Source: Rhodobacter aestuarii | GTDB taxonomy: Bacteria > Pseudomonadota > Alphaproteobacteria > Rhodobacterales > Rhodobacteraceae | Direction of reading: 5' to 3' | DNA length: 64,000 nucleotides | NCBI RefSeq assembly: GCF_900156655.1 | Contig: NZ_FTOG01000006.1 | Location: forward strand, 124,001-188,000 | Shown here: positions 1 to 64,000 of the stretch, piece by piece | Position numbering within the stretch: the first letter of the stretch is position 1 | How the letters are laid out: the number at the start of each line of letters is the position of its first letter | Program-made: the position numbers and the translations under genes | The notes under the pieces: model-generated | Databases searched by the model: none | The model's input: the letters and a program-made list of their open reading frames with translations, nothing else | What the model was told of the DNA's origin: nothing

Positions 1-80
1 CGGCGGTGCTGCGCGATGGGCAGCTTTACATGTTCGACACTCTGGAAGAAGCGAAACGGATGTATGACTACCATGCCTAA
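1..80 (+). CDS. kpsT: Capsule export ABC transporter ATPase, C-terminal end (partial)
   Basis: This is the last 25 codons of a gene that begins left of the window. The frame starts at base 3 and stops with TAA at 78-80. The tail reads AVLRDGQLYMFDTLEEAK and ends RMYDYHA, which fits the end of KpsT/CtrD-type ATPases of group 2 capsule exporters, where the D-loop/H-loop region is followed by a short helical tail. The next gene, a KpsE-like protein, overlaps its end by 8 or 17 bases, as expected for an ABC capsule export operon. The fragment alone is too short for a firm family call; context carries much of the weight. Confidence 0.6.
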   Translation, partial: AVLRDGQLYMFDTLEEAKRMYDYHA

Positions 81-1998
81 GGCCGCCAGATACCGCATCC
101 GCCGCGCCGGTGCTGCCCCGCAGCCCGCCCCCCAGCCCAAAGCCGGGACCAATCTGCATTCGGTCGAGGAACTGCTGCGCCGCCGCGCCAAGCGTGGCGA
201 GGTGCTGAACGCGACCCAACACGCCGCGCAAACTGCTGAGGAAAATCAAGCGCCACCGGCAGATCCTCAAAGCGAACAACAGGCGGCGCCTGCCGCCGCG
301 CCGCGTGCAAACGCCAATCCGCAACAGCCCGCGCCCCAGCCCCCGGCCGCAAAGCGCCCCGAACCGCCGGAGGCCCTTTTTGAGCCTGAGGACGATGGCT
401 TCGGCGATGAACGCTTTCCCACCGCCGCACCGGTGGGACCGGGCAGCGAAGTCTTGGGGCCGAACGAGCGCACCGCAGAAGAAGACATTGAAGCGATCCG
501 CGCCGAAGGGCTGACCGGGCGACAATTGCGCCTTGCCCGCCGAACCGCGCAAAAATACGGAGTCGAAGCGACATCTGATTTTGAAGCGGTGCTGATGCTA
601 CGTCGGCGCGGGATTGACCCGTTTGATCGCGGCGCACTTCTGGCGCTTGAAAAATCCAATCAAGAAGCCGTGGCGCAAGCCACCGCAGCGGCCACCCCGG
701 CGGTGGTCGGCGGGCGCGGGTCGGCCACAACCAAAGCCCTCGCACGCCTTGATGGCGCCGGTGCCGACACCCGCGTGCAACTGCCGCAAACCATGGCGCC
801 CGGCCAACTTCCCGCCCCGCAAGGCGCCCCGCCGCTCGACGAAGGCGCACGGGCCCGCGAGATCATCCGCATCCAACGCGACATCGCCAAACGCCGCCGC
901 CGCAAATTGTTGCTGCTCGCCGCGCGCCTGACGTTTTTTGTCTTCCTGCCCACGCTTCTGGCCGGGTGGTATTACTTCGTCATCGCCACGCCGATGTATG
1001 CCACCAAAACCGAATTCGTGATCCAAAAGGCCGATAGCATGGGCGGGGCGACGGGCCTTGGCTCGCTCTTTTCCGGCACGCAACTCGCCACCAACCAAGA
1101 TTCGGTCACGGTGCAAAGCTTCTTGCAATCACGCGATGCGATGATGCGGCTCGAGGCCGACAAAGGTTTCAAGGAGCATTTCGCGCAAGAGGGCATCGAC
1201 CCGCTGCAACGACTTGACCCCGACGCCACGAACGAGGCCGCCTACAAGGTCTATAAGCGCAATGTGAAGATTGGCTATGACCCGTCCGAAGGCATCGTGC
1301 GGATGGAAGTTGTCGCCGCCGACCCGCAGGTGTCTAAGGCCTTTTCCGAGGCGTTGATTTCTTACGCCGAAGAACAAGTGGACCGGCTCACCTCGCGACT
1401 ACGCGAAGACCAGATGCGCGGTGCCCGTGAAAGCTATGAAGATGCCGAGGCCAAAGTCTTTGCGGCCCAAGCCAAGGTGCTGGAGCTGCAAGAAAAGGTT
1501 GGCATTCTGGACCCGATGGCGGAAAGCAGCGCGGTTATGGGGCAAGTCACAGCCTTTGAAACCGAACTGCAGAAAAAGCGGCTCGAGCTCGGGCAATTGC
1601 TCGACAACCCGCGCCCGAACCAAGCCCGCGTTGCCGGGGTTCAAGGCGACATTTCGCGGCTGGAAAGCCTGATTTCCGACCTGCGCGGCCAATTGACCGA
1701 GCGCACAGGGTCAACCGAATCCCTCGCTTCCGTCACCGGGCAATTGCGGATCGCCGAGGCGGAATTGCAGACCCGTCAGGGCCTTCTGTCTGCCGCCGCG
1801 CAGCAAATGGAAGTGGCGCGGATCGAGGCCAACAAACAGGTGCGCTACCTTGAAATGGGCGTGCGCCCCGTGGCCCCCGATGAGCCCACCTATCCGCGTG
1901 CCTTTGAAGATACCCTTCTGGCCTTCCTGATCTTTTCCGGTATTTACTTGATGCTGTCGCTGACAGCCTCGATCCTGCGCGAACAGGTGTCGAGCTAA
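64..1998 (+). CDS. kpsE: Capsule polysaccharide export inner-membrane protein (KpsE/CtrB/BexC type) with long N-terminal extension
   Basis: KpsE-type polysaccharide copolymerases span the inner membrane and periplasm and couple the KpsMT ABC exporter to the outer-membrane channel. Starting from the ATG at 64 (or 73), the protein has about 644 residues. The first 280 are cytoplasmic, rich in Ala, Pro and Gln, with an Arg-rich stretch before the first membrane segment near residue 290 (RLTFFVFLPTLLAGWYYFVI). A periplasmic domain with coiled coil follows, and a second membrane segment lies near the C-terminus (LLAFLIFSGIYLMLSLTASI), after the PDEPTYPR-type proline motif typical of the family. 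Classical KpsE has about 380 residues, so the extension is unusual, although long forms may be common in Rhodobacteraceae. The gene overlaps kpsT and is followed 13 bases later by kdsA, forming one operon. Confidence 0.88.
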   Translation: MTTMPKAARYRIRRAGAAPQPAPQPKAGTNLHSVEELLRRRAKRGEVLNATQHAAQTAEENQAPPADPQSEQQAAPAAAPRANANPQQPAPQPPAAKRPEPPEALFEPEDDGFGDERFPTAAPVGPGSEVLGPNERTAEEDIEAIRAEGLTGRQLRLARRTAQKYGVEATSDFEAVLMLRRRGIDPFDRGALLALEKSNQEAVAQATAAATPAVVGGRGSATTKALARLDGAGADTRVQLPQTMAPGQLPAPQGAPPLDEGARAREIIRIQRDIAKRRRRKLLLLAARLTFFVFLPTLLAGWYYFVIATPMYATKTEFVIQKADSMGGATGLGSLFSGTQLATNQDSVTVQSFLQSRDAMMRLEADKGFKEHFAQEGIDPLQRLDPDATNEAAYKVYKRNVKIGYDPSEGIVRMEVVAADPQVSKAFSEALISYAEEQVDRLTSRLREDQMRGARESYEDAEAKVFAAQAKVLELQEKVGILDPMAESSAVMGQVTAFETELQKKRLELGQLLDNPRPNQARVAGVQGDISRLESLISDLRGQLTERTGSTESLASVTGQLRIAEAELQTRQGLLSAAAQQMEVARIEANKQVRYLEMGVRPVAPDEPTYPRAFEDTLLAFLIFSGIYLMLSLTASILREQVSS

Positions 1999-2011
1999 GC
2001 CCGGAGAAAGT

Positions 2012-2845
2012 ATGAAAACCATCGAGATCGGCCCGCTGAAGATCGGCAATGACCTTCCGTTGACGGTGATTGCCGGCCCCTGCCAGTTGGAAAGCACCGA
2101 TCACGCGCTAATGATCGCCGACACGATGGCCAAGGCCTGTGCCGCCGCTGGCGCGCAATTCATCTTCAAGGGCAGCTATGACAAGGCCAACCGCACCAGC
2201 CTGAGCGGTAAGCGCGGGCTTGGGATTGAGGCCGGTCTTTCGGTGCTCGACACGGTGCGTGCCCAGATCGGCTGCCCCGTGCTGACCGACATCCATGATG
2301 CCGAGCAGGCCCGCACCGCCGCACAGGTGGTGGACGTGATCCAGATCCCCGCGTTCCTATGCCGTCAGACCGATCTGCTTTTGGCGGCGGGCGAAACCGG
2401 CAAGGTGGTGAACATCAAGAAGGGCCAATTCCTTGCGCCGTGGGATATGGACAATGTCGCCGGTAAGGTCGCGGCAACGGGCAATGAGAAAATCTTGCTG
2501 ACCGAGCGTGGCACCTCTTTTGGCTATAACACGCTGGTGGCGGATATGCGCGGCCTGCCGCGGATGGCGCAAACGGGCTACCCGGTGATTATGGATGCTA
2601 CCCATTCGGTGCAGCAGCCGGGCGGGCTTGGCGGCGCCTCGGGTGGTCAGCGCGAAATGGCGCCGGTGATGGCCCGCGCGGCGGTGAGCCTTGGCATTGC
2701 TGGGGTCTTTATTGAAACCCATGAAACGCCCGATACCGCGCCCTCAGATGGGCCAAATATGATCCCGCTCGATCAGATGCCAAAGCTCATTGAAACGCTG
2801 ATGGCCTTTGACCGGCTGGCAAAAGCCGATCCGATCCGGCTATAA
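2012..2845 (+). CDS. kdsA: 3-deoxy-8-phosphooctulonate synthase (KDO-8-P synthase)
   Basis: KdsA condenses phosphoenolpyruvate with arabinose 5-phosphate to KDO 8-phosphate in the cytoplasm, on the pathway to LPS KDO and to the KDO linker of ABC-exported capsules. The 277-residue length is normal. Visible motifs are AGPCQLES near residue 21, FKGSYDKANRTS near 52, and DATHSVQQPGG near 195. Cys24 in the GPC motif is the metal ligand of the metal-dependent class; the metal-independent E. coli enzyme has Asn there. The start ATG follows GGAGAAAGT. It lies 13 bases after kpsE and is followed at once by a strong terminator, so it is the last gene of the capsule export operon. This suggests the enzyme serves capsule linker supply, possibly as well as LPS. 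Confidence 0.96.
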   Translation: MKTIEIGPLKIGNDLPLTVIAGPCQLESTDHALMIADTMAKACAAAGAQFIFKGSYDKANRTSLSGKRGLGIEAGLSVLDTVRAQIGCPVLTDIHDAEQARTAAQVVDVIQIPAFLCRQTDLLLAAGETGKVVNIKKGQFLAPWDMDNVAGKVAATGNEKILLTERGTSFGYNTLVADMRGLPRMAQTGYPVIMDATHSVQQPGGLGGASGGQREMAPVMARAAVSLGIAGVFIETHETPDTAPSDGPNMIPLDQMPKLIETLMAFDRLAKADPIRL

Positions 2846-2851
2846 GGCAGA

Positions 2852-2875
2852 GGGGGCATAGAGCCCCCTTTTTGT
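2852..2875 (+). terminator. Rho-independent terminator after kdsA
   Basis: A perfect 6-bp stem GGGGGC/GCCCCC (2852-2857 and 2863-2868) closes a 5-base loop and is followed by TTTTTGTTT. It begins seven bases after the kdsA stop codon and ends where the convergent flavoprotein gene ends. Confidence 0.9.
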
Positions 2876-4063
2876 TTAAATGACCTGCGCCGCGGCCCAA
2901 GCCGACGACCACGCCCATTGGAAGTTATAGCCCCCAAGCCAGCCCGTTACATCGACCACCTCGCCGATGAAATGCAGCCCCGGCACGCGCTTGGCTTCAA
3001 GCGTTTTCGCGTCCAATTCATCGGTCGCGACACCGCCCACCGTGACCTCGGCGGTGCGATATCCCTCAGAACCCACGGGCCGCACCTGCCAAGCCTGCGC
3101 CTGTGCTGCCAATTGCGCCAAGGCTTTATTACCGTGATCGGCGAGCCGCCCCGAGAGCCCCGCCTCTGCGACAATCAGATGCGCGAGCTTCTCAGGCAGC
3201 AAGCGCGCAAGCGCGGTGTGAATGGCAATCCGCCCCGTCTCGGCCCGAATCGCGGCGAGCTCCGCGGCGATATCCCGCCCCGGTGCCAGATCAATCGTGA
3301 GGCTATCCCCTTCCCGCCAATAGCTTGAAATCTGTAAAATCGCCGGCCCAGAAAGCCCGCGATGGGTGAACAAAAGCGCCTCGTCAAAGCTGCGCTTGCC
3401 ATGCGCGACCCGCGCCGGAACCGCAATCCCCGAAAGCGGGGCTGTGCGCGCCAAATCTTGTTCAGCGAAGGTCAGGGGCACAAGCCCCGGCCGCGTTTCT
3501 GTCACCCGCAGCCCAAATTGTTCTGCCAAACGATAACCAAAGGGGCTGGCCCCGATCTTCGGGATTGATTTGCCCCCGGTGGCCACCACAACGCGGGGCG
3601 CATGCAAAACGCCTTCGGAGGTCACAACCTCAAAACCCGCTTCGGTTTGCCGGACCGCCTCGACGGATGTGCCCAGCCGCAACGCGCCTCCGGCCTGCAC
3701 GCCCTCCACCAACAGATCGACGAGCTGGCTCGCCTTACCATCGAAAAACAGCTGTCCAAGGTGCTTTTCGTGCCAAGCAATCCCCGCCGCGTCGACCCGT
3801 GCGATCATATCGGCAGCGGTGAACCGGCTCAGCGCCGAAAGCGCAAAACGCGGGTTTTCCGAAACAAACCGATCCGTGGCATTTTGGCGCGTCAGGTCGC
3901 GGTTGGTGAAATTGCACCGCCCCCCGCCGGAAATGCGGATCTTTTCGCCCGGACGCGCGGCATGGTCGAGCACCGCGATACGGCGCCCACGCGCCACCGC
4001 TTCGGCCCCACAGAAAAGCCCCGCAGCCCCAGCGCCAAGGATAATTGCGTCATAAGTGTCCAT
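2876..4063 (-). CDS. BaiN/HI0933-family NAD(P)/FAD-dependent oxidoreductase
   Basis: A 395-residue flavoprotein of the HI0933/YhiN/BaiN family, soluble FAD enzymes whose physiological substrates are mostly unknown. The Rossmann FAD motif GAGAAGLFCG lies at about residues 8-17, followed by ISGGGRCNFTN near residue 45, the family signature. A second mononucleotide motif, VVVATGGKSIPKIG, is near 160, and the C-terminal GEVVDVTGWLGGYNFQWAWS binds FAD. The start is the ATG at 4063, after GGACGAAGGC. The frame stays open further upstream, but that extension would run through tRNA-Gln and past the FAD motif's usual N-terminal position, so it was rejected. It is convergent with kdsA and divergent from tRNA-Gln. 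The family is sure; the reaction is not known. Confidence 0.92.
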   Translation of the reverse strand: MDTYDAIILGAGAAGLFCGAEAVARGRRIAVLDHAARPGEKIRISGGGRCNFTNRDLTRQNATDRFVSENPRFALSALSRFTAADMIARVDAAGIAWHEKHLGQLFFDGKASQLVDLLVEGVQAGGALRLGTSVEAVRQTEAGFEVVTSEGVLHAPRVVVATGGKSIPKIGASPFGYRLAEQFGLRVTETRPGLVPLTFAEQDLARTAPLSGIAVPARVAHGKRSFDEALLFTHRGLSGPAILQISSYWREGDSLTIDLAPGRDIAAELAAIRAETGRIAIHTALARLLPEKLAHLIVAEAGLSGRLADHGNKALAQLAAQAQAWQVRPVGSEGYRTAEVTVGGVATDELDAKTLEAKRVPGLHFIGEVVDVTGWLGGYNFQWAWSSAWAAAQVI

Positions 4064-4163
4064 GCCTTCGTCCCTGCCTGTGGGCGCACAAAAACGCAAT
4101 GCATTTCGCGAATTTTCCTCTTGCGCCCCCCGACGTGCTTGGCTAAACACCGCCGCACAGAGT

Positions 4164-4238
<75 letters not shown>

Positions 4239-4634
4239 ACTCTCCCGGAAATAACCTTTGGTTGCGAATCGTTGTTTTGCAAGGCCAGTAGTGTCTGGAT
4301 GCAGGTTTTACAGGCGTTTCCACACGAGCTTGCCCAGCCTCGCGGGGAAACGGAGACGCTTTTCGTAGGGATGCCTGAGCTAAGAAGCGGTCTATGACCC
4401 CGTCAGCTAGCTTTGCACTCGGAACGGGCGAATTTTGCTACGCCAGATCGCCCACGTTTATCCGGAAGCATTACCCGTGTTGGTAACGACGGATCTGGGC
4501 CGGGCCTGCTTCCGCCGTCTACGAGATACGCTGCGGATTTATCTTGCGACCTTACGCAAGAACGCAGCGCATTTAGGGAGGCGGCTCCGAGACGATACAA
4601 AAAGCCGCAACTCCCTATCGTGATTGGCGGCGGC
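4239..4634. other. 396-base gap after tRNA-Gln; no convincing gene
   Basis: Between tRNA-Gln and the small gene that ends at 4635 there is no open frame with a good ribosome site and recognisable product. A 62-codon plus-strand frame (4435-4623) has no clear Shine-Dalgarno sequence and matches no family I recognise. No second copy of the tRNA 3' end is visible, so there is no evidence for a tRNA-integrated island. The stretch may hold decayed sequence. Confidence 0.4.
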
Positions 4635-4856
4635 CTAGCGCTTCCCCTTCGGCTTACCGCGTTTGGCGCCTGCGGCAATCTCGCGCGCAGCCTCTGCTGC
4701 AGCCATCAGTTCCTCGGCAATTTCTTCGGCCTCTTCCGGATCAAAATCGAAGGGTGCGTCAAACCCTTCGCCGGAAAGATAGATTCGCACCATGCCCTGA
4801 TCTGTCGGGCCAATTTGCAAATCGCCCATCATTTCGTTTTCGTCATTGATCCCCAT
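4635..4856 (-). CDS. Small acidic conserved protein, DUF6324-like
   Basis: A 73-residue protein beginning MGINDENEMMGDLQIGPT, with a beta-rich N-terminal half, a helical DPEEAEEIAEELMAAAEAA segment and a lysine/arginine-rich tail (KRGKPKGKR). From memory, the first part resembles the DUF6324 family of Rhodobacteraceae. No catalytic motif is visible and no function is known. The start at 4856 follows a GGCGAAGATG context with a weak ribosome site. It stands alone between tRNA-Gln and tRNA-His. The acidic middle and basic tail suggest a binding protein, but this is only inference. Confidence 0.75.
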   Translation of the reverse strand: MGINDENEMMGDLQIGPTDQGMVRIYLSGEGFDAPFDFDPEEAEEIAEELMAAAEAAREIAAGAKRGKPKGKR

Positions 4857-4996
4857 CTTCGCCTCCGATGCGGTTTTCTTCCTTGGGCCTAGCCAAAGCC
4901 TGCGCGGGGGGCAAGCGCTTCGCCAATTTTACGCACCAAATCCACGCGGGTTCCCTCTTGCAATCCCCCGCGCCAGCCGCTAAACGCCCCCTCAGT

Positions 4997-5073
4997 GCCG
5001 CCTTAGCTCAGTTGGTTAGAGCGCTGGATTGTGGATCCAGAGGTCCCCCGTTCGAGCCGGGGAGGCGGTACCA
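4997..5073 (+). tRNA. tRNA-His (GTG anticodon), no encoded G-1
   Basis: The cloverleaf has acceptor GCCGCCT/AGGCGGT, D arm TAGCTCAGTTGGTTAGA, anticodon stem CTGGA/TCCAG with loop TTGTGGA (anticodon GTG), and T arm CCCCGTTCGAGCCGGGG. The discriminator is A73 and CCA is encoded. The base before position 1 is T, so the usual G-1:C73 pair of bacterial tRNA-His is absent, a known trait of many alphaproteobacteria. Confidence 0.97.
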
Positions 5074-5144
5074 TCCTCCCATAAAATTTCCTTCTTGCTT
5101 CGTTCGCACGGAACCTAAGGTTTCGTTGCAAGAGGCCACCGTCC

Positions 5145-6197
5145 CTATTCTCCGATCGCAGCGCGCCAGCGGGCAAGGAAACCAGCCGTTTTCATCTGAT
5201 CCATCGCGACAAGCAAGGTCGGCCCCAGTTCGATCAAGCGCCAGCGGCTGTCATCTTCTTCGCGATCCGCACCCGGCAAGGGGGCCGAGGGTGCACTGGC
5301 CAGATGAACCTTGGCCATTGAGCGCTGTCCAGATTCGGACAAGATGAAATCGAGCAAATCCCCGGCGTCGTGATTGGCTTCCGTCCCGGGCAAGATGGCT
5401 GCACGCGACAAAACCAAAGTGTAATCTGCAGGCGCAACAATTCCCAGCCGTTGATCGCTGCGCGCGGCCTGCATCGCGTATGAGCCTAACACGTTGTAAG
5501 CGATAAGATAGTCACCAGTGGCCACGCCGCCGATGATCTCTGCAGAGCAACAGGTTGCAACGGCACCAGAACGGGCGAAGGCCTCCATCAGCGCACCGAA
5601 GGTTGAGGCTTCTTGGCTGTCCATAAATGCAAAAAGAAAGCCGAGCCCAGAGGCCGCGATGTCATAGGTCGCCACCCGTCCCCCATAGCGCGAGCCTTCG
5701 GGGCGGAGCAGATCCAAAAGATCGAACCGGCTATCTGGAACATCTTCTGGGGGCACGAGGTTGCGATTGTAAACGATCACCGCTGGCTCACGCGAAATCC
5801 CCCAGACCTGATCGCGCCAGCGTAATCTATCGGGCAAGGCCTGTGTTTCCGGCGAAACCCAACTGACGGCACAGCCATCATTGACCAGTTTCACCATCTG
5901 ATGCACGCCTGAGCTAATCACGATATCCGCGCCGGGCCTGCCCGTTTTGCAATCAAGCTCCGTAAGCGCATAAAGATCATTCGAGCCCCATTGCTCATAG
6001 CGCAGGGAAAGGTCGGGGCGGTTTGCCAGAAAGTCCCGCATCGTCGGGGCCAGCACGGCAATATCGGTGGTTGTGCGCAAAGTGATCGAACGGGTTGCCC
6101 CTTGTGCGCCGAAATGCGCAACCGCTTCTTGCGCATGAACCGATGCGGCGAAGACCCCGCCAAGCAGTGACAATCCGATGAGAAGCCTTTGGATCAT
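5145..6197 (-). CDS. Periplasmic ABC-type solute-binding protein coupled to a TctDE-like two-component system
   Basis: A 350-residue extracellular solute-binding protein (family 1/iron-binding-like fold). The signal peptide MIQRLLIGLSLLGGVFAASV is cut near the HA-QEA junction (about residue 22). The mature protein has the two-lobe hallmarks ADIVISSG and VIVYNRNLVPP. Its start codon overlaps the stop of the histidine kinase gene (ATGA), so the two are translationally coupled. No permease or ATPase gene lies nearby. I therefore infer a sensory role: a periplasmic ligand receptor that presents carboxylate or another ligand to the kinase, rather than transport. A stand-alone transport receptor using distant permeases is the alternative. 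The substrate cannot be read from sequence. Confidence 0.85.
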   Translation of the reverse strand: MIQRLLIGLSLLGGVFAASVHAQEAVAHFGAQGATRSITLRTTTDIAVLAPTMRDFLANRPDLSLRYEQWGSNDLYALTELDCKTGRPGADIVISSGVHQMVKLVNDGCAVSWVSPETQALPDRLRWRDQVWGISREPAVIVYNRNLVPPEDVPDSRFDLLDLLRPEGSRYGGRVATYDIAASGLGFLFAFMDSQEASTFGALMEAFARSGAVATCCSAEIIGGVATGDYLIAYNVLGSYAMQAARSDQRLGIVAPADYTLVLSRAAILPGTEANHDAGDLLDFILSESGQRSMAKVHLASAPSAPLPGADREEDDSRWRLIELGPTLLVAMDQMKTAGFLARWRAAIGE

Positions 6198-7582
6198 GGT
6201 TCCGGCTCCGGCGGCAGGACAATGGCAATACAAAATCCCTCTGGCCCGCTCTCGGCCTGAAGTTCGCCGTCAAACGCCTCCGCCACGGCTTGTGCAATCG
6301 AAAGCCCCAAGCCGCTGCCGCGCACCCGACCGGCGGCCCCGGTGGCAAACCGCTCTCCCAACTGCGCCAAAAGCGCGGGCGAAGGCCCAGCCCCAACGTC
6401 TCGCACCCAAAGCCGCGCGCCCAGTAGGCTTTGATCGGCCCCGATCGTAATCGGCGCGGTGCCATGCGCGAGGGCATTGCCAAGCAAGTTCTTGGCCGCT
6501 TCGGTCAAAGACAGCCCATCGGCCAGCACCATGACCGGAGCCTCACCAATCTCAAGATGCACCTCAGCCTCGGGGGCGACATGGCGCGGATCGGCATCGT
6601 CGAAAACATCAAGCGCAATATCACGCAGATCAATGGGCTCGCGCCTCGCCGCACCACCGCGATGAATCACCAAAGCACGCGAGAGCATCTGATCAAGCAA
6701 GCGGCTCAGTCGAACCGTGCCACTATGCAGCCGGGTGACAATCGCCTTTTGGGCGCCGGCATCCTCCTCTCCCGCGGCAAGATCAGCCTGCGCCCGCAAG
6801 GCCGCCACCGGGGTGCGCAATTGATGCGCGGTGTCGCTGATCAAGTTTTTCATCGTGCGGAACTGACCATTGAGCCGCCCCATGAACCCGTTGATTGCCT
6901 GCACCATCGCATCTACCTCTGGAGGCACGGCGGCATCAATCGGGGTCAAGTCTCGCGGGTCGCGCAGCGCCAGACTTGCCGCCAGCTGGTTGAGCGGGCG
7001 CAGCGCTTGGCGCACCACAAAGACCGCAAAAGTCATGATAGCTACCCCACCAACGACCAGCCCCGCCAGCGCGTTACGCGTGATATCAAGCGCCAATTCG
7101 GTGCGCGCATGCGTGGTTTGGCCCACAATCACCTGCACGGCACCCGAAAACTGCCGCTCGGCAAAGCGCCGCGTCACCCGAATGTAGCGCGCCGGATCAC
7201 CGGTGAAGGAGGCATCATAAAAGGCGACATCGCCCTGCCCTTCAGGCGGCAATGGCAGCAGATCATAACCGGTCAGAACAGTGTCTTGCGGGCCAAGCAC
7301 CTGATACGCGATGCGATCTTCCTGCGCGAGCCCCAAGAGCTCAAACGCCGACAGCGGCAGATCGACAACCGGCACCCCATCGACGATCGAGATCGAGGCG
7401 GCAATGTCATTCGCGGCCCCCACCAGAAGACGATCAAAGGCATCGCGCGCCGCTGCCCGGCCATAGGCAAAAGCCGCGAGCGACAGAATCAAGCCCCCGA
7501 TCAGCAACAGTGCCGAGAGCCCCACCACCAGCCGTGCCGTCAAAGACAAAGGCCTTGAAGACGCGGCCCCCGCCTCACGCAT
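6194..7582 (-). CDS. tctE: TctE-like sensor histidine kinase
   Basis: A 462-residue inner-membrane kinase. The first membrane segment is near residues 15-38 (ARLVVGLSALLLIGGLILSL). A periplasmic sensor domain of TctE/2CSK_N type follows, then a second membrane segment near 170-190 and a HAMP-like linker. The H-box has DTAHQLRTPVAAL with the phospho-accepting His near residue 250. ATP-binding boxes are NLLGNALAHG (N), DVGAGP (G1) and GSGLGLSIAQA (G2). The start at 7582 overlaps the response-regulator stop by eight bases; longer upstream starts would lie inside that gene. The next gene, a periplasmic binding protein, overlaps by ATGA. The operon faces tctCBA, which matches TctDE control of tricarboxylate uptake in other proteobacteria. 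Confidence 0.92.
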   Translation of the reverse strand: MREAGAASSRPLSLTARLVVGLSALLLIGGLILSLAAFAYGRAAARDAFDRLLVGAANDIAASISIVDGVPVVDLPLSAFELLGLAQEDRIAYQVLGPQDTVLTGYDLLPLPPEGQGDVAFYDASFTGDPARYIRVTRRFAERQFSGAVQVIVGQTTHARTELALDITRNALAGLVVGGVAIMTFAVFVVRQALRPLNQLAASLALRDPRDLTPIDAAVPPEVDAMVQAINGFMGRLNGQFRTMKNLISDTAHQLRTPVAALRAQADLAAGEEDAGAQKAIVTRLHSGTVRLSRLLDQMLSRALVIHRGGAARREPIDLRDIALDVFDDADPRHVAPEAEVHLEIGEAPVMVLADGLSLTEAAKNLLGNALAHGTAPITIGADQSLLGARLWVRDVGAGPSPALLAQLGERFATGAAGRVRGSGLGLSIAQAVAEAFDGELQAESGPEGFCIAIVLPPEPEP

Positions 7583-8264
7583 CTTTGGCGACCTCATTTG
7601 TGGCGTCCAAACGATAGCCCCGCCCGCGCAGGGTTTGAATCTCGACCCCACTTCCGCTCAGCCTTTTGCGCAACCGTGCAACATAAAGCTCGATCGCATT
7701 TTCCCCCGCTACGGTGTCATCGAACCCATAAAGGCCCTCTAACAGGCGTTTCTTGGACAAAACCTGCCCCCGATTGCGCATCAAAAGGCCCAAAAGCGCA
7801 AATTCACGCCGCGCCAGTTCCAGCGGTTGCCCCGCTAATTGCACAAGCCCGCTGGTAGGATTGTAGCTAAGCGCGCCAATGACCAATTCGGGCGAGCGAT
7901 CTGCCTTTTCGCGCCGCAAGATCGCATGCAATCGCGCCTCCAACTCGCGGTGATCAAAGGGTTTGATCAGATAATCATCGGCACCAAGCGCAAAGGCCGA
8001 AAGCTTATCATCTACCGAGAATTGCGCAGTGAGCATGACCACCGGTGTCGCACTCCCGGCCCTGCGCATCTGGCGCAACAGGTCCGTGCCGCTGCCATCG
8101 GGCAGGTTGATGTCCAAGATCAGCGCATCATAGCCTTGCACATCAAGGCACGCGCGCGCCTGTTCCAATGTTGTCACCCAATCGCAAGCCATACCGGACC
8201 GCGCAAGGCGGCGTTGCGTGGCTTCGGCTAAGTCTTCGGCATCTTCAACCAGAAGTACGCGCAT
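7575..8264 (-). CDS. tctD: TctD-like OmpR-family response regulator
   Basis: A 229-residue regulator. The N-terminal receiver domain has the acidic pair Glu7/Asp8, phospho-acceptor Asp51 in LILDINLPDGSG, and Lys in DDYLIKPFDH. The C-terminal winged-helix OmpR-type DNA-binding domain has LARREFALLGLLMRNRGQVLS and the recognition region ENAIELYVARLRKRL. The start at 8264 has the strong Shine-Dalgarno sequence GGAGAGAGGAGG. It is the first gene of the tctD-tctE-binding protein operon and divergent from tctC. A direct repeat of TGACAGGTT with 11-base spacing lies between the two operons and is the obvious candidate binding site. Confidence 0.94.
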   Translation of the reverse strand: MRVLLVEDAEDLAEATQRRLARSGMACDWVTTLEQARACLDVQGYDALILDINLPDGSGTDLLRQMRRAGSATPVVMLTAQFSVDDKLSAFALGADDYLIKPFDHRELEARLHAILRREKADRSPELVIGALSYNPTSGLVQLAGQPLELARREFALLGLLMRNRGQVLSKKRLLEGLYGFDDTVAGENAIELYVARLRKRLSGSGVEIQTLRGRGYRLDATNEVAKDA

Positions 8265-8289
8265 GAGCCCTCCTCTCTCCGAAAGCTTG

Positions 8290-8310
8290 TGACAGGTTTT
8301 TGACAGGTTC
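8290..8310. promoter_or_regulatory. Direct repeat TGACAGGTT, candidate TctD binding site
   Basis: Two copies, TGACAGGTTT (8290-8299) and TGACAGGTTC (8301-8310), are offset by 11 bases in the 110-base gap between divergent tctD and tctC. OmpR-family regulators usually bind tandem sites spaced about one helical turn, so this fits a site controlling both operons. The second copy contains a TTGACA-like -35 element (8300-8305) reading toward tctC. No clear -10 follows at standard spacing. Confidence 0.6.
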
Positions 8311-8374
8311 AAGCGCTATCAAGGGCGCACAAATCCGGTGCGGGAGGCGCTGGATGAAAAAGTGGAGGACAAAA

Positions 8375-9340
8375 ATGGCTTTCAAACTTGTGCGCGCGGC
8401 GGCGACCGTCGCGGGGCTGACTTTTGCAACCGGTGCAATGGCATCGGAATGCATCGCCCCGGCGGGCCCCGGTGGTGGCTGGGATTTCACCTGCCGTCAG
8501 GTGGGCAAAATGCTGCAAGACCTTAAGCTGATCGATGAAACGATGCAGGTCACCAACCTTGAAGGCGGCGGCGGCGGCGTGGCTTTTGCTGAGGTGGTCA
8601 ATAAGCGCGGCGATGCTAACGATCTGATTGTGGCGGCTTCTTCGGCCACGGCGACTCGGCTTGCCCAAGGCGCGTACCCGGGCAATACGATGGATCAAGT
8701 GCGCTGGCTCGCCGCCGTGGGCGCCGATTACGGCGTGATCGCGGTATCGGCGAATAGCCCGATCCAAACGCTTCCTGAACTGCTTGAGCAAATTAAAACC
8801 GACCCGACCTCGGTCTCGGTTGCCGGGGGCTCGGCTGTCGGCGGCTGGGACCACCTGAAGGTGCTGATCGCGGCCAATGCCTTTGGCATCGACGATGTGC
8901 GCACCGTGAAATACATCGCCTTTGATGGCGGTGGCGAGGCGGTGACACAGCTTCTGGCGGGCTCGGTGCAAGCGTTTACCGGCGATATTTCCGAAGCCAA
9001 AGGCTTTGTCGATTCGGGCGATATCCGCGTGATCGCGGTGCTCGCGCCGGAACGGCTTCCGGGAGCCTTTGCCGATTTTCCGACCGCGAAAGAACAAGGT
9101 GTGGATGCAATCGGCGCGAACTGGCGCGGCTTTTATGCCCCCGGCGGGATGACCGATGCGGCCTATAACACTTGGGTCGAAGACATTGGCGCGCTCTATG
9201 CCTCAGACGAATGGAAAACAGTGATGGCGGCCAATGGCCTTGCCCCGCTCGATCTGCAAGGCGCAGCGTTTGAAGAGTTCGTTGCCAGCTCGGTGGCGCA
9301 AATTCAACAGATTTCGAAAGAAATCGGCATCCTGCGCTAA
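8375..9340 (+). CDS. tctC: Tripartite tricarboxylate transporter substrate-binding protein
   Basis: A 321-residue periplasmic receptor of the TTT family. The signal peptide MAFKLVRAAATVAGLTFATG is cut after AMA, giving a mature start of SECIAPAGPGGGWDFTCR. This PGGGWD motif with the following aromatic is the ligand-loop signature of TctC proteins. The start at 8375 follows GTGGAGGAC at good spacing; an upstream in-frame ATG at 8354 is possible but would spoil the signal peptide. It is followed by tctB and tctA in one operon. The likely ligand is citrate or another di/tricarboxylate, but the family also carries other carboxylates, so the substrate is inferred. Confidence 0.95.
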   Translation: MAFKLVRAAATVAGLTFATGAMASECIAPAGPGGGWDFTCRQVGKMLQDLKLIDETMQVTNLEGGGGGVAFAEVVNKRGDANDLIVAASSATATRLAQGAYPGNTMDQVRWLAAVGADYGVIAVSANSPIQTLPELLEQIKTDPTSVSVAGGSAVGGWDHLKVLIAANAFGIDDVRTVKYIAFDGGGEAVTQLLAGSVQAFTGDISEAKGFVDSGDIRVIAVLAPERLPGAFADFPTAKEQGVDAIGANWRGFYAPGGMTDAAYNTWVEDIGALYASDEWKTVMAANGLAPLDLQGAAFEEFVASSVAQIQQISKEIGILR

Positions 9341-9399
9341 GGCACCCGGCGCGGCAAACCTAGCGCTTGCCGCGCCCCAAAATCTTGTGGGAGGGACAG

Positions 9400-9831
9400 A
9401 TGAGTGACCGCATCTTTGGAGCCTTTGGGCTCATGTTGGCGATTTTCTTCGCTTGGGGAACTTTGCAAATTCAGGAAAGCTTTTTGTCGGATACGGTCGG
9501 GCCCAAGACCTTTCCGCTGCTGATCGCCTCCCTTTTGGGCCTGTCCTCGTTCGCCATTTTGGTGCGTCCCGGGCCGGAACCAGTTTGGCCGAGCCTTGGC
9601 CGATTTGTCGAAATTCTCGCCGCGGTCGTGGTGATGGTGCTTTATGTCGAAGCGCTGGACATATTGGGCTTTGTCTTCGCCACCACCCTTGCCACCACCT
9701 ATCTATCGTGGCGCCTCCAATCTCCCCTTTGGCAAGCCGGCCTTGTTGGCGTGGGCACCGCGGTCGGGATCTATGTGATCTTTCATCTCCTCCTTGGCCT
9801 GTCGCTCGCGCGCGGCCCCTTCGGTTTCTGA
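9400..9831 (+). CDS. tctB: Tripartite tricarboxylate transporter small membrane subunit
   Basis: A 143-residue membrane protein with about four hydrophobic segments, the usual size and topology of TctB. The N-terminal helix holds GLMLAIFFAWGTLQIQ and is followed by a family-typical TVGPKTFPLLIASLLGL segment. The start at 9400 lies after GGGAGGGAC. It sits between tctC and tctA, nine bases before tctA. TctB partners with TctA in the cytoplasmic membrane; its exact role in the transport cycle is not well known. Confidence 0.93.
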   Translation: MSDRIFGAFGLMLAIFFAWGTLQIQESFLSDTVGPKTFPLLIASLLGLSSFAILVRPGPEPVWPSLGRFVEILAAVVVMVLYVEALDILGFVFATTLATTYLSWRLQSPLWQAGLVGVGTAVGIYVIFHLLLGLSLARGPFGF

Positions 9832-9840
9832 GGCACCCCG

Positions 9841-11379
9841 ATGGATATTCTTGCATCTCTCGGGGATGGCTTCGTCACCGCGATGACCTTCCAAAACCTT
9901 GCGCTTGCGCTGTTGGGCACCTTCCTTGGCACGATGATGGGCGCTTTGCCCGGGCTTGGGCCATCCAATGGCGTGGCGATCTTGATCCCGCTCGCTTTCT
10001 CACTGGGGCTTGGGGCGACGCCTGCACTGATCTTGCTCACAAGCGTCTATTATGGTGCCATGTATGGCGGGCGGATCTCTTCGATCTTGCTCAACATTCC
10101 GGGCGATGAACCGGCGATGATGACCTGCCTTGATGGGTATCCGATGGCCCAGAAAGGCTTGGCGGGCGAGGCACTTTCGCTTTCGGGGATTGCCAGCTTT
10201 GTGGGCGCTTTCATCGCCACTTGGGGGCTGATCCTGTTCGCGCCGATCTTGGTGAAATTCGCGCTTCTGTTTGGCCCGGCGGAATATTTCGCGCTTTTCG
10301 CGCTCGCTTTTGCCACTTTGGGCGGCGTCTCTTCGACCAACCAAGCCAAAGCCGCTTTTGCCGCAATGCTGGGTCTTGGCCTTTCGGTGATTGGCGTCGA
10401 TACCCAAACCGGCGTACCGCGGCTGACTTTTGGTGAAGTCCATCTCTATGACGGGCTCGATTTCCTTGTCGCCATCGTGGGGCTTTTCGCACTCTCGGAG
10501 GTGTTTATCTTCCTTGAGCACCATCATGGTAATTCGGCTGCAGGCGGTCGGTCAATCAAAGTGGGGCGCCTAACGCCGCCTTGGTCGATGCTAAAGTCGA
10601 CCTTCGGCAGTATGCTTCGCGCCTCTGGGCTTGGCTTTATCGCCGGTGTTCTACCGGGGGCTGGCGCATCGCTGGGGTCTTTCCTCGCCTATTCGGTGGA
10701 AAAGCGCTTGGTCGACCGCGAAGGCACCTTTGGCAAAGGCGATCCGCGCGGGGTTGCCGCCCCTGAGGCGGGAAACAATGCTGCATCCGGGGGGGCTTTG
10801 GTACCGATGTTGGCGCTGGGGGTGCCTGGCTCTGGCACGACTGCCGTGTTGCTTGCGGTTCTGCTCTCACTCAACATCACGCCGGGACCGCTTTTGTTCC
10901 AAAACAATGCCGACGTGGTTTGGGGGCTGATCGCAGCGCTTTTCATTGCCAACTTCATGCTGTTGGCAATGAACATCCCCATGGTTGGCATTTTTACCCG
11001 CGTGCTTTTGATCCCACCGCGCATCTTGATGCCGGTCGTGGCGATGATCTCTTTCGTCGGCATCTATGGCATTTCAGGCTCGACCTTCGATCTGTTGGTG
11101 ATGATCGGCTTTGGGGTTCTGGGCTGGGTGCTGCGCAAGCTTGATGTGCCGCTGGTGCCGATCATCCTTGGCACGCTTTTGGGCAATACGATGGAAAACA
11201 ACCTGCGCCGCGCGGTGACAATTTCCAACGGCGATTACTGGACACTGGTGGGCAGCCCGCTCGCGATTGGCCTGTGGACCGTGGCGATTGTGGGATTTGT
11301 GCTGCCGCTGTTTATCGGGCGCATCGTCAAAGCCCGCATGCACGAGCGCGGCGATGAAGAAGGCGCGATCACCGATTGA
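9841..11379 (+). CDS. tctA: Tripartite tricarboxylate transporter large permease subunit
   Basis: A 512-residue polytopic membrane protein with about 12 hydrophobic segments, the normal TctA size. The two internal family repeats are marked by GALPGLGPSNGVAILIPLAF near residue 40 and by LGVPGSGTTAVLLAVLLSLN near residue 330. The motif YYGAMYGGRISSILLNIPGD is near residue 64. TctA is the ion-driven permease that accepts substrate from TctC. The gene is last in tctCBA and is followed by a long perfect terminator hairpin. Confidence 0.96.
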   Translation: MDILASLGDGFVTAMTFQNLALALLGTFLGTMMGALPGLGPSNGVAILIPLAFSLGLGATPALILLTSVYYGAMYGGRISSILLNIPGDEPAMMTCLDGYPMAQKGLAGEALSLSGIASFVGAFIATWGLILFAPILVKFALLFGPAEYFALFALAFATLGGVSSTNQAKAAFAAMLGLGLSVIGVDTQTGVPRLTFGEVHLYDGLDFLVAIVGLFALSEVFIFLEHHHGNSAAGGRSIKVGRLTPPWSMLKSTFGSMLRASGLGFIAGVLPGAGASLGSFLAYSVEKRLVDREGTFGKGDPRGVAAPEAGNNAASGGALVPMLALGVPGSGTTAVLLAVLLSLNITPGPLLFQNNADVVWGLIAALFIANFMLLAMNIPMVGIFTRVLLIPPRILMPVVAMISFVGIYGISGSTFDLLVMIGFGVLGWVLRKLDVPLVPIILGTLLGNTMENNLRRAVTISNGDYWTLVGSPLAIGLWTVAIVGFVLPLFIGRIVKARMHERGDEEGAITD

Positions 11380-11386
11380 TCAAACA

Positions 11387-11431
11387 GATGTGGCGGCCCG
11401 CGCTTACAAGGCGGGCCGCCACATCGTTTTT
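11387..11431 (+). terminator. Rho-independent terminator after tctA
   Basis: A perfect 15-bp stem (11387-11401 paired with 11411-11425), a 9-base loop and GTTTTT follow the tctA stop codon by seven bases. It is the strongest terminator in the window. Confidence 0.95.
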
Positions 11432-11528
11432 GCCATGCAATGCAGCGCCCTGATGGGCTGGCACTTGCGCAAAACACCTCGTGATTTGAGGAGATATGTC
11501 CCCGCAGCACTCGCCCAGCCAGCAAGCT

Positions 11529-12134
11529 TCACGCCTGCAATTCGGCATCCCAATACAGAAAATCAATCCAGCTTTCATGCAGGTGCCCCGGCGGGAAGCG
11601 TCGCCCGATTCGGTGCATGTCTTCGGCATTCGGTTCGCGCGCGGGTTGGCGCAGCCGCAGGCCCGAGGCTTTGAGCGATTTGTTGGCCTTTTTCAGGTTA
11701 CACGGCGCGCAGGCCGCCACCACGTTTTCCCAACTGGTCACGCCGCCCTTGGAACGCGGGATCACATGATCAAAGGTCAAATCCCCCTTCGCGCCACAAT
11801 ATTGGCAGCAAAAACCGTCCCTTAAAAAAAGATTGAAGCGCGTGAAGGCCACGCGCTTCTGGGGTTTGACGAATTCTTTGAGCACCACAACAGAGGGGAT
11901 GCGTATGCTTTGCCTTTGCGACCGCACCACCTCGTCATATTCGGCCAAGATGGTGACCCGGTCGAGGCAGACCGCTTTGACCGCCTCCTGCCAAGGCCAA
12001 AGCGACAGCGGGTAGTAACTCAGCGGGCGAAAATCGGCGTTGAGCACCAGTGCCGGGTGACGGCGCAAGGCCGATGGCTCGCGCACAAAATGTGTTCGAA
12101 AGTCGCTCCTGTCGCCGTGATCGAGCATGGCCAT
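11529..12134 (-). CDS. HNH endonuclease family protein
   Basis: A protein of about 201 residues. The HNH/zinc module is complete: CQYCG, then DLTFDHVIPRSKGG with the catalytic His, then SWENVVAACAPCNLKK with the second CxxC-type pair. The N-terminal half (VLNADFRPLSYYPLSLWPWQ) is typical of a widely conserved alphaproteobacterial HNH protein of unknown target, often found as a stand-alone housekeeping gene rather than in phages or restriction systems. The start is the ATG at 12134 after GGAAGGGG; the second ATG, two codons on (12128), has better ribosome spacing. Further upstream codons in the open frame lack a ribosome site. Nuclease activity is inferred from the motif. Confidence 0.88.
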   Translation of the reverse strand: MAMLDHGDRSDFRTHFVREPSALRRHPALVLNADFRPLSYYPLSLWPWQEAVKAVCLDRVTILAEYDEVVRSQRQSIRIPSVVVLKEFVKPQKRVAFTRFNLFLRDGFCCQYCGAKGDLTFDHVIPRSKGGVTSWENVVAACAPCNLKKANKSLKASGLRLRQPAREPNAEDMHRIGRRFPPGHLHESWIDFLYWDAELQA

Positions 12135-12322
12135 GCCCCTTCCGCCTGTCATCTGCGGGCAGCGATGCGGAGAAGCGCTCCGCTCCTGCCGTGGTATAAC
12201 TATATATGGCGTTCGCCACAGAGCAAGACCCGCAATCTGCGAGCCCCCTGCTCGGGCACAGGCTTTGCATGACTTTGCAACACGCGCGTGACGAGATGCC
12301 CGCGAAACGGGCAAAGCGGCGC

Positions 12323-12985
12323 TTAGCTTGGCAGATATTCCGAAAGGAAGGACAGCGCCGTCCCCAGTCCGCCGGGCGAGATCCCGTGGCCGGTGCCTTC
12401 CATCACATGGGCATAAACTTGGAAACCTGCTTCTTGCAGGGCTTCTGCGGTTTTTTGCAGATCGGAAAACGGCACGATCTGATCGGTGTTGCCATGCGCC
12501 AGCAAAACGGGCGGCTTGGTCAGCACTTCTTCGGCCAAAGCATCGGGGCGCAGCAGGCGGCCCGAAAAGCCAATGATCCCGGCAAAGGCTTCGGCCCGGC
12601 GCGGGATCACTTGCAGCGCCATCATCGTGCCTTGAGAAAAACCAAAGACCACGATTTGCGACGCGGTCAGCCCCTCGTCTTCCATCACCTTATCAAGGAA
12701 GGCGTTCAGATCTTTGGAGCTTTGCGCAAGACCCGCAGCGGCATCCTCGGGCGAGGATTCATCAAGCCACGGGATCGGGAACCACTGCCGCCCGAACGGG
12801 TTGGTGATGCATTCTTCGGGCGCGTCAGGGGCCAAAAAGAGCGTATCGGGCAGATGTTCGCCCAATGGTTCGGCAAGGCCCAGAAGGTCATCCCCATCCG
12901 CCCCATAGCCGTGCAGAAAGATCACGGCCGATTTCACGGTGCCGGATTTAGGCGCCGCCCGCCCAAGCTTCATTTCACGTGTCAT
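12323..12985 (-). CDS. Alpha/beta hydrolase, phospholipase/carboxylesterase family
   Basis: A 220-residue serine hydrolase of the YpfH/carboxylesterase-2 family. The oxyanion region is VIFLHGYGADGDDLLGLAEP. The nucleophile elbow is GFSQG (Ser near residue 115), the acid is the Asp in HGNTDQIVPF, and the base is the His in GTGHGISP, so the catalytic triad is complete. The start at 12985 overlaps the stop of the upstream DNA glycosylase gene by ATGA. It is a cytoplasmic esterase with an unknown natural substrate. The pairing with a DNA repair gene is probably an operon of convenience. Confidence 0.92.
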   Translation of the reverse strand: MTREMKLGRAAPKSGTVKSAVIFLHGYGADGDDLLGLAEPLGEHLPDTLFLAPDAPEECITNPFGRQWFPIPWLDESSPEDAAAGLAQSSKDLNAFLDKVMEDEGLTASQIVVFGFSQGTMMALQVIPRRAEAFAGIIGFSGRLLRPDALAEEVLTKPPVLLAHGNTDQIVPFSDLQKTAEALQEAGFQVYAHVMEGTGHGISPGGLGTALSFLSEYLPS

Positions 12986-13614
12986 GGTGCCACCCCCTCG
13001 CGTTCTTTTCTCTTTGCGTAATAGGCCCAAAGCCCCCGCGCAGCAACCGCCCGCCACGGCGACCAACATGCAGCAAGCGTGCCAAATTCCTTGCGTTTTG
13101 GCCGTTCGGGCAGGTCAAACAGCATCCGCGCCGCCTCTGCCAAAGCCAGATCATCGACCGCAAAGACATCGGCGCGCCCGAGCGCGAACATCAAATACAT
13201 CTCCACCGTCCAGCGCCCAATCCCCGGAAGCGGCAAGAGCATGTTGATCACGTCCTCATTGGGCAGGCTGCGCAGGGCGGCAAAATCAATCCCGGAACGG
13301 GCGAGCGCTTGCACATAGCGCACCTTTTGCCGCGAAAGCCCGCATCCGCGCAGATCGTCTTCTTGTGCCTCGGCCAAAGCCTCCGCCGCGCCAAAGCCTG
13401 CATCAATCAGCTTTTGCCGGATCGAGCGCGCCGCCGCGGTGGACACCTGCTGGCCCAAAATCGCATCGCGCAGCGCTTCAAACCCGTCTTCGCGCCGCCG
13501 CAAGGGCCAAGGGCCAGTGAGCGCCAGCACCTCGGCAAAACGCGGCTCGGCTTGGGCCAGCCACGCCGCGCCCTCTGCCATATCTTCTTCGGTTTCGATG
13601 ATACGTCCGACCAT
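12982..13614 (-). CDS. DNA-3-methyladenine glycosylase II (AlkA-like HhH-GPD)
   Basis: A 210-residue base-excision repair glycosylase that removes alkylated purines. The HhH-GPD core is visible: AILGQQVSTAAARSIRQKL near residue 55, then the helix-hairpin-helix LPGIGRWTVEMYLMFALG near 130, followed by DVFAVDDLAL, which contains the catalytic Asp. It is shorter than E. coli AlkA (282 residues) because the N-terminal beta domain is absent, as in many bacterial forms. The start is the ATG at 13614; the frame stays open upstream across the MFS promoter and gene, which is a shadow. It is divergent from the MFS gene with only 63 bases between starts. Confidence 0.92.
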   Translation of the reverse strand: MVGRIIETEEDMAEGAAWLAQAEPRFAEVLALTGPWPLRRREDGFEALRDAILGQQVSTAAARSIRQKLIDAGFGAAEALAEAQEDDLRGCGLSRQKVRYVQALARSGIDFAALRSLPNEDVINMLLPLPGIGRWTVEMYLMFALGRADVFAVDDLALAEAARMLFDLPERPKRKEFGTLAACWSPWRAVAARGLWAYYAKRKEREGVAP

Positions 13615-13677
13615 GCCCCACCCTGCCCGCTTTCGCGCCCGCTTGCCAGCCCCCTTCGGCCACGCTAGGGCTGAGCC

Positions 13678-14907
13678 ATGACACAGACTTCCGGCTCCAC
13701 GACCCCCTCGCCCGACGCCCGGCGCAACACGATCGTTTTGGTCGCCGCGCAGGCATTTTTGGGCGCTCAAATGTCGATGATTTTCACCGTGGGGGGGCTC
13801 GCAGGCGCTTCGCTCACGCCCGACCCGTGCTGGGCCACGTTGCCGCTTTCGCTCATCGTCTTGGGCTCGGTGTTGACCGCGCAGCCAATGTCGGAATTCA
13901 TGGCGGCCTTTGGACGCCGCGCCGGGTTCATTCTGGCGACCTTTGCCGGGGCCATTGGTGCCGCGATTTCCGCCTATGCGCTGCAAATCGGGTCTTTCGC
14001 GCTGTTCTGCTTGGGCGGCGTTTTTGCTGGCATCTATATGTCTGCACAGGGGTTTTACCGTTTTGCCGTGACCGATGGCCTGCCGATTGAGGCGCAATCC
14101 AAGGCGATCTCTTGGGTGCTGGCCGGGGGCTTGGCAGCGGCGATCATTGGCCCGCAGCTTGTCAAACTCACCGCGCAGGCGATGGTGGTGCCATTTCTGG
14201 CCACTTATCTGGCAATCATCGGCATCAACATTCTTGGCCCGATCTTGTTTACCTTTTTGCGCATTCCTGCGCCGGGACGGCGGGCGAAGGGCGTGCATCA
14301 TGTGGGCCGCACCCGCCTAGAACTGCTCAAAGACCCGCAAATTGCCGTGGCAATGATCTGCGGCATGGTCTCTTACGCGCTGATGAACCTTGTGATGACC
14401 TCGACGCCTTTGGCGGTGGTGGGCTGCGGGCATGACACGACCGATGCGGCCAATATCGTTTCCGCCCATGTGATGGCGATGTATCTGCCCTCTTTCTTCA
14501 CCGGGCATCTGATCGCGCGATTTGGCCGCGAGGTGATTGTGGGTATTGGGCTTTTCATCCTCGCCGCCTCGGGTGCGGTGGCGCTGACGGGGATGGACCT
14601 TGAGAAGTTCTATCTCGCGCTGATGCTCTTGGGGCTTGGCTGGAACTTTGGCTTTATTGGCTCCACGGCAATGCTGAGCGCCGCCCATAGCCCCGAAGAA
14701 CGCGGCCATGTGCAGGGCATGAATGATTTCGTGGTGTTTGGCGGGGTGTTCCTCGCCTCGCTTTCATCGGGCGGGCTGATGAATTGTTCCTCGGCAGGCG
14801 ACCCAACGGCGGGCTGGCAAGCGGTGAATATGGCGATGCTGCCGTTCCTCACGCTTGCGGGCGGCGCGCTAATTTGGCTCGCCCTTCGCCCCAAGGAAAC
14901 TCGTTAA
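13678..14907 (+). CDS. MFS transporter
   Basis: A 409-residue permease with about 12 hydrophobic segments. Features of the major facilitator fold include the loop-2/3 motif region FMAAFGRRAGFILATF, a central cytoplasmic loop near residue 195 (PAPGRRAKGVHHVGRTR), and the pseudo-repeat LIARFGREVIVGIGLFIL in the second half. The subfamily resembles stand-alone permeases with no assigned substrate. The start at 13678 is the first ATG after the divergent glycosylase promoter. It ends just before an inverted repeat shared with the convergent pgi gene. The substrate is unknown. Confidence 0.9.
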   Translation: MTQTSGSTTPSPDARRNTIVLVAAQAFLGAQMSMIFTVGGLAGASLTPDPCWATLPLSLIVLGSVLTAQPMSEFMAAFGRRAGFILATFAGAIGAAISAYALQIGSFALFCLGGVFAGIYMSAQGFYRFAVTDGLPIEAQSKAISWVLAGGLAAAIIGPQLVKLTAQAMVVPFLATYLAIIGINILGPILFTFLRIPAPGRRAKGVHHVGRTRLELLKDPQIAVAMICGMVSYALMNLVMTSTPLAVVGCGHDTTDAANIVSAHVMAMYLPSFFTGHLIARFGREVIVGIGLFILAASGAVALTGMDLEKFYLALMLLGLGWNFGFIGSTAMLSAAHSPEERGHVQGMNDFVVFGGVFLASLSSGGLMNCSSAGDPTAGWQAVNMAMLPFLTLAGGALIWLALRPKETR

Positions 14908-14967
14908 ACCGGAGCGAAAATCGGCGCAGTTGCCGTAAAGCGCCCGCCCGAGAGGGCGGTAGTGCAC

Positions 14968-14999
14968 TGCCCGGGCCGCTAACGCGGCGGCCCCGGGCA
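14968..14999. terminator. Inverted repeat between convergent MFS and pgi genes
   Basis: A GC-rich imperfect hairpin, with left arm TGCCCGGGCCGC (14968-14979) and right arm ending in GGCCCCGGGCA, sits between two convergent genes. There is no good T-run on either side, so terminator activity is plausible by position but not certain. Confidence 0.45.
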
Positions 15000-15014
15000 T
15001 CTTACGCCCCTTCC

Positions 15015-16628
15015 TTACCCCCGCAGGGCGCGAATACGGGCGGCGAGTTGCAGCGTGGAGCCATCCTTACCCGCCCCGTCCGACGTGCCTTCCAGCACCG
15101 GAGCCAGCGCCAAGGCGAGTTCTTTGCCCAGTTCCACCCCCCATTGGTCAAAGCTGTTGATGCCCAAGACCACACCCTCCACAAACACCCGGTGCTCATA
15201 AAGCGCGATCAGGCCCCCCAAGGTGGCGGGGGTGAGTTGGTCAAACATCAAGGTCGTCGAGGGGCGGTTGCCCGGGAACACGCGGTGGCGGGCTTGGCGG
15301 TCAAGCTCTGCCCCTTCCAGCCCTTTGGCGCGCATGATCTCGGTCGCCTCTGCAAGCGAACGGCCCCGCAAAAGCGCCTCAGATTGCGCAAGGCAGTTGG
15401 CCATCAACAAAAGATGCTGGTGATCCAGATCCGGTTCCAGCCCGTTTGCCGTGACGATAAACTCGCAGGGCACAACCCGCGTGCCTTGGTGGATCAGCTG
15501 GTAAAACGCATGCTGGCCGTTGGTGCCGGGTTCGCCCCAGACCACGGGGCCGGAATGGTAGGGCAGATCGCTCCCATCCATCGCGACGCGTTTGCCATTG
15601 CTCTCCATCTCAAGCTGCTGCAGGTAAGCGGGCAAACGTGCAAGCCGTTGTTCATAAGGCAGCACCGCGCGGGTCGCATGGCCGAGCACCTGATTGTGCC
15701 AAAGGCCAACCAACGCCAAAAGCACCGGCAGGTTGTGGGCGAAAGGCGCGGTGCGGAAATGGGCGTCCATTGCCGCCGCGCCACTCAGGAATTGGTCAAA
15801 GAGTTCGGGGCCAATGCCGATCATCAGGCTCAGCCCAATCGGCGACCAGACCGAATAGCGCCCGCCCACCCAATCTTCAAAGCCAAAGACCCGTTCTGCG
15901 GGAATGCCAAAGGTCGCGGTGCGGTCGGTGGCCGAGGAAATGGCCGCGAATTGCTTGGCGGGCTCGGTCACCACCTCTGCCATCCAACGCCGCGCGCTTT
16001 CGGCATTGGTCATCGTCTCGATCGTGGTGAAAGTTTTCGAGGCCACAACCACCAGCGTCGTTTCGGGGTCGAGACCCGCGAGCGTGTCATGGATATGCGC
16101 GCCATCAACGTTGGAAACGAAATGCAGCTTCGGCCCATCGGCAAAGGCGGCGCAGGCAAGCGAAGCCATTGCCGGGCCAAGGTCCGACCCACCGATGCCG
16201 ATATTGACCACATCTGTAATGGTGCCGCCTTGGCCATTGTAGCGCCCTTCGCGCACGGCGGCGGCGAATTCTTGCATCCGGGCGCGCGTGTCGCGCAGCG
16301 CGGGCATGACATTGGCGCCATCCACCAAGATGCTGTCTTCCACGCTGCGCCATGCGGTGTGCAGCACCGCGCGACCTTCCGTTTCGTTGATCTTTTCACC
16401 CGAAAACATCGCATCGCGCCGGGCGGCAACACCGGTTTGCGCGGCCAAATCCAGCAGCAGCGCCATACCATCGGCATCGATATTGGTCTTGGAGTAATCA
16501 AACAGGAACGGCCCCGCCTCGGCCGAGAAGCTTTCGGCCCGCGACGGATCGGCGGCGAAAAGGTCCAAGATATGCCGATCCTTGACTGTGGCGGCATGGG
16601 AAAGCAGGGGGTCAAAACGGTTCATCAT
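15015..16628 (-). CDS. pgi: Glucose-6-phosphate isomerase
   Basis: A 537-residue cytoplasmic enzyme interconverting glucose 6-phosphate and fructose 6-phosphate. The family signatures are clear: [20 protein letters not shown] near residue 255 and [20 protein letters not shown] near residue 365, plus [13 protein letters not shown] near 145. The start at 16628 overlaps the pgl stop by ATGA; a second ATG directly follows. It is the third gene of the zwf-pgl-pgi operon. In an Entner-Doudoroff organism without a strong glycolytic flux, Pgi mainly feeds fructose 6-phosphate back to Zwf or supplies sugar phosphates for polysaccharides. Confidence 0.97.
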
Positions 16629-17296
16629 GGGGCCCAATGGATCGTTGCAATAGGAAGGACCGTGCGCACCGGAGCCTCGATCTCGGGCAGGTTGGCCGCA
16701 CGTTCGATGGCGGCGCGTTTTTCCGCGCCAGTAATCACAATATGGCAATGCATCGCTTCACGCAAAACCCGCGCGGTGAGGGTAATGCGCGGTTCTCCCG
16801 CCGCTTCGGCCCGCAGTGCCATAACCTCGGGCGCAGTGTCAGACAGCGCCTCTTCGAGCTTATCGGCACCGGGGAAGAGCGAGGCGGTGTGCATATCCGC
16901 CCCCATACCCAGCACCAAAACCGTCAAGGGCAACGCGCTGCGGACCCCTTCAGACAGTTCCTCCAGCCGGTCTTCGGGCTGCGGCGCAGGGGCGTAAAGC
17001 GGCACAAGCCGCGCGGCGGCGGCTTTGTTGCGCAACAGGCGCGCGCGCAAAAGCGCGGTGTTCGAGCGGGGGCTCTCTTCGCCCACCCAACGCTCGTCAT
17101 TGAGCAGCACATCTACCCGCGCCCAATCGAGTTCGAGCTCCGAGAGCACATCGAAGACCGGGCCGGGTGTCGTGCCGCCGGGCACGCACAGTGTGGCGCG
17201 CTCTTGCACCTCAAGCGCGCGGCGCAATTGGCTGGCGATCCGGTCGGACAGGGCGACCATCATCAATTCGCGGTCGGGGTATTCCACAAAGCTCAT
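16625..17296 (-). CDS. pgl: 6-phosphogluconolactonase
   Basis: A 223-residue hydrolase converting 6-phosphogluconolactone to 6-phosphogluconate. It is of the DevB/NagB-like type, with [21 protein letters not shown] split around residue 45, [15 protein letters not shown] near 65 and [14 protein letters not shown] near 130. The start at 17296 overlaps the zwf stop (ATGA), and its own stop overlaps pgi (ATGA), so the three genes are tightly coupled. The length is slightly short but normal for alphaproteobacteria. Confidence 0.96.
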
Positions 17297-18768
17297 TCGC
17301 GAATCTCCCGCCAGCGGCGGCCATCGCGGTGCATCAGCATCAGCGCATCTTCGGGGCCCGAGGAACCCGGATCATAAGACCGGGGCCGATCGCCACGCGC
17401 TTCCCAACCCGCGATGATCGGGTCGGTCCAGGCCCAAGCGGCCTCCACCTCATCGCCACGCATAAAGAGCGTTTGGTTGCCGCGGATCACATCCATGATC
17501 AGCCGCTCGTAAGCATCAGGAATATCGGTGCCCTCTTCGCCCAGAGCCTCGGCAAAAGACATATCGAGCGGCACTTGCACAAGCCGCATACCACCGGGGC
17601 CGGGCTCTTTGATCATCACCTTGAGGTTCATCCCCTCATTCGGTTGCAACCGGATCACCAGCACGTTTTCGGGCCAGCTGGCATCCTCCTCGTCAAAGAT
17701 CGAATGCGGCGGCGCTTTGAAGGTAATGGCGATTTCGCTCGCCCGCCCGCGCAGCTTTTTCCCGGTGCGCAGATAGAACGGTGTGCCCTGCCAACGCCAG
17801 TTCGCCACATGCACCTTTAGCGCGATGTAGCTTTCGGTCCGGCTGTCGGGATTTTCGCTGTCTTCCAAGTAGCCGGGCTGGGCGGCGCGCGTCTCAGAGG
17901 CTTTCACCCCCGCATATTGGCCGCGCACAATATCGGCGGGCGAAACGGGTTGCAGCGCCCGGATCACCTTCACCTTTTCATCGCGCACCGCATCGGGGTC
18001 GAAGTGATAGGGCGGCTCCATCGCGATCAGGCACAAAAGCTGCATCAAGTGGTTTTGCACCATGTCGCGCATCGCGCCTGACTTGTCATAATAAGCGCCG
18101 CGCCCGCCCACGCCGACGGTTTCCGCCACGGTAATTTGCACATGATCAACGTATTGGGCGTTCCAAAGCGGCTCAAACAGGATGTTGGCGAAGCGCACCG
18201 CCATCAGGTTTTGCACCGTTTCTTTGCCCAGATAATGGTCGATGCGGTAAATCTGGCTCTCCTCGAAATGCGCGGCGAGCGTCGCGTTCAGCGCCTTGGC
18301 CGAGGCGAGGTCGCGCCCGAAGGGCTTTTCCACCACGATCCGCGCTTCACTATCGGCAATACCATGTTCATTGAGCCGTTCAGCCAGTGGCCCAAACAGC
18401 GACGGCGCAACCGAGAAGTAGAACGCATGCACGCGCCCGTCTTGAACCTTGTCCTTCAGTTCGGCCCAGCCGCCCTCGCCCATCGCATCCACGGGCACAT
18501 AGTCGATGCATTCAAGGAAGGTCTCGACATCCTTCGCGTCGATTTTGCTGCGATCGACAAACTCGGCAATCGCTTTGCGGACCTGTTCGCGAAACGCTTC
18601 TGGCTCCATCGCAGACCGGGCAGCACCGATGATGCGCGCGCCTTGCGGCATTTGGCCTGCATGAAAACGACGGTAAAGGCCGGGCAAAATCTTGCGTTGG
18701 GCAAGATCGCCAGTGGCTCCAAAGATCACAAGGTCGAAAGGATCAACCGGGATAACACGCGATACCAT
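17293..18768 (-). CDS. zwf: Glucose-6-phosphate 1-dehydrogenase
   Basis: A 491-residue NAD(P)-dependent dehydrogenase and the entry enzyme of the Entner-Doudoroff and oxidative pentose phosphate routes. The nucleotide fold has VIFGATGDLAQRKILPGLYR near residue 12, and the active-site signature RIDHYLGKETVQN is near residue 178. The start at 18768 (MVSRVIPVDPFD) follows GGAGCAAGCCCC; a longer open frame upstream would run into the operator. First gene of zwf-pgl-pgi. A 14-base palindrome overlaps the predicted promoter 55 bases upstream and nearly matches one at edd, implying a common repressor. Confidence 0.97.
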   Translation of the reverse strand: MVSRVIPVDPFDLVIFGATGDLAQRKILPGLYRRFHAGQMPQGARIIGAARSAMEPEAFREQVRKAIAEFVDRSKIDAKDVETFLECIDYVPVDAMGEGGWAELKDKVQDGRVHAFYFSVAPSLFGPLAERLNEHGIADSEARIVVEKPFGRDLASAKALNATLAAHFEESQIYRIDHYLGKETVQNLMAVRFANILFEPLWNAQYVDHVQITVAETVGVGGRGAYYDKSGAMRDMVQNHLMQLLCLIAMEPPYHFDPDAVRDEKVKVIRALQPVSPADIVRGQYAGVKASETRAAQPGYLEDSENPDSRTESYIALKVHVANWRWQGTPFYLRTGKKLRGRASEIAITFKAPPHSIFDEEDASWPENVLVIRLQPNEGMNLKVMIKEPGPGGMRLVQVPLDMSFAEALGEEGTDIPDAYERLIMDVIRGNQTLFMRGDEVEAAWAWTDPIIAGWEARGDRPRSYDPGSSGPEDALMLMHRDGRRWREIRE

Positions 18769-18821
18769 GGGGCTTGCTCCGATTCTTGGCACGACTGGCC
18801 CCTCCTCGCGGTTGGCGCCAG

Positions 18822-18849
18822 ATGTTAGCGGTAACAAGGATGTTGTCTA
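18822..18849 (-). promoter_or_regulatory. zwf promoter with LacI-type operator
   Basis: On the minus strand, TAGACA (18849-18844), a 16-base spacer and TAACAT (18827-18822) form a plausible -35/-10 pair. The palindrome TGTTAGCGGTAACA (18823-18836) overlaps the -10. The central GCG core and arms match the edd operator with one mismatch, typical of LacI-family sites. Confidence 0.65.
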
Positions 18850-18919
18850 CCGCGACGCCCGACACAAGTCTAGCGCGCGCTTGCGCGATCTCAAAGCGCT
18901 TTGACGCGGCGGAAAGCAA

Positions 18920-19480
18920 TCAATTTGCCTCGAGCGCTTTCGCCACACGGTAAAGGCGGGCGCGTTTAAGCAACCCGCGCAAGGGCTGCGGCTGGCCAGA
19001 AAGCGCCTCGGCCTGCGCCCGTACGGCCTCGACCACCCGTGCCACAGCCTCGGGCGCATCGGCAATCAGCGCCAAAAGAAAGGCATCGACATCGAGCCGA
19101 TCCAACCCCTCGGCGGCTAAGGTGCCGCGCGGAAAGTCAGATCGGTTTTGTGTCACAATCGCATCTGCGCCCCCGGCGATGGCAGCCGCCAGAACGTGAA
19201 TGTCGTTTTCATCGGGCAGATGCAGGCGCGATTCGAGACCGGGGCGCGGGGCGATAGAGGCCTTCGGAAAGCGCGCCTTGAGGGCCGCCACCTCGCCGCG
19301 CGCCACCGCTTCATCCCCCGCGGAGAGCCGCGCCGCCGCGCGCGCCCACTCTTCCAATATCCGGTCCGACCAGAGCGGCTGATACAGCCCCTCTGCCGCG
19401 CAACCGATTAGGATTTCGCGCATCACCGTGGGGTAAAGCACGCAAGCATCGAGCAGCGCTTTTTGCGGCGCGGCCCGCAT
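18920..19480 (-). CDS. PIN-domain protein (RSP_2648-like)
   Basis: A 186-residue protein with a PIN-like nuclease fold. The first acidic residue is in KALLDACVLYP, and the last acidic cluster is in ADAIVTQNRSDFP. The conserved DENDIHVLAAAIAGGA is the central PIN motif. It resembles the RSP_2648 family of Rhodobacter. No partner antitoxin gene lies next to it, so a VapC-type toxin role is not supported. The start ATG at 19480 forms a TGATG junction with the upstream methyltransferase gene, so the two are co-translated. It may be a tRNA/rRNA-processing nuclease, but this is unproven. Confidence 0.85.
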   Translation of the reverse strand: MRAAPQKALLDACVLYPTVMREILIGCAAEGLYQPLWSDRILEEWARAAARLSAGDEAVARGEVAALKARFPKASIAPRPGLESRLHLPDENDIHVLAAAIAGGADAIVTQNRSDFPRGTLAAEGLDRLDVDAFLLALIADAPEAVARVVEAVRAQAEALSGQPQPLRGLLKRARLYRVAKALEAN

Positions 19481-20685
19481 CAATCCAGCCGGAAGAAGAG
19501 CGATTTAAGATAGGCCGATTCCGCCAATTGCGGCAGCATCGGATGGTCCGGCCCGGCAAAACCGGTGTGCAGCAGTTGCGCGCGCCGCCCACCCCTGCCA
19601 AGCCCACGCGCCGAGGCGTTGCGGAACTGCACCAGATCGGCGGCATGGGAGCACGAACACAAAACGATATAGCCGCCCGGTGCCACCAAGGGCGCGGCCA
19701 GCCGCGCGATCCGCTCATAGGCGCGCAGCCCGGCTTCAAGCGCGGGTTTGGCGGGCGCAAAAGCGGGCGGATCACAGATCACCACATCGAATTGCGCGCC
19801 TTCTGCCTGCAAGGCTTCAAGCGTGGCGAAAGCATCGCCCTTTCGGGTGGCAAAGCGATCCCCCTGCCCCATCGCCTCGGCCCCTTTGGTGGCCAATTCC
19901 AGCGCGGCGGCAGAGGCATCGACCGAAAGCGCGCTTTCCGCGCCGCCAGCCAAACAGGCAAGCGCGAAGCCCCCAACATGGGAAAACACGTCCAAAACCC
20001 GCGCGCCCCCGGCAAGCCGCGCCGCAAAGGCATGGTTCGGGCGTTGGTCATAAAAGAGCCCAGTCTTTTGCCCGCCCATCACATCGGCCATGTAGATCGC
20101 GCCATTCATCGGCACGGGCACGGGGGCGGTGATCTCGCCCGCCATCACAACCGTTTCTTCGGGCAAGCCTTCCAACCCGCGCGCGCGGCCCGAGCCGTTT
20201 TTGACGACCGTGGTCACGCCCGTGACCTCCATCAGCGCGGCGCAAAGATCGTCGATCATCGCTTCGGCCCAAGCGGCATTGGGCTGCACCACAGCCACAT
20301 CACCAAACCGATCAATAATCACCCCAGGCAGGCCATCGGCCTCGGCATGAACCAACCGATAGAATGGCGCCTCAAAAAGCCGCTCGCGCAGGGCCAAAGC
20401 GCGCTCAATCCGCGCCGCGATCCAAGCGCGGTCAATCACAGCGTCGGCATCACGCTCCAGCACCCGCGCGATGATCTTGGATTTCGGGTTCACCGTCACC
20501 GTCGCCATCGGGCGCCGCTCAGCATCTTCCAGCGTGGCAATCACACCCGGTGCCAAGGCTTGCGTGCGCCGGTCTGCTACCAACTCATCGGCATAGACCC
20601 ACGGAAAGCCGTGTCGGATGGCGCGGGCCTCGGCTTTGGGGCGCAGCCGCACAACGGGGCGGGATTTCGGCTCAAGATCAGACAT
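19480..20685 (-). CDS. Class I SAM-dependent rRNA methyltransferase (RlmI/RlmO-like, PUA domain)
   Basis: A 401-residue protein. The N-terminal PUA domain begins VRLRPKAEARAIRHGFPWVY. A mid domain follows (RLVHAEADGLPGVIIDRFGD). The C-terminal Rossmann methyltransferase has motif I in VLDVFSHVGGFALACLAGGA near residue 215, and motif IV VICDPPAFAP near residue 290. This architecture matches RlmI, which makes m5C in 23S rRNA; a Cys is present in VLCSCSHAAD near the expected catalytic position. The start at 20685 (MSDLEPKS) was preferred because the open upstream frame lacks PUA-like sequence. It is co-transcribed with the PIN gene. Confidence 0.88.
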   Translation of the reverse strand: MSDLEPKSRPVVRLRPKAEARAIRHGFPWVYADELVADRRTQALAPGVIATLEDAERRPMATVTVNPKSKIIARVLERDADAVIDRAWIAARIERALALRERLFEAPFYRLVHAEADGLPGVIIDRFGDVAVVQPNAAWAEAMIDDLCAALMEVTGVTTVVKNGSGRARGLEGLPEETVVMAGEITAPVPVPMNGAIYMADVMGGQKTGLFYDQRPNHAFAARLAGGARVLDVFSHVGGFALACLAGGAESALSVDASAAALELATKGAEAMGQGDRFATRKGDAFATLEALQAEGAQFDVVICDPPAFAPAKPALEAGLRAYERIARLAAPLVAPGGYIVLCSCSHAADLVQFRNASARGLGRGGRRAQLLHTGFAGPDHPMLPQLAESAYLKSLFFRLD

Positions 20686-20770
20686 CGGGGCCTCACAGGC
20701 GAAAGGGGGCGTTGCCGCCCCCTCTATCTGCGTTCCGGTCTCTTGCAAAGCCTCGCGAGACCTCGCGCGC

Positions 20771-21418
20771 TCAGTTCGCTTCCGAAATCCGGTCGCTCCC
20801 CACCGGCATTGGCAGCGGGCGCAACAGTTCTTCACGCAGATAATCGGTCAGGTAATTGATGATCGCCACCTTTTCGGTGATCCCCCGCGCTTCTTCCTCA
20901 ATCGCCTTTTGCCCGCCAGAGGCTTTGAACCCCACAGACAGCGCCCGTGGCCCGTCGATCAACATACCGGTGTTGGCATCGCGCAGCGCGATATCCATTT
21001 TCACGCCATAGCTGCCCCCCACCGTGTAGCGGGCCCGTTCGGTCAACGCATGGAAACGCTTCATCGTGATTTCGACCACCACCGGCTGGCCGTTGGTCAT
21101 ACCCGAGATGGCGCGCGTCGCGGCCTCGGTCACGATCGCATCAACTTGGTCATAGCGGTCGCCACGCGCATCGCCACGCCAGACGATATCGGCAATCGGG
21201 AACAACAGGTTCGCCTCGGACACATGCAAGCTGCGCGGCACCTCCACCTGCACCGCCTGCACGTTCCACCGCGGCGTCACAATCGGGGCCGTCGCCGTGC
21301 CAACGGCAACGGGGCGCAAACCAAGCGTATCAGATGCCGCACGCGAGGCGGGTTCGGGGGCGCCACAGGCGCTCAGGGCAATCAAAGCACTCACAACAGC
21401 GATAGGAAACACACGCAT
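20771..21418 (-). CDS. Outer-membrane-type lipoprotein, DUF6778-like
   Basis: A 215-residue lipoprotein. The signal MRVFPIAVVSALIALSAC ends in a lipobox with Cys18 followed by GAPEP. The mature part has VPRSLHVSEANLLFPIADIVW and a region on trafficking-like repeats, resembling the DUF6778 family of Rhodobacteraceae as I recall it. No enzymatic motif is visible. The start at 21418 has an excellent Shine-Dalgarno (GGAGGAT). It is divergent from edd with a 245-base gap holding the edd operator. The function is unknown; an envelope role is likely from localisation. Confidence 0.8.
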   Translation of the reverse strand: MRVFPIAVVSALIALSACGAPEPASRAASDTLGLRPVAVGTATAPIVTPRWNVQAVQVEVPRSLHVSEANLLFPIADIVWRGDARGDRYDQVDAIVTEAATRAISGMTNGQPVVVEITMKRFHALTERARYTVGGSYGVKMDIALRDANTGMLIDGPRALSVGFKASGGQKAIEEEARGITEKVAIINYLTDYLREELLRPLPMPVGSDRISEAN

Positions 21419-21571
21419 CGGGATCCTCCGTGTCTGGTTGACGCGAAGGTGATCCCGGAATGTGGCGAAAAATTGCTTCAAATCGTGTAATTTAGCGCCT
21501 GAAAGCGCATCCTGAAAGGGATTTGCCGCAATGCCCCCAAACCGCGTCCCTGTGGCGCCCCGCCCGAAGGA

Positions 21572-21600
21572 TTGATTTGTTAGCGCTAACCACCTAAACA
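21572..21600 (+). promoter_or_regulatory. edd promoter with embedded LacI-type operator
   Basis: TTGATT (21572-21577), a 17-base spacer and TAAACA (21595-21600) form a good -35/-10 pair. The 12-base perfect palindrome GTTAGCGCTAAC (21579-21590) fills the spacer, so a bound repressor would block polymerase. The edd start is 64 bases after the -10. Confidence 0.75.
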
Positions 21601-21663
21601 GACCACATCCGGCGCGATCTCTTCTTTCGCGCCAATTTCGTCCTCGCAACGCCGGACCATGCC

Positions 21664-23490
21664 ATGACCGAACCTGCCAATCTGCCGCCGCTCAATGCCA
21701 CCCTTGCCCGCGTGACCGAGCGCATTCGCGCCCGTTCCGCCGCAAGGCGCGCTGACTATTTGGCACGGATTGATGCGGCTGCCGCGGCAGGCCCAGCCCG
21801 CGCGCATCTGACCTGCGGCAACCAAGCCCATGCCTATGCGGCGATGGGGGCGGACCAAGACGCGCTTGCCAAGGGACGCGCCCCGAATGTGGGGATCGTT
21901 ACCGCCTATAACGATATGCTCTCGGCCCATGCGCCCTATGGCGACTACCCGGCGCTGATCAAGGAAGCGCTGCGTGAGATTGGCGCGACGGCCCAAGTGG
22001 CAGGCGGCGTGCCGGCCATGTGCGATGGTGTCACCCAAGGCCAGCCGGGCATGGAGTTGAGCCTTTTCTCACGTGATGTGATTGCGCTCGCGGCGGGCGT
22101 CGCGCTTTCGCACAACACCTTTGACGCGGCGCTTTACCTTGGCATTTGCGACAAGATCGTGCCGGGCCTGATTATGGCGGCGGCAACCTTTGGGCATATT
22201 CCGGCGGTATTTTTGCCCTCTGGCCCGATGCCTGCGGGGCTGCCCAATGATGAAAAGGCCAAGGTGCGCCAACAATTTGCCACCGGCGAGGTGGGCCGCG
22301 ACAAGCTGATGGAGGCCGAGATGGCCTCTTATCATGCGCCCGGCACCTGCACCTTTTACGGCACCGCCAACACCAACCAAATGCTGATGGAATTCATGGG
22401 GCTGCATCTGCCGGGGTCGAGCTTCGTGAACCCCGGCACCGATCTGCGCCAATCGCTCACCGTCGCCGGGGCAAAACGTGCGGCCGAGATCACAGCACTT
22501 GGCAACAGCTTCCGCCCGGCGGGACGGGTGCTGGATGAGCGCGCCTTTGTGAACGGACTTGTGGGCCTGATGGCAACGGGCGGCTCCACCAACCTTGTGC
22601 TGCATTTGCCCGCAATGGCGCGTGCGGCAGGCATCGAGCTCGACCTAGAGGACTTTGACGACATTTCGAGCGTCGTGCCGCTGATGGCGAAGGTCTATCC
22701 GAACGGTTTGGCCGATGTGAACGCCTTCCATGCGGCGGGCGGGCTGCAATTCTTGATCCGGCATTTGCTGGGCGCGGGGCTTTTGCATGCCGATGCCACC
22801 ACCGTATGGGGCGATAGCATGGCCGATTACACCAAAGAACCCAAACTGATTGATGGCGCGCTGACGTGGGTCGAAGGCCCGGAAAACAGCCTGAATGACA
22901 AAATCCTGCGCCCCGTGGTCGAAGGTTTTGCCGCGACCGGCGGGCTGAAACAGCTTGCGGGCAACCTTGGGCGGGGGGTGATCAAAGTCTCTGCCGTCGC
23001 GCCCGAGCGCCATGTGATCGAAGCGCCCGCGCGAGTGTTCCACGACCAAGAAGCGGTAAAAACCGCCTTCAAAGCTGGGGAATTCACCACCGACACCGTG
23101 GTTGTCGTGCGGTTCCAAGGCCCGCAGGCGAACGGGATGCCCGAATTGCATTCGCTCACTCCCACCCTTTCGGTGCTGCAAGAACGCGGGCTGAAGGTGG
23201 CACTGGTGACCGATGGGCGGATGTCTGGGGCGTCTGGCAAAGTGCCTGCGGCGATCCATGTCTCGCCCGAGGGCACCTGTGCAGGCCCCATTGCCAAGCT
23301 CGTGGATGGTGACATTGTGCGCCTTGATGCTGTTGCGGGCACGCTTGATTGCCTGACCGAAGGGTTTGAAACCCGCGCTCCCGCGCAACCCGACCTCAGC
23401 GCCAATACGCATGGGATGGGGCGTGAGCTTTTTGAAACCTTCCGCCGCAATGTCGGCCCCGCGACATCGGGCGCCAGCAGCGTTCTATGA
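21664..23490 (+). CDS. edd: 6-phosphogluconate dehydratase
   Basis: A 608-residue iron-sulfur dehydratase of the IlvD/Edd family, converting 6-phosphogluconate to KDPG. Family signatures are [18 protein letters not shown] near residue 78, [20 protein letters not shown] near 119, and [13 protein letters not shown] near 161, with cysteines placed as cluster ligands. The C-terminal signature has [19 protein letters not shown] near residue 517. The length is typical. The start codon has only a weak ribosome site. It forms an edd-eda unit with the aldolase gene 103 bases downstream, and its promoter carries an operator shared with zwf. Confidence 0.97.
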
Positions 23491-23593
23491 CTTCCCCCCG
23501 CGCGCGTTTTACGTCTTTATGACAGCAAATCTCGTGCCGTGCCCGGTCCCCTGTGTAGGGCCGAGCCATGCCTAACTCTGACAGGAGGCTTTT

Positions 23594-24244
23594 ATGACCC
23601 CCGCCGCCCAATCTGCCGCCGCGCGCGAAATTTGTGCAATGGCTCCGATCGTTCCGGTCATCGTGGTGGCCGATGTGGCCCATGCTGCGCCGCTCGCCCA
23701 AGCGCTGGTCAAAGGCGGCCTGCCCGCCCTTGAAGTGACCCTGCGCACGCCCTGCGCGCTGGATGCGATCCGCGCGATGGTCGATGTGGAAGGGGGCATC
23801 GTGGGCGCGGGCACACTGCTCAGCCCCGCCGATGTGAAGGCCGCAAAAGCCGCGGGCGCGCGTTTTGGCGTGGCTCCGGGGCTGACCGATAGCATCGTGA
23901 AAGCCTGCGAAGATGAAGGCCTGCCGCTGCTGCCGGGTGCGGTCACCGCCACCGAGGTGATGTATGCGCTCGAACTGGGCTATAACATGCTCAAGTTCTT
24001 CCCCGCAGCCACCTCGGGCGGGGCGCCCGCGCTCAAAGCGATTGGCGCGCCGCTGCCGCAAGCGAGCTTCTGCCCGACGGGTGGGGTGAGCCTGCAAAAC
24101 GCGCGCGACTATCTGAGCCTGCCCAATGTGATGTGCGCAGGTGGCTCGTGGGTGGCGCCGCAAGGCATGATGAACGCAGGCAACTGGGCCGGGATCGAAG
24201 ATCTTGCCCGCGAAGCCGCTGCGCTTTCGCGCGCCAAAGCCTAA
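23594..24244 (+). CDS. eda: KDPG (2-keto-3-deoxy-6-phosphogluconate) aldolase
   Basis: A 216-residue class I aldolase cleaving KDPG to pyruvate and glyceraldehyde 3-phosphate. Seen are LPALEVTLRTPCAL with the catalytic Glu near residue 46, GAGTLLSPADVKAAKAAGA near residue 73, and the Schiff-base Lys in NMLKFFPA near residue 133, followed by FCPTGGVSLQNARDYL. The start at 23594 has an excellent ribosome site (GACAGGAGG). The 103-base gap to edd holds no other gene; a hairpin follows the stop. Confidence 0.97.
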   Translation: MTPAAQSAAAREICAMAPIVPVIVVADVAHAAPLAQALVKGGLPALEVTLRTPCALDAIRAMVDVEGGIVGAGTLLSPADVKAAKAAGARFGVAPGLTDSIVKACEDEGLPLLPGAVTATEVMYALELGYNMLKFFPAATSGGAPALKAIGAPLPQASFCPTGGVSLQNARDYLSLPNVMCAGGSWVAPQGMMNAGNWAGIEDLAREAAALSRAKA

Positions 24245-24259
24245 AGATTTGCGGGGGCG

Positions 24260-24276
24260 GCCCGGCTTGGCCGGGC
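24260..24276. terminator. Short hairpin between eda and the convergent gene
   Basis: GCCCGGC/GCCGGGC (24260-24266 and 24270-24276) closes a 3-base loop. There is no T-run, and the right arm touches the stop codon of the minus-strand gene. It may act in both directions, but the evidence is positional only. Confidence 0.35.
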
Positions 24277-24560
24277 TAGCCCTTCATCCGCCCGGCACGC
24301 CCACCGCGCCGTGAGGGCGCAGCTTGCTCGCGTGTCAGACCCTCGGCCAAAACCACGCTCATCGGATGCGCCGGATCGGCCCCATAGGCCGCCAAAACTG
24401 CCCGCATCGCCTCGGCCGGATCGGCATCCTTGGCAAGGCTCAGCGCCCAATCCAAAAAGATCGAGCGGCATTCGGCATCGCCGATCCCTTCGATCTTATA
24501 GCTTTCGCGGATCAGCCCTTTCGGGTCAGCCTCGGTCAAGGTCATCACGGCACGTCCCAT
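24276..24560 (-). CDS. Small conserved protein of unknown function downstream of glnE
   Basis: A 94-residue soluble protein (79 or so if the ATG at 24545 is used). The sequence has GLIRESYKIEGIGDAECRSI and a helical DWALSLAKDADPAEAMRAVL segment, then an Arg-rich tail (PSRRGGRAGRMKG). The glnE stop is one base before its first ATG, so it is translated from the glnE mRNA. I do not recognise a family with certainty; the compact helical body and basic tail are compatible with a small regulator or nucleic-acid binder, which is speculation. Confidence 0.75.
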   Translation of the reverse strand: MGRAVMTLTEADPKGLIRESYKIEGIGDAECRSIFLDWALSLAKDADPAEAMRAVLAAYGADPAHPMSVVLAEGLTREQAAPSRRGGRAGRMKG

Positions 24561-24561
24561 C

Positions 24562-27333
24562 CTAATTGAGCGCCCTCTCAACGATTTGCGCAGCTTGCGA
24601 TGTGGTGCGCTCCAGCCTTTCGACAAGGGTCTCAAGGCTGTCTTCATCGACCTCACGCAGCAAAAATGCGCGCCCGCCCTCGCCAATCGCCTCCATATCC
24701 AAGGGGCGGTCGGTCAAAAGCCGCCCTCCGGCCTGTAAGCGCCACAAGAACCGATAGGCGGCGGCCAAAACCTCGCCCTCTTCTTTGGTGATGAAGTTAT
24801 GACGGGGGCCAAGCCGCAACTGTGGTTCAACACGACGCGCACTTTCACCGGCACGCAGCGCAAAACTTTGCGCCAGCAGTTCAATGTCTTGCAACCGACC
24901 GGGGCCAATTTTGGCCTCCCATGCGCCGTCGGGCGCCTTCGCCGCAAAAATCCGCGCCCGCATCTGCGCCAGATCGGGCATCACCTTTTCTGCGCTGCCT
25001 TTGGCCGCCAGAACCTCTTGCCGCACCGCCTCCACATCCGCACCTAGGCCGCTGTCGCCCACCAAGACCCGCGCCCGCGTGAGCGCCAAATGCTCCCAGG
25101 TCCAAGCCTCGTCCATTTGATACGCGCGGAAGCTTTCCAAAGACACCGCGACCGGCCCTTGCCGACCCGAGGGCCGCAGCCGCATATCCACCTCGTAAAG
25201 CCGCCCCTCGGGCGTGGGCGCGGTCAGCGCGGTGATGAAAGCCTGCGTCAGCCGCGCGAAATAGGGCCGTGTTGCCAATGACTTAGGGCCATCGGAACTT
25301 TCAGCGCCTTGCGCATCATAGATGATGATCAGATCAAGATCGGAGGCCGCATTGAGCCGTTCCGCCCCAAGCGAGCCCATGCCCAACACCACCGCGCCCC
25401 GCCCCGGCGCGGGACCATGCTTGCGGGCAAATTCCGCGCCAACTTGCGGCCAAAGCGCGGCCACCGCCGCGCCCGCAATATCGGCATAATGCTTGGCCGC
25501 CTCGGACGCATCCACCAGCCCGCGCAGATGATGCACGCCCACGCGAAAGCGCATCTCTTTTGCCCAGCGCCGCGCAGCATCAAGCTTCTTTTCGTAATCC
25601 GCCGTTGCGAACAAAAGCGCGGCAAGATCTTCTTGAAGCTTCGCCTGCCCCGGCCAAGCCTCAAAGAACGAGCCGCCCAAAACCGCATCCAACACACCCG
25701 CATTGCGGCTCAGATGCGCCGCCAAGCCGGGCGCAGTGGCGCAAATATCGACGATCAAGTCAATCAGTTGCGGGTTGGCCTCAAACAATGCGAAAAGCTG
25801 CACCCCAGCGGGCAAGCGCGCCAAAAAACCGTCAAACTGACGGAGCGCCTCTTCCGGGCACGCCGCGCGCCGCATCCGGCCCAGAATCTCGGGCTCGATA
25901 CGGCGGAAAATCCCTTGCGCACGTTCCGACCGAAGTGCCGGGTAAGCGCGCCAGCCCTCAACAATCCCGGCCTCGGTCTCGCTTAGTTCAGGGCGCGCGG
26001 TCTCAGCCCCCGGTGCAAAAAAGGCACCCGTCAGCGCCTCAACCCGCTCCAAACGCCCTTTAAGCCGCGCACTCCACGCGGCCAAATCCCCTTCGCCCAT
26101 CATATTCGCGATCCGGGTAAGACCCTCTTCCGCATTGGGCAAAAGCTGGGTCTGGGAATCGTTCACCATCTGGATGCGGTGCTCGATCTCCCGATGTTCG
26201 CGGTAATGATCGGTCAATTCCCGCGCCACATCGGTGGGCACCCAGCCCTTTACAGCGAGCTTGGCAAGCCCACCCACGGTGGTGCGGTCGCGCAATTCCG
26301 GGTCGCGCCCACCGGCAATCAACTGCCGCGTCTGGGTGAAAAACTCGATCTCGCGGATACCGCCCTGCCCCAGCTTCATGTTATGACCCGGGACGTCGAT
26401 CCGACCGCCAAGCCCCTTATGCGCCCGAATGCGCAAGCGCATGTCATGCGCATCTTCGATCGCCGCAAAATCCAGATGCTTGCGCCACACAAAGGGGATG
26501 AGCGTTTTCAAAAACCGCTCGCCCGCCGCCAGATCGCCCCCACAGGGCCGCGCCTTGATATAGGCGGCACGCTCCCATGTGCGCCCCTCGGCCTCGTAAT
26601 AAAGCTCTGCCGCGCCCATCGAAATGCACACCGGCGTTACCGACGCATCGGGACGCAGCCGCAAATCGGTGCGAAACACATAGCCTTCAGCGGTATTGTC
26701 ATTGAGCATGGCCGCCATTTTACGCGTGACACGAATAAAGGCGGATCGCGCTTCCATCCGGTCATCTGGCGCGAATTGCGTCTCGTCAAACAGGCAAATC
26801 AGGTCGATATCAGAGGAATAGTTGAGCTCATAGGCCCCCATCTTCCCCATCGCCAATGCGACCATACCCGCAGCGGTTTCGGCATCATCGGCCGTTTTTC
26901 CGGGCAGCTTATTGCGGCGAATTTCATCCGCCACCAAACGCTTGAGCGACACGGTGACCGCCGTATCGGCAAGCAATGTCAGCGCCCAAGTCACCCGTTC
27001 AAGTGACCAAGCCCCCCCCAAATCGCAAAGCGCAGCCAATAGGGCGACCCGGCGTTTCGCCCGGCGCAACTCGACATCGAGCACCTCCAGCGCAACCTCG
27101 TTGAGGCGGGCGATTTCCTCCCCGAAAGCCTGCAACGGATCGCCGGACAGCGCCAGCTTCAGCCAATCTTGCTCTCGCTCCAACAGCCCCGCAAGAAAGG
27201 GCGAGCAGCCCGCTGTGCCCTTGATCAGGCTTTTCACTTCGGGCGCGAAATCACCGTAGAACGCGGCGACATCGGCGCCACGGCTGGGGTCAAAAGCAAT
27301 TGGTTCTCGGGTCAGGCTGGCTGCGAAACTCAT
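24562..27333 (-). CDS. glnE: Bifunctional glutamine synthetase adenylyltransferase/deadenylase
   Basis: A 923-residue enzyme that adenylylates and deadenylylates GlnA in response to PII, controlling nitrogen assimilation. Two nucleotidyltransferase domains are visible: GKMGAYELNYSSDIDLICLF near residue 168 (deadenylylating half) and GMGSLGAERLNAASDLDLII near residue 650 (adenylylating half), both with the DxD metal motif. The length matches the alphaproteobacterial form. The start at 27333 (MSFAASLTREPIAFD) is preferred over an in-frame codon nine positions upstream that lacks a ribosome site. A small gene of unknown role follows directly. Confidence 0.97.
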   Translation of the reverse strand: MSFAASLTREPIAFDPSRGADVAAFYGDFAPEVKSLIKGTAGCSPFLAGLLEREQDWLKLALSGDPLQAFGEEIARLNEVALEVLDVELRRAKRRVALLAALCDLGGAWSLERVTWALTLLADTAVTVSLKRLVADEIRRNKLPGKTADDAETAAGMVALAMGKMGAYELNYSSDIDLICLFDETQFAPDDRMEARSAFIRVTRKMAAMLNDNTAEGYVFRTDLRLRPDASVTPVCISMGAAELYYEAEGRTWERAAYIKARPCGGDLAAGERFLKTLIPFVWRKHLDFAAIEDAHDMRLRIRAHKGLGGRIDVPGHNMKLGQGGIREIEFFTQTRQLIAGGRDPELRDRTTVGGLAKLAVKGWVPTDVARELTDHYREHREIEHRIQMVNDSQTQLLPNAEEGLTRIANMMGEGDLAAWSARLKGRLERVEALTGAFFAPGAETARPELSETEAGIVEGWRAYPALRSERAQGIFRRIEPEILGRMRRAACPEEALRQFDGFLARLPAGVQLFALFEANPQLIDLIVDICATAPGLAAHLSRNAGVLDAVLGGSFFEAWPGQAKLQEDLAALLFATADYEKKLDAARRWAKEMRFRVGVHHLRGLVDASEAAKHYADIAGAAVAALWPQVGAEFARKHGPAPGRGAVVLGMGSLGAERLNAASDLDLIIIYDAQGAESSDGPKSLATRPYFARLTQAFITALTAPTPEGRLYEVDMRLRPSGRQGPVAVSLESFRAYQMDEAWTWEHLALTRARVLVGDSGLGADVEAVRQEVLAAKGSAEKVMPDLAQMRARIFAAKAPDGAWEAKIGPGRLQDIELLAQSFALRAGESARRVEPQLRLGPRHNFITKEEGEVLAAAYRFLWRLQAGGRLLTDRPLDMEAIGEGGRAFLLREVDEDSLETLVERLERTTSQAAQIVERALN

Positions 27334-27446
27334 GGCGCCACAGTAGCCACCGCAATCCAACCGTCAATGACCCATGCGGGGCATAGGCCCGCGACATCCC
27401 TGCCCCCTTGCATGGCCGCGAGCAGGGTTGTATCACCCCAACCAGC

Positions 27447-27520
27447 GCGGGTGTTGTGTAATGGTAAGACCCTAGCCTTCCAAGCTAGAGATACGGGTTC
27501 GATTCCCGTCACCCGCTCCA
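27447..27520 (+). tRNA. tRNA-Gly (TCC anticodon)
   Basis: The acceptor stem is GCGGGTG/CACCCGC. The anticodon stem CTAGC/GCTAG holds loop CTTCCAA with anticodon TCC. The T arm contains GGGTTCGATTCCC. The discriminator is T and CCA is encoded. The gene is divergent from glnE. Confidence 0.97.
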
Positions 27521-27665
27521 ATCCCCCAACATAGACCACCCGCCATCGCGAGGGGCTGTTACGCGAAACGCGCTTTGCGCAATGGGGCATGCCGCTTATG
27601 CTTGAGTGGTCACCTTGCCCGAGCGGCAAGACAGGACGTGGCGAAACATAAAAAGGCGCAACGTA

Positions 27666-28019
27666 ATGGACCCCAAACAGCAAGCTGACGAAATCGAAGC
27701 CGTCATGTTGACAACCGAGACCTGTCCGAACCTCAACATCACACAGCGTTTTGAGATTGTGACCGCAGAATGTGCCTTTGGCATGCACATCTTCAAAGAC
27801 TTGTTCGCGGCGGTGCGCGACGTGGTGGGCGGCCGGTCGGAAGCGGTGCAAAAAACCATGCGCGATGCCCGCAAGACGGCGCTTTATGAGCTTAAGCGCG
27901 AGGCTTGGCTTGTTGGTGCCAATGCCGTTGTCGCGGTTGATCTGGATTACACCGAGCTCAGCAACAGCGGGAATATGATCCTGTTGGTGGCCTCTGGCAC
28001 GGCGGTGCGCATCGAGTAA
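27666..28019 (+). CDS. YbjQ-family (UPF0145/DUF74) heavy-metal-binding-domain protein
   Basis: A 117-residue protein of the YbjQ family, pentamer-forming small proteins of unclear role. The typical sequence is visible: LTTETCPNLNITQRFEIVTA, then FKDLFAAVRDVVGGRSE, then LKREAWLVGANAVVAVDLDY and MILLVASGTAVRIE. The start at 27666 (MDPKQQADEIEAVM) has a poor ribosome site; Met14 (27705) is an alternative close to the usual YbjQ start. It stands alone between tRNA-Gly and a DksA-like gene. Metal binding is a family name only; I see no Cys/His cluster. Confidence 0.88.
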   Translation: MDPKQQADEIEAVMLTTETCPNLNITQRFEIVTAECAFGMHIFKDLFAAVRDVVGGRSEAVQKTMRDARKTALYELKREAWLVGANAVVAVDLDYTELSNSGNMILLVASGTAVRIE

Positions 28020-28122
28020 GCCTGCTCGTTCTTTGCACTGACGCGCGCCAAGGCCAATGCGTCGCTTCAAGCTTTGACGCGCCCATTTTGCTCTGCCAAA
28101 ATTCTGTTACGGAGGGCAATTC

Positions 28123-28398
28123 ATGGCCGGTGGATGGGCGCGCGATGGCGCGGTGCAAGATCAGATCGACGCGTCGATCGAAGATGAACTCAAGCGAATG
28201 GCCGCGCGGCGCCAGCCCGTGGGCGAAAGCGCGCACGAGTGCGTAGAATGTGGCGAACCCATCGCCGAGGCGCGCCGCCAAGCCCTGCCCGGTGTGAAAC
28301 TGTGCCGCGATTGCGCCGAAGAACGCGATGCCGCCCGCGCTCGCAACCCACGCGCCGGGATCAACCGGCGCGGCTCCAAGGACAGCCAGTTGAAATGA
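28123..28398 (+). CDS. DksA/TraR-family C4 zinc-finger protein
   Basis: A 91-residue protein with an N-terminal helical part (DQIDASIEDELKRMAARRQ) and a C4 zinc finger: CVECGEPIAEARRQALPG then CRDC. This is the short YbiI/TraR form rather than full-length DksA: the long coiled coil that reaches into the RNA polymerase secondary channel is absent. The start at 28123 follows GGAGGGC. It is convergent with hemP; the strong hairpin between them terminates hemP. It may bind RNA polymerase, but the role is inferred from family. Confidence 0.9.
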   Translation: MAGGWARDGAVQDQIDASIEDELKRMAARRQPVGESAHECVECGEPIAEARRQALPGVKLCRDCAEERDAARARNPRAGINRRGSKDSQLK

Positions 28399-28402
28399 AA
28401 AG

Positions 28403-28425
28403 GGGGGCCGGATGCTCCGGCCCCC
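28403..28425 (-). terminator. Rho-independent terminator after hemP
   Basis: A perfect 10-bp stem GGGGGCCGGA/TCCGGCCCCC with a 3-base loop. On the minus strand it is followed by CTTTTCATTTC, a U-rich tract, so it terminates the hemP operon. There is no T-run on the plus strand. Confidence 0.85.
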
Positions 28426-28459
28426 AAGTTCAGCGATGAGACGCGATCTTGTCGGGGGA

Positions 28460-28636
28460 TTACTTCGTCAAGATCAGCTTTCCCTGCCGTGTGATACGCA
28501 AGGTATAGATTTGTCCGTCGAGCGCGATCTGCGCCAAGTTGCCGCCCCTAGTCAGATTGCGCGCATCATGCGCGGGGGGAACAGGCGTTGCACCAGCCAA
28601 AGGCGCGTCCGGGCCGAGAGATTGATAGACGGTCAT
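28460..28636 (-). CDS. hemP: Hemin uptake protein HemP
   Basis: A 58-residue protein ending QIYTLRITRQGKLILTK, the HemP signature. HemP genes sit in iron-controlled heme or siderophore uptake operons; in some species the protein activates heme receptor transcription. Here no receptor gene is adjacent. The ATG at 28636 overlaps the stop of the small gene upstream (ATGA), so both come from one message. Downstream is a strong minus-strand terminator. It is easily missed by automatic callers because of its size. Confidence 0.92.
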   Translation of the reverse strand: MTVYQSLGPDAPLAGATPVPPAHDARNLTRGGNLAQIALDGQIYTLRITRQGKLILTK

Positions 28637-28809
28637 ACGCGCCCCTCCACCCGGTCGATCAACGCTTCAATGCCCGCCGAACTCCAATGCCCCGGCGCCG
28701 CCCCCTTACAGAGGGCAGAAATCAGGTCGCTCAGGCCAAAAGGGTCCAGTGCAGCTTGCTCGGGCGCCATATGCGGCGCGGCAGTAGAAAGATGGGCGGC
28801 AGGGGTCAT
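28633..28809 (-). CDS. Small protein of unknown function coupled to hemP
   Basis: A 58-residue frame with an excellent ribosome site (GAGGAGCCTATC before the ATG at 28809) whose stop overlaps the hemP start by ATGA. The sequence reads MTPAAHLSTAAPHMAPEQAA and continues through a helical DPFGLSDLISALCKGAAPGH to IEALIDRVEGRV. I recognise no family. The single Cys and two His-containing patches could suggest a metal or heme link, which is speculation. The tight coupling to hemP and the upstream repeats, rather than the sequence, argue for an iron-related role. Confidence 0.8.
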   Translation of the reverse strand: MTPAAHLSTAAPHMAPEQAALDPFGLSDLISALCKGAAPGHWSSAGIEALIDRVEGRV

Positions 28810-28847
28810 GATAGGCTCCTCGGTCTCGATAGAAATAAACTGACTGA

Positions 28848-28888
28848 TTCACTCGGATATGTAAAGGGTGATTTTTTCACTCAGGTAT
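28848..28888 (-). promoter_or_regulatory. Tandem repeat upstream of the hemP operon, candidate iron-responsive site
   Basis: TTCACTCGGATAT (28848-28860) and TTCACTCAGGTAT (28876-28888) are direct repeats with 11 of 13 matches, 28 bases apart, in an AT-rich stretch 40-80 bases upstream of the first codon. Operators for Irr, RirA, Fur/Mur or IscR-type iron regulators are expected here. I cannot say which regulator binds. Confidence 0.5.
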
Positions 28889-28971
28889 TGTTGCGCAACG
28901 CAAGGCGCCCGCGTCTGGCAGATAACCGCCAAGATACGGGCGCGGCGAATGAGGATCGTTCGCAGAAATGG

Positions 28972-29748
28972 TTAGGGTTTTTGCTCGGGTTCCTCAGTGT
29001 CCGAAGACGTGGCTTGCGCAGCGTCAGAGTCAGCGTGTGTCTGCTCCGATGCCCTTTTCGCGGCACGACGAAGGGCGGCCTCAGCCGCATTAAGTGCTTC
29101 ATCAAGGCTTTCCGCAAAACGGTTAGAGCCTTCCTGCGCCGCAGCATCCGCTTTGCGGGCAAAACTGCGCGCCCCTTCACGCGCACGTGCCGCCTCGCGC
29201 GCGACAGCGCTGGAAACGGCTTCGACTGTTTCCTCTGCCGCCCCGGCAAATTCGGTCGCACGGGCACGCGCTGCGGCGCGTTTTTCCTCCAGCTCTTCCC
29301 AGTTACGCTCGCGCGCACGGGCAATCCGCTCAGCGGTCTCGTTGCTTAAATCGGCCAAACCTTCGCGGAAGGCTTCGGTCAAAGACCGCGCCATCGTGGC
29401 CGCGACCTCTGCCTTGGCTTCGGCTGTGGCGCGACCTTCTTCGTAAAGATGCAGCAGCCGTTCGCGCGCAAGATTGCGCGCGGCCTCGGCCTGCGCGGCC
29501 CAGTCCTCGTCAAGATTGGCGCCAAGCGGTTCGGCGGTCGGCTCTGCGCTGCTTTCTGCCGGGTCCGCGACACGACCGCCATCATCTTCCCAGCGCGCCA
29601 TCGTTTCTGGTCGTGGGGTCTCTGGCGTTGGCGTTGTTTTGCGGCGCAAAAGCGCCACGGCCCCCAAAGCGAGACCGACTGTCATCCAAGCAAGTGGGAT
29701 CAGCACGTCGCGGGCGCGGGTCTGTCTGTCGGAAGCGGCTTGGCTCAT
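28972..29748 (-). CDS. Membrane-anchored alanine/glutamate-rich coiled-coil protein
   Basis: A 258-residue protein with one N-terminal membrane segment (DVLIPLAWMTVGLALGAVAL, about residues 14-33), an acidic/proline-rich linker, then nearly 150 residues of Ala-, Glu- and Arg-rich helix (for example AERIARARERNWEELEEKRA) and an acidic tail (SSDTEEPEQKP). The composition resembles apolipoprotein/YtxH-like or ElaB-like envelope stabilisers. The start at 29748 has AGGAG spaced well. No enzyme motif is present. It may hold membrane or nucleoid structures; the role is unknown. Confidence 0.8.
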   Translation of the reverse strand: MSQAASDRQTRARDVLIPLAWMTVGLALGAVALLRRKTTPTPETPRPETMARWEDDGGRVADPAESSAEPTAEPLGANLDEDWAAQAEAARNLARERLLHLYEEGRATAEAKAEVAATMARSLTEAFREGLADLSNETAERIARARERNWEELEEKRAAARARATEFAGAAEETVEAVSSAVAREAARAREGARSFARKADAAAQEGSNRFAESLDEALNAAEAALRRAAKRASEQTHADSDAAQATSSDTEEPEQKP

Positions 29749-29822
29749 GGCAGGCTCCTTGGCTATCGGCAGGCTTTATATAGGTGGGGTGCCAGACTGA
29801 TCCGGCAAGCCCCGTTCATCGG

Positions 29823-30020
29823 TTACACGGTGCGCGCACTCGACCGCGGACCGACAAACAACCAAATGAGGAACCCAAGAAGCGGCAAGATCAGGATCAG
29901 AAGCGTCCAGAAGACCTTTTGACCCGTCGAGGCGGTCGACCCAAGCACCGAGACCAGCGCCCACAGATCAAGCACCAAAAGCGCAAAGGCGCCGAGGCTT
30001 GTAATATTGAGAAAGTCCAT
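29823..30020 (-). CDS. Small PLDc_N-domain membrane protein
   Basis: A 65-residue protein with two hydrophobic helices: ITSLGAFALLVLDLWALVSV and VFWTLLILILPLLGFLIWLF, followed by GPRSS. This is the phospholipase D N-terminal (PLDc_N) domain without the catalytic part, common as a free-standing small membrane protein. The start at 30020 has a strong GGAGAT ribosome site; the upstream Met lacks one. The function is unknown. It is one of several small envelope or stress genes in this area. Confidence 0.85.
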   Translation of the reverse strand: MDFLNITSLGAFALLVLDLWALVSVLGSTASTGQKVFWTLLILILPLLGFLIWLFVGPRSSARTV

Positions 30021-30140
30021 CGTCGATCTCCTTTCCAAAAGCCCGTTGGGGCGTTGGAAAGAGAACGCAGCGGACGCAGAAAGGTTCCGCGCGCATGTAG
30101 CTTTGCGCGCGAAATCAAGCGATCAGGAAAGAAGCCGCGG

Positions 30141-30482
30141 TTATTCCGAGACTTTTTTCACGAATTGGGATTTCAGCCCCATTTGGCCGATACCGGGAAC
30201 CTTGCAATCAATATCGTGATCGCCATCCACCAGCCGAATACCGCGCACCTTAGTGCCCACTTTGACAACGGTGGACGACCCTTTGACCTTCAGGTCTTTG
30301 ATCACCGTCACCGTGTCGCCATCGGCCAGCACATTGCCAACCGCATCGCGCACCACCGTTTCGCCCTCGCCCGCCGCAGCGGGGGACCATTCATGCCCGC
30401 ATTCGGGGCAGACCAGCAGGGAATCCGCCTCATAGGTGTAGGCGGAGTTGCATTCGGGGCACGGGGGCAAGGTATCGCTCAT
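30141..30482 (-). CDS. yjdM: Zinc-ribbon protein YjdM (PhnA-like)
   Basis: A 113-residue protein with an N-terminal zinc ribbon ([21 protein letters not shown]) split by a short hairpin, and a C-terminal PhnA domain ([18 protein letters not shown] and [20 protein letters not shown]). It matches E. coli YjdM, once called PhnA. Its link to phosphonate use is historical; no phn genes lie near. It ends [10 protein letters not shown], as in the family. The start at 30482 is the only sensible ATG. Confidence 0.94.
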
Positions 30483-30552
30483 GCCGCCCCCTTAGCGCGC
30501 GCAGGCCTTGCGCACCAGCAAAACATCGTCGCAGGCGCGCAAGGCGTTTGCA

Positions 30553-31680
30553 TTACCCCAATGCATAGGCGGGATAGGGCCAGATGGCGGGCATCTGCCC
30601 TTCGACAATTTCAGGCGTATGGCGGCGCACCGCAGCATCGGTCAGCGCATAGCCGAAGTTGATCAACATGCGCTGCTCGCGATCCGTAAAGTGGTTGAGC
30701 CGGGTGCGCAGTTTTGCAAGCTCTGCAGTGACCTCCGGCTTGCAGGGAAGGGTATTGCCAAGCCCATAATTGGCAATATCGGTCGAAAGCCCCCAATAGG
30801 TGCCAGTCCGCGCCGTGCCATCCTCGGCCGCGCCCGCGATGAATTGCTCTATCAGCCAACGCTTGCGTAGCCCGCGCGACTGGTCGGTTACGATGTCATA
30901 AGACCGCATCGCCTGCGCGAGCCAATCCCGGCCCGGTTTCGGGTCCGGCTGGAAATGGGCTCCCGCATCCGAGACCAAAACCGTGCGGCAACGCTTCCAG
31001 ACCGTTTCTAGCCCGAGATTGTCATAGACCCCACCATCGGCCAGCCGAATCTGGCGCGTATAAGCGGGGTTGTTGTTCAAATCGGCTCCTTCAACAGCCT
31101 CAAACGGCCCCGGATCTTTGAGCGTGATCGGCGAGAAATAGGGCGGAAACGCCGAAGACGCGGCCACCGCCCGTGCCACCGGCAAAAGCGGGTCCGGCAA
31201 AAGCCCAATCCGCCAGTCGCCCATATAGCGCTTAGAAAAGCGGAAATTGCGTCCGGTTTGCATGTTCGTCGCGTTGAAGATGAACACCGGATGATCAGGC
31301 AAAGCATCAAGGCTTTTGGTGATTAGCTGTTCTGCATAGGCTTTTTCCAGCATCAGCCCGGCAGAGGAAAACGGGTTCGCCCCCGCTTTCAAAATCGCGG
31401 GAATATCAATGGACCTTTCGCAAAAGCTCCGGATCGGATCGCCCACCAATCGCTCGTAATTGGCCACGGTCGGATCGGCGGTCAATTCCTCCCAAACTTC
31501 GGCCAAGCGCCCAGTCACAATCGAGCCGCCCGAGACCGAGGAAATTCGATCCAACTTCGTCAACACACCAAGTTCAACCAAGCGGCGCAGCGCCCCAAGG
31601 TGGAATAACGCGGCCCGGAACCCGCCGCCCGATAGCGCGAGCCCGATCCCGTCTTGCAGTCCTTCACGTCCAAATGGCAT
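30553..31680 (-). CDS. Patatin-like phospholipase family protein
   Basis: A 375-residue putative lipid acyl hydrolase. The oxyanion loop ALSGGGFRAALFHLGALRRL is near residue 15. The nucleophile Ser is in SSVSGGSIV near residue 50. The catalytic Asp is in LADGGVYDNLGLE near residue 215, giving the DGG motif. It has no signal peptide, so it is cytoplasmic or T1SS/T3SS-independent. The start at 31680 follows GGGGGTAAGCC. There is no toxin-immunity or T6SS gene beside it, but an orphan VasI-like gene occurs 16 kb away. The substrate is unknown; membrane phospholipid turnover is a fair guess. Confidence 0.9.
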   Translation of the reverse strand: MPFGREGLQDGIGLALSGGGFRAALFHLGALRRLVELGVLTKLDRISSVSGGSIVTGRLAEVWEELTADPTVANYERLVGDPIRSFCERSIDIPAILKAGANPFSSAGLMLEKAYAEQLITKSLDALPDHPVFIFNATNMQTGRNFRFSKRYMGDWRIGLLPDPLLPVARAVAASSAFPPYFSPITLKDPGPFEAVEGADLNNNPAYTRQIRLADGGVYDNLGLETVWKRCRTVLVSDAGAHFQPDPKPGRDWLAQAMRSYDIVTDQSRGLRKRWLIEQFIAGAAEDGTARTGTYWGLSTDIANYGLGNTLPCKPEVTAELAKLRTRLNHFTDREQRMLINFGYALTDAAVRRHTPEIVEGQMPAIWPYPAYALG

Positions 31681-31913
31681 GGCTTACCCCCAAAAGATCA
31701 GGTGATGCGCGCGGAAGCCCGGCGCCGATTGACTCGTCTTCAGTGGTATTGTTGGGCGAAATCGCACCCCGCATAAGTTAACGCCGCCCGAGCCCATACT
31801 GTCCAGACCATCGCCCCTGCGGCGAGAGCGCGCAGGCGACACGACGGCGAAGGCCCCGCCCAAAAGGGCGAGGCAAGGTAGTCACGGAATTGGTGGATGC
31901 TGCGCTGGCTTTT

Positions 31914-33221
31914 TCAGCCGATCCCGACGCCGCTGTAGTTGGCAAACCCCGCCGTTTTCGCCAGTTCCGGCGAATAGACATTGCGCAGATCAGCCATCAC
32001 GGGCGTCACCATCGTTTTTGCCAAACGCGACAGATCCAGCGCGCGGAACTCGTTCCATTCGGTCAAGACGACCACGACAGAGGCCCCCTCGCAGGCGTGA
32101 TAGGGGTCTTCGAACCAATCAACGGCGGGCAGCAAATGTTCCCCCTCGCGGCGGCCCTGCGGATCAACAACCCGCACAATCGCCCCGGCACCCACCAATG
32201 CCGGCACGATCGTTAGCGCGGGCGCGTCGCGCATGTCATCCGTATTGGGTTTGAACGTCACCCCAAGCACCGCAACGGTTTTGCCCGCAAGCCCGCCTTC
32301 GACCAGATCGGCGATTTTTGTCACCATCCGGCGCTTGATCGCCTCGTTGAGGTCGATCACCGTTTCGACGATCCGCATCGGCAAGGCATTGTCTTGGCCA
32401 ATCCGCGCAAGGGCCAGCGTATCTTTCGGGAAACAGGAACCGCCATAGCCCGGCCCTGCATGCAGGAACTTGTTGCCAATCCGGCCATCGAGGCCAATCC
32501 CGCGGGCGACCTCTTTCACATTGCCGCCCACCCGCTCACAAAGCGCGGCGATTTCATTGATGAAGGTGATCTTGGTCGCCAAAAACGCATTGGCGGCGTA
32601 TTTGATCAGCTCCGCGCTTTCCAGATCGGTGGTGATCACCGGATATTCGCGCAGATAAAGCGGGCGATAGACCGCCGCCATCACCTGTGCCGCACGATCC
32701 GTTTCAACCCCGACCACAACGCGATCAGGGCGCATGAAATCGTCAATCGCTGCCCCTTCGCGCAAGAATTCCGGGTTAGAGGCCACATCAAAATCTGCCT
32801 TGGGGTTTGCCGCCGCCATCACTTCGGCCACCCGCCGGTTGGTGCCCACAGGCACGGTGGATTTGGTGACAATCACCGTATAGCCGGTGATCGACTGCGC
32901 CACCTCTTCGGCGGCCGCGAAAACATAGGTGAGATCGGCATGGCCATCGCCCCGCCGCGATGGCGTACCCACCGCGATAAACACTGCATCAGCATCGGCC
33001 ACAGCGCTTGAAAGATCGGCAGTAAAAGACAACCGCCCGGCAGAGACGTTCTTTTCGATCAGCGCATCGAGCCCCGGCTCATAGATCGGCACTTCACCGC
33101 GTTCCAGCATGGCGATCTTTTCGAGGTTCTTATCGACGCAGATCACGTCATGGCCAAAGTCGGAAAAACACACACCCGACACAAGGCCAACGTAACCGGT
33201 TCCAATCATTGCAATTTTCAT
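31914..33221 (-). CDS. ugd: UDP-glucose 6-dehydrogenase
   Basis: A 435-residue enzyme oxidising UDP-glucose to UDP-glucuronate with two NAD+. The Rossmann start is MKIAMIGTGYVGLVSGVCFS. The active-site Cys lies in GPGYGGSCFPKD near residue 259, and the C-terminal domain begins VAVLGVTFKPNTDDMRD near 320. The start at 33221 has an AAGGAG ribosome site. The gene lies at the edge of the exopolysaccharide locus; with galU it would supply UDP-glucuronate, a plausible precursor for an acidic polymer. It shares no operon with its neighbours; a hairpin separates it from the RTX gene upstream. The GDP-mannose 6-dehydrogenase AlgD is a relative, but the start motif and length do not tell the two apart with full certainty. 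Confidence 0.92.
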   Translation of the reverse strand: MKIAMIGTGYVGLVSGVCFSDFGHDVICVDKNLEKIAMLERGEVPIYEPGLDALIEKNVSAGRLSFTADLSSAVADADAVFIAVGTPSRRGDGHADLTYVFAAAEEVAQSITGYTVIVTKSTVPVGTNRRVAEVMAAANPKADFDVASNPEFLREGAAIDDFMRPDRVVVGVETDRAAQVMAAVYRPLYLREYPVITTDLESAELIKYAANAFLATKITFINEIAALCERVGGNVKEVARGIGLDGRIGNKFLHAGPGYGGSCFPKDTLALARIGQDNALPMRIVETVIDLNEAIKRRMVTKIADLVEGGLAGKTVAVLGVTFKPNTDDMRDAPALTIVPALVGAGAIVRVVDPQGRREGEHLLPAVDWFEDPYHACEGASVVVVLTEWNEFRALDLSRLAKTMVTPVMADLRNVYSPELAKTAGFANYSGVGIG

Positions 33222-33243
33222 GCAGTCTTGCTCCTTTACGAGG

Positions 33244-33266
33244 AAGGAAGGCGGGCACCGCACCCG
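33244..33266. terminator. Hairpin between the RTX repeat gene and ugd
   Basis: A perfect 8-bp stem AAGGCGGG/CCCGCCTT (33244-33251 and 33259-33266) with a 7-base loop, just after the stop of the RTX gene. It lacks a clear T-run on the minus strand, so terminator strength is uncertain. Confidence 0.5.
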
Positions 33267-33278
33267 CCTTAAAATCAA

Positions 33279-36122
33279 TTAGCTCAAGATGAAGTCGGTG
33301 CTGGCGAGGCTGGCGACCTGTTCGAGCCGGAAGCTGAAATCAGCCCCCATGACGCCATCAAGCTCCAGCGAAACGATCAGGTCATCGCCCGCCACTGTGT
33401 AGTAAACCGCGCCAAGCGTCGAAACGGCCCCCACCCCAAAGAAGCTAAGGGCGCTCCCTGACGCGAAAGCACTCAGATCAATCAGGTCTTCGCCCGCGTC
33501 GAAATCGGTGATCACATCGAGGCCCGATCCCGTATCGGGACCAGCCGTAAAGACGAAGACATCCGCATCCCCGCTGCCGGTGAGCGTGTCGCCATCCCCC
33601 GTGGCAATCAGCCGATCTTCGCCCGACCCACCGTCCAGCACATCTTGTCCGGTGCCACCTTCAAGCGTGTCATCATCGGCACCGCCTTCCAGCGTGTCAT
33701 CACCTGACCCACCCTCCAGCAGGTCATTGCCTGACCCGCCTGCAAGCGTATCGGCCCCATCGCCCCCCCCAAGCGTATCAGCCCCAGTGCCGCCGCTCAT
33801 GTCATCGGCTCCATCACCGCCTTCAAGCAGGTCATTATCCGCCCCGCCCTCAAGCCGGTCATCGCCGTCGCCGCCGTCAAGCGTGTCTTCGCCGCGGCTG
33901 CCGACAAGCTTATCATCGTCGTCACCGCCGCTCAGGAAGTCATTCCCATTTCCGCCGCTCAGCGTGTCATCCGCCGCCCCGCCGTAGAAACTATCGTTCC
34001 CGTCATCGCCGATCATCTTGTCGCGCGCATTGGTGCCGATGAAATCACCGTCCCCCTCGAACACCTCAAACCGGTTTTCGAACGCGGGCGTGTCGCCATA
34101 AATCACCGTGCGCCATTGCAGATCAGCATCTTTGCCGGTGATCCACTCTGTCGTGACCTTGTAATCCAAGGTGGTCGTGGCAAGGCGAGAGATCAGTTCC
34201 CAATTGGCGCCGTAATCCTCAACCACATGGCGCCCACCGTCCTCAATCACCAGATGCGCAGAGACAAGCTGGTCTTGCGCATCATAAATCTGCACACCGG
34301 TCTTGGTGTCGGTATGGACCTGCTTTTCATAGCCCAGCAGCACCCAAGCGGCCCCGAAGGTCTCGACCAAGGTGAAACCGGACGCCAGCGTCACCCGCGT
34401 GCCGCCAGTGATATTGCCCGCGCCGTTTTCCTCAATCACCGTGGTGGTGACATTGCCCGACGTGGTCGTGGTTTCGCGATAGATCACCGACCAGTCTGGA
34501 CCATATTGCGCGACCTGCGTGCGACCAGGTTCGGTGATATCAAGACGCGCCTCAATCAGATTGTCCTGCGCATCATAGATCTGGTAGCCGGTCGTCGTCT
34601 CAGTATGAATGGACTTTTCATACCCGGTGACCACCCAACCTGGGCCGAAAAACTCGATCAGCGTGAAGTCATCGGCTTCTGTCTGGCGCATGCCACCAGT
34701 GATATTCCCGGCGCCATTCTCTTCGATCACCGTCGTGGTAACATTCCCCGAGGTGGTCGTGGTTTCGCGATAAATCACGAACCAGTCTGGCCCATAGGTG
34801 GCAAACTGCATGCGCCCGGGTTCGTAGATCTCCATAGACGCCGAAATCAGATTGTCCTGAGCGTCGTAAATCTGGAGGCCCGTCGTCCCATAGGTGTGGA
34901 TTGCCTTTTCATATCCGGTCACAACCCAACCCGCGCCGAAATGCTCGGTCAGCGTGAAGTCATCCGCTTCCGTCACCCGCGTGCCGCCGGTGATATTTCC
35001 CGCGCCGTTTTCCTCGATCACCGTCGTGGTGACATTGCCCGAAGTGGTCGTGGTTTCGCGGTAGATCACCGACCAACCGGGGCCATAATCGGCCACCTGC
35101 TTGCGACCGGGCTCGTTGATCTCCAGATGCGCCGAAAGCAGATTGTCTTGCCCATCGTAGACTTGGATGCCGGCCGTGGTCGCGGTGTGGATTGCTTTTT
35201 CATATCCGGTGACAACCCAACCCGCGCCGAAATGCTCGGTCAGAGTGAAGTCACCCGCTTCCGTCACCCGCGTGCCGCCGATGATATTGCCCGCGCCGTT
35301 TTCCTCGATCACCGTCGTGGTGACATTGCCCGAGGCGGTTGTGGTTTCGCGGTAGATCACCGACCAGCCGGGGCCATAATCGGCCACCTGCGTGCGACCG
35401 GGCTCGTTGCTCTCCAGATGCGCCCAGAGCAGATTGTCGTGCCCATCGTAAACTTGAATGCCGGTCGTGGTCGCGGTGTGGATTGCTTTTTCATATCCGG
35501 TGACAACCCAACCCGCGCCGAAATGCTCGGTCAGAGTGAAGTCACCCGCTTCCGTCACCCGCGTGCCGCCGGTGATATTGCCCGCGCCGTTTTCTTCGAT
35601 CACCGTCGTGGTGACATTGCCCGAAGTGGTTGTGGTTTCGCGGTAGATCACCGACCAGCCGGGGCCATAATCGGCCACCTGCGTGCGACCCGGTTCCGTC
35701 ACCTCCAAATGCGCCGAAACAAGGTTCCAATCCGCGTCATAAATCTGAACACCGGTCGTTTTGGCGGTGTGGATGTATTTTTCCGCCCCGGTGAAGGCGC
35801 CCGTTCCATCCCAATGCTCATGCAAAGTGTAATCGCTGCGATCAATGATCCGCTCGCGCGAAAGCAAGCTGCCCGCAGCATCGTAAACCTCAATGCGCGT
35901 GGTATCGCCGACCACCTTTTCGCTGACACTGCCCAAAAGGGTCAGATCGGCATCGTAGAAACTGTAAAGTGTTGTACTGCCCGATGTCTCGATCAGGATC
36001 TGACCAAGAAACGTGCCTGAGGCATCGGTGAATCTCAGCTGCTCCGTCGCGTCGGGCAGCGAGATGACCTCCGGGCTCGGAAGGCTCGGGTCCCCGTGAT
36101 AGGGCTGCGTGATATCGAACAT
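33279..36122 (-). CDS. Secreted RTX protein with tandem 97-residue repeats
   Basis: A 947-residue protein with no N-terminal signal peptide. Residues 80-690 are a beta-rich tandem array with an exact 97-residue (291-bp) period. Five close copies have anchors near residues 179, 276, 373, 470 and 567, with a degenerate copy on each side. Unit hallmarks are YRETTTTSGNVTTTVIEE and FGAGWVVTGYEKAIHT. Residues 690-845 are RTX calcium-binding nonapeptides (GGNGNDFLSGG type). The tail ends ASLASTDFILS, like type I secretion signals. It is likely exported by a type I ABC system encoded elsewhere and may act as a surface or matrix protein. The unit matches no domain I can name. The start follows CGGAGT. 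Confidence 0.85.
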   Translation of the reverse strand: MFDITQPYHGDPSLPSPEVISLPDATEQLRFTDASGTFLGQILIETSGSTTLYSFYDADLTLLGSVSEKVVGDTTRIEVYDAAGSLLSRERIIDRSDYTLHEHWDGTGAFTGAEKYIHTAKTTGVQIYDADWNLVSAHLEVTEPGRTQVADYGPGWSVIYRETTTTSGNVTTTVIEENGAGNITGGTRVTEAGDFTLTEHFGAGWVVTGYEKAIHTATTTGIQVYDGHDNLLWAHLESNEPGRTQVADYGPGWSVIYRETTTASGNVTTTVIEENGAGNIIGGTRVTEAGDFTLTEHFGAGWVVTGYEKAIHTATTAGIQVYDGQDNLLSAHLEINEPGRKQVADYGPGWSVIYRETTTTSGNVTTTVIEENGAGNITGGTRVTEADDFTLTEHFGAGWVVTGYEKAIHTYGTTGLQIYDAQDNLISASMEIYEPGRMQFATYGPDWFVIYRETTTTSGNVTTTVIEENGAGNITGGMRQTEADDFTLIEFFGPGWVVTGYEKSIHTETTTGYQIYDAQDNLIEARLDITEPGRTQVAQYGPDWSVIYRETTTTSGNVTTTVIEENGAGNITGGTRVTLASGFTLVETFGAAWVLLGYEKQVHTDTKTGVQIYDAQDQLVSAHLVIEDGGRHVVEDYGANWELISRLATTTLDYKVTTEWITGKDADLQWRTVIYGDTPAFENRFEVFEGDGDFIGTNARDKMIGDDGNDSFYGGAADDTLSGGNGNDFLSGGDDDDKLVGSRGEDTLDGGDGDDRLEGGADNDLLEGGDGADDMSGGTGADTLGGGDGADTLAGGSGNDLLEGGSGDDTLEGGADDDTLEGGTGQDVLDGGSGEDRLIATGDGDTLTGSGDADVFVFTAGPDTGSGLDVITDFDAGEDLIDLSAFASGSALSFFGVGAVSTLGAVYYTVAGDDLIVSLELDGVMGADFSFRLEQVASLASTDFILS
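34130..35900 (-). repeat. Tandem 291-bp repeat array inside the RTX gene
   Basis: Anchor positions 34421, 34712, 35003, 35294 and 35585 are exactly 291 bases apart on the sequence CGCCGTTTTC or close variants. Copies at 35003, 35294 and 35585 are nearly identical at DNA level, the other two less so, and edge copies are weak. This pattern points to recent amplification or gene conversion. Confidence 0.9.
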
Positions 36123-36388
36123 GGAAACTCCGGAATGCGGTTTCAGTCAGCATTTGAGCCGACAAAAAAGCATTCCTTCGCCAATTAGCCTGTCCGATTC
36201 GTGGGCAAAAATCCACTAGGCAAATGCCCTGATTTTCGCGCTCCTGATAACGCACAAACTCACGGAAAGCCAAAAATCATAATTTTAAAAATATTTTCAA
36301 TTACTTAAAGGAGCGAAACCAGAGGGCCGCACTGACAAGAATACAGCCCCTTATTTCGGCAACGGCTCCGACTGCCCACTATTCATGC
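36123..36388 (-). promoter_or_regulatory. AT-rich promoter region of the RTX repeat gene
   Basis: The 266 bases upstream of the RTX gene include a stretch of A and T near 36275-36310 that is unlike the surrounding GC-rich coding DNA. No specific -35/-10 pair can be assigned with confidence, and no gene is seen. Confidence 0.5.
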
Positions 36389-36428
36389 AAAAACGCGCCA
36401 ACTGCCAATGATTGGGCAGATGGCGCGT
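36389..36428 (-). terminator. Rho-independent terminator of the exopolysaccharide operon
   Basis: On the minus strand, a stem of about 14 bp (ACGCGCCATCTGCC pairing with GGCAGTTGGCGCGT, one mismatch) with a short loop is followed by TTTTTGC. It lies 60 bases after the sulfotransferase stop and ends the operon read from 44,631. Confidence 0.9.
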
Positions 36429-36491
36429 CAATATTGTTTCTCAAGCTGCGGCCATTTGTTGCCGATACGGAAACGGCGTAACCGATTTACC

Positions 36492-37307
36492 TCAGGGGCG
36501 GACCTCGCCCCGCGCGGCAAGGAAGTCGAGCATCTGCGCATGATCGGGGGCGATCATCCCCAAGGTGCTCACCTGAGCGCGCACCGCCTGCCGCTCCCCT
36601 TCAACCTGCCCCCCAGCAAAGAGCAGCTTTTTCAGCCGGGTCTGGCGCAGCACATTGACCACCTGATGCGCCCCGGCCCGGCGGAGCCATTCCGCGCTGC
36701 GCCGCCCCATACGCGCGGCAAGCGCATTGCGCGGCACGGCAGCGGCATTCACCTGACGCTGCGATAGGCTGCCGGGCGGCGCGACATAATCAAGCCCCAT
36801 CACCTCGCATAAAGCTGCACAAAGCCCATCGGGATCGGTGCGCAGTTGCGCATAAGAGAGATAACTGACCTGACCGGGAAACGCCTCTTCCCAAGCCTGC
36901 GCATGTTTGTGAAACAGGCTCGCCTCGACCACATCCGGGAAACGCTGGGCCATTTCCGCAAGCGGCAGCCGCGCCTCGCCAGCCTTGCGATAGTGGAAAT
37001 AATGCGAAACGGCACGGTCCCAAGGATCGCGCAGCATGATCACCACCTTCGTTTTCGGCGCGGTCTGAAGTAGCGCGGCACGCGCTTCGGGCTTATGAAA
37101 AAGCGAAGGCGCCACCTCGACCCGGATGCCGTCCCGGTCGGGAAACTGCGCCCGATACCACTCGATCCCGCGCGAAAAGACCTTGTCGAAAAAGAAGGTT
37201 TCCTTCGTTTTTTCCGGCAAAACCACCTCGGGGCGGGTCCGTAGATAGGCATCAATCCAGGTGGTGCCGCATTTCGTCGGACCGACAAAAATCACATCAG
37301 GAAGCAT
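36492..37307 (-). CDS. Sulfotransferase domain protein (PAPS-dependent)
   Basis: A 271-residue protein of the Sulfotransfer_1/NodH-like class that moves sulfate from PAPS to hydroxyls. The PAPS 5'-phosphosulfate loop is FVGPTKCGTTWIDAYL near residue 8. The 3'-phosphate region is KTKVVIMLRDPWDRAVSHYF near residue 85. An Arg-rich C-terminal half follows. It is the last gene of the minus-strand exopolysaccharide operon, 11 bases after the Wzc-like gene. With the second sulfotransferase at 46,358 it suggests that a sugar in the polymer or its repeat unit is sulfated. The acceptor cannot be read from sequence. Confidence 0.9.
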   Translation of the reverse strand: MLPDVIFVGPTKCGTTWIDAYLRTRPEVVLPEKTKETFFFDKVFSRGIEWYRAQFPDRDGIRVEVAPSLFHKPEARAALLQTAPKTKVVIMLRDPWDRAVSHYFHYRKAGEARLPLAEMAQRFPDVVEASLFHKHAQAWEEAFPGQVSYLSYAQLRTDPDGLCAALCEVMGLDYVAPPGSLSQRQVNAAAVPRNALAARMGRRSAEWLRRAGAHQVVNVLRQTRLKKLLFAGGQVEGERQAVRAQVSTLGMIAPDHAQMLDFLAARGEVRP

Positions 37308-37318
37308 CGTCGTCCCCC

Positions 37319-39574
37319 TCAGGCCAGTGTTTCATAGCGCGAAAGTGCCTCTTCATTGGCCCCGGTCATCACCGAACCCACCACTTTGCCGCGCGCCAAC
37401 CCGGTGCCTTGCAACGCACGCTTCAACGCCGTCGTCTCCGTCGTGCCCCATTCCGCGCAAATCACATAGCCATCCAAGACGTCGCTGACAGCAGCGGCCT
37501 CCACGGTTTCGCCCAAGCCGGAAAAGTCGATCACCACTTGATCAAACTGACCACGCAGCATTTCGATCACTTGCGCGAGGTTGCGCGTATCGAACACCGC
37601 CGGATCAACGCCCTTGCTGTGATCCAAGACCCGGTTGGGCAAGAAATGCAGCCCCGAACGGTCATCAAGCCAAAACAGTCGCTCAGACGCGATCTTGCTG
37701 CCAGCGCGCATCAGATCGGGCACACCCAATTCCACTTGCGGCGCAATCCGATGGGTCAACCAAGCGGCATTCCAATCCAGATCGACCAACACCGTGCGCT
37801 GCCCGCCCACGGCCAGCATTTGCGCATAGTTGATCGCCGCCATTGAGCGCCCAGGGTAGGAGGTATCTGACACAAAGCCAATCGCATGCCCCCCTGCCCG
37901 TGCCGGTTGCGTGGCAAGATGATCTTCAAAGGCCACGCGAATGCGACGGATCGTTTCGGCATAGGCGGAGCGCGGCGCCATCAAGGTCACGGCCAATTCG
38001 CTGGTCACCATATCCGCCGACAGGTGGTTTGCAGACAGCACCATCACATTTGAGCCGGTTTTGTCGACGCGACGCGGCGGGTCAATCGCCAGCCCGGTGA
38101 TCGAGGCGCGACGCGCCTCTGCCCCTGCGGGCAAGAGCCCTAAAACCGGCGTTCCCGTCGCTTCGATCAGCGCCGCGCGACTGCGCACCACCGGATCGCC
38201 ATTTTCACGCCAAAACGCCGAACCCGCGCCAAATGCCGCCCCAAGCACGCCTGCAAGCAACATCGCCCGCATCGCCCCAGTGCCGGATGGCGCATCTGGC
38301 ACCACAGCAGGCCCAATCACCATTGCATCGGCAGACGGAAACCCCTGTTGCTGCACCGTTTGCAGGTAGCTTTCCAAATAACGCTCGTGCATTTCACGGT
38401 AGATCCGCGCCTCGCTTTCAAGGCTGCTCAACTGTGCTTCTTGCAGGGAACTGGCCCCCGAAGCCCCAACGCCACGGCTTTGCGTCACCAAGGCCCGCGC
38501 CTCGGCCTCGGCGGTACGCGAGCTGCTCAGTGCCTCGGTTGCCCGGTCACGCGCAGCGACCAAAGCCGCCCGAAGTTCATCTTGTAGCGCCTCGGTTGTA
38601 TCCGCATCGCCCGTCGCCAGTGCAGACCCGTATTGCGCCTTCAACGTGCTGAACTGCGCATCTTGCACCAAATCGGGAAGGCTTGCGGGCAACTGCGGAG
38701 CGGCCAAAGCCGCCTCAATTTGCGCGAGCCGGTTTTCTGCCTCGATCCGCGCGGAAATGGCATCGCGCAAATCGGCCAAGGCCGTATCGGGGTTCGGCAT
38801 CGTCACGCCAGACGCCGTTACATCCTCATCATTAGGCGTGCCCAATTGCGCGATATGCGCCTGCACCGAGGCGGCAGACCGGTTCAGATCCGCGATCCGC
38901 TCATTGAGCCAATCAGAAGCCTCCGCAGCCGTATCGCGGCGCTCGCTGAAACGCCCTTCCACATAGGTTTGCGCAATGGCATTGGCGATTTCTGCAGATA
39001 GCACCGGCGCGCCCGTGGTCACGGACACGTCCAGAACCTGCGTCAGCCCATTGCGGCTGACCGACACACTTTCGCGCAACTTTGCAACCGCCGCTTCGAA
39101 CCGTTTCGCCTCGCTGATCGGGGCGGCGGAGGCGGGCGCAATGCCCAGACCAGCCTTGGCCTTGGACATCAACACTTCCAATTGCATCCCAAGCGCCGAG
39201 GGCGGCGGGTCTACAAAGGCCGCGCGTTGGTCCAACCGCAATTGGCTCACCACCTGCGACAGCAGCATCTGCGAACGCAGCACCTGCAATTGGCTTTCGA
39301 TCATCGGGTTATCGAATTTCGTCGCGGTAAAAATCCCATCGCGCCCAAAGGGCTGCACGTTCTGTTGCTGTAGCAACAGGCTGGCCCGCGCTTGGTATTG
39401 CGGCGCACGCAGTTTCACCACGGCGTAGCCCAGCACCATCGCCAAGACGGTGAACAGGGCGATCCCAAGGAAGCGACGGCGCAAAATCCGCATCACGCCA
39501 CCAAAGTCAAACAGCGGCACCGCCGGTTCTACGTAGCGGGGCGCGCCATAGGGGTCCATCTGGTCGAGTTGCAT
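37319..39574 (-). CDS. Wzc-like polysaccharide copolymerase with degenerate kinase-like domain
   Basis: A 751-residue inner-membrane protein. A Wzz domain begins after a short N-terminus, with the first membrane segment at FLGIALFTVLAMVLGYAVV (about residues 35-53). A long periplasmic coiled coil runs to about residue 430. The second membrane segment is MRAMLLAGVLGAAFGAGSAF. A C-terminal BY-kinase-like domain follows. The Walker A site reads SDTSYPGRSMAAINYA: the Gly-Lys pair of the usual GEGKST is missing and Arg replaces Lys. Walker A' (VLVDLDWN) and Walker B (VVIDFSG) keep their Asp. The C-terminal Tyr cluster is absent; only one Tyr remains in the last ten residues. I infer a structural copolymerase without kinase activity. 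It sits between the OPX and sulfotransferase genes. Confidence 0.88.
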   Translation of the reverse strand: MQLDQMDPYGAPRYVEPAVPLFDFGGVMRILRRRFLGIALFTVLAMVLGYAVVKLRAPQYQARASLLLQQQNVQPFGRDGIFTATKFDNPMIESQLQVLRSQMLLSQVVSQLRLDQRAAFVDPPPSALGMQLEVLMSKAKAGLGIAPASAAPISEAKRFEAAVAKLRESVSVSRNGLTQVLDVSVTTGAPVLSAEIANAIAQTYVEGRFSERRDTAAEASDWLNERIADLNRSAASVQAHIAQLGTPNDEDVTASGVTMPNPDTALADLRDAISARIEAENRLAQIEAALAAPQLPASLPDLVQDAQFSTLKAQYGSALATGDADTTEALQDELRAALVAARDRATEALSSSRTAEAEARALVTQSRGVGASGASSLQEAQLSSLESEARIYREMHERYLESYLQTVQQQGFPSADAMVIGPAVVPDAPSGTGAMRAMLLAGVLGAAFGAGSAFWRENGDPVVRSRAALIEATGTPVLGLLPAGAEARRASITGLAIDPPRRVDKTGSNVMVLSANHLSADMVTSELAVTLMAPRSAYAETIRRIRVAFEDHLATQPARAGGHAIGFVSDTSYPGRSMAAINYAQMLAVGGQRTVLVDLDWNAAWLTHRIAPQVELGVPDLMRAGSKIASERLFWLDDRSGLHFLPNRVLDHSKGVDPAVFDTRNLAQVIEMLRGQFDQVVIDFSGLGETVEAAAVSDVLDGYVICAEWGTTETTALKRALQGTGLARGKVVGSVMTGANEEALSRYETLA

Positions 39575-39590
39575 TGGCTGTCTCCCTCGA

Positions 39591-40823
39591 TCACTGAAGT
39601 GCTGCGCGCGGCACGGCAACCGTATCGCCCGGCATCAACGGCGTGTCATAAGCTGCGTCGAACACGGCGCCGCGGCGATAAATCAAAATGCCCGAAGCGG
39701 TAGCGCCTACGCCCGGATTGAGCAGGTAGCCCAGCTTGTCACGCAAGCGCGCCTCGGTGGTGTCGAGCCGATCTAGCGCCGTCATGAGCTCGATCCGGCG
39801 CTTCAATTGCCCTTCGGCGTTCGCCTGTTCCAATTCCCGGCGGCTCAACTGCCCTTCGACGGCATTGGCTTGCGCGGCACTCACACGATCAAGAGCCTGC
39901 AACCATGCACGTTTGCCTGCGGTGAGGGCATCGCCAGAGGCCGCACCACGGCGCGCCAAAGCCTCGATCCGCTGCACATTTGTTTCTTCGTTGAGCGCGA
40001 TCTGCAAAAGCCCTTCCTTCGCGCGCAAAGCATCGACGATGCGATCTTCTGCCCCTTTGAGCAGCAGCGCATCGCCCCGATCTGCAAGGCTTTGCCGTTT
40101 CACCTCGGCGGCGAGCCGTGCTTCAGCGCGGGTGATCAGGGACTCACGCCGGTCTTGCGGGATCGGCAAGGCGGCAAGCGCGCTCGTGTCGAGTTCATCC
40201 GCACCAGAAAGCAATGCCTGCGCCACGGCTTTATCGGCCAAAGTCGCCGCAAGCTCTGCCAAAAGATCGGTTTCCGTCGTCCCGTTCAGCGTGGCCGCGC
40301 GGGTCGTGGGCACACCAATCCCCCGCGCCTTGGCCAAAGCCTCGCGCAAGGTCATGCCCACATCAAAGGCAATCTCACCGGGGTCGCGCACCGCTCCATC
40401 AATGTATACCGGGCGATACTTCGCCACTTTAAGCGCGACTTCCTCCGGGCGCACCGGGATCAACTCATCGCCACTGCCCCCACGGGAGCGGATCACCTGC
40501 CCGGCAAGCAGCACAGGCAATTCCGCCCGCACTTCGGCAATGGAGCGCCCGGCCACACGCACCGGGCCAATCAAAGGCACATCCACCTGCCCGTCTGCCT
40601 CCACCCGCATTTCGCGGCCATAGGCGGGCTGGGCCAGAAAATCGATCTGAACCACATCGCCCGGCGCAAGCGGATAACTAATCACAGTGGCGGGGGCCAT
40701 TTCGGCTTGCGCACAAAGCGGAGCCGTCGCTCCCAGAGCAAGAGACAGAATGGCCGCCTCGACCGCGCGCGGGATCTTTTCAAACGGCACAAAACAACAA
40801 GACCGAAGGACCAAGGGGGGCAT
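39591..40823 (-). CDS. OPX outer-membrane polysaccharide export protein (Wza-like)
   Basis: A 410-residue export protein. A signal-like N-terminal segment (AAILSLALGATAPLCAQA) is followed by the Poly_export domain (YPLAPGDVVQIDFLAQPAYG and VDVPLIGPVRVAGRSI) and a SLBB-like domain (PVYIDGAVRDPGEIAFDVGM). A helical stretch then leads to a closing SLBB-like part (PLMPGDTVAVP). No lipobox Cys is clear; the Cys in PLCAQA may be the cleavage region. The start is the ATG at 40823, after AAGGAG. The long helical insert (residues 180-340) is larger than in E. coli Wza. It pairs with the Wzc-like protein to form the export conduit. Confidence 0.88.
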   Translation of the reverse strand: MPPLVLRSCCFVPFEKIPRAVEAAILSLALGATAPLCAQAEMAPATVISYPLAPGDVVQIDFLAQPAYGREMRVEADGQVDVPLIGPVRVAGRSIAEVRAELPVLLAGQVIRSRGGSGDELIPVRPEEVALKVAKYRPVYIDGAVRDPGEIAFDVGMTLREALAKARGIGVPTTRAATLNGTTETDLLAELAATLADKAVAQALLSGADELDTSALAALPIPQDRRESLITRAEARLAAEVKRQSLADRGDALLLKGAEDRIVDALRAKEGLLQIALNEETNVQRIEALARRGAASGDALTAGKRAWLQALDRVSAAQANAVEGQLSRRELEQANAEGQLKRRIELMTALDRLDTTEARLRDKLGYLLNPGVGATASGILIYRRGAVFDAAYDTPLMPGDTVAVPRAALQ

Positions 40824-40827
40824 TATC

Positions 40828-42036
40828 TCAATCTCCTTTTCCAATCAGCGCGTCGGGTGAGGCTGCCGCAAAACGCGGACAGGCCGCATGGATTAGCCCG
40901 AGATAGCGGTGCACCACAGCATCAACGCCAAAATCCTGCGCACGGCTTTGGGCCTGCGCAGCCAGCGTGGTACGCAGGGCAATGTCTTCCAGCCAGCCAA
41001 GTGCCTCGGCCATCGCTCGCGAGTCATTCATCGGGCACAAGACCCCATGCGCGGCCCGCACCGCACGCCCAGACCCAATCGGCGCATCTCCTCCGAGCAC
41101 CTCTGCCGGACCCGAGGGGCAATCCGTCGCCACCACGGCGCGCCCAAGTGCCATCGCCTCAATCAACGTATTGGGAAAACCCTCGGCGTTTGAGGCAGAC
41201 ACAAGATAATCGCTACCCGCGATCACGGGGTAAGGGTTGGCCACAAAACCGGGCAAATGCACCCGCCCGGTCAGCCCAAGCGCCGCAATCTGCTTGGTAA
41301 GCGCTGCGCGCTCCGAACCCTCCCCCAAGATCACCAAATCCGATTTTGGATTGGCCTTGGCATAGGCGGCGAGTAACATCGGGAAGTTCTTGTTCGGCAC
41401 CAGCCGCCCCATCGCCAGCAGATACCGCTTCGGCAAAGCGATAGCTGGCGCTTGCAAGGCAAGGCGTTGCAGATGCGCCGCGTCGATCGGATTGCCGATC
41501 ACCGTCATCCGTGCCGATTTCACGCCGAAATTGCGCTCCAGATCCAGCGCCACCCCTTGCGAAACCGGCACCACAGCCGCCGCACGCGGATAGCTCAGCC
41601 GGGTGATCAGCCGCAAAACCGCCGCCCCGCGCGCAGAGGCGAGATGCGCACTTGTTTGCACACGCTCGGAAATGATCGCCTCATGCCCGGTTGCCTGCGC
41701 AAACCACGCGTTGAGGCAATTGGCCCGCGCCAAGAAGCTGATGCATAGATCCGGCGCCCCGCCTTTGAGCCAGTAGCGTGCCAAGGCGCGCGCAGAACGC
41801 AACATCGAGCCGCCGCCATCGAGCGTGACCACCCGCACCCCCTCGGGCAGCACCTGCGCGCGCGGCAGATCATCAAGCAAAATCAGCTCCACCCGACAAT
41901 CGGGCAAATGCGGTAGCAGGTGGCCAATCAGATTGGCCATGGCCCGCTCGGCCCCGCCACCTTCCATCGAGTTGATCAGAAAGGTGATTTTGCGCGGCGG
42001 CAGCGGCGGCAGATCGGGAATGCGCATCTGGTTCAT
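40828..42036 (-). CDS. Glycosyltransferase family 4 protein
   Basis: A 402-residue GT-B fold transferase. The N-terminal domain has ITFLINSMEGGGAERAMANL near residue 16. The C-terminal donor-binding domain has YLLAMGRLVPNKNFPMLLAA near residue 215 and SNAEGFPNTLIEAMALGRAV near residue 300 with the EX7E-type Glu pair. It has no membrane segments, so it works at the cytoplasmic face on undecaprenyl-linked sugars. The start at 42036 is seven bases after the stop of the ligase gene. The sugar specificity is unknown. It is the third gene of the minus-strand operon. Confidence 0.9.
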   Translation of the reverse strand: MNQMRIPDLPPLPPRKITFLINSMEGGGAERAMANLIGHLLPHLPDCRVELILLDDLPRAQVLPEGVRVVTLDGGGSMLRSARALARYWLKGGAPDLCISFLARANCLNAWFAQATGHEAIISERVQTSAHLASARGAAVLRLITRLSYPRAAAVVPVSQGVALDLERNFGVKSARMTVIGNPIDAAHLQRLALQAPAIALPKRYLLAMGRLVPNKNFPMLLAAYAKANPKSDLVILGEGSERAALTKQIAALGLTGRVHLPGFVANPYPVIAGSDYLVSASNAEGFPNTLIEAMALGRAVVATDCPSGPAEVLGGDAPIGSGRAVRAAHGVLCPMNDSRAMAEALGWLEDIALRTTLAAQAQSRAQDFGVDAVVHRYLGLIHAACPRFAAASPDALIGKGD

Positions 42037-42043
42037 GGAAACC

Positions 42044-43411
42044 TCATGGGGCAAGCGGCGGGAATCGCCCCGCCTTGGGCGAGCGCGGCATATGCGGCAC
42101 AAGCAAAGACATGGAAGACCGAGAGAAGGGCGCAACGGGCTGTACGACATGCCCCCATGGGCAATAGCGCCGCCGCAGATGCGCGATCAGCACCACAGGC
42201 AAGACCCAATAAAGGCTGTTGTGCAAAAGCAAGAAAGACGCGGCCCAATTGCCCACCAGCGCGAACAGAGACACAGCGACGGCCAGCAAACCAAGCATCG
42301 GGTCTTTGGCCCCGAAAAAGTCACGCAAGCCCACCAGCAGCAGCCAGCCCATCAGGCCAAGCAAAAGCCCAAGCCCAACAACGCCAAGATCCGTCATCAA
42401 GTCCAAAAAGCCATTATGCGCATGGCCAACCGAGATTGCGGTGAGGGCAAAAAGCTTGTCGCCCACAATATCCCAACCCGCGCCAAAACCGCCGCCCAAA
42501 GCCAAGTTTCCGCGTAGCGCGGCGAGAACCCCGCCCCAGATCTCTGTCCGCCCCGTCAAGGTCGGATCTTTGCCCAAAAGTTCGAGCACGGTTGCAAAGA
42601 GCACCTGCCAGACCAGCGCGAAAAAGAGGGTGACGGGAACGGCAATCACCACGAGCATGGCGCGCCCGCGCGCGCTGGCCCGCCGCAGAGCAAGGCCGAA
42701 CAAAAGCAGCCCGGGCATCAGCACGCTCAGGAATGCCGCCTGCCCAGAGGTGGACCCAGCCACGCCAAGAAGCGCCAAAATGGCAACAGGCCCCATCGAC
42801 CAACGCCAACGCGGCCGCGCCACAAGCAAAACGCAAGACAGCATGAAGCAATAGGCCATCATCCGGCCAAAATCGTTCTTATGGAAATAGAGGCCGCGCC
42901 AATCGCCCGCATGAGCGGCCTGTTCGCCCAAAGCATCATAGGCCTGATGAATCCCGATCTGCGGACGCAGAAATACGGTAGCGAGGCTCGCAAGCACCGT
43001 TACAGCCAGTGCCGTCGCCAGAATTTGCCACAACACCCGTGCGGGAAACCGTTCTACCAACCAAAGAGCGAAAGCGGTGGTCAGCATCAAGGCCCCTGCT
43101 CGGCGCAGCGACAGGGCCGGATCGACCGTCCAAAGAAGCGAGGCGACTGCCAGCCCCGGCGCAAGCAGCGCAGGCCAATAGAGCATGACAATCCGATTCA
43201 GCGCCCCAGGGCGTGCCCAAAGCCCGATCATGCTCCAAAGCCCAAAAGCCGCGCCCAGCGCTTGCACTTTGCCCGAACTCGACGCGCCCGAAGGGGTCAG
43301 CGTCACCACAAGCGAGCCGGTCATGTAAAAGAGCCCCGCCACCGCAACGGCAAAAGCAAGCCCGTCCGACAGTCGCGCTTTTGCGCGCCCTTTTTGCGAG
43401 ATCGGCGTCAT
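42044..43411 (-). CDS. O-antigen ligase/Wzy-type polymerase-like membrane protein
   Basis: A 455-residue protein with 10-12 hydrophobic segments and a large periplasmic loop, which is the Wzy_C/WaaL superfamily layout. The loop carries LTGRTEIWGGVLAALRGNLA near residue 290 and the signature GHAHNGFLDLMTDLGVVGLG with the conserved His. The start at 43411 overlaps the upstream glycosyltransferase stop (ATGA). In this context it is more likely the exopolysaccharide polymerase (Wzy) than an LPS ligase, because OPX, Wzc-like and flippase genes are all close. Confidence 0.88.
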   Translation of the reverse strand: MTPISQKGRAKARLSDGLAFAVAVAGLFYMTGSLVVTLTPSGASSSGKVQALGAAFGLWSMIGLWARPGALNRIVMLYWPALLAPGLAVASLLWTVDPALSLRRAGALMLTTAFALWLVERFPARVLWQILATALAVTVLASLATVFLRPQIGIHQAYDALGEQAAHAGDWRGLYFHKNDFGRMMAYCFMLSCVLLVARPRWRWSMGPVAILALLGVAGSTSGQAAFLSVLMPGLLLFGLALRRASARGRAMLVVIAVPVTLFFALVWQVLFATVLELLGKDPTLTGRTEIWGGVLAALRGNLALGGGFGAGWDIVGDKLFALTAISVGHAHNGFLDLMTDLGVVGLGLLLGLMGWLLLVGLRDFFGAKDPMLGLLAVAVSLFALVGNWAASFLLLHNSLYWVLPVVLIAHLRRRYCPWGHVVQPVAPFSRSSMSLLVPHMPRSPKAGRFPPLAP

Positions 43412-44631
43412 GGCAGCACTTCCTGCAAAAACCGCTCGGAAATCGCTTCGATTCGGTATTGCGCCGCAATAGCCTCCAGAGTTTCGGGCGCGGGAGGCTC
43501 GGCGCGCATCGCATTGATCGCCTGCGCCATTGCAGCGTGATCGCCCACAGGCACCAACGCCTGTGGAACCGCCACGCCAAGAATTTGCTTCGGTCCGCCC
43601 CCGGCACAATCGGTCGCCACGCAAGGAACGCCAAAGGCCACCGCCTCGATCAATGCATTCGGGAACCCTTCGATCCGCGACGACAGCAAGAACAAATCTG
43701 CATGGGCCAGATAGTCGAAGCGGTTCATCTGAAAGCCCGCAAAATCTACCCGCGCCGAGAGCCCGAGTTCGGCCACAAGGGCCCGTAAGGCCGCCTCTCG
43801 CGGCCCCTCGCCCAAGATAATTAGCCGTAACTTCGGATCAGCCTGTGCCACCGCACGCAACATGGTGGGGTAGTCTTTTTGATCCACCAACCGCCCCATC
43901 GCCAGCGCGACAGGCCCAGCTTCGGCCAACCAAGGATGCGGAACAGGCGCTAAGCGCGCAGCTTCAATCTGATCGCTTTCAGGCGCCGGGTTCGACAAAA
44001 GCGGGAAACTTGCCGGATTTCGCCCCAGCCGCGCGGCCAAGTCTTCGACCACACCTTGTGCGTTACCGCTGATTTTATCTGCCAGCGGATACAGCAAACG
44101 CACCGCCGCGCGCACCAAGACACGCTTAAGCTTTGGCATTTGCCCGGTGAAGCGTGTCAGCTCGTTGCGCTCACTGATCAAAACACGCACCCGCGCGCCG
44201 CCCAGAACCCGCGCCAATTGCACCGCAGAAACAGCGACGAGATTGCTCAGCGTCAGCGCCGAGATCAGCGCCGCCGGACGCTCGCGCATCAGCGCCCATG
44301 TGAGCCGTGGCACAGCAGCCAAAGCCCGGCCCACGCCAAGCTCGACCAGTTCAACCCCCGGTGCCACCAGTGGCACCAACGGCCCTTCCGCGCGATTGAC
44401 GACCAGCCGCACAACACGCCCGGTTTGGGCATAGTGATTGGCCAATCGAAGGTAGACCCGCTCTGCACCGCCACCCGAAAGGGTTGCGACATAAAGCCAG
44501 ACAGCATCCGACCCACGCCCGCTCAGAGCTTTAGGCACAACCTTACTGGGGCCAGAAAAAATCTGACCTTTCAAAAGGTTGCTGCTCATATCGAACGCGT
44601 CGCCGGATTTCGGAGGCAGTCCCGAAACCAT
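43408..44631 (-). CDS. Glycosyltransferase family 4 protein
   Basis: A 407-residue GT4. The N-terminal VATLSGGGAERVYLRLANHY is near residue 49. The donor domain has VALAMGRLVDQKDYPTMLRA near residue 240, LIILGEGPREAALRALVAEL near 270 and SRIEGFPNALIEAVAFGVPC near 320 with the catalytic Glu pair. It begins at 44631 after GGGGAGAA (or at 44589 with a shorter leader) and is the first gene of the six-gene minus-strand operon. A divergent AT-rich promoter region separates it from the flippase gene. The sugar is unknown; it resembles the other GT4 in this operon, which suggests a repeat unit with at least two similar linkages. Confidence 0.9.
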   Translation of the reverse strand: MVSGLPPKSGDAFDMSSNLLKGQIFSGPSKVVPKALSGRGSDAVWLYVATLSGGGAERVYLRLANHYAQTGRVVRLVVNRAEGPLVPLVAPGVELVELGVGRALAAVPRLTWALMRERPAALISALTLSNLVAVSAVQLARVLGGARVRVLISERNELTRFTGQMPKLKRVLVRAAVRLLYPLADKISGNAQGVVEDLAARLGRNPASFPLLSNPAPESDQIEAARLAPVPHPWLAEAGPVALAMGRLVDQKDYPTMLRAVAQADPKLRLIILGEGPREAALRALVAELGLSARVDFAGFQMNRFDYLAHADLFLLSSRIEGFPNALIEAVAFGVPCVATDCAGGGPKQILGVAVPQALVPVGDHAAMAQAINAMRAEPPAPETLEAIAAQYRIEAISERFLQEVLP

Positions 44632-44830
44632 GGTGAACGCTTCTCCCCTGATTGCTTAAAGGATTGGCTGAACTGGCCGTTCCCGCAAGTTCTGCGAACA
44701 AAATATGCATCTAATCGGCAATATTTTTTGCAAAATTATGGGATTTCGCCGGTTCGCGCCCCAGAACTGCGCATCTTTGGTTCACAATTTACGCGGTGGA
44801 CGGGAGACTGAGAGCCAAAGGGGAGACGAA
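44632..44830. promoter_or_regulatory. Divergent promoter region of the two exopolysaccharide operons
   Basis: The gap of 199 bases between divergent starts has an AT-rich centre near 44695-44745. Both operons carry good ribosome sites at their first genes, so transcription most likely starts here in both directions. No regulator site stands out. Confidence 0.5.
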
Positions 44831-46339
44831 ATGACCGAATCACTCGGGCAGGCGCAAGCGCCGAGAAAAGCCCTCGGCCCGAGCGCTCTGCAGAACTTCC
44901 TCTGGATGTTTTCGGGTGGCGGCGTGCAGGCCGTACTGAAGATTTTGGTGCTGATGGTGCTCTCGCGCCTTCTGGTGCCCGAGGCTTTTGGTGTGGTCAG
45001 CGCAGCGCTGACCATTGTCGCGCTGGCCGATGTGTTTGGCAAAATCGGGATCGCGCCCTCGGTCGTGCAATCGCAAACGCTCACCGAAGCGCATATTCAC
45101 TCTGCCACCGCCGCGACACTGCTTTCAGGTTTGATCGTGGCCTTGATCGTGTTCGCGCTCGCCAGGCCGCTGGAGCGGTTTTACGCCATCGACGGACTGC
45201 GTCCCTATATAGAAGTGTTCGCCGCTCTCTTCATCGTTCAGTCCACGGGGCTCGTCAGTGAAGCTTTGCTGCAACGCGAGAGCCGCTTTAAGGTTCTGGC
45301 CGGGGTTGCTGTGGGCTCCTACCTTTTTGGGTATGCAGCGGTCGCGATTACGCTCGCCAAGCTCGGCTTTGGAGGCTGGGCCTTGGTCGGCGGGCAGATC
45401 GCCCAGACCACCTTGCAGGCCCTTTTAAACATCCATTTCGCAGGCTACCGGCTCAAGCTTGGTTTTGACCTTGGCTGTTTACGGCAGATGTTTCGCTTCG
45501 GATTTGGTGTTTCACTGACCCAGATCGGCAACTACTTTGCGCTCAACCTCGATTACTTCGTCGTTGGGCGATATCTGGGTTCGGCATCGCTTGGGCATTA
45601 CTCGCGTGCTTATCTGCTCTTGGCGCAGCCCGCGAACCTTGTGGGCAGCATGGCTGACAAGGTGCTTTTTCCCGCGCTCGCCCATTTGCAAGACGATACC
45701 GAGCGGTTGCGCCGCGCTTATGCGATGGCGGTCGGGCTCTGCGCGCTGACCCAGATCCCTTTGAGCGTCTATCTGCTGATCACCGGACCAGAGGTGATCT
45801 TGGTCTTGATGGGGCCACAATGGGGGCCAGCCGTTGTGCCGTTTCAGGTCATGGTCGCCACCCTGTTCTTTCGTACGGCCTATAAGTTCACGGGCACGTT
45901 GCTGCGCGCCTCCGGGCATGTCTATCTCGGCGCGCTTTGGCAATGGAGCTATGCGGCAATGGTGCTTGCAGGCGCGTTGATCGGCGCACAGTGGGGGCTG
46001 CCGGGCGTTGCAACCGGGGTCAGCCTTGCGGTGATTGGGTGCTTTGCGCTGGGGCTTGCAATCTTACGCCTGCGCTTTGGCATGCCCTTGCAAACCATTC
46101 GTGCCGCTTTGATGCGCCATGCGGGTTGGGGGCTCACATTGGCAACGATACTGGGCTTGGCGCGACTGGGCTTGCTTGCCATCGGAACCCCAGCCCTTGT
46201 CGTATTGATCTCCCTCGGGCTGATGTGCGTGCTGTTTTATCTGGGCCTGCTTCGGCTCGCCCCGCAACGCCTCGGCCCCGAACGCACCCCCCTTCTGAAA
46301 TTGATCCCTTCCCTGCGCCGCTTTGCGCGGGAAAGCTGA
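44831..46339 (+). CDS. Polysaccharide flippase (Wzx/ExoT-type MATE-like)
   Basis: A 502-residue membrane protein with about 12-14 hydrophobic segments, typical of Wzx/RfbX and ExoT-type flippases that turn undecaprenyl-linked repeat units across the membrane. The N-terminal signature is LQNFLWMFSGGGVQAVLKIL near residue 18, and the mid-section has GYAAVAITLAKLGFGGWALV. The start at 44831 follows GGGGAGACGAA; the longer upstream frame would cover the promoter. The next gene, a sulfotransferase, follows 18 bases later in the same operon. It is divergent from the polymerase operon, so the two halves form one Wzx/Wzy-type system. Confidence 0.9.
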   Translation: MTESLGQAQAPRKALGPSALQNFLWMFSGGGVQAVLKILVLMVLSRLLVPEAFGVVSAALTIVALADVFGKIGIAPSVVQSQTLTEAHIHSATAATLLSGLIVALIVFALARPLERFYAIDGLRPYIEVFAALFIVQSTGLVSEALLQRESRFKVLAGVAVGSYLFGYAAVAITLAKLGFGGWALVGGQIAQTTLQALLNIHFAGYRLKLGFDLGCLRQMFRFGFGVSLTQIGNYFALNLDYFVVGRYLGSASLGHYSRAYLLLAQPANLVGSMADKVLFPALAHLQDDTERLRRAYAMAVGLCALTQIPLSVYLLITGPEVILVLMGPQWGPAVVPFQVMVATLFFRTAYKFTGTLLRASGHVYLGALWQWSYAAMVLAGALIGAQWGLPGVATGVSLAVIGCFALGLAILRLRFGMPLQTIRAALMRHAGWGLTLATILGLARLGLLAIGTPALVVLISLGLMCVLFYLGLLRLAPQRLGPERTPLLKLIPSLRRFARES

Positions 46340-46357
46340 GTTCAAGGAGTTTCTCAC

Positions 46358-46984
46358 ATGCCGATTTTCCGCCTTGCCCAAAAAAACGTGCTGTTTCTTC
46401 ACATCCCCAAGGCCGGGGGCACGTCGATCGAGAGTTTTCTGTCCACCCAATCGGGGGAGTCTTTGCGGATGAAGCAAAATCATCTGCGCCTGCCCTGCGT
46501 GCCGCAACACTTCCACGGCGAACTGATTGAAACGCTGTTTTCAGCCGATTTCTTCGACTACTCCTTTTGCGTGACCCGCAACCCCTATGCGCGGTTGCTC
46601 AGCGAATACAATTACCGGATGGGGCATCGCCATTTCCCTTGGCGGCACCTGCCCGAACCGGGCTTTGCGCGCTGGGTGCGCTGGGTCTTCACGCAATACC
46701 GCCGCAACCCCTATATCTATTCCAACCATATCCGCCCTCAGAGCGCGTTCAGCATTGCCGGGACGGAGGCCTTTCGGCTTGAGGATCAGCAAGAGGAATT
46801 GATGGAACGGTTAAGCGCGCTTGCAGGCGTTGAAGCCGCCGCCCTTCCGCGCACGAACATGTCAAAGCAACGCGCCACCGCGATGGATCCGCAGACGGCA
46901 AAACTGATCTATGACTTCTACCGTGAAGATTTTGAGCGCTTTGGCTATGCGGAAGACAGCTTCGAACCACAACAAGACGCATAA
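46358..46984 (+). CDS. Sulfotransferase family 2 domain protein
   Basis: A 208-residue PAPS-dependent sulfotransferase of the Sulfotransfer_2 class (carbohydrate type). The PAPS loop is FLHIPKAGGTSIESFLS near residue 13. The second motif is CVTRNPYARLLSEYNYRM near residue 70. A Tyr/Arg-rich middle follows. The start at 46358 has an AAGGAG site. It is co-transcribed with the flippase, so its likely substrate is a lipid-linked repeat unit or the polymer itself. The two sulfotransferases in this window belong to different subfamilies. Confidence 0.9.
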   Translation: MPIFRLAQKNVLFLHIPKAGGTSIESFLSTQSGESLRMKQNHLRLPCVPQHFHGELIETLFSADFFDYSFCVTRNPYARLLSEYNYRMGHRHFPWRHLPEPGFARWVRWVFTQYRRNPYIYSNHIRPQSAFSIAGTEAFRLEDQQEELMERLSALAGVEAAALPRTNMSKQRATAMDPQTAKLIYDFYREDFERFGYAEDSFEPQQDA

Positions 46985-46993
46985 AAGAATATC

Positions 46994-47011
46994 CGCGCGC
47001 GCACGCGCGCG
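46994..47011. repeat. Alternating CG/CA tract (possible Z-DNA or hairpin)
   Basis: An 18-base stretch of strictly alternating pyrimidine-purine (CG steps with one CA) lies between the convergent sulfotransferase and VasI-like genes. It can form left-handed DNA or a hairpin; a short T-run follows on the plus strand, so it may also stop transcription. Confidence 0.6.
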
Positions 47012-47031
47012 AGTCTTTAGTTAAAATGGGC

Positions 47032-47652
47032 TCACCAATTGCACGCGCGCCGGAGCGGCACCATCGCGGCCCCTAACCCTGCCAAAGAGAACGAGGCCTC
47101 AAGCGGGCGATCCGCTAGCGAGGTCACGGAAAGCTGCACCGACCGCGCCCCCATGAGCTGCACCACGAAGGGCACGGCTTGTGAACCGATCATCAGCCCC
47201 AGCGTATCATCCGTCTCTGCCCGGCTAAACAGAACCTCGCGCGGGTCTTCGTTATCAAGGCCCACCATAACCTTCCCATAGTCAGCGACATCACTCAGCA
47301 CATTGCCGGGAAACCGCAGCCGAAGGCTCGTCCGGTTCTCGGAACAGGTCACGCTGAGCCGCGCGAAATCTTGTCGGTCAAAGAGCGTGCTCACCGGCGC
47401 ATCTGAATAGATCCCAACGCTCAGGGCGGCGGGCGTGTCGCCTTGCGCGGGCGTATCAATCAGCGCCCAGTTGTCCATCTCCCCGACACGACAAGGCACG
47501 TCCATGTCTTGGCAGCTTGTGCCCTCGACCGCGGCTTCGCTTGCCATCATCGCAGACGGAACACATAGGAGTGTCAAAACGAGAGCGGCCCGACCACAAG
47601 CCGAGTTAAAATCACGAAGGAACGCGCTGCGTGACGAGAGGGTCCGAGTCAT
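47032..47652 (-). CDS. VasI-like secreted protein, not in a T6SS cluster
   Basis: A 206-residue protein with a signal peptide-like stretch ALVLTLLCVPSAMMASEA near residues 24-41. The mature part matches the layout of type VI VasI proteins (PF11319): SVTCSENRTSLRLRFPG, then DYGKVMVGLDNEDPRE, then DDTLGLMIGSQAVPFVVQ and a closing AAMVPLRRACNW. The four Cys are arranged for two disulfides. VasI is normally a T6SS accessory. No T6SS gene is visible anywhere in this window. The start at 47652 has an AGGAGATC site. Its role here is unknown; it may be a periplasmic envelope protein. Confidence 0.75.
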   Translation of the reverse strand: MTRTLSSRSAFLRDFNSACGRAALVLTLLCVPSAMMASEAAVEGTSCQDMDVPCRVGEMDNWALIDTPAQGDTPAALSVGIYSDAPVSTLFDRQDFARLSVTCSENRTSLRLRFPGNVLSDVADYGKVMVGLDNEDPREVLFSRAETDDTLGLMIGSQAVPFVVQLMGARSVQLSVTSLADRPLEASFSLAGLGAAMVPLRRACNW

Positions 47653-48256
47653 CTTGATCTCCTGCTTGGGTTCAGGCGTCGTCTGAGTTCATCTTGCCGC
47701 AGCACAGCGATTGGCGCGACACTTAGTCAACCAAAAGCATAGCGATTTTTCTCGACGCCGTCTTTTTCGTCAGTCTTGGCGGATCAGGCCGAAACGGACA
47801 GGCTCTCGAAATGATCAACAAAATAAGGCACTGACAGCAAGCTGAACGATTCGTTTCAATCCGCCGTGAAAAAGAAAGTATCCTATCCAAAAGGACAGGC
47901 CCCCGTAATTTGCAGAAAGAACGCAGCGCCATGAATAGGCCTATTGTTGATGATCATTTAATCAATAACAGGAAATGTTCCGCTTTCGTTCTCGGCCCAC
48001 ACCCCCTTCTCAAGGAAAATATGTATTTTGGAACCGGAATTGTGTTAACGTCAGTTAACGCGAGTGAGTGGGTAAAGACTTGCGCCAGCCTCCGACGAGC
48101 CAATGGCAAATGGACTTCGGTAGGTTCTTTAAGGGGTGATCTGTTTCTCAGATCGAGCATCAATCACAATCGGCCAATGGAGCCATAGCTACGCGCACCC
48201 CCTTGGGAGAGGGGTTGGTTTCATGTTGCTGTGAGCATGCGGGAGACGCTTGAATT
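47653..48256. promoter_or_regulatory. 604-base gap upstream of the sugar transferase gene
   Basis: This relatively AT-rich gap contains a tandem pair of GTTAACG (48044-48050 and 48054-48060), each with a GTTAAC palindrome, spaced 10 bases. It probably holds the promoter and operators of the sugar transferase operon and the divergent VasI-like gene. A plus-strand frame (47910-48188) and a minus frame (47723-47932) have no good ribosome site or family likeness and are not called. Confidence 0.5.
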
Positions 48257-49144
48257 ATGCGGGACTTTCAAAATGTCTCGGCGAAAGCCGAGGCAGTAGA
48301 GACTTATATTTCATCGGACCGAAATCGTCCGGCGACGCCAGAAATACATCATAACGATCACCCTGTCATTGAACCGCGCAAGCATAAGCGCAGTTCAAGA
48401 CGGTCGACCTTCATGGCGGCGACCCTCGTGGGCTTCGATATCGCTCCGCGCAATCCGGCGCGCGCATCGATTGCTCAGCCTGCGTGGGTCCATCAGGCGC
48501 CACCGCGCCCGGGGCGGCGCCGTCAAAGTCGCCGTAACGCGGCCTATCATCGTGCCAAACGCAGCTTTGATATCGTCTCGGCCTCGGCAGGGCTTCTCAT
48601 GCTTGCGCCGTTGCTTCTTGGCTGCGCGGCGGCGATCAAACTGACCAGCCCAGGCCCGGTTTTCTTTCGGCAAAATCGGTATGGACGGAAGGGCACGCCG
48701 TTCCAAATCTACAAGTTTCGCACCATGCGCACCGAACTGAGCGACAGTTCCGGGGTGCAGCAAACGGTGAAGGGCGATCCTCGGATCACCCCCGTCGGCG
48801 CTTTTTTGCGGCGCACCTCAATCGACGAATTGCCCCAACTCCTCAATGTGTTGGAAGGTACGATGTCGATTGTCGGGCCGCGCCCGCATGTGCCCAACAT
48901 GATCGCCGCAGGCGTGCGCTACGAAGATTTTGATCACCGTTACATGCGACGGCACGCCGTTTTGCCGGGGATCACCGGTCTCGCCCAGGTGCGCGGCTAT
49001 CGCGGAGAAACAGACACCTACGAAGCGGCGCGCGGGCGCCTTGATCATGACCTCGAATATCTGCGCACAGCGAGCTTTTGGGGGGATCTCAAGATCGTTT
49101 TCGGCACTTTGTCGAAAGAGTTTGGGCGCGGCTCGGGATACTAA
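48257..49144 (+). CDS. Initiating sugar transferase (bacterial sugar transferase, WcaJ/ExoY type)
   Basis: A 295-residue polyprenyl-phosphate sugar-1-phosphate transferase, which starts assembly of a lipid-linked unit. The first 100 residues are a polar, Arg-rich leader. Then comes KRSFDIVSASAGLLMLAPLL, the membrane anchor. The catalytic core has FQIYKFRTMRTE, then RRTSIDELPQLLNVLEGTMS and VGPRPHVPN, then LPGITGLAQVRGYRG. This is a short ExoY-like form without the N-terminal 5-TM part. The start at 48257 is 10 bases after GGGAGA; an internal Met at 48413 is possible. Its product would feed the flippase and polymerase of the adjacent operons. Confidence 0.92.
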   Translation: MRDFQNVSAKAEAVETYISSDRNRPATPEIHHNDHPVIEPRKHKRSSRRSTFMAATLVGFDIAPRNPARASIAQPAWVHQAPPRPGRRRQSRRNAAYHRAKRSFDIVSASAGLLMLAPLLLGCAAAIKLTSPGPVFFRQNRYGRKGTPFQIYKFRTMRTELSDSSGVQQTVKGDPRITPVGAFLRRTSIDELPQLLNVLEGTMSIVGPRPHVPNMIAAGVRYEDFDHRYMRRHAVLPGITGLAQVRGYRGETDTYEAARGRLDHDLEYLRTASFWGDLKIVFGTLSKEFGRGSGY

Positions 49145-49536
49145 GCCGCCCCTCGTCGGGTTACGAATTTTGCCCAGCCACCACCTGACCCAAAAAGGAG
49201 ATAGGCCACCAGAAACAAATTAACTGACCCTCAGAAAAGCATATCCTTCAAGACGACTACAGGATGGGCCGTGCCTTTTTGGCAGGGATGGCTTCGTCAT
49301 GGCGTTCGGTAACTTGCATGAACATGAGCGTCATGCGGTCCGGTTCTTTATGCCTTTCGTGTCGCGCGAAAGGTGCGCGCCCATCCGACGACCAAGACCA
49401 GAATGAACCGGCTTCCTAGCACGGAAGCTCTGAATCAAATATCGACCGAATAAACCTAGCTTGGCGCATTCTCCGTTTTAACACAACGGTTTCTTTTGTG
49501 CTCGGCCGCGGACTTTTCGGTTGGAAAGGACCGATA
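49145..49536. other. 392-base gap between the sugar transferase and glycosyltransferase genes
   Basis: No gene or terminator is evident. The plus strand has several T-rich patches. This gap may hold a separate promoter for the downstream block that ends with algL. I see nothing more specific. Confidence 0.4.
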
Positions 49537-50871
49537 ATGCTGAAGTCCAAACTGGCGAGTTTTCTTTCGCGCTCCACGTCGCAGAGCGTTCAGGCGATGA
49601 CCGAGCCCGATGTGCTGACACTCTCGCGCAACCAATCGCAAGAGTGCCAAAGTGATCCGTTGCGCCGCAAACCTGCGCGTCCGACCGAGCCGCGGAATGA
49701 AAAGTCCGAGATCAAACGTGAGCCCGTGCGCGCAACGGGGCGCCCGAAGATCACCTGCGTTGTCGGGCTTCGCGGAATTCCCGACGTTCCCGGTGGCATC
49801 GAAACGCACTGCGAGCAACTCTACCCCCGCTTGGCTGACTTGCGTCCCGAGCAGCAATTCGTGGTGGTTGGCCGTCGCCCAACAATCGGCCGTGCGAAAC
49901 GTGTCTGCGCGCAAAACCTCTATGTGATGCCCTTGGCCGCCGCGCAAAACCGCTACTTTGAAACCATCTCGAACACATTTCTTGGGGTTCTTGCAGCGCG
50001 GTTTCGCTTTGGTGCCGGCATGATTCATCTGCATGGAATTGGCCCCGGGCTCTTTGCGCCGCTCGCTCGCCTCATCGGTTTGCGTGTTGTGCTGACCCAT
50101 CACGGGGATGATTTCCTGCGCGCGAAATGGAACCGGTTTGCGAAATTCGTGCTGAAATCCGGAGAGCGGCTTGGCGTGTCCTCGAGCCATGCGGTGATTG
50201 CGGTTTCGGCCTCTTTGGCTGAGCGCCTGCGCGAAGACTATCCAAGCAAGGCGGAGGCGATCAATTACATCCCGAATGGCGCGGATCACATCTTGACCAC
50301 GTCAAACTCGGCCACCCGCACCCCCGAGGAATGGCGCGCACAGTTCGGCCTCCGTGGGCAAGATTACATCCTGTCGGTCGGGCGTCTGGTGCCCGAAAAG
50401 GGCTTCGCGGATCTGATCGAAGCCTATGGCCGCACCGATCTCCCCGCGAAACTGGTGATTGCAGGTGGCAACGGCGGCTCAGACCACGACAAAGAACTGG
50501 CCGCGCTTATCGCGGCGCGGGGCTTGCAAGATCGCGTTGTGATGACCGGCTCTGTGCCGCATGAAGGTGTCGCCGCGCTGATGAAAGGGGCACGCCTGTT
50601 CGTTTTGGCCTCGCATCACGAAGGGCTGCCGATCGTGGCGCTGGAAGCCTCGGCCATCGGCACGCCGGTGCTGCTGTCAGACATTACGGCCAACCGTGAC
50701 CTCGGGTTAGAGCAGGATCATTACTTCCCGAAAGGCAACATCTCTGCGCTGGCGCAAGTGTTGCGTACGCGCTGGAACGAGATGCCGCATCGCGACCTGC
50801 TGGCCGCGTTCAACTGGGGCGCCATTGCCCGCGACACCCATGCGCTTTATGCGCGTTTGGAAACCGCATGA
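49537..50871 (+). CDS. Glycosyltransferase family 4 protein
   Basis: A 444-residue GT4 with a polar N-terminal leader. The N-terminal domain begins ITCVVGLRGIPDVPGGIETH near residue 75, a motif seen in DUF1972/GT4 rhamnosyl- or glucosyltransferases. The donor domain has YILSVGRLVPEKGFADLIEA near residue 288 and SHHEGLPIVALEASAIGTPV near residue 370. The start at 49537 follows GGAAAGGACC. Its stop overlaps the next small gene by ATGA, so it heads the block that leads to alg8-alg44-algL. The transferred sugar is unknown. Confidence 0.9.
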   Translation: MLKSKLASFLSRSTSQSVQAMTEPDVLTLSRNQSQECQSDPLRRKPARPTEPRNEKSEIKREPVRATGRPKITCVVGLRGIPDVPGGIETHCEQLYPRLADLRPEQQFVVVGRRPTIGRAKRVCAQNLYVMPLAAAQNRYFETISNTFLGVLAARFRFGAGMIHLHGIGPGLFAPLARLIGLRVVLTHHGDDFLRAKWNRFAKFVLKSGERLGVSSSHAVIAVSASLAERLREDYPSKAEAINYIPNGADHILTTSNSATRTPEEWRAQFGLRGQDYILSVGRLVPEKGFADLIEAYGRTDLPAKLVIAGGNGGSDHDKELAALIAARGLQDRVVMTGSVPHEGVAALMKGARLFVLASHHEGLPIVALEASAIGTPVLLSDITANRDLGLEQDHYFPKGNISALAQVLRTRWNEMPHRDLLAAFNWGAIARDTHALYARLETA

Positions 50872-51074
50872 GGGCGGCAAAGGCCGACCACACACAGCAC
50901 AACACGTTGCGGCTCAGCCGTCGCAGCACGCTCAAAGGCGGTATCGCCCTGCTTTGCGTCTCAGCCGCACCCTTGCGGTTGGCTGTGGCGCAGGCGGCAC
51001 CTCCAATTCCCGTCACGCTGCGCACCGATAGTTCGCGCCGCCTGTCCGAGCTTATGGAGATGAGTATTGGTTGA
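50868..51074 (+). CDS. Tiny Tat-signal protein of unknown function
   Basis: A 68-residue frame that starts inside the glycosyltransferase stop (ATGA). Residues 17-26 (SRRSTLKGGI) form a twin-arginine export motif, and GIALLCVSAAPLRLAVAQA gives a hydrophobic core and an AxA-like cleavage site. The mature part would be only 25-30 residues, ending RRLSELMEMSIG. The next gene overlaps its end by eight bases. It could be a real exported peptide, or the two frames could be one gene split by a frameshift. No family is recognised. Confidence 0.55.
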   Translation: MRAAKADHTQHNTLRLSRRSTLKGGIALLCVSAAPLRLAVAQAAPPIPVTLRTDSSRRLSELMEMSIG

Positions 51075-51396
51075 ACGGATCGAGATCGGCAAAACACCAG
51101 ATGATGGCACCGGGGAAAGCCTGCGCAGCGCTTTTGAGAAGGTGAATGCGAATTTTGCCGAACTCGCAGCCGCCTTGGCTCGGGCAAGCGCCTCGGCGGC
51201 GCGCGCAACGCTGCCAAACGGAGGTTGGCCGGGCGAGTGGGTCGCGCGCCATCTGGCCGATAGACCGCCGCAAGGAACGCCGCCTCTGCTTGGTGCGCTT
51301 TGGGTGGACGTGACCACGCAAGAGGTCTGGATCTCGACGGGCACCGCCGCATCAACAGATTGGCGCCGCCTCATGCTGGAACGGCAGGAGGGCTGA
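51067..51396 (+). CDS. Small protein with phage-tail-like N-terminal motif
   Basis: A 109-residue frame that begins with TTG at 51067; GGAG lies nine bases upstream. The N-terminus has IEIGKTPDDGTGESLRSAFE then KVNANFAEL, close to a motif at the start of phage tail or neck proteins. The C-terminal LWVDVTTQEVWISTG is also tail-like. It lies between the tiny Tat gene and the beta-helix gene inside a polysaccharide operon, with overlaps and a 1-base gap, so it is not an isolated prophage remnant. It may be a surface attachment or carbohydrate-recognition module. If the Tat gene and this one were joined by a frameshift, the product would be exported. Confidence 0.65.
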   Translation: MVERIEIGKTPDDGTGESLRSAFEKVNANFAELAAALARASASAARATLPNGGWPGEWVARHLADRPPQGTPPLLGALWVDVTTQEVWISTGTAASTDWRRLMLERQEG

Positions 51397-51397
51397 G

Positions 51398-52651
51398 ATG
51401 GGACGCGAAATCCACATTTCCGGCGCGGGCAGCGGTGCGGGGCACAGTTGGCAAGACGCGATGCCGCTAAGCGCCCTCGAAGCCGCACTGGCTGCGATTG
51501 AGCCCGATGACGAGTTGCTGATCGGCTTTCCACGAGACCGAGAGACACCGCATTTTTGGCGCGAAACGGAGGCGGTGCTGCGCCGCTCGGGCCTTGCAAG
51601 CCGCCCGATAACAATCAGCTTCGGCTTTATCGGTGGCGATGGCACACTGGTCCCGGCAACCCCAGCAAACGGCTGGGCACAGCTTCGGCGCGGCGGCTCA
51701 GGATGGCCAAGCCGCACCGCCCCGGATCTAAAGGGGCCACCCTTCCTGCGCCTCGTCGATGTTGCATACCTCACGCTCTCTGGCCCGGTCGCGGAGGGCG
51801 CACCGCAAAACGGCCTGTTGTTGCTCGAAGGGGCGCTCGATAGCCTGACCTTGCGCGATCTTCACCTGCGCCATGCAGGGCGCGTTATCGAAACCACGCG
51901 CGACACCAACGTGACCCGTCTTTGCGTCGAGTCTTGCTCTGCCCTTGGGCTTGGGCGCGGTTTTGCGCGGTTTCACAGCCTGTCCGATGCGGTTTTTCGC
52001 GATCTCTGGCTGGACGCCGGGCTCACTGACGGCGGCGGCACCAACGTCTTACAACTCATCTCGGTCGTTGCCGGAGAGAACCTGCGCTTTGAAAACGTTA
52101 CCCTACGCAATGCGGTCAGCGCGATTGACGCTCAGGCGCGCGGCTCCAGTTACGTTCAGGGCGATGGTATTGTTTTAGAAGAAGAAACCCGCGCGGCGCG
52201 GTTCTTTAACTGCCATGCGGTGAATATGGGCGATGCCGGGTTTGACCTGAAATGCGATGGCATTGAGATGACCGATTGCTCGATGCATGGCTGCAAATAT
52301 GGCGTGCGCATCTGGCGCAACAACCCAAACAACAAACTGACCCGTGTGACCATGACGGCCATGCGCCCAAGGGCGCGCAATGCCGCCGCCTGCATGTGGC
52401 TTGGGGGGCAGGCAACCTTGACGGATTGCCACTTGATCGCTGGGGCAGGCAGTGCCGCAATCCGCTTTGGCAATGGCCCCGATACATCAGAGCGGCGCGC
52501 AACACTGATCGGCGGAGAGATTGATACCGCTGGTGGTGGGAGTTTTCTGGCCGGCGAACCGGGCGAGGCGGTGCTGCGCGACGTTCTGCTAGATGGCCGA
52601 CCGATCACCGGTCTGGCCCGTTGGGATGGGCAAACGGTGAGCTTCTCATGA
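51398..52651 (+). CDS. Right-handed beta-helix protein of the alginate-like cluster
   Basis: A 417-residue protein with repeated short beta-strand motifs typical of pectate-lyase-like folds: LTLRDLHLRHAGRVIETT, AARFFNCHAVNMGDAGFDLK and DGIEMTDCSMHGCKYGVRIW. In alginate operons the position before alg8 often belongs to a carbohydrate-active enzyme, such as the epimerase AlgG. The AlgG signature DPHD is absent here, so it is not a clear C5-epimerase. No classical signal peptide is visible. The start at 51398 has AGGAGGGCTGAG. Its stop overlaps alg8 (ATGA). Lyase, hydrolase or structural roles are all possible. Confidence 0.8.
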   Translation: MGREIHISGAGSGAGHSWQDAMPLSALEAALAAIEPDDELLIGFPRDRETPHFWRETEAVLRRSGLASRPITISFGFIGGDGTLVPATPANGWAQLRRGGSGWPSRTAPDLKGPPFLRLVDVAYLTLSGPVAEGAPQNGLLLLEGALDSLTLRDLHLRHAGRVIETTRDTNVTRLCVESCSALGLGRGFARFHSLSDAVFRDLWLDAGLTDGGGTNVLQLISVVAGENLRFENVTLRNAVSAIDAQARGSSYVQGDGIVLEEETRAARFFNCHAVNMGDAGFDLKCDGIEMTDCSMHGCKYGVRIWRNNPNNKLTRVTMTAMRPRARNAAACMWLGGQATLTDCHLIAGAGSAAIRFGNGPDTSERRATLIGGEIDTAGGGSFLAGEPGEAVLRDVLLDGRPITGLARWDGQTVSFS

Positions 52652-54216
52652 CAGACGTCCCACAGCATCGCCCCACATCGCCTTTCTCTCAACGGCTATG
52701 GGCACAGCCCGACATTTGGCATTGGTGGGCACTTTACTTTGGGCTTGCCACCGCCTTGTGGAGCACGGCCCTCACCCTGCCCCGCCCGGACGGGACAGTT
52801 CTTTTCTTCCTAACATTGGGCGGGCTTGCGGCCTGGCGCTACAGTTGGTGGAGCCTGCATCAGATCCGCGCGTTGATCTTTTTGCATCGGGTCTATCCAC
52901 GGTTGCGTGCCCGCGCCACAGCCGCCGCAGCTTACAAAAGCGTTCCGCATCTTTACGTGGTCGTACTGTCTTACGGCATGAGCCCGCAGATGATCGCGCG
53001 ATGCTATCTGGGCCTGTGCCGCGCCGCGTTGAATGCGAATGTCCCAACCACGATCATCGCCTCCGTCACGTCAAACCGCGATGTGCGCATTCTCAACCGG
53101 CTTTATGCCGATCTCGGCGCACCGACGCAGATCCGTTTTCACGCGCAGTTCCAAGACGGCAAAGGCAAGCGCCGCGCCATTTCAGAGGCGCTGCGCGCGA
53201 TTTCCCGCGATGCCCTGCCGCCCGGTGCTATTGTGACCTTGATGGATGGCGATGTGGTTTTGGCGCCCGATGCCTTTTCAAAATCGCTGCCCTTCTTTTT
53301 GGCCGATCCGGGGTTGGATGCGATCACCACCAACAACCGCGCCGAGGTCACGGGCACGCCGATCGCGCAACAGTGGTTCGCGCTGCGGCTCGCACAGCGC
53401 CACGCGCTTATGGCCTCGATGGCGTTGTCGAAACGCTTGCTTGTTTTAACCGGGCGCTTTTCCCTGTTTCGGGCAGAAATCGCCACTTCGGAGGCCTTTG
53501 TGCGGCGCGTCGAGACCGATCGGATCTCGCATTGGCGCCATGGCGAGATCACCTTTTTGACCGGAGACGACAAAAGCACTTGGTTTCAGGTGCTTTGTGA
53601 AGGCCGCCGGATGCTCTACTTGCCCGATGTCTATGCCACCGGGATCGAGGCGCTTCCTGCTCCGGGAAAATTCTTTCCGGCATCCAGCAAACTGATGACA
53701 CGTTGGTTTGGAAATATGCTGCGCGCGAATGGCCGCGCTATTGGGCTCGGCCCGCGCCGCGTTGGGCCCTTTGTTTGGTGGGCGCTGATTGATCAGCGCT
53801 TGTCAATCTGGACCGCGCTGACCGGCCCCATCTCGACCCTGTTCCTGTGCTTCTACTATAGCCCGGTCTTCGCGATTTATTATCTGGCGCTGGCCTTTGT
53901 GACCCGCGGCGTCATGTCGGCGATGGCTGGGGCCCATTACAAACGCTTCCACCCAAGCTGGCCGTTCTTGATGTATTACAACCAAGTCTGGGGCGGGATG
54001 CTGAAATCGATCCTGACCTACCACCTAGACCGCCAAAGCTGGACCCGCCAAGCGATCAAAACCCGCCATGCGGATCGGCTTTCCCGCACGACCGGTTGGG
54101 CCTTGCATGCCGCAACACTCGCCTGTTTCACACTCGCGGTTGGCACGATGATCGGCGTGATCACCGATGTGAGCCCCGGCACAACCACGGAAATTGCGCG
54201 CCTTCTACGACTTTGA
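52648..54216 (+). CDS. alg8: Alg8-like family 2 glycosyltransferase (mannuronan synthase-type)
   Basis: A 522-residue inner-membrane polymerase. N-terminal membrane segments flank residues 25-70. The GT2 core has VVVLSYGMSPQMIARCYLGL, DxD in LMDGDVVLAPDAF near residue 199, and the Alg8-specific FLTGDDKSTWFQVL near residue 304. The LMTRWFGNMLRANGRAIGLG motif is near residue 349, and the tail has LDRQSWTRQAIK. These match Alg8 of Pseudomonas and Azotobacter closely. Alg8 polymerises GDP-mannuronate and needs Alg44. The start at 52648 overlaps the beta-helix stop (ATGA). Whether the donor is GDP-mannuronate or another uronate is not proven, because algD is not in the window. Confidence 0.93.
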   Translation: MTDVPQHRPTSPFSQRLWAQPDIWHWWALYFGLATALWSTALTLPRPDGTVLFFLTLGGLAAWRYSWWSLHQIRALIFLHRVYPRLRARATAAAAYKSVPHLYVVVLSYGMSPQMIARCYLGLCRAALNANVPTTIIASVTSNRDVRILNRLYADLGAPTQIRFHAQFQDGKGKRRAISEALRAISRDALPPGAIVTLMDGDVVLAPDAFSKSLPFFLADPGLDAITTNNRAEVTGTPIAQQWFALRLAQRHALMASMALSKRLLVLTGRFSLFRAEIATSEAFVRRVETDRISHWRHGEITFLTGDDKSTWFQVLCEGRRMLYLPDVYATGIEALPAPGKFFPASSKLMTRWFGNMLRANGRAIGLGPRRVGPFVWWALIDQRLSIWTALTGPISTLFLCFYYSPVFAIYYLALAFVTRGVMSAMAGAHYKRFHPSWPFLMYYNQVWGGMLKSILTYHLDRQSWTRQAIKTRHADRLSRTTGWALHAATLACFTLAVGTMIGVITDVSPGTTTEIARLLRL

Positions 54217-54284
54217 TCCCTCCCCTTTGTTCCGGTGGCCCACGGCTTCGGGGCCACCCGCAACCAGATGCGAGACACCAAAGG

Positions 54285-55739
54285 ATGAATACACAGAACA
54301 ATTCTCAGCCAGAGGCGCTGCCACGCGTTGAAATGCTCGGCCGCTCGCCTCTGCGCAGCCGACCCGTTCATCTCAATTTTTTTGTCGTTTTCGACAACAC
54401 CGTGCATGAAGGCGTGTCGTTCACTCTGGATGAAATGACCGTCTATGCCGCGCCGGCGGCACAAGAAGGCGGCGACATACCGCCCTTACCCAAACCCGGC
54501 GAAAGCCTGCAAGCGCTGCTGCGGATCAACCTGCATGGCTTCACTTTTGAGGTCAAAACCCGTGCAATCTTGCGCCAGCACGGGATGGAAGCGTCGGACC
54601 CAACGCTGACCTTTGCCTTTGAAAACCTCGCCCCAACGCATCGTGAGGCGCTGCGCCGGATCATTCGCAGCTATCACGCGGGGCTTGTTGCTTCGCCCAG
54701 CGATTTATTGGACCGCTCCGACGATCCGACCTTTGCCGAAACGACCGACGGCGCCGAGCAAAACACCACGCGTGGACGCAATCTGCTGACGCTGGGTCTG
54801 TCATTTGCGGTGATCCTTGGGGCGCTTGGCTTCATTGCCACCGCGCTTTACGACCATGCCGTTTTTGTGCCTGCGCGCTTTGCCACCGTCACGGCGGCAC
54901 GGCTTGATCTGCGTGCGCCGGAAATGGGGCAAGTCTCAAGCCGGATCACTGCGGTGGGCACGCGCGTGGCGCGCGATGCACCGCTCTATTCAATCTCTGT
55001 CGATGCGCTCGACACCGAAAGGTTCGAGACAACGGCGAAGCTGGAAGCGTTGTCGATTGCTTCAGCTTCGGGAGGCGGCGTGGCCACAGCACCGCACCAG
55101 GACACGCCGCCGACCGCCGCGCCGGGCTACCTGCAACCCGCGTTTTCCCTCGCCTCACTGGATACTCTGGAATTCGCCTCCGATGATGGCGATCTGGCCT
55201 TTGCCGCGGATGCAGAAGCCAGACCAGCTTCCGTCAACGCAGCAGCGGGAGAGCCCGCCGTCGGCCAAGCGGAAACCCGCGCCCTGCTCATGGCCCGCCA
55301 ACGCGCGCTTGAAATGCGCAAAACCGCGCTTGATGCCTATGCGCCCTGTGACTGCATCGTGCAGTGGTATCAAGAAGATGGGGCATGGGTTTTGGCCGGT
55401 GATCTGGTGATGACCCTGACGCGCGCCGACCCTGAGGCCTTGCGGATCGAGACCTTGGTGCCTGTGGCCGATGCGCGCAATCTGGCCGTGGGCCAAGGCG
55501 GAGCCGTCGTTACCCCGATTTCGGGGGCGCCGTTTCACGCAACAATCGAGCGGATCACCCTCACACCAGATGCACAACCCCGCTTTGGCTTTCCAGACAG
55601 GCTGCGGCGCGAAGACACGCTGGCCTCGGTTCTGCTCAAGGCGGACCAGCCACTTGATGCCGCGCAAATCGGGCAACCGCTGGAAGTCGTACTGCGCCGC
55701 AATTCTCTGGTTGCACGGCTGTTTGGGTCGGGCGCATGA
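54285..55739 (+). CDS. alg44: Alg44-like PilZ/HlyD-type alginate co-polymerase
   Basis: A 484-residue protein. The N-terminus (residues 10-120) is a PilZ-like domain, then one membrane segment near residues 173-193 (LTLGLSFAVILGALGFIATA), then a periplasmic HlyD-like domain (FATVTAARLDLRAPEMGQVS). This is the Alg44 layout; Alg44 binds cyclic-di-GMP and activates Alg8. The RxxxR half is present (Arg20-Arg24). The (D/N)xSxxG half looks degenerate at LDEMTVYA, with Met where Ser is expected. The start at 54285 lies within AAAGG, with tight spacing. It sits between alg8 and algL; its stop overlaps algL (ATGA). Confidence 0.86.
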   Translation: MNTQNNSQPEALPRVEMLGRSPLRSRPVHLNFFVVFDNTVHEGVSFTLDEMTVYAAPAAQEGGDIPPLPKPGESLQALLRINLHGFTFEVKTRAILRQHGMEASDPTLTFAFENLAPTHREALRRIIRSYHAGLVASPSDLLDRSDDPTFAETTDGAEQNTTRGRNLLTLGLSFAVILGALGFIATALYDHAVFVPARFATVTAARLDLRAPEMGQVSSRITAVGTRVARDAPLYSISVDALDTERFETTAKLEALSIASASGGGVATAPHQDTPPTAAPGYLQPAFSLASLDTLEFASDDGDLAFAADAEARPASVNAAAGEPAVGQAETRALLMARQRALEMRKTALDAYAPCDCIVQWYQEDGAWVLAGDLVMTLTRADPEALRIETLVPVADARNLAVGQGGAVVTPISGAPFHATIERITLTPDAQPRFGFPDRLRREDTLASVLLKADQPLDAAQIGQPLEVVLRRNSLVARLFGSGA

Positions 55740-56911
55740 GGGGGCACGTTCAGGCCGCGCTTTTGGCCATGCTGCTTCTTCCCTCCCCGCTCGAAAGCCA
55801 AACCACCGCCCCGCGGCCAACCGGGGCCTCTGTCTTTCCGGTGCGCGAAGCGGTGGATGTCTCTCGTTTCAAGGTCACCAACCGGGCGGCGAGCTTTTTG
55901 GATTTGCCCGCGCGCCGCGCGGCTCTGAAAACGGCGAACACCCCGCTCCTACTGGACGAGATTGCCAGCGCAAAATTCGGAATGAGTTGCCGCGATGCGA
56001 TGGCCCTGCCAATCCCCGAGCCCGGTTTTACCGTGCCCGGATTCTATGTTGATCGCGCCGGCTGGCGGGATGCGGTGCAGGTGTTCATCGGCTTTGAAAA
56101 AACGGTGAGCAACTTGGCAAATGCGCAGCTGGTGGCGGAGGATGACTACCACGCCCAGTGTCTTGTCGATCTGCTGAGCAAATGGGCGCAAGCAAAAGCG
56201 CTTGAGAATTTTGGCTATAGCCCGGATGAACCGCAGGCTTGGTACACAGTGGAAAGTGCGCTTTTCGCGGCGGCCTTCGCGCTTTCGATGGTGCGAGATC
56301 AACTACCAGATCGGCAAGGCGATCTGGCAGAAATCGACGCGTGGATGGTCCGCCTTGCGCGCGGACATTCCGCGATCAGCGGCCTGCCGAGCACGGCTTG
56401 CTGCAACAACCACTTCTACCGTCGCGGGCTCTACGCAGCGATCATCGGCATCATGGCCGAGGACGATGCGCTGTTTCAATATGGTGCGCGCGCCTATCTG
56501 ACCGCGCTGGATTTGGCCTCGGCCGATGGTTGGCTCAAGCTGGAAATGATGCGCGGGCGTCGGGCCGCGCATTACCAAAACTTCGCCACGCTTTACCTTG
56601 TTTTTCTGGCCGAACTGCTCGAGTCACAAGGCTATGACGCCTATGCAATGCGCGGCACACACGGAGCGCGGATGGGTGACATTGCGGGGCGCGCGATTGA
56701 TGCGATCATCACGCCCGAGGTTGTGCTTGCCCATGGCGGCTCGGGGGAGCAGATCACCCCAATGGAACGGGACCCCCAATTTTTGGTTTGGCTGGAACCC
56801 TATGCGCATCGGGTGGATGACCCGCGGATCGATGACCTACTGAAAGAACGTCGCCCGCTTTACAATCGTGGCCTGGGCGGATCTTTGACGCTGCTTTTCA
56901 TGCCCAATTAG
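55736..56911 (+). CDS. algL: AlgL-like periplasmic alginate lyase (PL5 type)
   Basis: A 391-residue periplasmic enzyme with a signal peptide-like N-terminus (AALLAMLLLPSPLESQ, no strong AxA). The catalytic residues known from Pseudomonas AlgL are all present: Asn/His in CNNHFYRRGLYAA near residue 223, and Arg with Tyr seven positions later in RGRRAAHYQNFA near residue 278. The substrate-binding WAQAKAL is near residue 150. In alginate producers AlgL clears polymer from the periplasm and edits chain length. It is the last gene of the block, followed by a bidirectional terminator. Confidence 0.9.
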   Translation: MRGHVQAALLAMLLLPSPLESQTTAPRPTGASVFPVREAVDVSRFKVTNRAASFLDLPARRAALKTANTPLLLDEIASAKFGMSCRDAMALPIPEPGFTVPGFYVDRAGWRDAVQVFIGFEKTVSNLANAQLVAEDDYHAQCLVDLLSKWAQAKALENFGYSPDEPQAWYTVESALFAAAFALSMVRDQLPDRQGDLAEIDAWMVRLARGHSAISGLPSTACCNNHFYRRGLYAAIIGIMAEDDALFQYGARAYLTALDLASADGWLKLEMMRGRRAAHYQNFATLYLVFLAELLESQGYDAYAMRGTHGARMGDIAGRAIDAIITPEVVLAHGGSGEQITPMERDPQFLVWLEPYAHRVDDPRIDDLLKERRPLYNRGLGGSLTLLFMPN

Positions 56912-56935
56912 GTCCGGCCTTCTCAATCCAAAACG

Positions 56936-56966
56936 CAAAAGCCGCGCGAATTGCGCGGCTTCTTTT
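56936..56966. terminator. Bidirectional terminator between algL and galU
   Basis: An 8-bp stem AGCCGCGC/GCGCGGCT (56940-56947 and 56953-56960) with loop GAATT. TCTTTT follows on the plus strand and CTTTTGC on the minus strand, so it can end both convergent operons. Confidence 0.9.
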
Positions 56967-56981
56967 GCACTTGGGGGCAGA

Positions 56982-57896
56982 TCACTCAGCTGCAGTCCGA
57001 GCGACGCGCAATGCCTCGCGCTCAATGATCATTTCATGCAGAAATTCGTTGAATTCCTCCCGCAGATCATCGCGCGCCAAGCCAAAGGCGACCGTCGCCT
57101 GCAAGAACCCCGCTTTGGAGCCGCAATCATAGCGCTGACCACGAAAGCGGAAACCATAGACCGGATTGCCAACGGCAATCTCTTCGGCGATCGCATCGGT
57201 CAGTTGGATTTCACCGCCCGCGCCCTCTTTTTTCTTGTTGAGGTTCTGCATCACCTTGGGCGTCAGAATATAACGCCCGATCACCGCAAGGTTCGAAGGC
57301 GCCTCCTCGGGTTTGGGTTTTTCAACCATCCCTTTCACGCGCACGAGCGAGGACATATCTTCGGCAATATCCAAAACGCCGTAGGAGGCGGTTTGCTCGG
57401 GCGGAACTTCCATCGCGGCAACGACATTTCCGCCGGTTTCCGCATGCGCTTCGATCATTTGCTGCAAGCAGGGTTTGTCTGCTGCAATGACATCATCGGT
57501 CAACAAAACGGCGAACGGCTCATTGCCAATCAGACGCCGGGCGCACCAAACGGCATGGCCAAGACCAAGCGGCTGGTTTTGCCGGACATAAGCGATGGCG
57601 CCAGAATCCATATTGGAGGTTCTAAGCGTTTCAAGAAGCTTGGTTTTGCCTTTGCGGCGCAAAGACGCCTCAAGCTCGGGCGCATCATCGAAATAGTCTT
57701 CCAGCGCGGATTTCCCACGCGAGGTGACGAAAATGAATTCCTTAATCCCTGCCGCCCGCGCTTCATCAATGGCGTATTGGATCAGTGGGCGGTCCACCAG
57801 AGTCAGGATCTCTTTCGGGATCGACTTGGTGGCGGGAAGGAACCGGGTTCCCAAACCAGCGACCGGGAAGATCGCCTTTTTGACCTTACGTTGCAT
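56982..57896 (-). CDS. galU: UTP-glucose-1-phosphate uridylyltransferase
   Basis: A 304-residue enzyme making UDP-glucose from UTP and glucose 1-phosphate. Motifs are FPVAGLGTRFLPATKSIPKE near residue 10, LTDDVIAADKPCLQ near 131 and KGMVEKPKPEEAPSNLAVIG near 190, with the Lys/Asp set of the family. The start at 57896 is the only early Met. UDP-glucose from GalU is the substrate of Ugd, whose gene lies at the other end of the locus; together they make UDP-glucuronate. It is divergent from nothing and has its own 226-base upstream region. Confidence 0.96.
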   Translation of the reverse strand: MQRKVKKAIFPVAGLGTRFLPATKSIPKEILTLVDRPLIQYAIDEARAAGIKEFIFVTSRGKSALEDYFDDAPELEASLRRKGKTKLLETLRTSNMDSGAIAYVRQNQPLGLGHAVWCARRLIGNEPFAVLLTDDVIAADKPCLQQMIEAHAETGGNVVAAMEVPPEQTASYGVLDIAEDMSSLVRVKGMVEKPKPEEAPSNLAVIGRYILTPKVMQNLNKKKEGAGGEIQLTDAIAEEIAVGNPVYGFRFRGQRYDCGSKAGFLQATVAFGLARDDLREEFNEFLHEMIIEREALRVARTAAE

Positions 57897-58123
57897 GCGT
57901 TGCCTTTCATTGCGGAAGGAATGCTGCGAGTCTCTTGCCTTTACGAATTATAACCCGGGGCCCTCAGTTTCGTCCCGCGCGGCAACCGAAATTAGGCTTT
58001 CCATATACCTATTTTTGAAACGCTGCCCGTTTGCCCAAAGAAATGCGCCATTTTCGATCACTTCATGAACAGTTTAGACGATGTGATACGCAAACAGGGG
58101 CTCCAGCCTATCCAACGGAAGGG

Positions 58124-59959
58124 TCAGCCAAAGGCAAATAAAAAGGCGAGGCTATCAAGACCATCATCATCAATGCGGATCACATCTTCCCCGGCGGCAT
58201 CTCCATATTGCGCCGAGAGGTCGATATAGGTTCGCCCCCCGGACACCCGGATCAAGGCATCTCCATTATCCAAAATGCCGTTCGCATTGGTGTCGAGATC
58301 GGTGAAACTGTCGATCAACTCACCAAAGCCCGTGAGCACGATCCGGTCGCCGTCGCGGGCATCAAAATCTGTCAACCGCTCAGAACTGAACGCCAAATCT
58401 GCAGTGAACACAAAGGCATCTGCGCCGCCGCCGCCCTTGAGCGTATCGGACCCGGCGCTCGCAATCAGCGTGTCGTCCCCCGCCCCACCTTCCAGCGTGT
58501 CGGAACTCTCTCCGCCATCAAGCAGATCATCGCCATTATCGCCGCGCAAAAGATCTGAGCCGTCTCCGCCTTCAAGCGTGTCGTCATCATCGCCGCCTTC
58601 AAGGCGATCATTGCCGTCATCGCCTTGCAAGAGGTCATTGCCATCGGCACCTTTAAGCGTATCGGCCCCGCCGCCACCGGCGATCATATCCGCGCCGTTT
58701 TCGCCCTCAAGCCGGTCCCGCCCGTTGTCGCCAAGGATGGTATCATCGCCCTCCCCGCCGCGGATCGTGTCATCCCCGCTGCCGCCGGAGATCAAATCAT
58801 CGCCTTTTTCACCCTCAATCTTGTCATTGCCGCCAAGACCTTCGATCACATCGGCCTCATCGGTGCCGCGCAAATCATCTGAATTCCCGGTCCCCGTGAT
58901 GGGCGCAACCTCCACCGGATCAGGGGCGCTTACGGGGGCCTGATCGGCGACCGTCGTGACGGCCGCTGTTGTCTCGGTCCAGTCTTCGTAGGCCTGCCCA
59001 GCCTCGGCATCGGTCCAAATCACCGCCTGCTCAGAACGATCGATCAGCCAACCCTCCGGGATCGCATTGCCGACAAAGCCAATATCGGTTGCATACCACG
59101 TCTCGTGATACAGGCTGGAATCGTCGATTTTCACCACCGCATTGGTGCCTGACATAGTATTGCCGGAAACCAAAACCCCTTGTGCCCCAATCACCCGCAG
59201 CGCCGCATTGCCACTGTCTGTGATGGTGTTTCCGTCCAAAAGCACATTGCCTGCTTCCCACTGACTGCCACTGTCAAAGAAGCCGGGGGGATAGTGTTGC
59301 TCGGCCGTGTAGCCGCCGACCTCAATCGCCGTATGGCCCGCGCCCGTGATGGTATTGCCGCGCAAAATCAGATCGGTGGAACCGCCCTTGAGCATGATCC
59401 CAATATAGGGGCTATCGGTGATCGTGTTGTTCTCAATCACAACACGGTTGGCCCCAACGCAGTCTATCCCGGCCTCGGTCGGGCCGCCACCGGTGATCAC
59501 ATTGCCGCTGAGCGTGACATCTTCAGCTTTTGAAAGCTTGATCCCGTCGCCCGCCCCGCGTTCGATGAGACAATCCGCAATCACCACATTGGAGGCGAAA
59601 TTGGTCCCGCTGTCTGTGCCATGGACATGCACGACCTGCCGGGTCGAATCATCGCTGCCCACCAGCACGAAACCGGAAACCTCAATATAGTCGGCCCCGG
59701 CGATCTCCAGCGTATCTGCCGCCGCATCGGCGGGCCGGATCAGCGCCGCACCTTGGCCATCTGCAGACACAAGCTTGATCGGAGCCCCTTCCGCACCGCT
59801 GTTCCGAAAGGTCACGTTTTCAATATATTCGCCCGCACCAACCAAGATCGTATCGCCCGGTTGCGCCGCATCCACCGCCGCTTGGATGGTGGCAAAGGGG
59901 CGCGCCGCACTGCCGTCGCCCCCCTCGGCGGCAGCGGCGGAAACATAGATATCAGACAT
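58124..59959 (-). CDS. Beta-helix plus RTX secreted protein (AlgE-epimerase-like architecture)
   Basis: A 611-residue protein without a signal peptide. Residues 1-330 form a right-handed beta-helix (pectate-lyase/periplasmic copper-binding type): DAAQPGDTILVGAGEYIENV, then repeats such as VVIENNTITDSPYIGIML. Residues 360-506 carry RTX calcium-binding repeats (GGSGDDTIRGGEGDDTI type). An EF-hand-like loop, DTNANGILDNGD, lies near residue 560. Secreted AlgE epimerases have this two-part layout, but the DPHD catalytic motif is not present here. It is likely exported by type I secretion. It may bind or modify the exopolysaccharide. The start at 59959 (MSDIYVSAAAA) has a weak ribosome site. Confidence 0.82.
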   Translation of the reverse strand: MSDIYVSAAAAEGGDGSAARPFATIQAAVDAAQPGDTILVGAGEYIENVTFRNSGAEGAPIKLVSADGQGAALIRPADAAADTLEIAGADYIEVSGFVLVGSDDSTRQVVHVHGTDSGTNFASNVVIADCLIERGAGDGIKLSKAEDVTLSGNVITGGGPTEAGIDCVGANRVVIENNTITDSPYIGIMLKGGSTDLILRGNTITGAGHTAIEVGGYTAEQHYPPGFFDSGSQWEAGNVLLDGNTITDSGNAALRVIGAQGVLVSGNTMSGTNAVVKIDDSSLYHETWYATDIGFVGNAIPEGWLIDRSEQAVIWTDAEAGQAYEDWTETTAAVTTVADQAPVSAPDPVEVAPITGTGNSDDLRGTDEADVIEGLGGNDKIEGEKGDDLISGGSGDDTIRGGEGDDTILGDNGRDRLEGENGADMIAGGGGADTLKGADGNDLLQGDDGNDRLEGGDDDDTLEGGDGSDLLRGDNGDDLLDGGESSDTLEGGAGDDTLIASAGSDTLKGGGGADAFVFTADLAFSSERLTDFDARDGDRIVLTGFGELIDSFTDLDTNANGILDNGDALIRVSGGRTYIDLSAQYGDAAGEDVIRIDDDGLDSLAFLFAFG

Positions 59960-60168
59960 GGCACGACTTTCTGTTCGGGCAATTTGAGGGCGCAAGGCGA
60001 TTAACGAAGTTTAACAAATATGTGGATTACATGCGCCTTTCCTGAGCTTTTGCTGGCAAAAAAGATGAGCGCCGCCCGTCAAAAAGCGCTAAGGCACTAG
60101 AATGATCGCGGAGAAGGCACCTGCAAGGAACCATAGGCAATTGCCCTTTTCTCAAGCAGGCAATCGCA

Positions 60169-60204
60169 CAAAATTGGGGCGCAGGTCCCGAAACCCGCGC
60201 CCCC
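60169..60204 (-). terminator. Terminator after the giant secreted protein gene
   Basis: On the minus strand, GGGCGCGGGT and ACCTGCGCCC form an imperfect stem-loop followed by AATTTTG, 25 bases after the stop codon at 60229. It fits a terminator of moderate strength. Confidence 0.6.
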
Positions 60205-60228
60205 AAAGCACCAAGACACTGACCAACG

Positions 60229-63200
60229 TCAGATAATATCAATCTCGAACGGGGTGATGATGGTGGTGAATTCCTCTTCCGGAATCTCGATATCATCGAG
60301 TTGGAACAGAATGAACTCATCCTCATCAAAGCCCATGCCGCCCGGCAGATTGAGGTTGTTTACGATATTGGTGGCCACTTCCTGAACGATCTCGGCCGCG
60401 AAATCGAAGGGCAATTCGATCAGCGCCTCATCGAACAGCGACGTCACATCCAGCGAGCCATCCTCATTCAATTCATGCTCGCCCAGCGCGGCAAGGGCAT
60501 ATTCGGTCGAGAATTCTACCGTCCTGCCATCTTCGCCAACGGTAAAGGCCCCCGACAGATCGACACCAAGGAAGGTGAAGTTCGGATCGATATCCAGTTT
60601 CAGGCGATATTCATAATCTACATCGCCCGAGAAGTGATATTCGGCCGTCCCCGCAACCGTATCGCCAGCAACACCGCTCGGCGCGAGTGTGACTTCCTCG
60701 CCCAAAGCGGCTTCGGTGCTCACATCGCCCAAGGTATAGGTCACGGTCACTTCATCCGGATCAAATTTCGCGATCTGGATCAGCTCCAGCCCTGCCGAAA
60801 GCTCTGCCGTGAACAGATCAAAGCCAAGCTCCATATTCATCTCGGCGCCATGGGCCACGTCTTTCAAGAAGCCGCCGATATCCGAAAGCGCTGTATCGAC
60901 AAATCTTCCGACATCGAAGCCTAACAAATCATTCACAAAACCCGTAACATCTTCGATAAACTCACGCAGCGACGACACGCCTGTTTGCAGCGAATCTATT
61001 GCCGAATCCACGCTTTTAAGCAGCGCCAGCGGACCAGCAACAGCCCATTCAAGGAACGGCCCAGCGACCGCAATATGTGGCACGCCTTCAAGAACCTTTA
61101 TCAGCCCTTCGATCGTGCTGCCTGCACCTTGCAAGATCCCTTTAACAACCTCAAGAACGCTATCTATGCCCGATTCGGCTGCTTCCAGCAGGTCGGAAAC
61201 AAATTCACGGACAACCTGCGCCGGAGCCGCAAGCAAAGTTTCAATCACGTCGAAGGCACCGCCCAAAGCCTGCTGCGCGGCGTCAATGATCGCGTCGATC
61301 GTATCCAGCGTCTGATCGGTCGAAAGATGCGTCAGCGGCGTGTAGATATTGCCCGGGATCACGGAATCGATGGTTTCACCAAAGGCGTTGATCCCATCAA
61401 AAAGCCCGTTCACCGTGGCGGTCACCAATTCCGCTGGCTGCACGGCAACATCCCAGCGGAAGCCATCTTCCAGTGTGGCCATGTATTCCCGTTGCATCGC
61501 CATTGAGGTGAGCAAGGACTGCGCCGGGCTCATCGTCGTTCCGGCGCCTGTTCCTGTCACGTCGGACACACCCATGATCGCCTTCACGAAGAAATCCATG
61601 ATCCCTTCTTGAACGCCCTCGAGGTCAACATCGACATCAATCAACCGTGTGACCTGCCGCACTTCGATCTGTTGCAGACCATCACGGTCATCGGTGTCAC
61701 GCCCATCTGCCGTGTCAGCAAAGCCCTCGATTTGCTCGGCATTTCCGATCGGCGCAGCGACGGCAACCGAAATTCCTTCAATCGGGGAAATACCGGTACC
61801 ACTTAGGATCGACACCAGCGTATCGGCTTTCACGTCAAGTTCTTTGGCATCAATCACACCAAAGACAGCTTCAGCGGTGACCTCCACAGGTTCGCCATCT
61901 TCGTCGCTGAGGATAAAGACCCCGGCGCCATCGTCGCGATAGTCGTCAAACTCATTGAACATCGCGCGGCGACCAAGGTTCCAGATATCGCGCGCACTGG
62001 CCGTAGCCCCTGCGATAGCGATGTCGTCCCCGACATTTTCGCCATTTTCAGACAGTGTCGTAATCAGGTTCAAAGTCTCGTCAAAGACTTTGGCAGCATC
62101 CCCGCTGTCGATAGCGCTCAGCAAGGGGGCAAAGTCCACATCGCCAGAGAACAACCCCTCGATCATATTGCCGATATCGAGCGCCAACAGCGTGCTGGCG
62201 ATTTTGTTGATATCGACCGGCAGTTCGACGCCGCTTGCTTCCATGATCGTTTCAAGGCTGTCGAGCAGGAATTCTTTCACTGTTTCGAGCGATTCCCCCA
62301 GATCGAAGGTGCGATCAAGCGACAGCGCCCCCGACACAACCCCATCAAGATCGAGATCAAGGAAATCGCTGGACGCGAGCGACAGACCGATATTGCTGAT
62401 CTGCGTATTGGGCAGAGCAAAGCCCGCTTGCACCGCAAAACGGCCAAGCCCAATCCCCTCGGTCGTCGTGGTTGGCGATTGGCTGACCAGATTGCCCGAG
62501 GATAGCCGCACGGCAACACCTTCGGCCGCTTCTTCGGGCGTGCTCAGTTCAAGCGTCACCGGCTGGCTGATATTGGTCTTACCAAGCGTCGGCAGGTCGA
62601 TATCCCAGCCGAACTCAAGGTCCAGCCCCAATTGCGCGTCAAAGACCGGGGTGAAGGTCAGCGGCCCCAGATCCAGTGGCAAGAACTGATCCACAAAGCT
62701 GGCAGCCTCGGCCACACCATCAATCACCGTTTGCGAGAAATCTTCGAGCGCGCCATTGGGCGGATCGACATCTTCAACATCGAAGGTCAGGTTGCCATCG
62801 GCGTCAATCGACAGCGTGAAGAGCTTGTTGATGTCGATCAGCGTAAAGTCGAGCAGACTATCCAGATCAATCCCGGCCATCGCCCCGATTTGCTCGATGA
62901 AATAGGTCGCCACATCGACCCCGCCATATTGGCGGAAGGTGCCGCTGACTTGCGTGATGACAGAGTCAACCGGATCCGTGATTTCGATGGGCGCGGTGGC
63001 CCCCGTGACGGTGACCGTCACCGTTGATGTGTCAATACCGCCATGGCCATCCGTCACACTATAGCTCAGAACGGTGTCGCGGGTTTCGCCGGGGGCGAGG
63101 TCGCCAAAGGCATTGTTCGGCGCAAAGCTGAAGCTGCCATCCGTATTGAGGGTGAAAATGCCTCCAGCGCTGCCTGCAAAAGTCCCCGCTGCGACACCGG

Positions 63201-64000
63201 GCAAATCGCCCATGTCCGGATCAGCGCCATTGGCCAAAAGCCCCGCTGCAGCCCCTACGCTCAATGTGCGGTGCGCGCTTGTCGCATAGCCTTCATCGCC
63301 ATCTTCGGGATTATCATTCTCCCCGGTAATGACCACGCGCAAGGCCCCCTCTGCCGTTGCACCAAGCGCATCGGCCAAAGTGTAGCTCAGGCTGTCTTCG
63401 GCGCTCTCCCCTTCACCAAGCCAGGCGAAGGCCCCATTAGGATCATAGGCAAAGCTGCCGTCGGCCTGCAGCACCACGAGTGCGCCCGAGGCCAACAAGA
63501 CCGGCATACCAATCGCCGCAACATTTCCATTCAACGCCTGGATGGACAGCGTATCCCCCAGATCCGGGTCGGTGTCGTTCGCCAACAGATCCCCGCTGAT
63601 CGCGATGTTTTGGTCCGTCATGTCGCTGTCATCACCAGCCACCGGCGCATCATTCACACCGACAACGGTCACCCAAAGCTGCCCTTCGGCTTCGGCCCCC
63701 GCCTCATCGGCGACCACATAGGTGACCAAAACGCGTTGTTCGTCCCCTGCCCCCAAGGCGACAAAGCGATCTTCGGGATCAAGCGTCACCACGCCATCAG
63801 CCAAGCTCACCCCGATTTCGTCAGACGAAACCGAAATCACATGCAAAGCATCGCCATCGGGATCAAGGTCATTGACCAAAAGGTCCGCAATATCGAGCGT
63901 CGCATCAGCCAACACACGCGCAGCATCCGCACGTGTCACCGGCGCGTTATTGGTACCATCAATGAAGAGTGACAGATCATCAAAGACCAATCTTTCGACG
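60229..64000 (-). CDS. Giant VCBS/cadherin-like secreted protein (N-terminal part outside window)
   Basis: The frame is open to the right edge, so the 5' end is missing; at least 1257 codons are present. The first 350 visible residues hold cadherin/VCBS-type repeats (NDAPVAGDDS, LLANDTDPDLGDTLSIQALN, DGSFSFAPNNAF). The next 850 residues lack such repeats: long helical segments (SLETIMEASGVELP, AAPAQVVREFVSDLLEAAES) alternate with beta-rich patches, and the C-terminus is acidic (LDDIEIPEEEF). No RTX nonapeptides are seen. It probably is a surface adhesin or matrix protein exported by type I secretion, because it lies beside RTX proteins, but the export signal is not proven. The TTG near 63990 is an internal codon, not the start. 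Confidence 0.8.
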   Translation of the reverse strand, partial: VERLVFDDLSLFIDGTNNAPVTRADAARVLADATLDIADLLVNDLDPDGDALHVISVSSDEIGVSLADGVVTLDPEDRFVALGAGDEQRVLVTYVVADEAGAEAEGQLWVTVVGVNDAPVAGDDSDMTDQNIAISGDLLANDTDPDLGDTLSIQALNGNVAAIGMPVLLASGALVVLQADGSFAYDPNGAFAWLGEGESAEDSLSYTLADALGATAEGALRVVITGENDNPEDGDEGYATSAHRTLSVGAAAGLLANGADPDMGDLPGVAAGTFAGSAGGIFTLNTDGSFSFAPNNAFGDLAPGETRDTVLSYSVTDGHGGIDTSTVTVTVTGATAPIEITDPVDSVITQVSGTFRQYGGVDVATYFIEQIGAMAGIDLDSLLDFTLIDINKLFTLSIDADGNLTFDVEDVDPPNGALEDFSQTVIDGVAEAASFVDQFLPLDLGPLTFTPVFDAQLGLDLEFGWDIDLPTLGKTNISQPVTLELSTPEEAAEGVAVRLSSGNLVSQSPTTTTEGIGLGRFAVQAGFALPNTQISNIGLSLASSDFLDLDLDGVVSGALSLDRTFDLGESLETVKEFLLDSLETIMEASGVELPVDINKIASTLLALDIGNMIEGLFSGDVDFAPLLSAIDSGDAAKVFDETLNLITTLSENGENVGDDIAIAGATASARDIWNLGRRAMFNEFDDYRDDGAGVFILSDEDGEPVEVTAEAVFGVIDAKELDVKADTLVSILSGTGISPIEGISVAVAAPIGNAEQIEGFADTADGRDTDDRDGLQQIEVRQVTRLIDVDVDLEGVQEGIMDFFVKAIMGVSDVTGTGAGTTMSPAQSLLTSMAMQREYMATLEDGFRWDVAVQPAELVTATVNGLFDGINAFGETIDSVIPGNIYTPLTHLSTDQTLDTIDAIIDAAQQALGGAFDVIETLLAAPAQVVREFVSDLLEAAESGIDSVLEVVKGILQGAGSTIEGLIKVLEGVPHIAVAGPFLEWAVAGPLALLKSVDSAIDSLQTGVSSLREFIEDVTGFVNDLLGFDVGRFVDTALSDIGGFLKDVAHGAEMNMELGFDLFTAELSAGLELIQIAKFDPDEVTVTYTLGDVSTEAALGEEVTLAPSGVAGDTVAGTAEYHFSGDVDYEYRLKLDIDPNFTFLGVDLSGAFTVGEDGRTVEFSTEYALAALGEHELNEDGSLDVTSLFDEALIELPFDFAAEIVQEVATNIVNNLNLPGGMGFDEDEFILFQLDDIEIPEEEFTTIITPFEIDII

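Follow-up and report, generated by a model that had tools for sequence, protein, structure and literature searches.

Within a 64,000-nucleotide stretch of the Rhodobacter aestuarii genome, here called the window (contig NZ_FTOG01000006.1, positions 124,001 to 188,000), lies a block of genes related to those of alginate synthesis (Table 1). An earlier note on this DNA had described an initiating sugar phosphotransferase (PHPT) and a GT4 glycosyltransferase, followed by a GT2 synthase resembling Alg8, its Alg44-like adaptor and a lyase of family PL5, all of which are confirmed in place. Its text did not contain the beta-helix gene at 51398-52651. This gene and that of the synthase are coupled: the two frames overlap by 4 nt (52648-52651), as do those of adaptor and lyase (55736-55739). 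The start codon of the synthase, at 52648, is an ATG within a longer frame listed from 52621 in the open reading frame list, and the first in-frame ATG of the adaptor frame, which ends at 55739, is at 54285. The hairpin behind the lyase gene is absent from the output of the terminator scan. For the beta-helix protein, no homologue was found at E 1e-6 in the other loci compared. Set beside the beta-helix epimerases of the AlgG type, the block does hold a beta-helix protein, although inspection by eye shows no signal peptide in it; its single-sequence AF2 model (pLDDT 37) is too poor to use.

Table 1. Features of the module and its surroundings, in window positions.
Feature	Position	Strand	Remarks
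Ugd, UDP-glucose 6-dehydrogenase (UDP-GlcA supply)	31914..33278	-	Pfam and PDB match; 18 kb from block
Initiating sugar phosphotransferase (PHPT)	48257..49144	+	Pfam bacterial sugar transferase 1.8e-64
GT4 glycosyltransferase	49498..50871	+	Pfam Glycos_transf_1 1.8e-29
Beta-helix protein (right-handed), coupled to synthase	51398..52651	+	Pfam Beta_helix 3.9e-7; tailoring enzyme possible
Alg8-like membrane GT2 synthase	52648..54216	+	Pfam Glyco_tranf_2_3 3.9e-28; F168, Q169, N230, V266
Alg44-like adaptor, degenerate PilZ region	54285..55739	+	Pfam HlyD_3 2e-7
PL5 (AlgL-like) polysaccharide lyase	55736..56911	+	Pfam Alginate_lyase 4.8e-27
GC-rich hairpin, then T-rich stretch	56943..56965	+	possible transcript end; read from sequence
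GalU, UTP-glucose-1-phosphate uridylyltransferase (UDP-glucose supply)	56982..57896	-	NCBIfam galU 340 bits, over cut-off
Beta-helix and RTX-repeat protein, likely extracellular	58124..59971	-	homologue adjoins module in L028

The Alg8 motifs pointed out previously (TGDDKSTW, RWFGNMLR and LDRQSWTRQ) are all present in the translation of 52648-54213, with many positions invariant among homologues. Single-sequence searches of the PDB gave no match for the Alg8-like (limit 0.01), Alg44-like (0.1) and beta-helix (0.1) proteins. A fold comparison gave the synthase a membrane-synthase fold, with hyaluronan, cellulose and chitin synthases among its nearest folds, along with a mannosyltransferase. As a test of the donor, this comparison was rejected: besides the mannosyltransferase, the nearest folds include users of UDP-GlcA, UDP-GlcNAc and UDP-glucose, so a fold match cannot tell donors apart. 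Of the Alg44 layout that had been claimed for the adaptor, the HlyD part holds, but the PilZ part does not, as no Pfam match to PilZ was obtained at E 0.05 and signature residues are replaced. The PilZ c-di-GMP signature consists of the motifs RxxxR and DxSxxG; in the alignment, the window protein has replaced the second R of the former and the D, S and G of the latter, whereas the five aligned Halomonas-type Alg44 rows keep the signature. The window PilZ region has lost this signature, and a loss of binding is predicted. The lyase has a hydrophobic N-terminus that resembles a signal peptide by eye, and its residues 47-387 align with PL5 A1-III (PDB 1hv6, 143 bits; 7fhu, 104 bits), its closest solved relative and an alginate lyase; of the NCBIfam models, 'polysaccharide lyase' scores 114 bits and 'poly(beta-D-mannuronate) lyase' 99 bits, each below its cut-off. 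The protein keeps the four catalytic positions of PL5 as N225, H226, R273 and Y280, in agreement with the earlier reading. Part of this set of four is given in PMC8511899 and PMC8829089.

How much of the surrounding sequence belongs to this module? PHPT and GT4 do precede it, as noted before, but they are probably components of the region's Wzx/Wzy pathway rather than of the module, because neither has a match in L028, a syntenic block of 21 kb. In the latter, galU is found directly upstream of the synthase, while in the window it is convergent to the module. Wzx, Wzy, Wza and Wzc genes also lie near the module in the window, with Wza 10.5 kb upstream of the block, and the L028 module is likewise found beside Wza, Wzc and Wzy genes. 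Together with PHPT and GT4, this neighbourhood would fit a module that serves as accessory transferase and lyase of the adjacent Wzx/Wzy exopolysaccharide. We give this little credence, as the Alg8-Alg44-PL5 cores of L029, L030, L037, L018 and L185 show no match to genes of the Wzx/Wzy region in the 12-21 kb read, and the synthase has a membrane-synthase fold. Nor does the sequence read around these five cores and that of L028 show a match to AlgD or Ugd; for L037 it includes only 0.4 kb upstream of the core.

Is the product alginate? As a statement of homology, the label 'alginate-type' given to the module stands; as a statement about the product it is unsupported, because no AlgD was found and the synthase falls into a clade linked to UDP-glucose dehydrogenase. 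The window genome (31 contigs) encodes two full UDPG/MGDP dehydrogenases over cut-off, both nearest to UDP-glucose dehydrogenases: Ugd of the window scores 590 bits with the UDP-glucose dehydrogenase 4a7p versus 205 bits with the GDP-mannose dehydrogenase 1mfz from the PDB, and the second enzyme 601 bits with the UDP-glucose type versus 140 bits with AlgD. The best hit of an AlgD query in this genome reaches 191 bits, compared with 409-971 bits in all six AlgD-linked control genomes (971 in the query's own genome), where the score limit was chosen after the scores were seen. UDP-GlcA has other uses in the cell, and the window Ugd is encoded 18 kb from the block.

As previously stated for algD, algK, algE, algX, algI, algJ and algF, a Pfam scan of 20 window proteins showed none of them, and a search of the whole genome, which the earlier note had proposed, found no full alg operon elsewhere, a single Alg8 homologue, no AlgD, and no AlgK, AlgE or AlgX/AlgJ signature over cut-off. 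AlgE (PF13372) was detected in one of 14 control genomes, none of them AlgD-linked, so that the sensitivity of this search is weakly controlled; AlgX/AlgJ (PF16822) was detected in four of six AlgD-linked control genomes, and in one of ten clade genomes (G519) as a weak match of 44.6 bits to part of the model. For AlgK (Sel1/TPR lipoprotein), the window genome has one match, whose 23.1 bits fall short of the cut-off of 30.7. With a core that recurs in L028, L029, L030, L037, L018 and L185 with no AlgD or Ugd match in the sequence read there, and with no AlgE, AlgX/J or Sel1 hit over cut-off in the window genome, the proposal of a minimal, unstudied uronate-polymer synthase is supported.

In a supported tree of 59 of the 115 synthase loci, the window synthase is found with Halomonadaceae synthases in a clade of 19 rows (support 100/98), which takes 12 of the 13 Ugd-linked rows and none of the 33 AlgD-linked ones. 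It belongs to a branch separate from the AlgD-linked synthases, with which it shares motifs and 31-40% identity where aligned, but not the clade. Ugd is present in 17 of 18 clade genomes, the exception being the L029 MAG (none at 1e-60). One of the 18 breaks the rule that AlgD is missing from this clade, because the L030 MAG holds an AlgD-like dehydrogenase (311 versus 208 bits), on another contig. The division extends to the catalytic core: in the window clade, N230 and F168 each occur in 58/58 rows and V266 in 57/58 (57 distinct records, as L143 repeats L069), whereas E230 and T266 occur in 43/43 rows of two separate AlgD-linked clades, a count that leaves out L105 (E230, T266, Q168). The window synthase carries the F168, Q169, N230 and V266 of the non-AlgD clade; G082 (L020) has N230 outside the clade, with AlgD present. 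Of nine Rhizobium plasmid records with an Alg8 homologue, the four that were read (L108-L111) are all AlgD-linked. A second set was drawn from the family of G221; of its 25 genomes, 23 were new (G710 and G221 had entered the first set as L106 and L146). Here, 24 genomes have an E230 synthase and 23 of these an AlgD-level gene, G678 being E230 without AlgD; the single N230 genome, G705, carries Alg8-Alg44-PL5 and has no AlgD-level gene. Residue 230 agrees with the AlgD test in 22 of 23 further genomes. The tests are correlated by descent.

These results weigh on two further explanations. Mannuronan could still be made if GDP-ManA came from an unrecognised dehydrogenase, as homology to Alg8, Alg44 and AlgL, a lyase nearest to A1-III and the AlgD-like gene of the L030 MAG might suggest; with no AlgD-level gene in the window genome, all 33 AlgD-linked synthases outside the clade, the residue split, and AlgE, AlgX/J and Sel1 not over cut-off, we hold this to be distinctly unlikely. 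Alternatively, the block could be what is left of an alginate locus, decayed or borrowed, that no longer yields a working product. The PilZ signature is lost, no export partner was found, and Alg8 homologues are patchy, occurring at 1e-10 in 12 of the 121 genomes searched, that of the window included. This reading is nevertheless very improbable, as all frames are open, the 4-nt overlaps, synthase motifs and lyase residues are kept, and the block is conserved in L028, where the synthase is 54-56% identical and the PilZ region is altered as well.

What, then, would the complex make? Fold class, family, clade, the dehydrogenase linkage in relatives, the lack of a detectable AlgD and the loss of the PilZ signature are computed rather than inferred; going beyond them, we predict with somewhat better than even confidence that genes 51398-56911 encode a complex of the Alg8/Alg44 family that uses UDP-GlcA instead of GDP-ManA and most likely makes beta-1,4-glucuronan. 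GalU and Ugd would supply UDP-GlcA, which the Alg8-like protein would polymerise while threading the chain across the inner membrane. The Alg44-like protein would act as periplasmic partner, in this lineage not switched by c-di-GMP, and the PL5 lyase may rid the periplasm of mislocalised polymer, the role that AlgL has in alginate synthesis; for exit through the outer membrane, Wza is only a candidate. Lyases of the two families concerned are on record as acting on such chains: the PL5 enzyme Smlt1473 cleaves poly-beta-GlcA (PMC8511899), and PL14 vAL-1 cleaves glucuronic acid chains (PMC8145301).

The synthase could instead combine UDP-GlcA with a second UDP-sugar to yield a hyaluronan-like or other alternating polymer, which we consider unlikely. 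The nearest folds include hyaluronan synthases, whose donors are UDP-GlcA and UDP-GlcNAc, but those of Chlorella virus and Xenopus are 13-15% identical to the window synthase, and synthases of cellulose and chitin as well as a mannosyltransferase are on the fold list too; hyaluronan synthases are not known to have an Alg44 or lyase partner. The product of P. aeruginosa Alg8 is an established homopolymer, and homopolymer formation by the Alg8 kin argues against alternation. Among the lyases, the PL5 enzyme Smlt1473 also cleaves hyaluronate (PMC8511899), but the PL14 protein of the Halomonas operons belongs to a uronan lyase family.

Extending the glucuronan reading to the whole family, we find it close to an even call that Alg8/Alg44 has a second branch, common to many Halomonadaceae and occurring here and there in Alphaproteobacteria, which builds beta-1,4-glucuronan from UDP-GlcA, that this branch represents the missing glucuronan genes, at least in part annotated as alginate, and that residue 230 (N/E) marks the donor. 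If true, this would provide candidate genes for bacterial glucuronan, stated to be unknown in 2023 (PMC10180729). Among the open-access papers listed in literature searches, none was recognised as linking Alg8-type genes to glucuronan; the word is used for epimerised alginate (PMC10850567) and appears in an enzyme table (PMC6780248), and the Alg44 architecture is reported absent from cyanobacteria (PMC4594306). Labels of 'alginate' would be corrected, for example in Halomonas smyrnensis, whose genes were predicted as 'Alg8' and 'alginate lyase' (PMC4523562). The two synthase groups would also form a natural pair, differing at few fixed positions of the catalytic core and making the choice between UDP-GlcA and GDP-ManA directly testable.

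The alginate operon has the order algD-8-44-K-E-G-X-L-I-J-F-A. With that of Pseudomonas and Azotobacter, the window shares an Alg8-type GT2, an Alg44-type HlyD partner and a PL5 lyase with its catalytic residues kept. It differs in that no AlgD, AlgE, AlgX/J or AlgK signatures were found, in the lost PilZ signature, in the clade and core residues of the synthase, and in a lyase directly after alg44. A reduced gene set is common to the window and the 'atypical' alginate operons of PMC7112194, from which algKE or the modification genes are missing; these were filed as alginate on the basis of HMM searches and of how close the genes lie, with 'algD' not occurring in the main text. Closer is the Halomonadaceae operon, ordered Ugd-Alg8-Alg44-PL14-PL5-Sel1, which has the same synthase clade and residues and likewise an Alg44 and a PL5 protein. 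It differs from the window block in that Ugd, a PL14 lyase and a Sel1 protein are part of the operon and the PilZ signature is intact. Compared with 47 other Halomonas-type loci, the Ugd of L031, a dehydrogenase of the UDP-glucose type (565 versus 210 bits), was matched in 46, Alg8, Alg44, PL14 and PL5 in 47 each, and the Sel1 protein in 45. With the glucuronan that PMC10180729 describes for Sinorhizobium meliloti M5N1CS and for Peteryoungia rosettiformans, the window would share the predicted product itself, beta-1,4-polyglucuronate.

Which dehydrogenases accompany the window synthase and its relatives? An Alg8 homologue was found at 1e-10 in 12 of 121 genomes searched, the source genome G000 counted, and a phylum-wide draw gave a strong match in 24 of 398. 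Together with the window, 115 synthase loci were compared (including the repeats L147 = L028 and L143 = L069): the best 80 of 565 confirmed stretches in named genomes, picked by similarity to the query alignment, ten stretches of 17-20 kb from the first search, six plasmid loci, and 18 of 25 places from the draw. Classified by whichever dehydrogenase matches best within 6.5 kb, 51 are linked to UDP-glucose dehydrogenase (Ugd), 42 to GDP-mannose dehydrogenase (AlgD) and 22 to neither. For each label a single locus was compared with the PDB: L021 for AlgD (422 bits, UDP-glucose dehydrogenase 239) and the Halomonas-type locus L031 for Ugd (565 bits, AlgD 210).

Two trees agree: a quick one of 78 rows, and a careful one built from 59 of the 115 loci after removal of near-copies, most of the Halomonas rows and two long ones, L019 and L020. 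The careful tree puts the window synthase into a 19-row clade (100/98) with 12 Ugd-linked and six other unlinked rows, and all 33 AlgD-linked rows lie outside it, split into one group of 28 and another of 5. Just beyond the clade comes L086, the thirteenth Ugd-linked row, together with L073, L151 and L155 (23 rows, 98/91). Positions 168, 230 and 266 adjoin the GKR, DGD and TGR motifs. In a listing of 113 rows, those outside the careful tree being assigned by label or quick tree, position 230 is N in 58/58 clade rows (one a repeat) but E in 43/43 rows of the two AlgD-linked clades (41 labelled AlgD); at position 168 all 58 have F as against R in 41 of 43, and at position 266 all clade rows but one (57/58) have V as against T in all 43. 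L105, outside this count, has E230, which would be the 44th, and Q168; at position 230 the 12 remaining rows have N in L019, L020, L073, L151 and L155, F in L086, Q in L100 and E in five. A further synthase group, L094, L095, L097 and L100 (two Geminicoccus, two MAGs), has neither AlgD nor Ugd within 6.5 kb, with E230 in three members and Q in one.

Run over 27 genomes, an AlgD query scored 409-971 bits in the six AlgD-linked controls (971 in the genome from which the query came); G082 reached 407, and none of the remaining 20 exceeded 273. In 16 of 18 clade genomes (17 from this test plus G705), its best match is the place matching the window Ugd (373-1003 bits). The exception in the clade is the L030 MAG, whose 273-bit gene is closer to AlgD than to UDP-glucose dehydrogenase (311 vs 208 bits); in the L029 MAG, the best match reached 94 bits and no Ugd was found at 1e-60. 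An AlgD-like gene was thus found in 1/18 clade genomes and Ugd in 17/18. Among N230 genomes outside the clade, G082 has an AlgD-level match, and G104, G190 and G332 have none. No AlgD-level gene was found in the L019 genome, and its Alg8-Alg44 pair is possibly another UDP-uronate synthase, outside the clade.

In a second set, the family of G221, 25 of 346 genomes have an Alg8 homologue at 1e-30, with 27 synthases; 26 carry E230, and the G705 synthase alone has the full N230 pattern. An AlgD-level match, here 327 bits or more (a limit chosen once the scores had shown a gap between 219 and 327), was present in all E230 genomes but one (23/24), the exception being G678 at 127 bits; G705, at 219, also fell below that level. 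G221 and G710 were already in the first set, and in 22 of the 23 new genomes residue 230 agrees with the AlgD test. The G705 locus reads Alg8-Alg44-PL5, and the 20 kb around it matched neither Ugd nor AlgD. The family is suggested to be the Rhizobiaceae, because the G221 synthase adjoins that of Rhizobium sp. T1473 in the tree.

G000 itself (3.84 Mb, 31 contigs) is rated 100% complete. Two of its five PF03721 matches are full and over the cut-off, and both are closest to UDP-glucose dehydrogenase, the window enzyme with 590 bits (AlgD 205) and the second with 601 (AlgD 140). The genome-wide search for algD, algE, algX and algK proposed in the earlier note identified none of the four: beyond the dehydrogenases just described, the weakly controlled AlgE profile matched nothing, the AlgX/J profile, positive in 4/6 AlgD-linked control genomes, matched nothing in G000, and Sel1, the AlgK test, gave a single match below cut-off. 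Among ten clade genomes, AlgX/J was positive in one, G519, weakly. Since AlgD was not found and no route to GDP-ManA without it is known, alginate is not expected as the product of G000.

The reading frames described in the earlier note are present, with Pfam families as read (initiating sugar phosphotransferase, GT4, GT2 synthase, HlyD-type adaptor, PL5 lyase), and in the alignment with A1-III the lyase retains the catalytic residues N225, H226, R273 and Y280. The last four genes share one direction, with 4-nt overlaps between beta-helix and synthase and between adaptor and lyase; a GC-rich hairpin, read from the sequence, lies 3' of the lyase and is absent from the terminator-scan list. Before them, the 68-aa frame has a Tat-like SRRSTLKG stretch and a 4-nt overlap with the GT4 stop, and the 109-aa frame begins with a IGKTPDDGTGESLRSAFEKVNANFAEL stretch, a motif known from phage tail proteins. 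The architecture of the beta-helix and RTX protein resembles that of secreted mannuronan epimerases; the DPH motif of these enzymes was not seen by eye in it. As two sulfotransferase genes flank the Wzc-Wza-Wzy-Wzx cluster, its exopolysaccharide is suggested to be sulfated.

Coordinates of features in the window and in compared loci
Feature	Locus	Coordinates	Remark
Last four genes, beta-helix to lyase end	window	51398-56911	
Two short frames (68 aa, 109 aa)	window	50868-51396	between GT4 and beta-helix genes
Beta-helix and RTX protein	window	58124-59971	46% homologue adjoins module in L028
Sulfotransferase genes	window	36492-37307, 46358-46984	
VasI-like gene (type VI secretion associated)	window	47032-47652	within polysaccharide region
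Alg8-Alg44 pair	L019	7595-11641	N230; adjoins PL14 lyase
Alginate-like plasmid operon	L112 (Loktanella salsilacus plasmid plas2)	8555-21332	dehydrogenase, synthase, nucleotidyltransferase, beta-helix, MBOAT, AlgF
AlgD-linked synthase operon	L113 (Jannaschia sp. M317 plasmid)	8528-21332	NosD and 'alginate lyase family' genes; no acetylation gene annotated within stretch

The PilZ signature (RxxxR, DxSxGG) is retained in five aligned Halomonas-type Alg44 proteins and L018, changed in part in L028 (Maritalea mobilis) and L029, and replaced at the second R and at D, S and G in the window adaptor. Pfam PilZ matched L031 at 1.7e-8 and L028 below cut-off only, with no match in L029 or the window adaptor. 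Judged by these residues, c-di-GMP control may have been lost in the window adaptor.

L028 is the window's syntenic counterpart: besides GalU it has the synthase (56%), the adaptor and the lyase, plus a protein of the beta-helix/RTX type, and genes for Wza, Wzc, Wzy, GT4 and sulfotransferases adjoin it. The operon of Halomonas, Billgrantia, Salinicola and their relatives runs Ugd, Alg8, Alg44, PL14, PL5 (one or two copies) and then a Sel1 protein; Caenispirillum (L049) shares this set, with Ugd placed after Alg44. Scored for presence within the stretch, not order, 47 other Halomonas-type loci share with L031 Ugd in 46, Alg8, Alg44, PL14 and PL5 in all, and the Sel1 protein in 45, the PL14 assignment in L031 being firm (PF21294, 1.2e-64). 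The plasmid locus L112 takes its AlgD assignment from L021, the two synthases being identical in the tree. Nor does the tree distinguish the Loktanella salsilacus plasmid synthase from that of G023, a genome of the same family as G000, and G000 therefore probably belongs to the Rhodobacter/Roseobacter group.

How do these loci compare with known systems? Atypical alginate operons that lack algKE or the modification genes have been described (PMC7112194), so reduced operons as such are already known; another paper reports that Halomonas smyrnensis has 'Alg8' and an 'alginate lyase' (PMC4523562), and a third states that the glucuronan biosynthesis genes remain unknown (PMC10180729). In the open-access literature searched, we recognised no paper linking the window clade to UDP-GlcA or glucuronan. 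Both known producers of bacterial glucuronan are Rhizobiaceae. The Halomonas-type operon differs from the module in the window in containing PL14 and the Sel1 protein.
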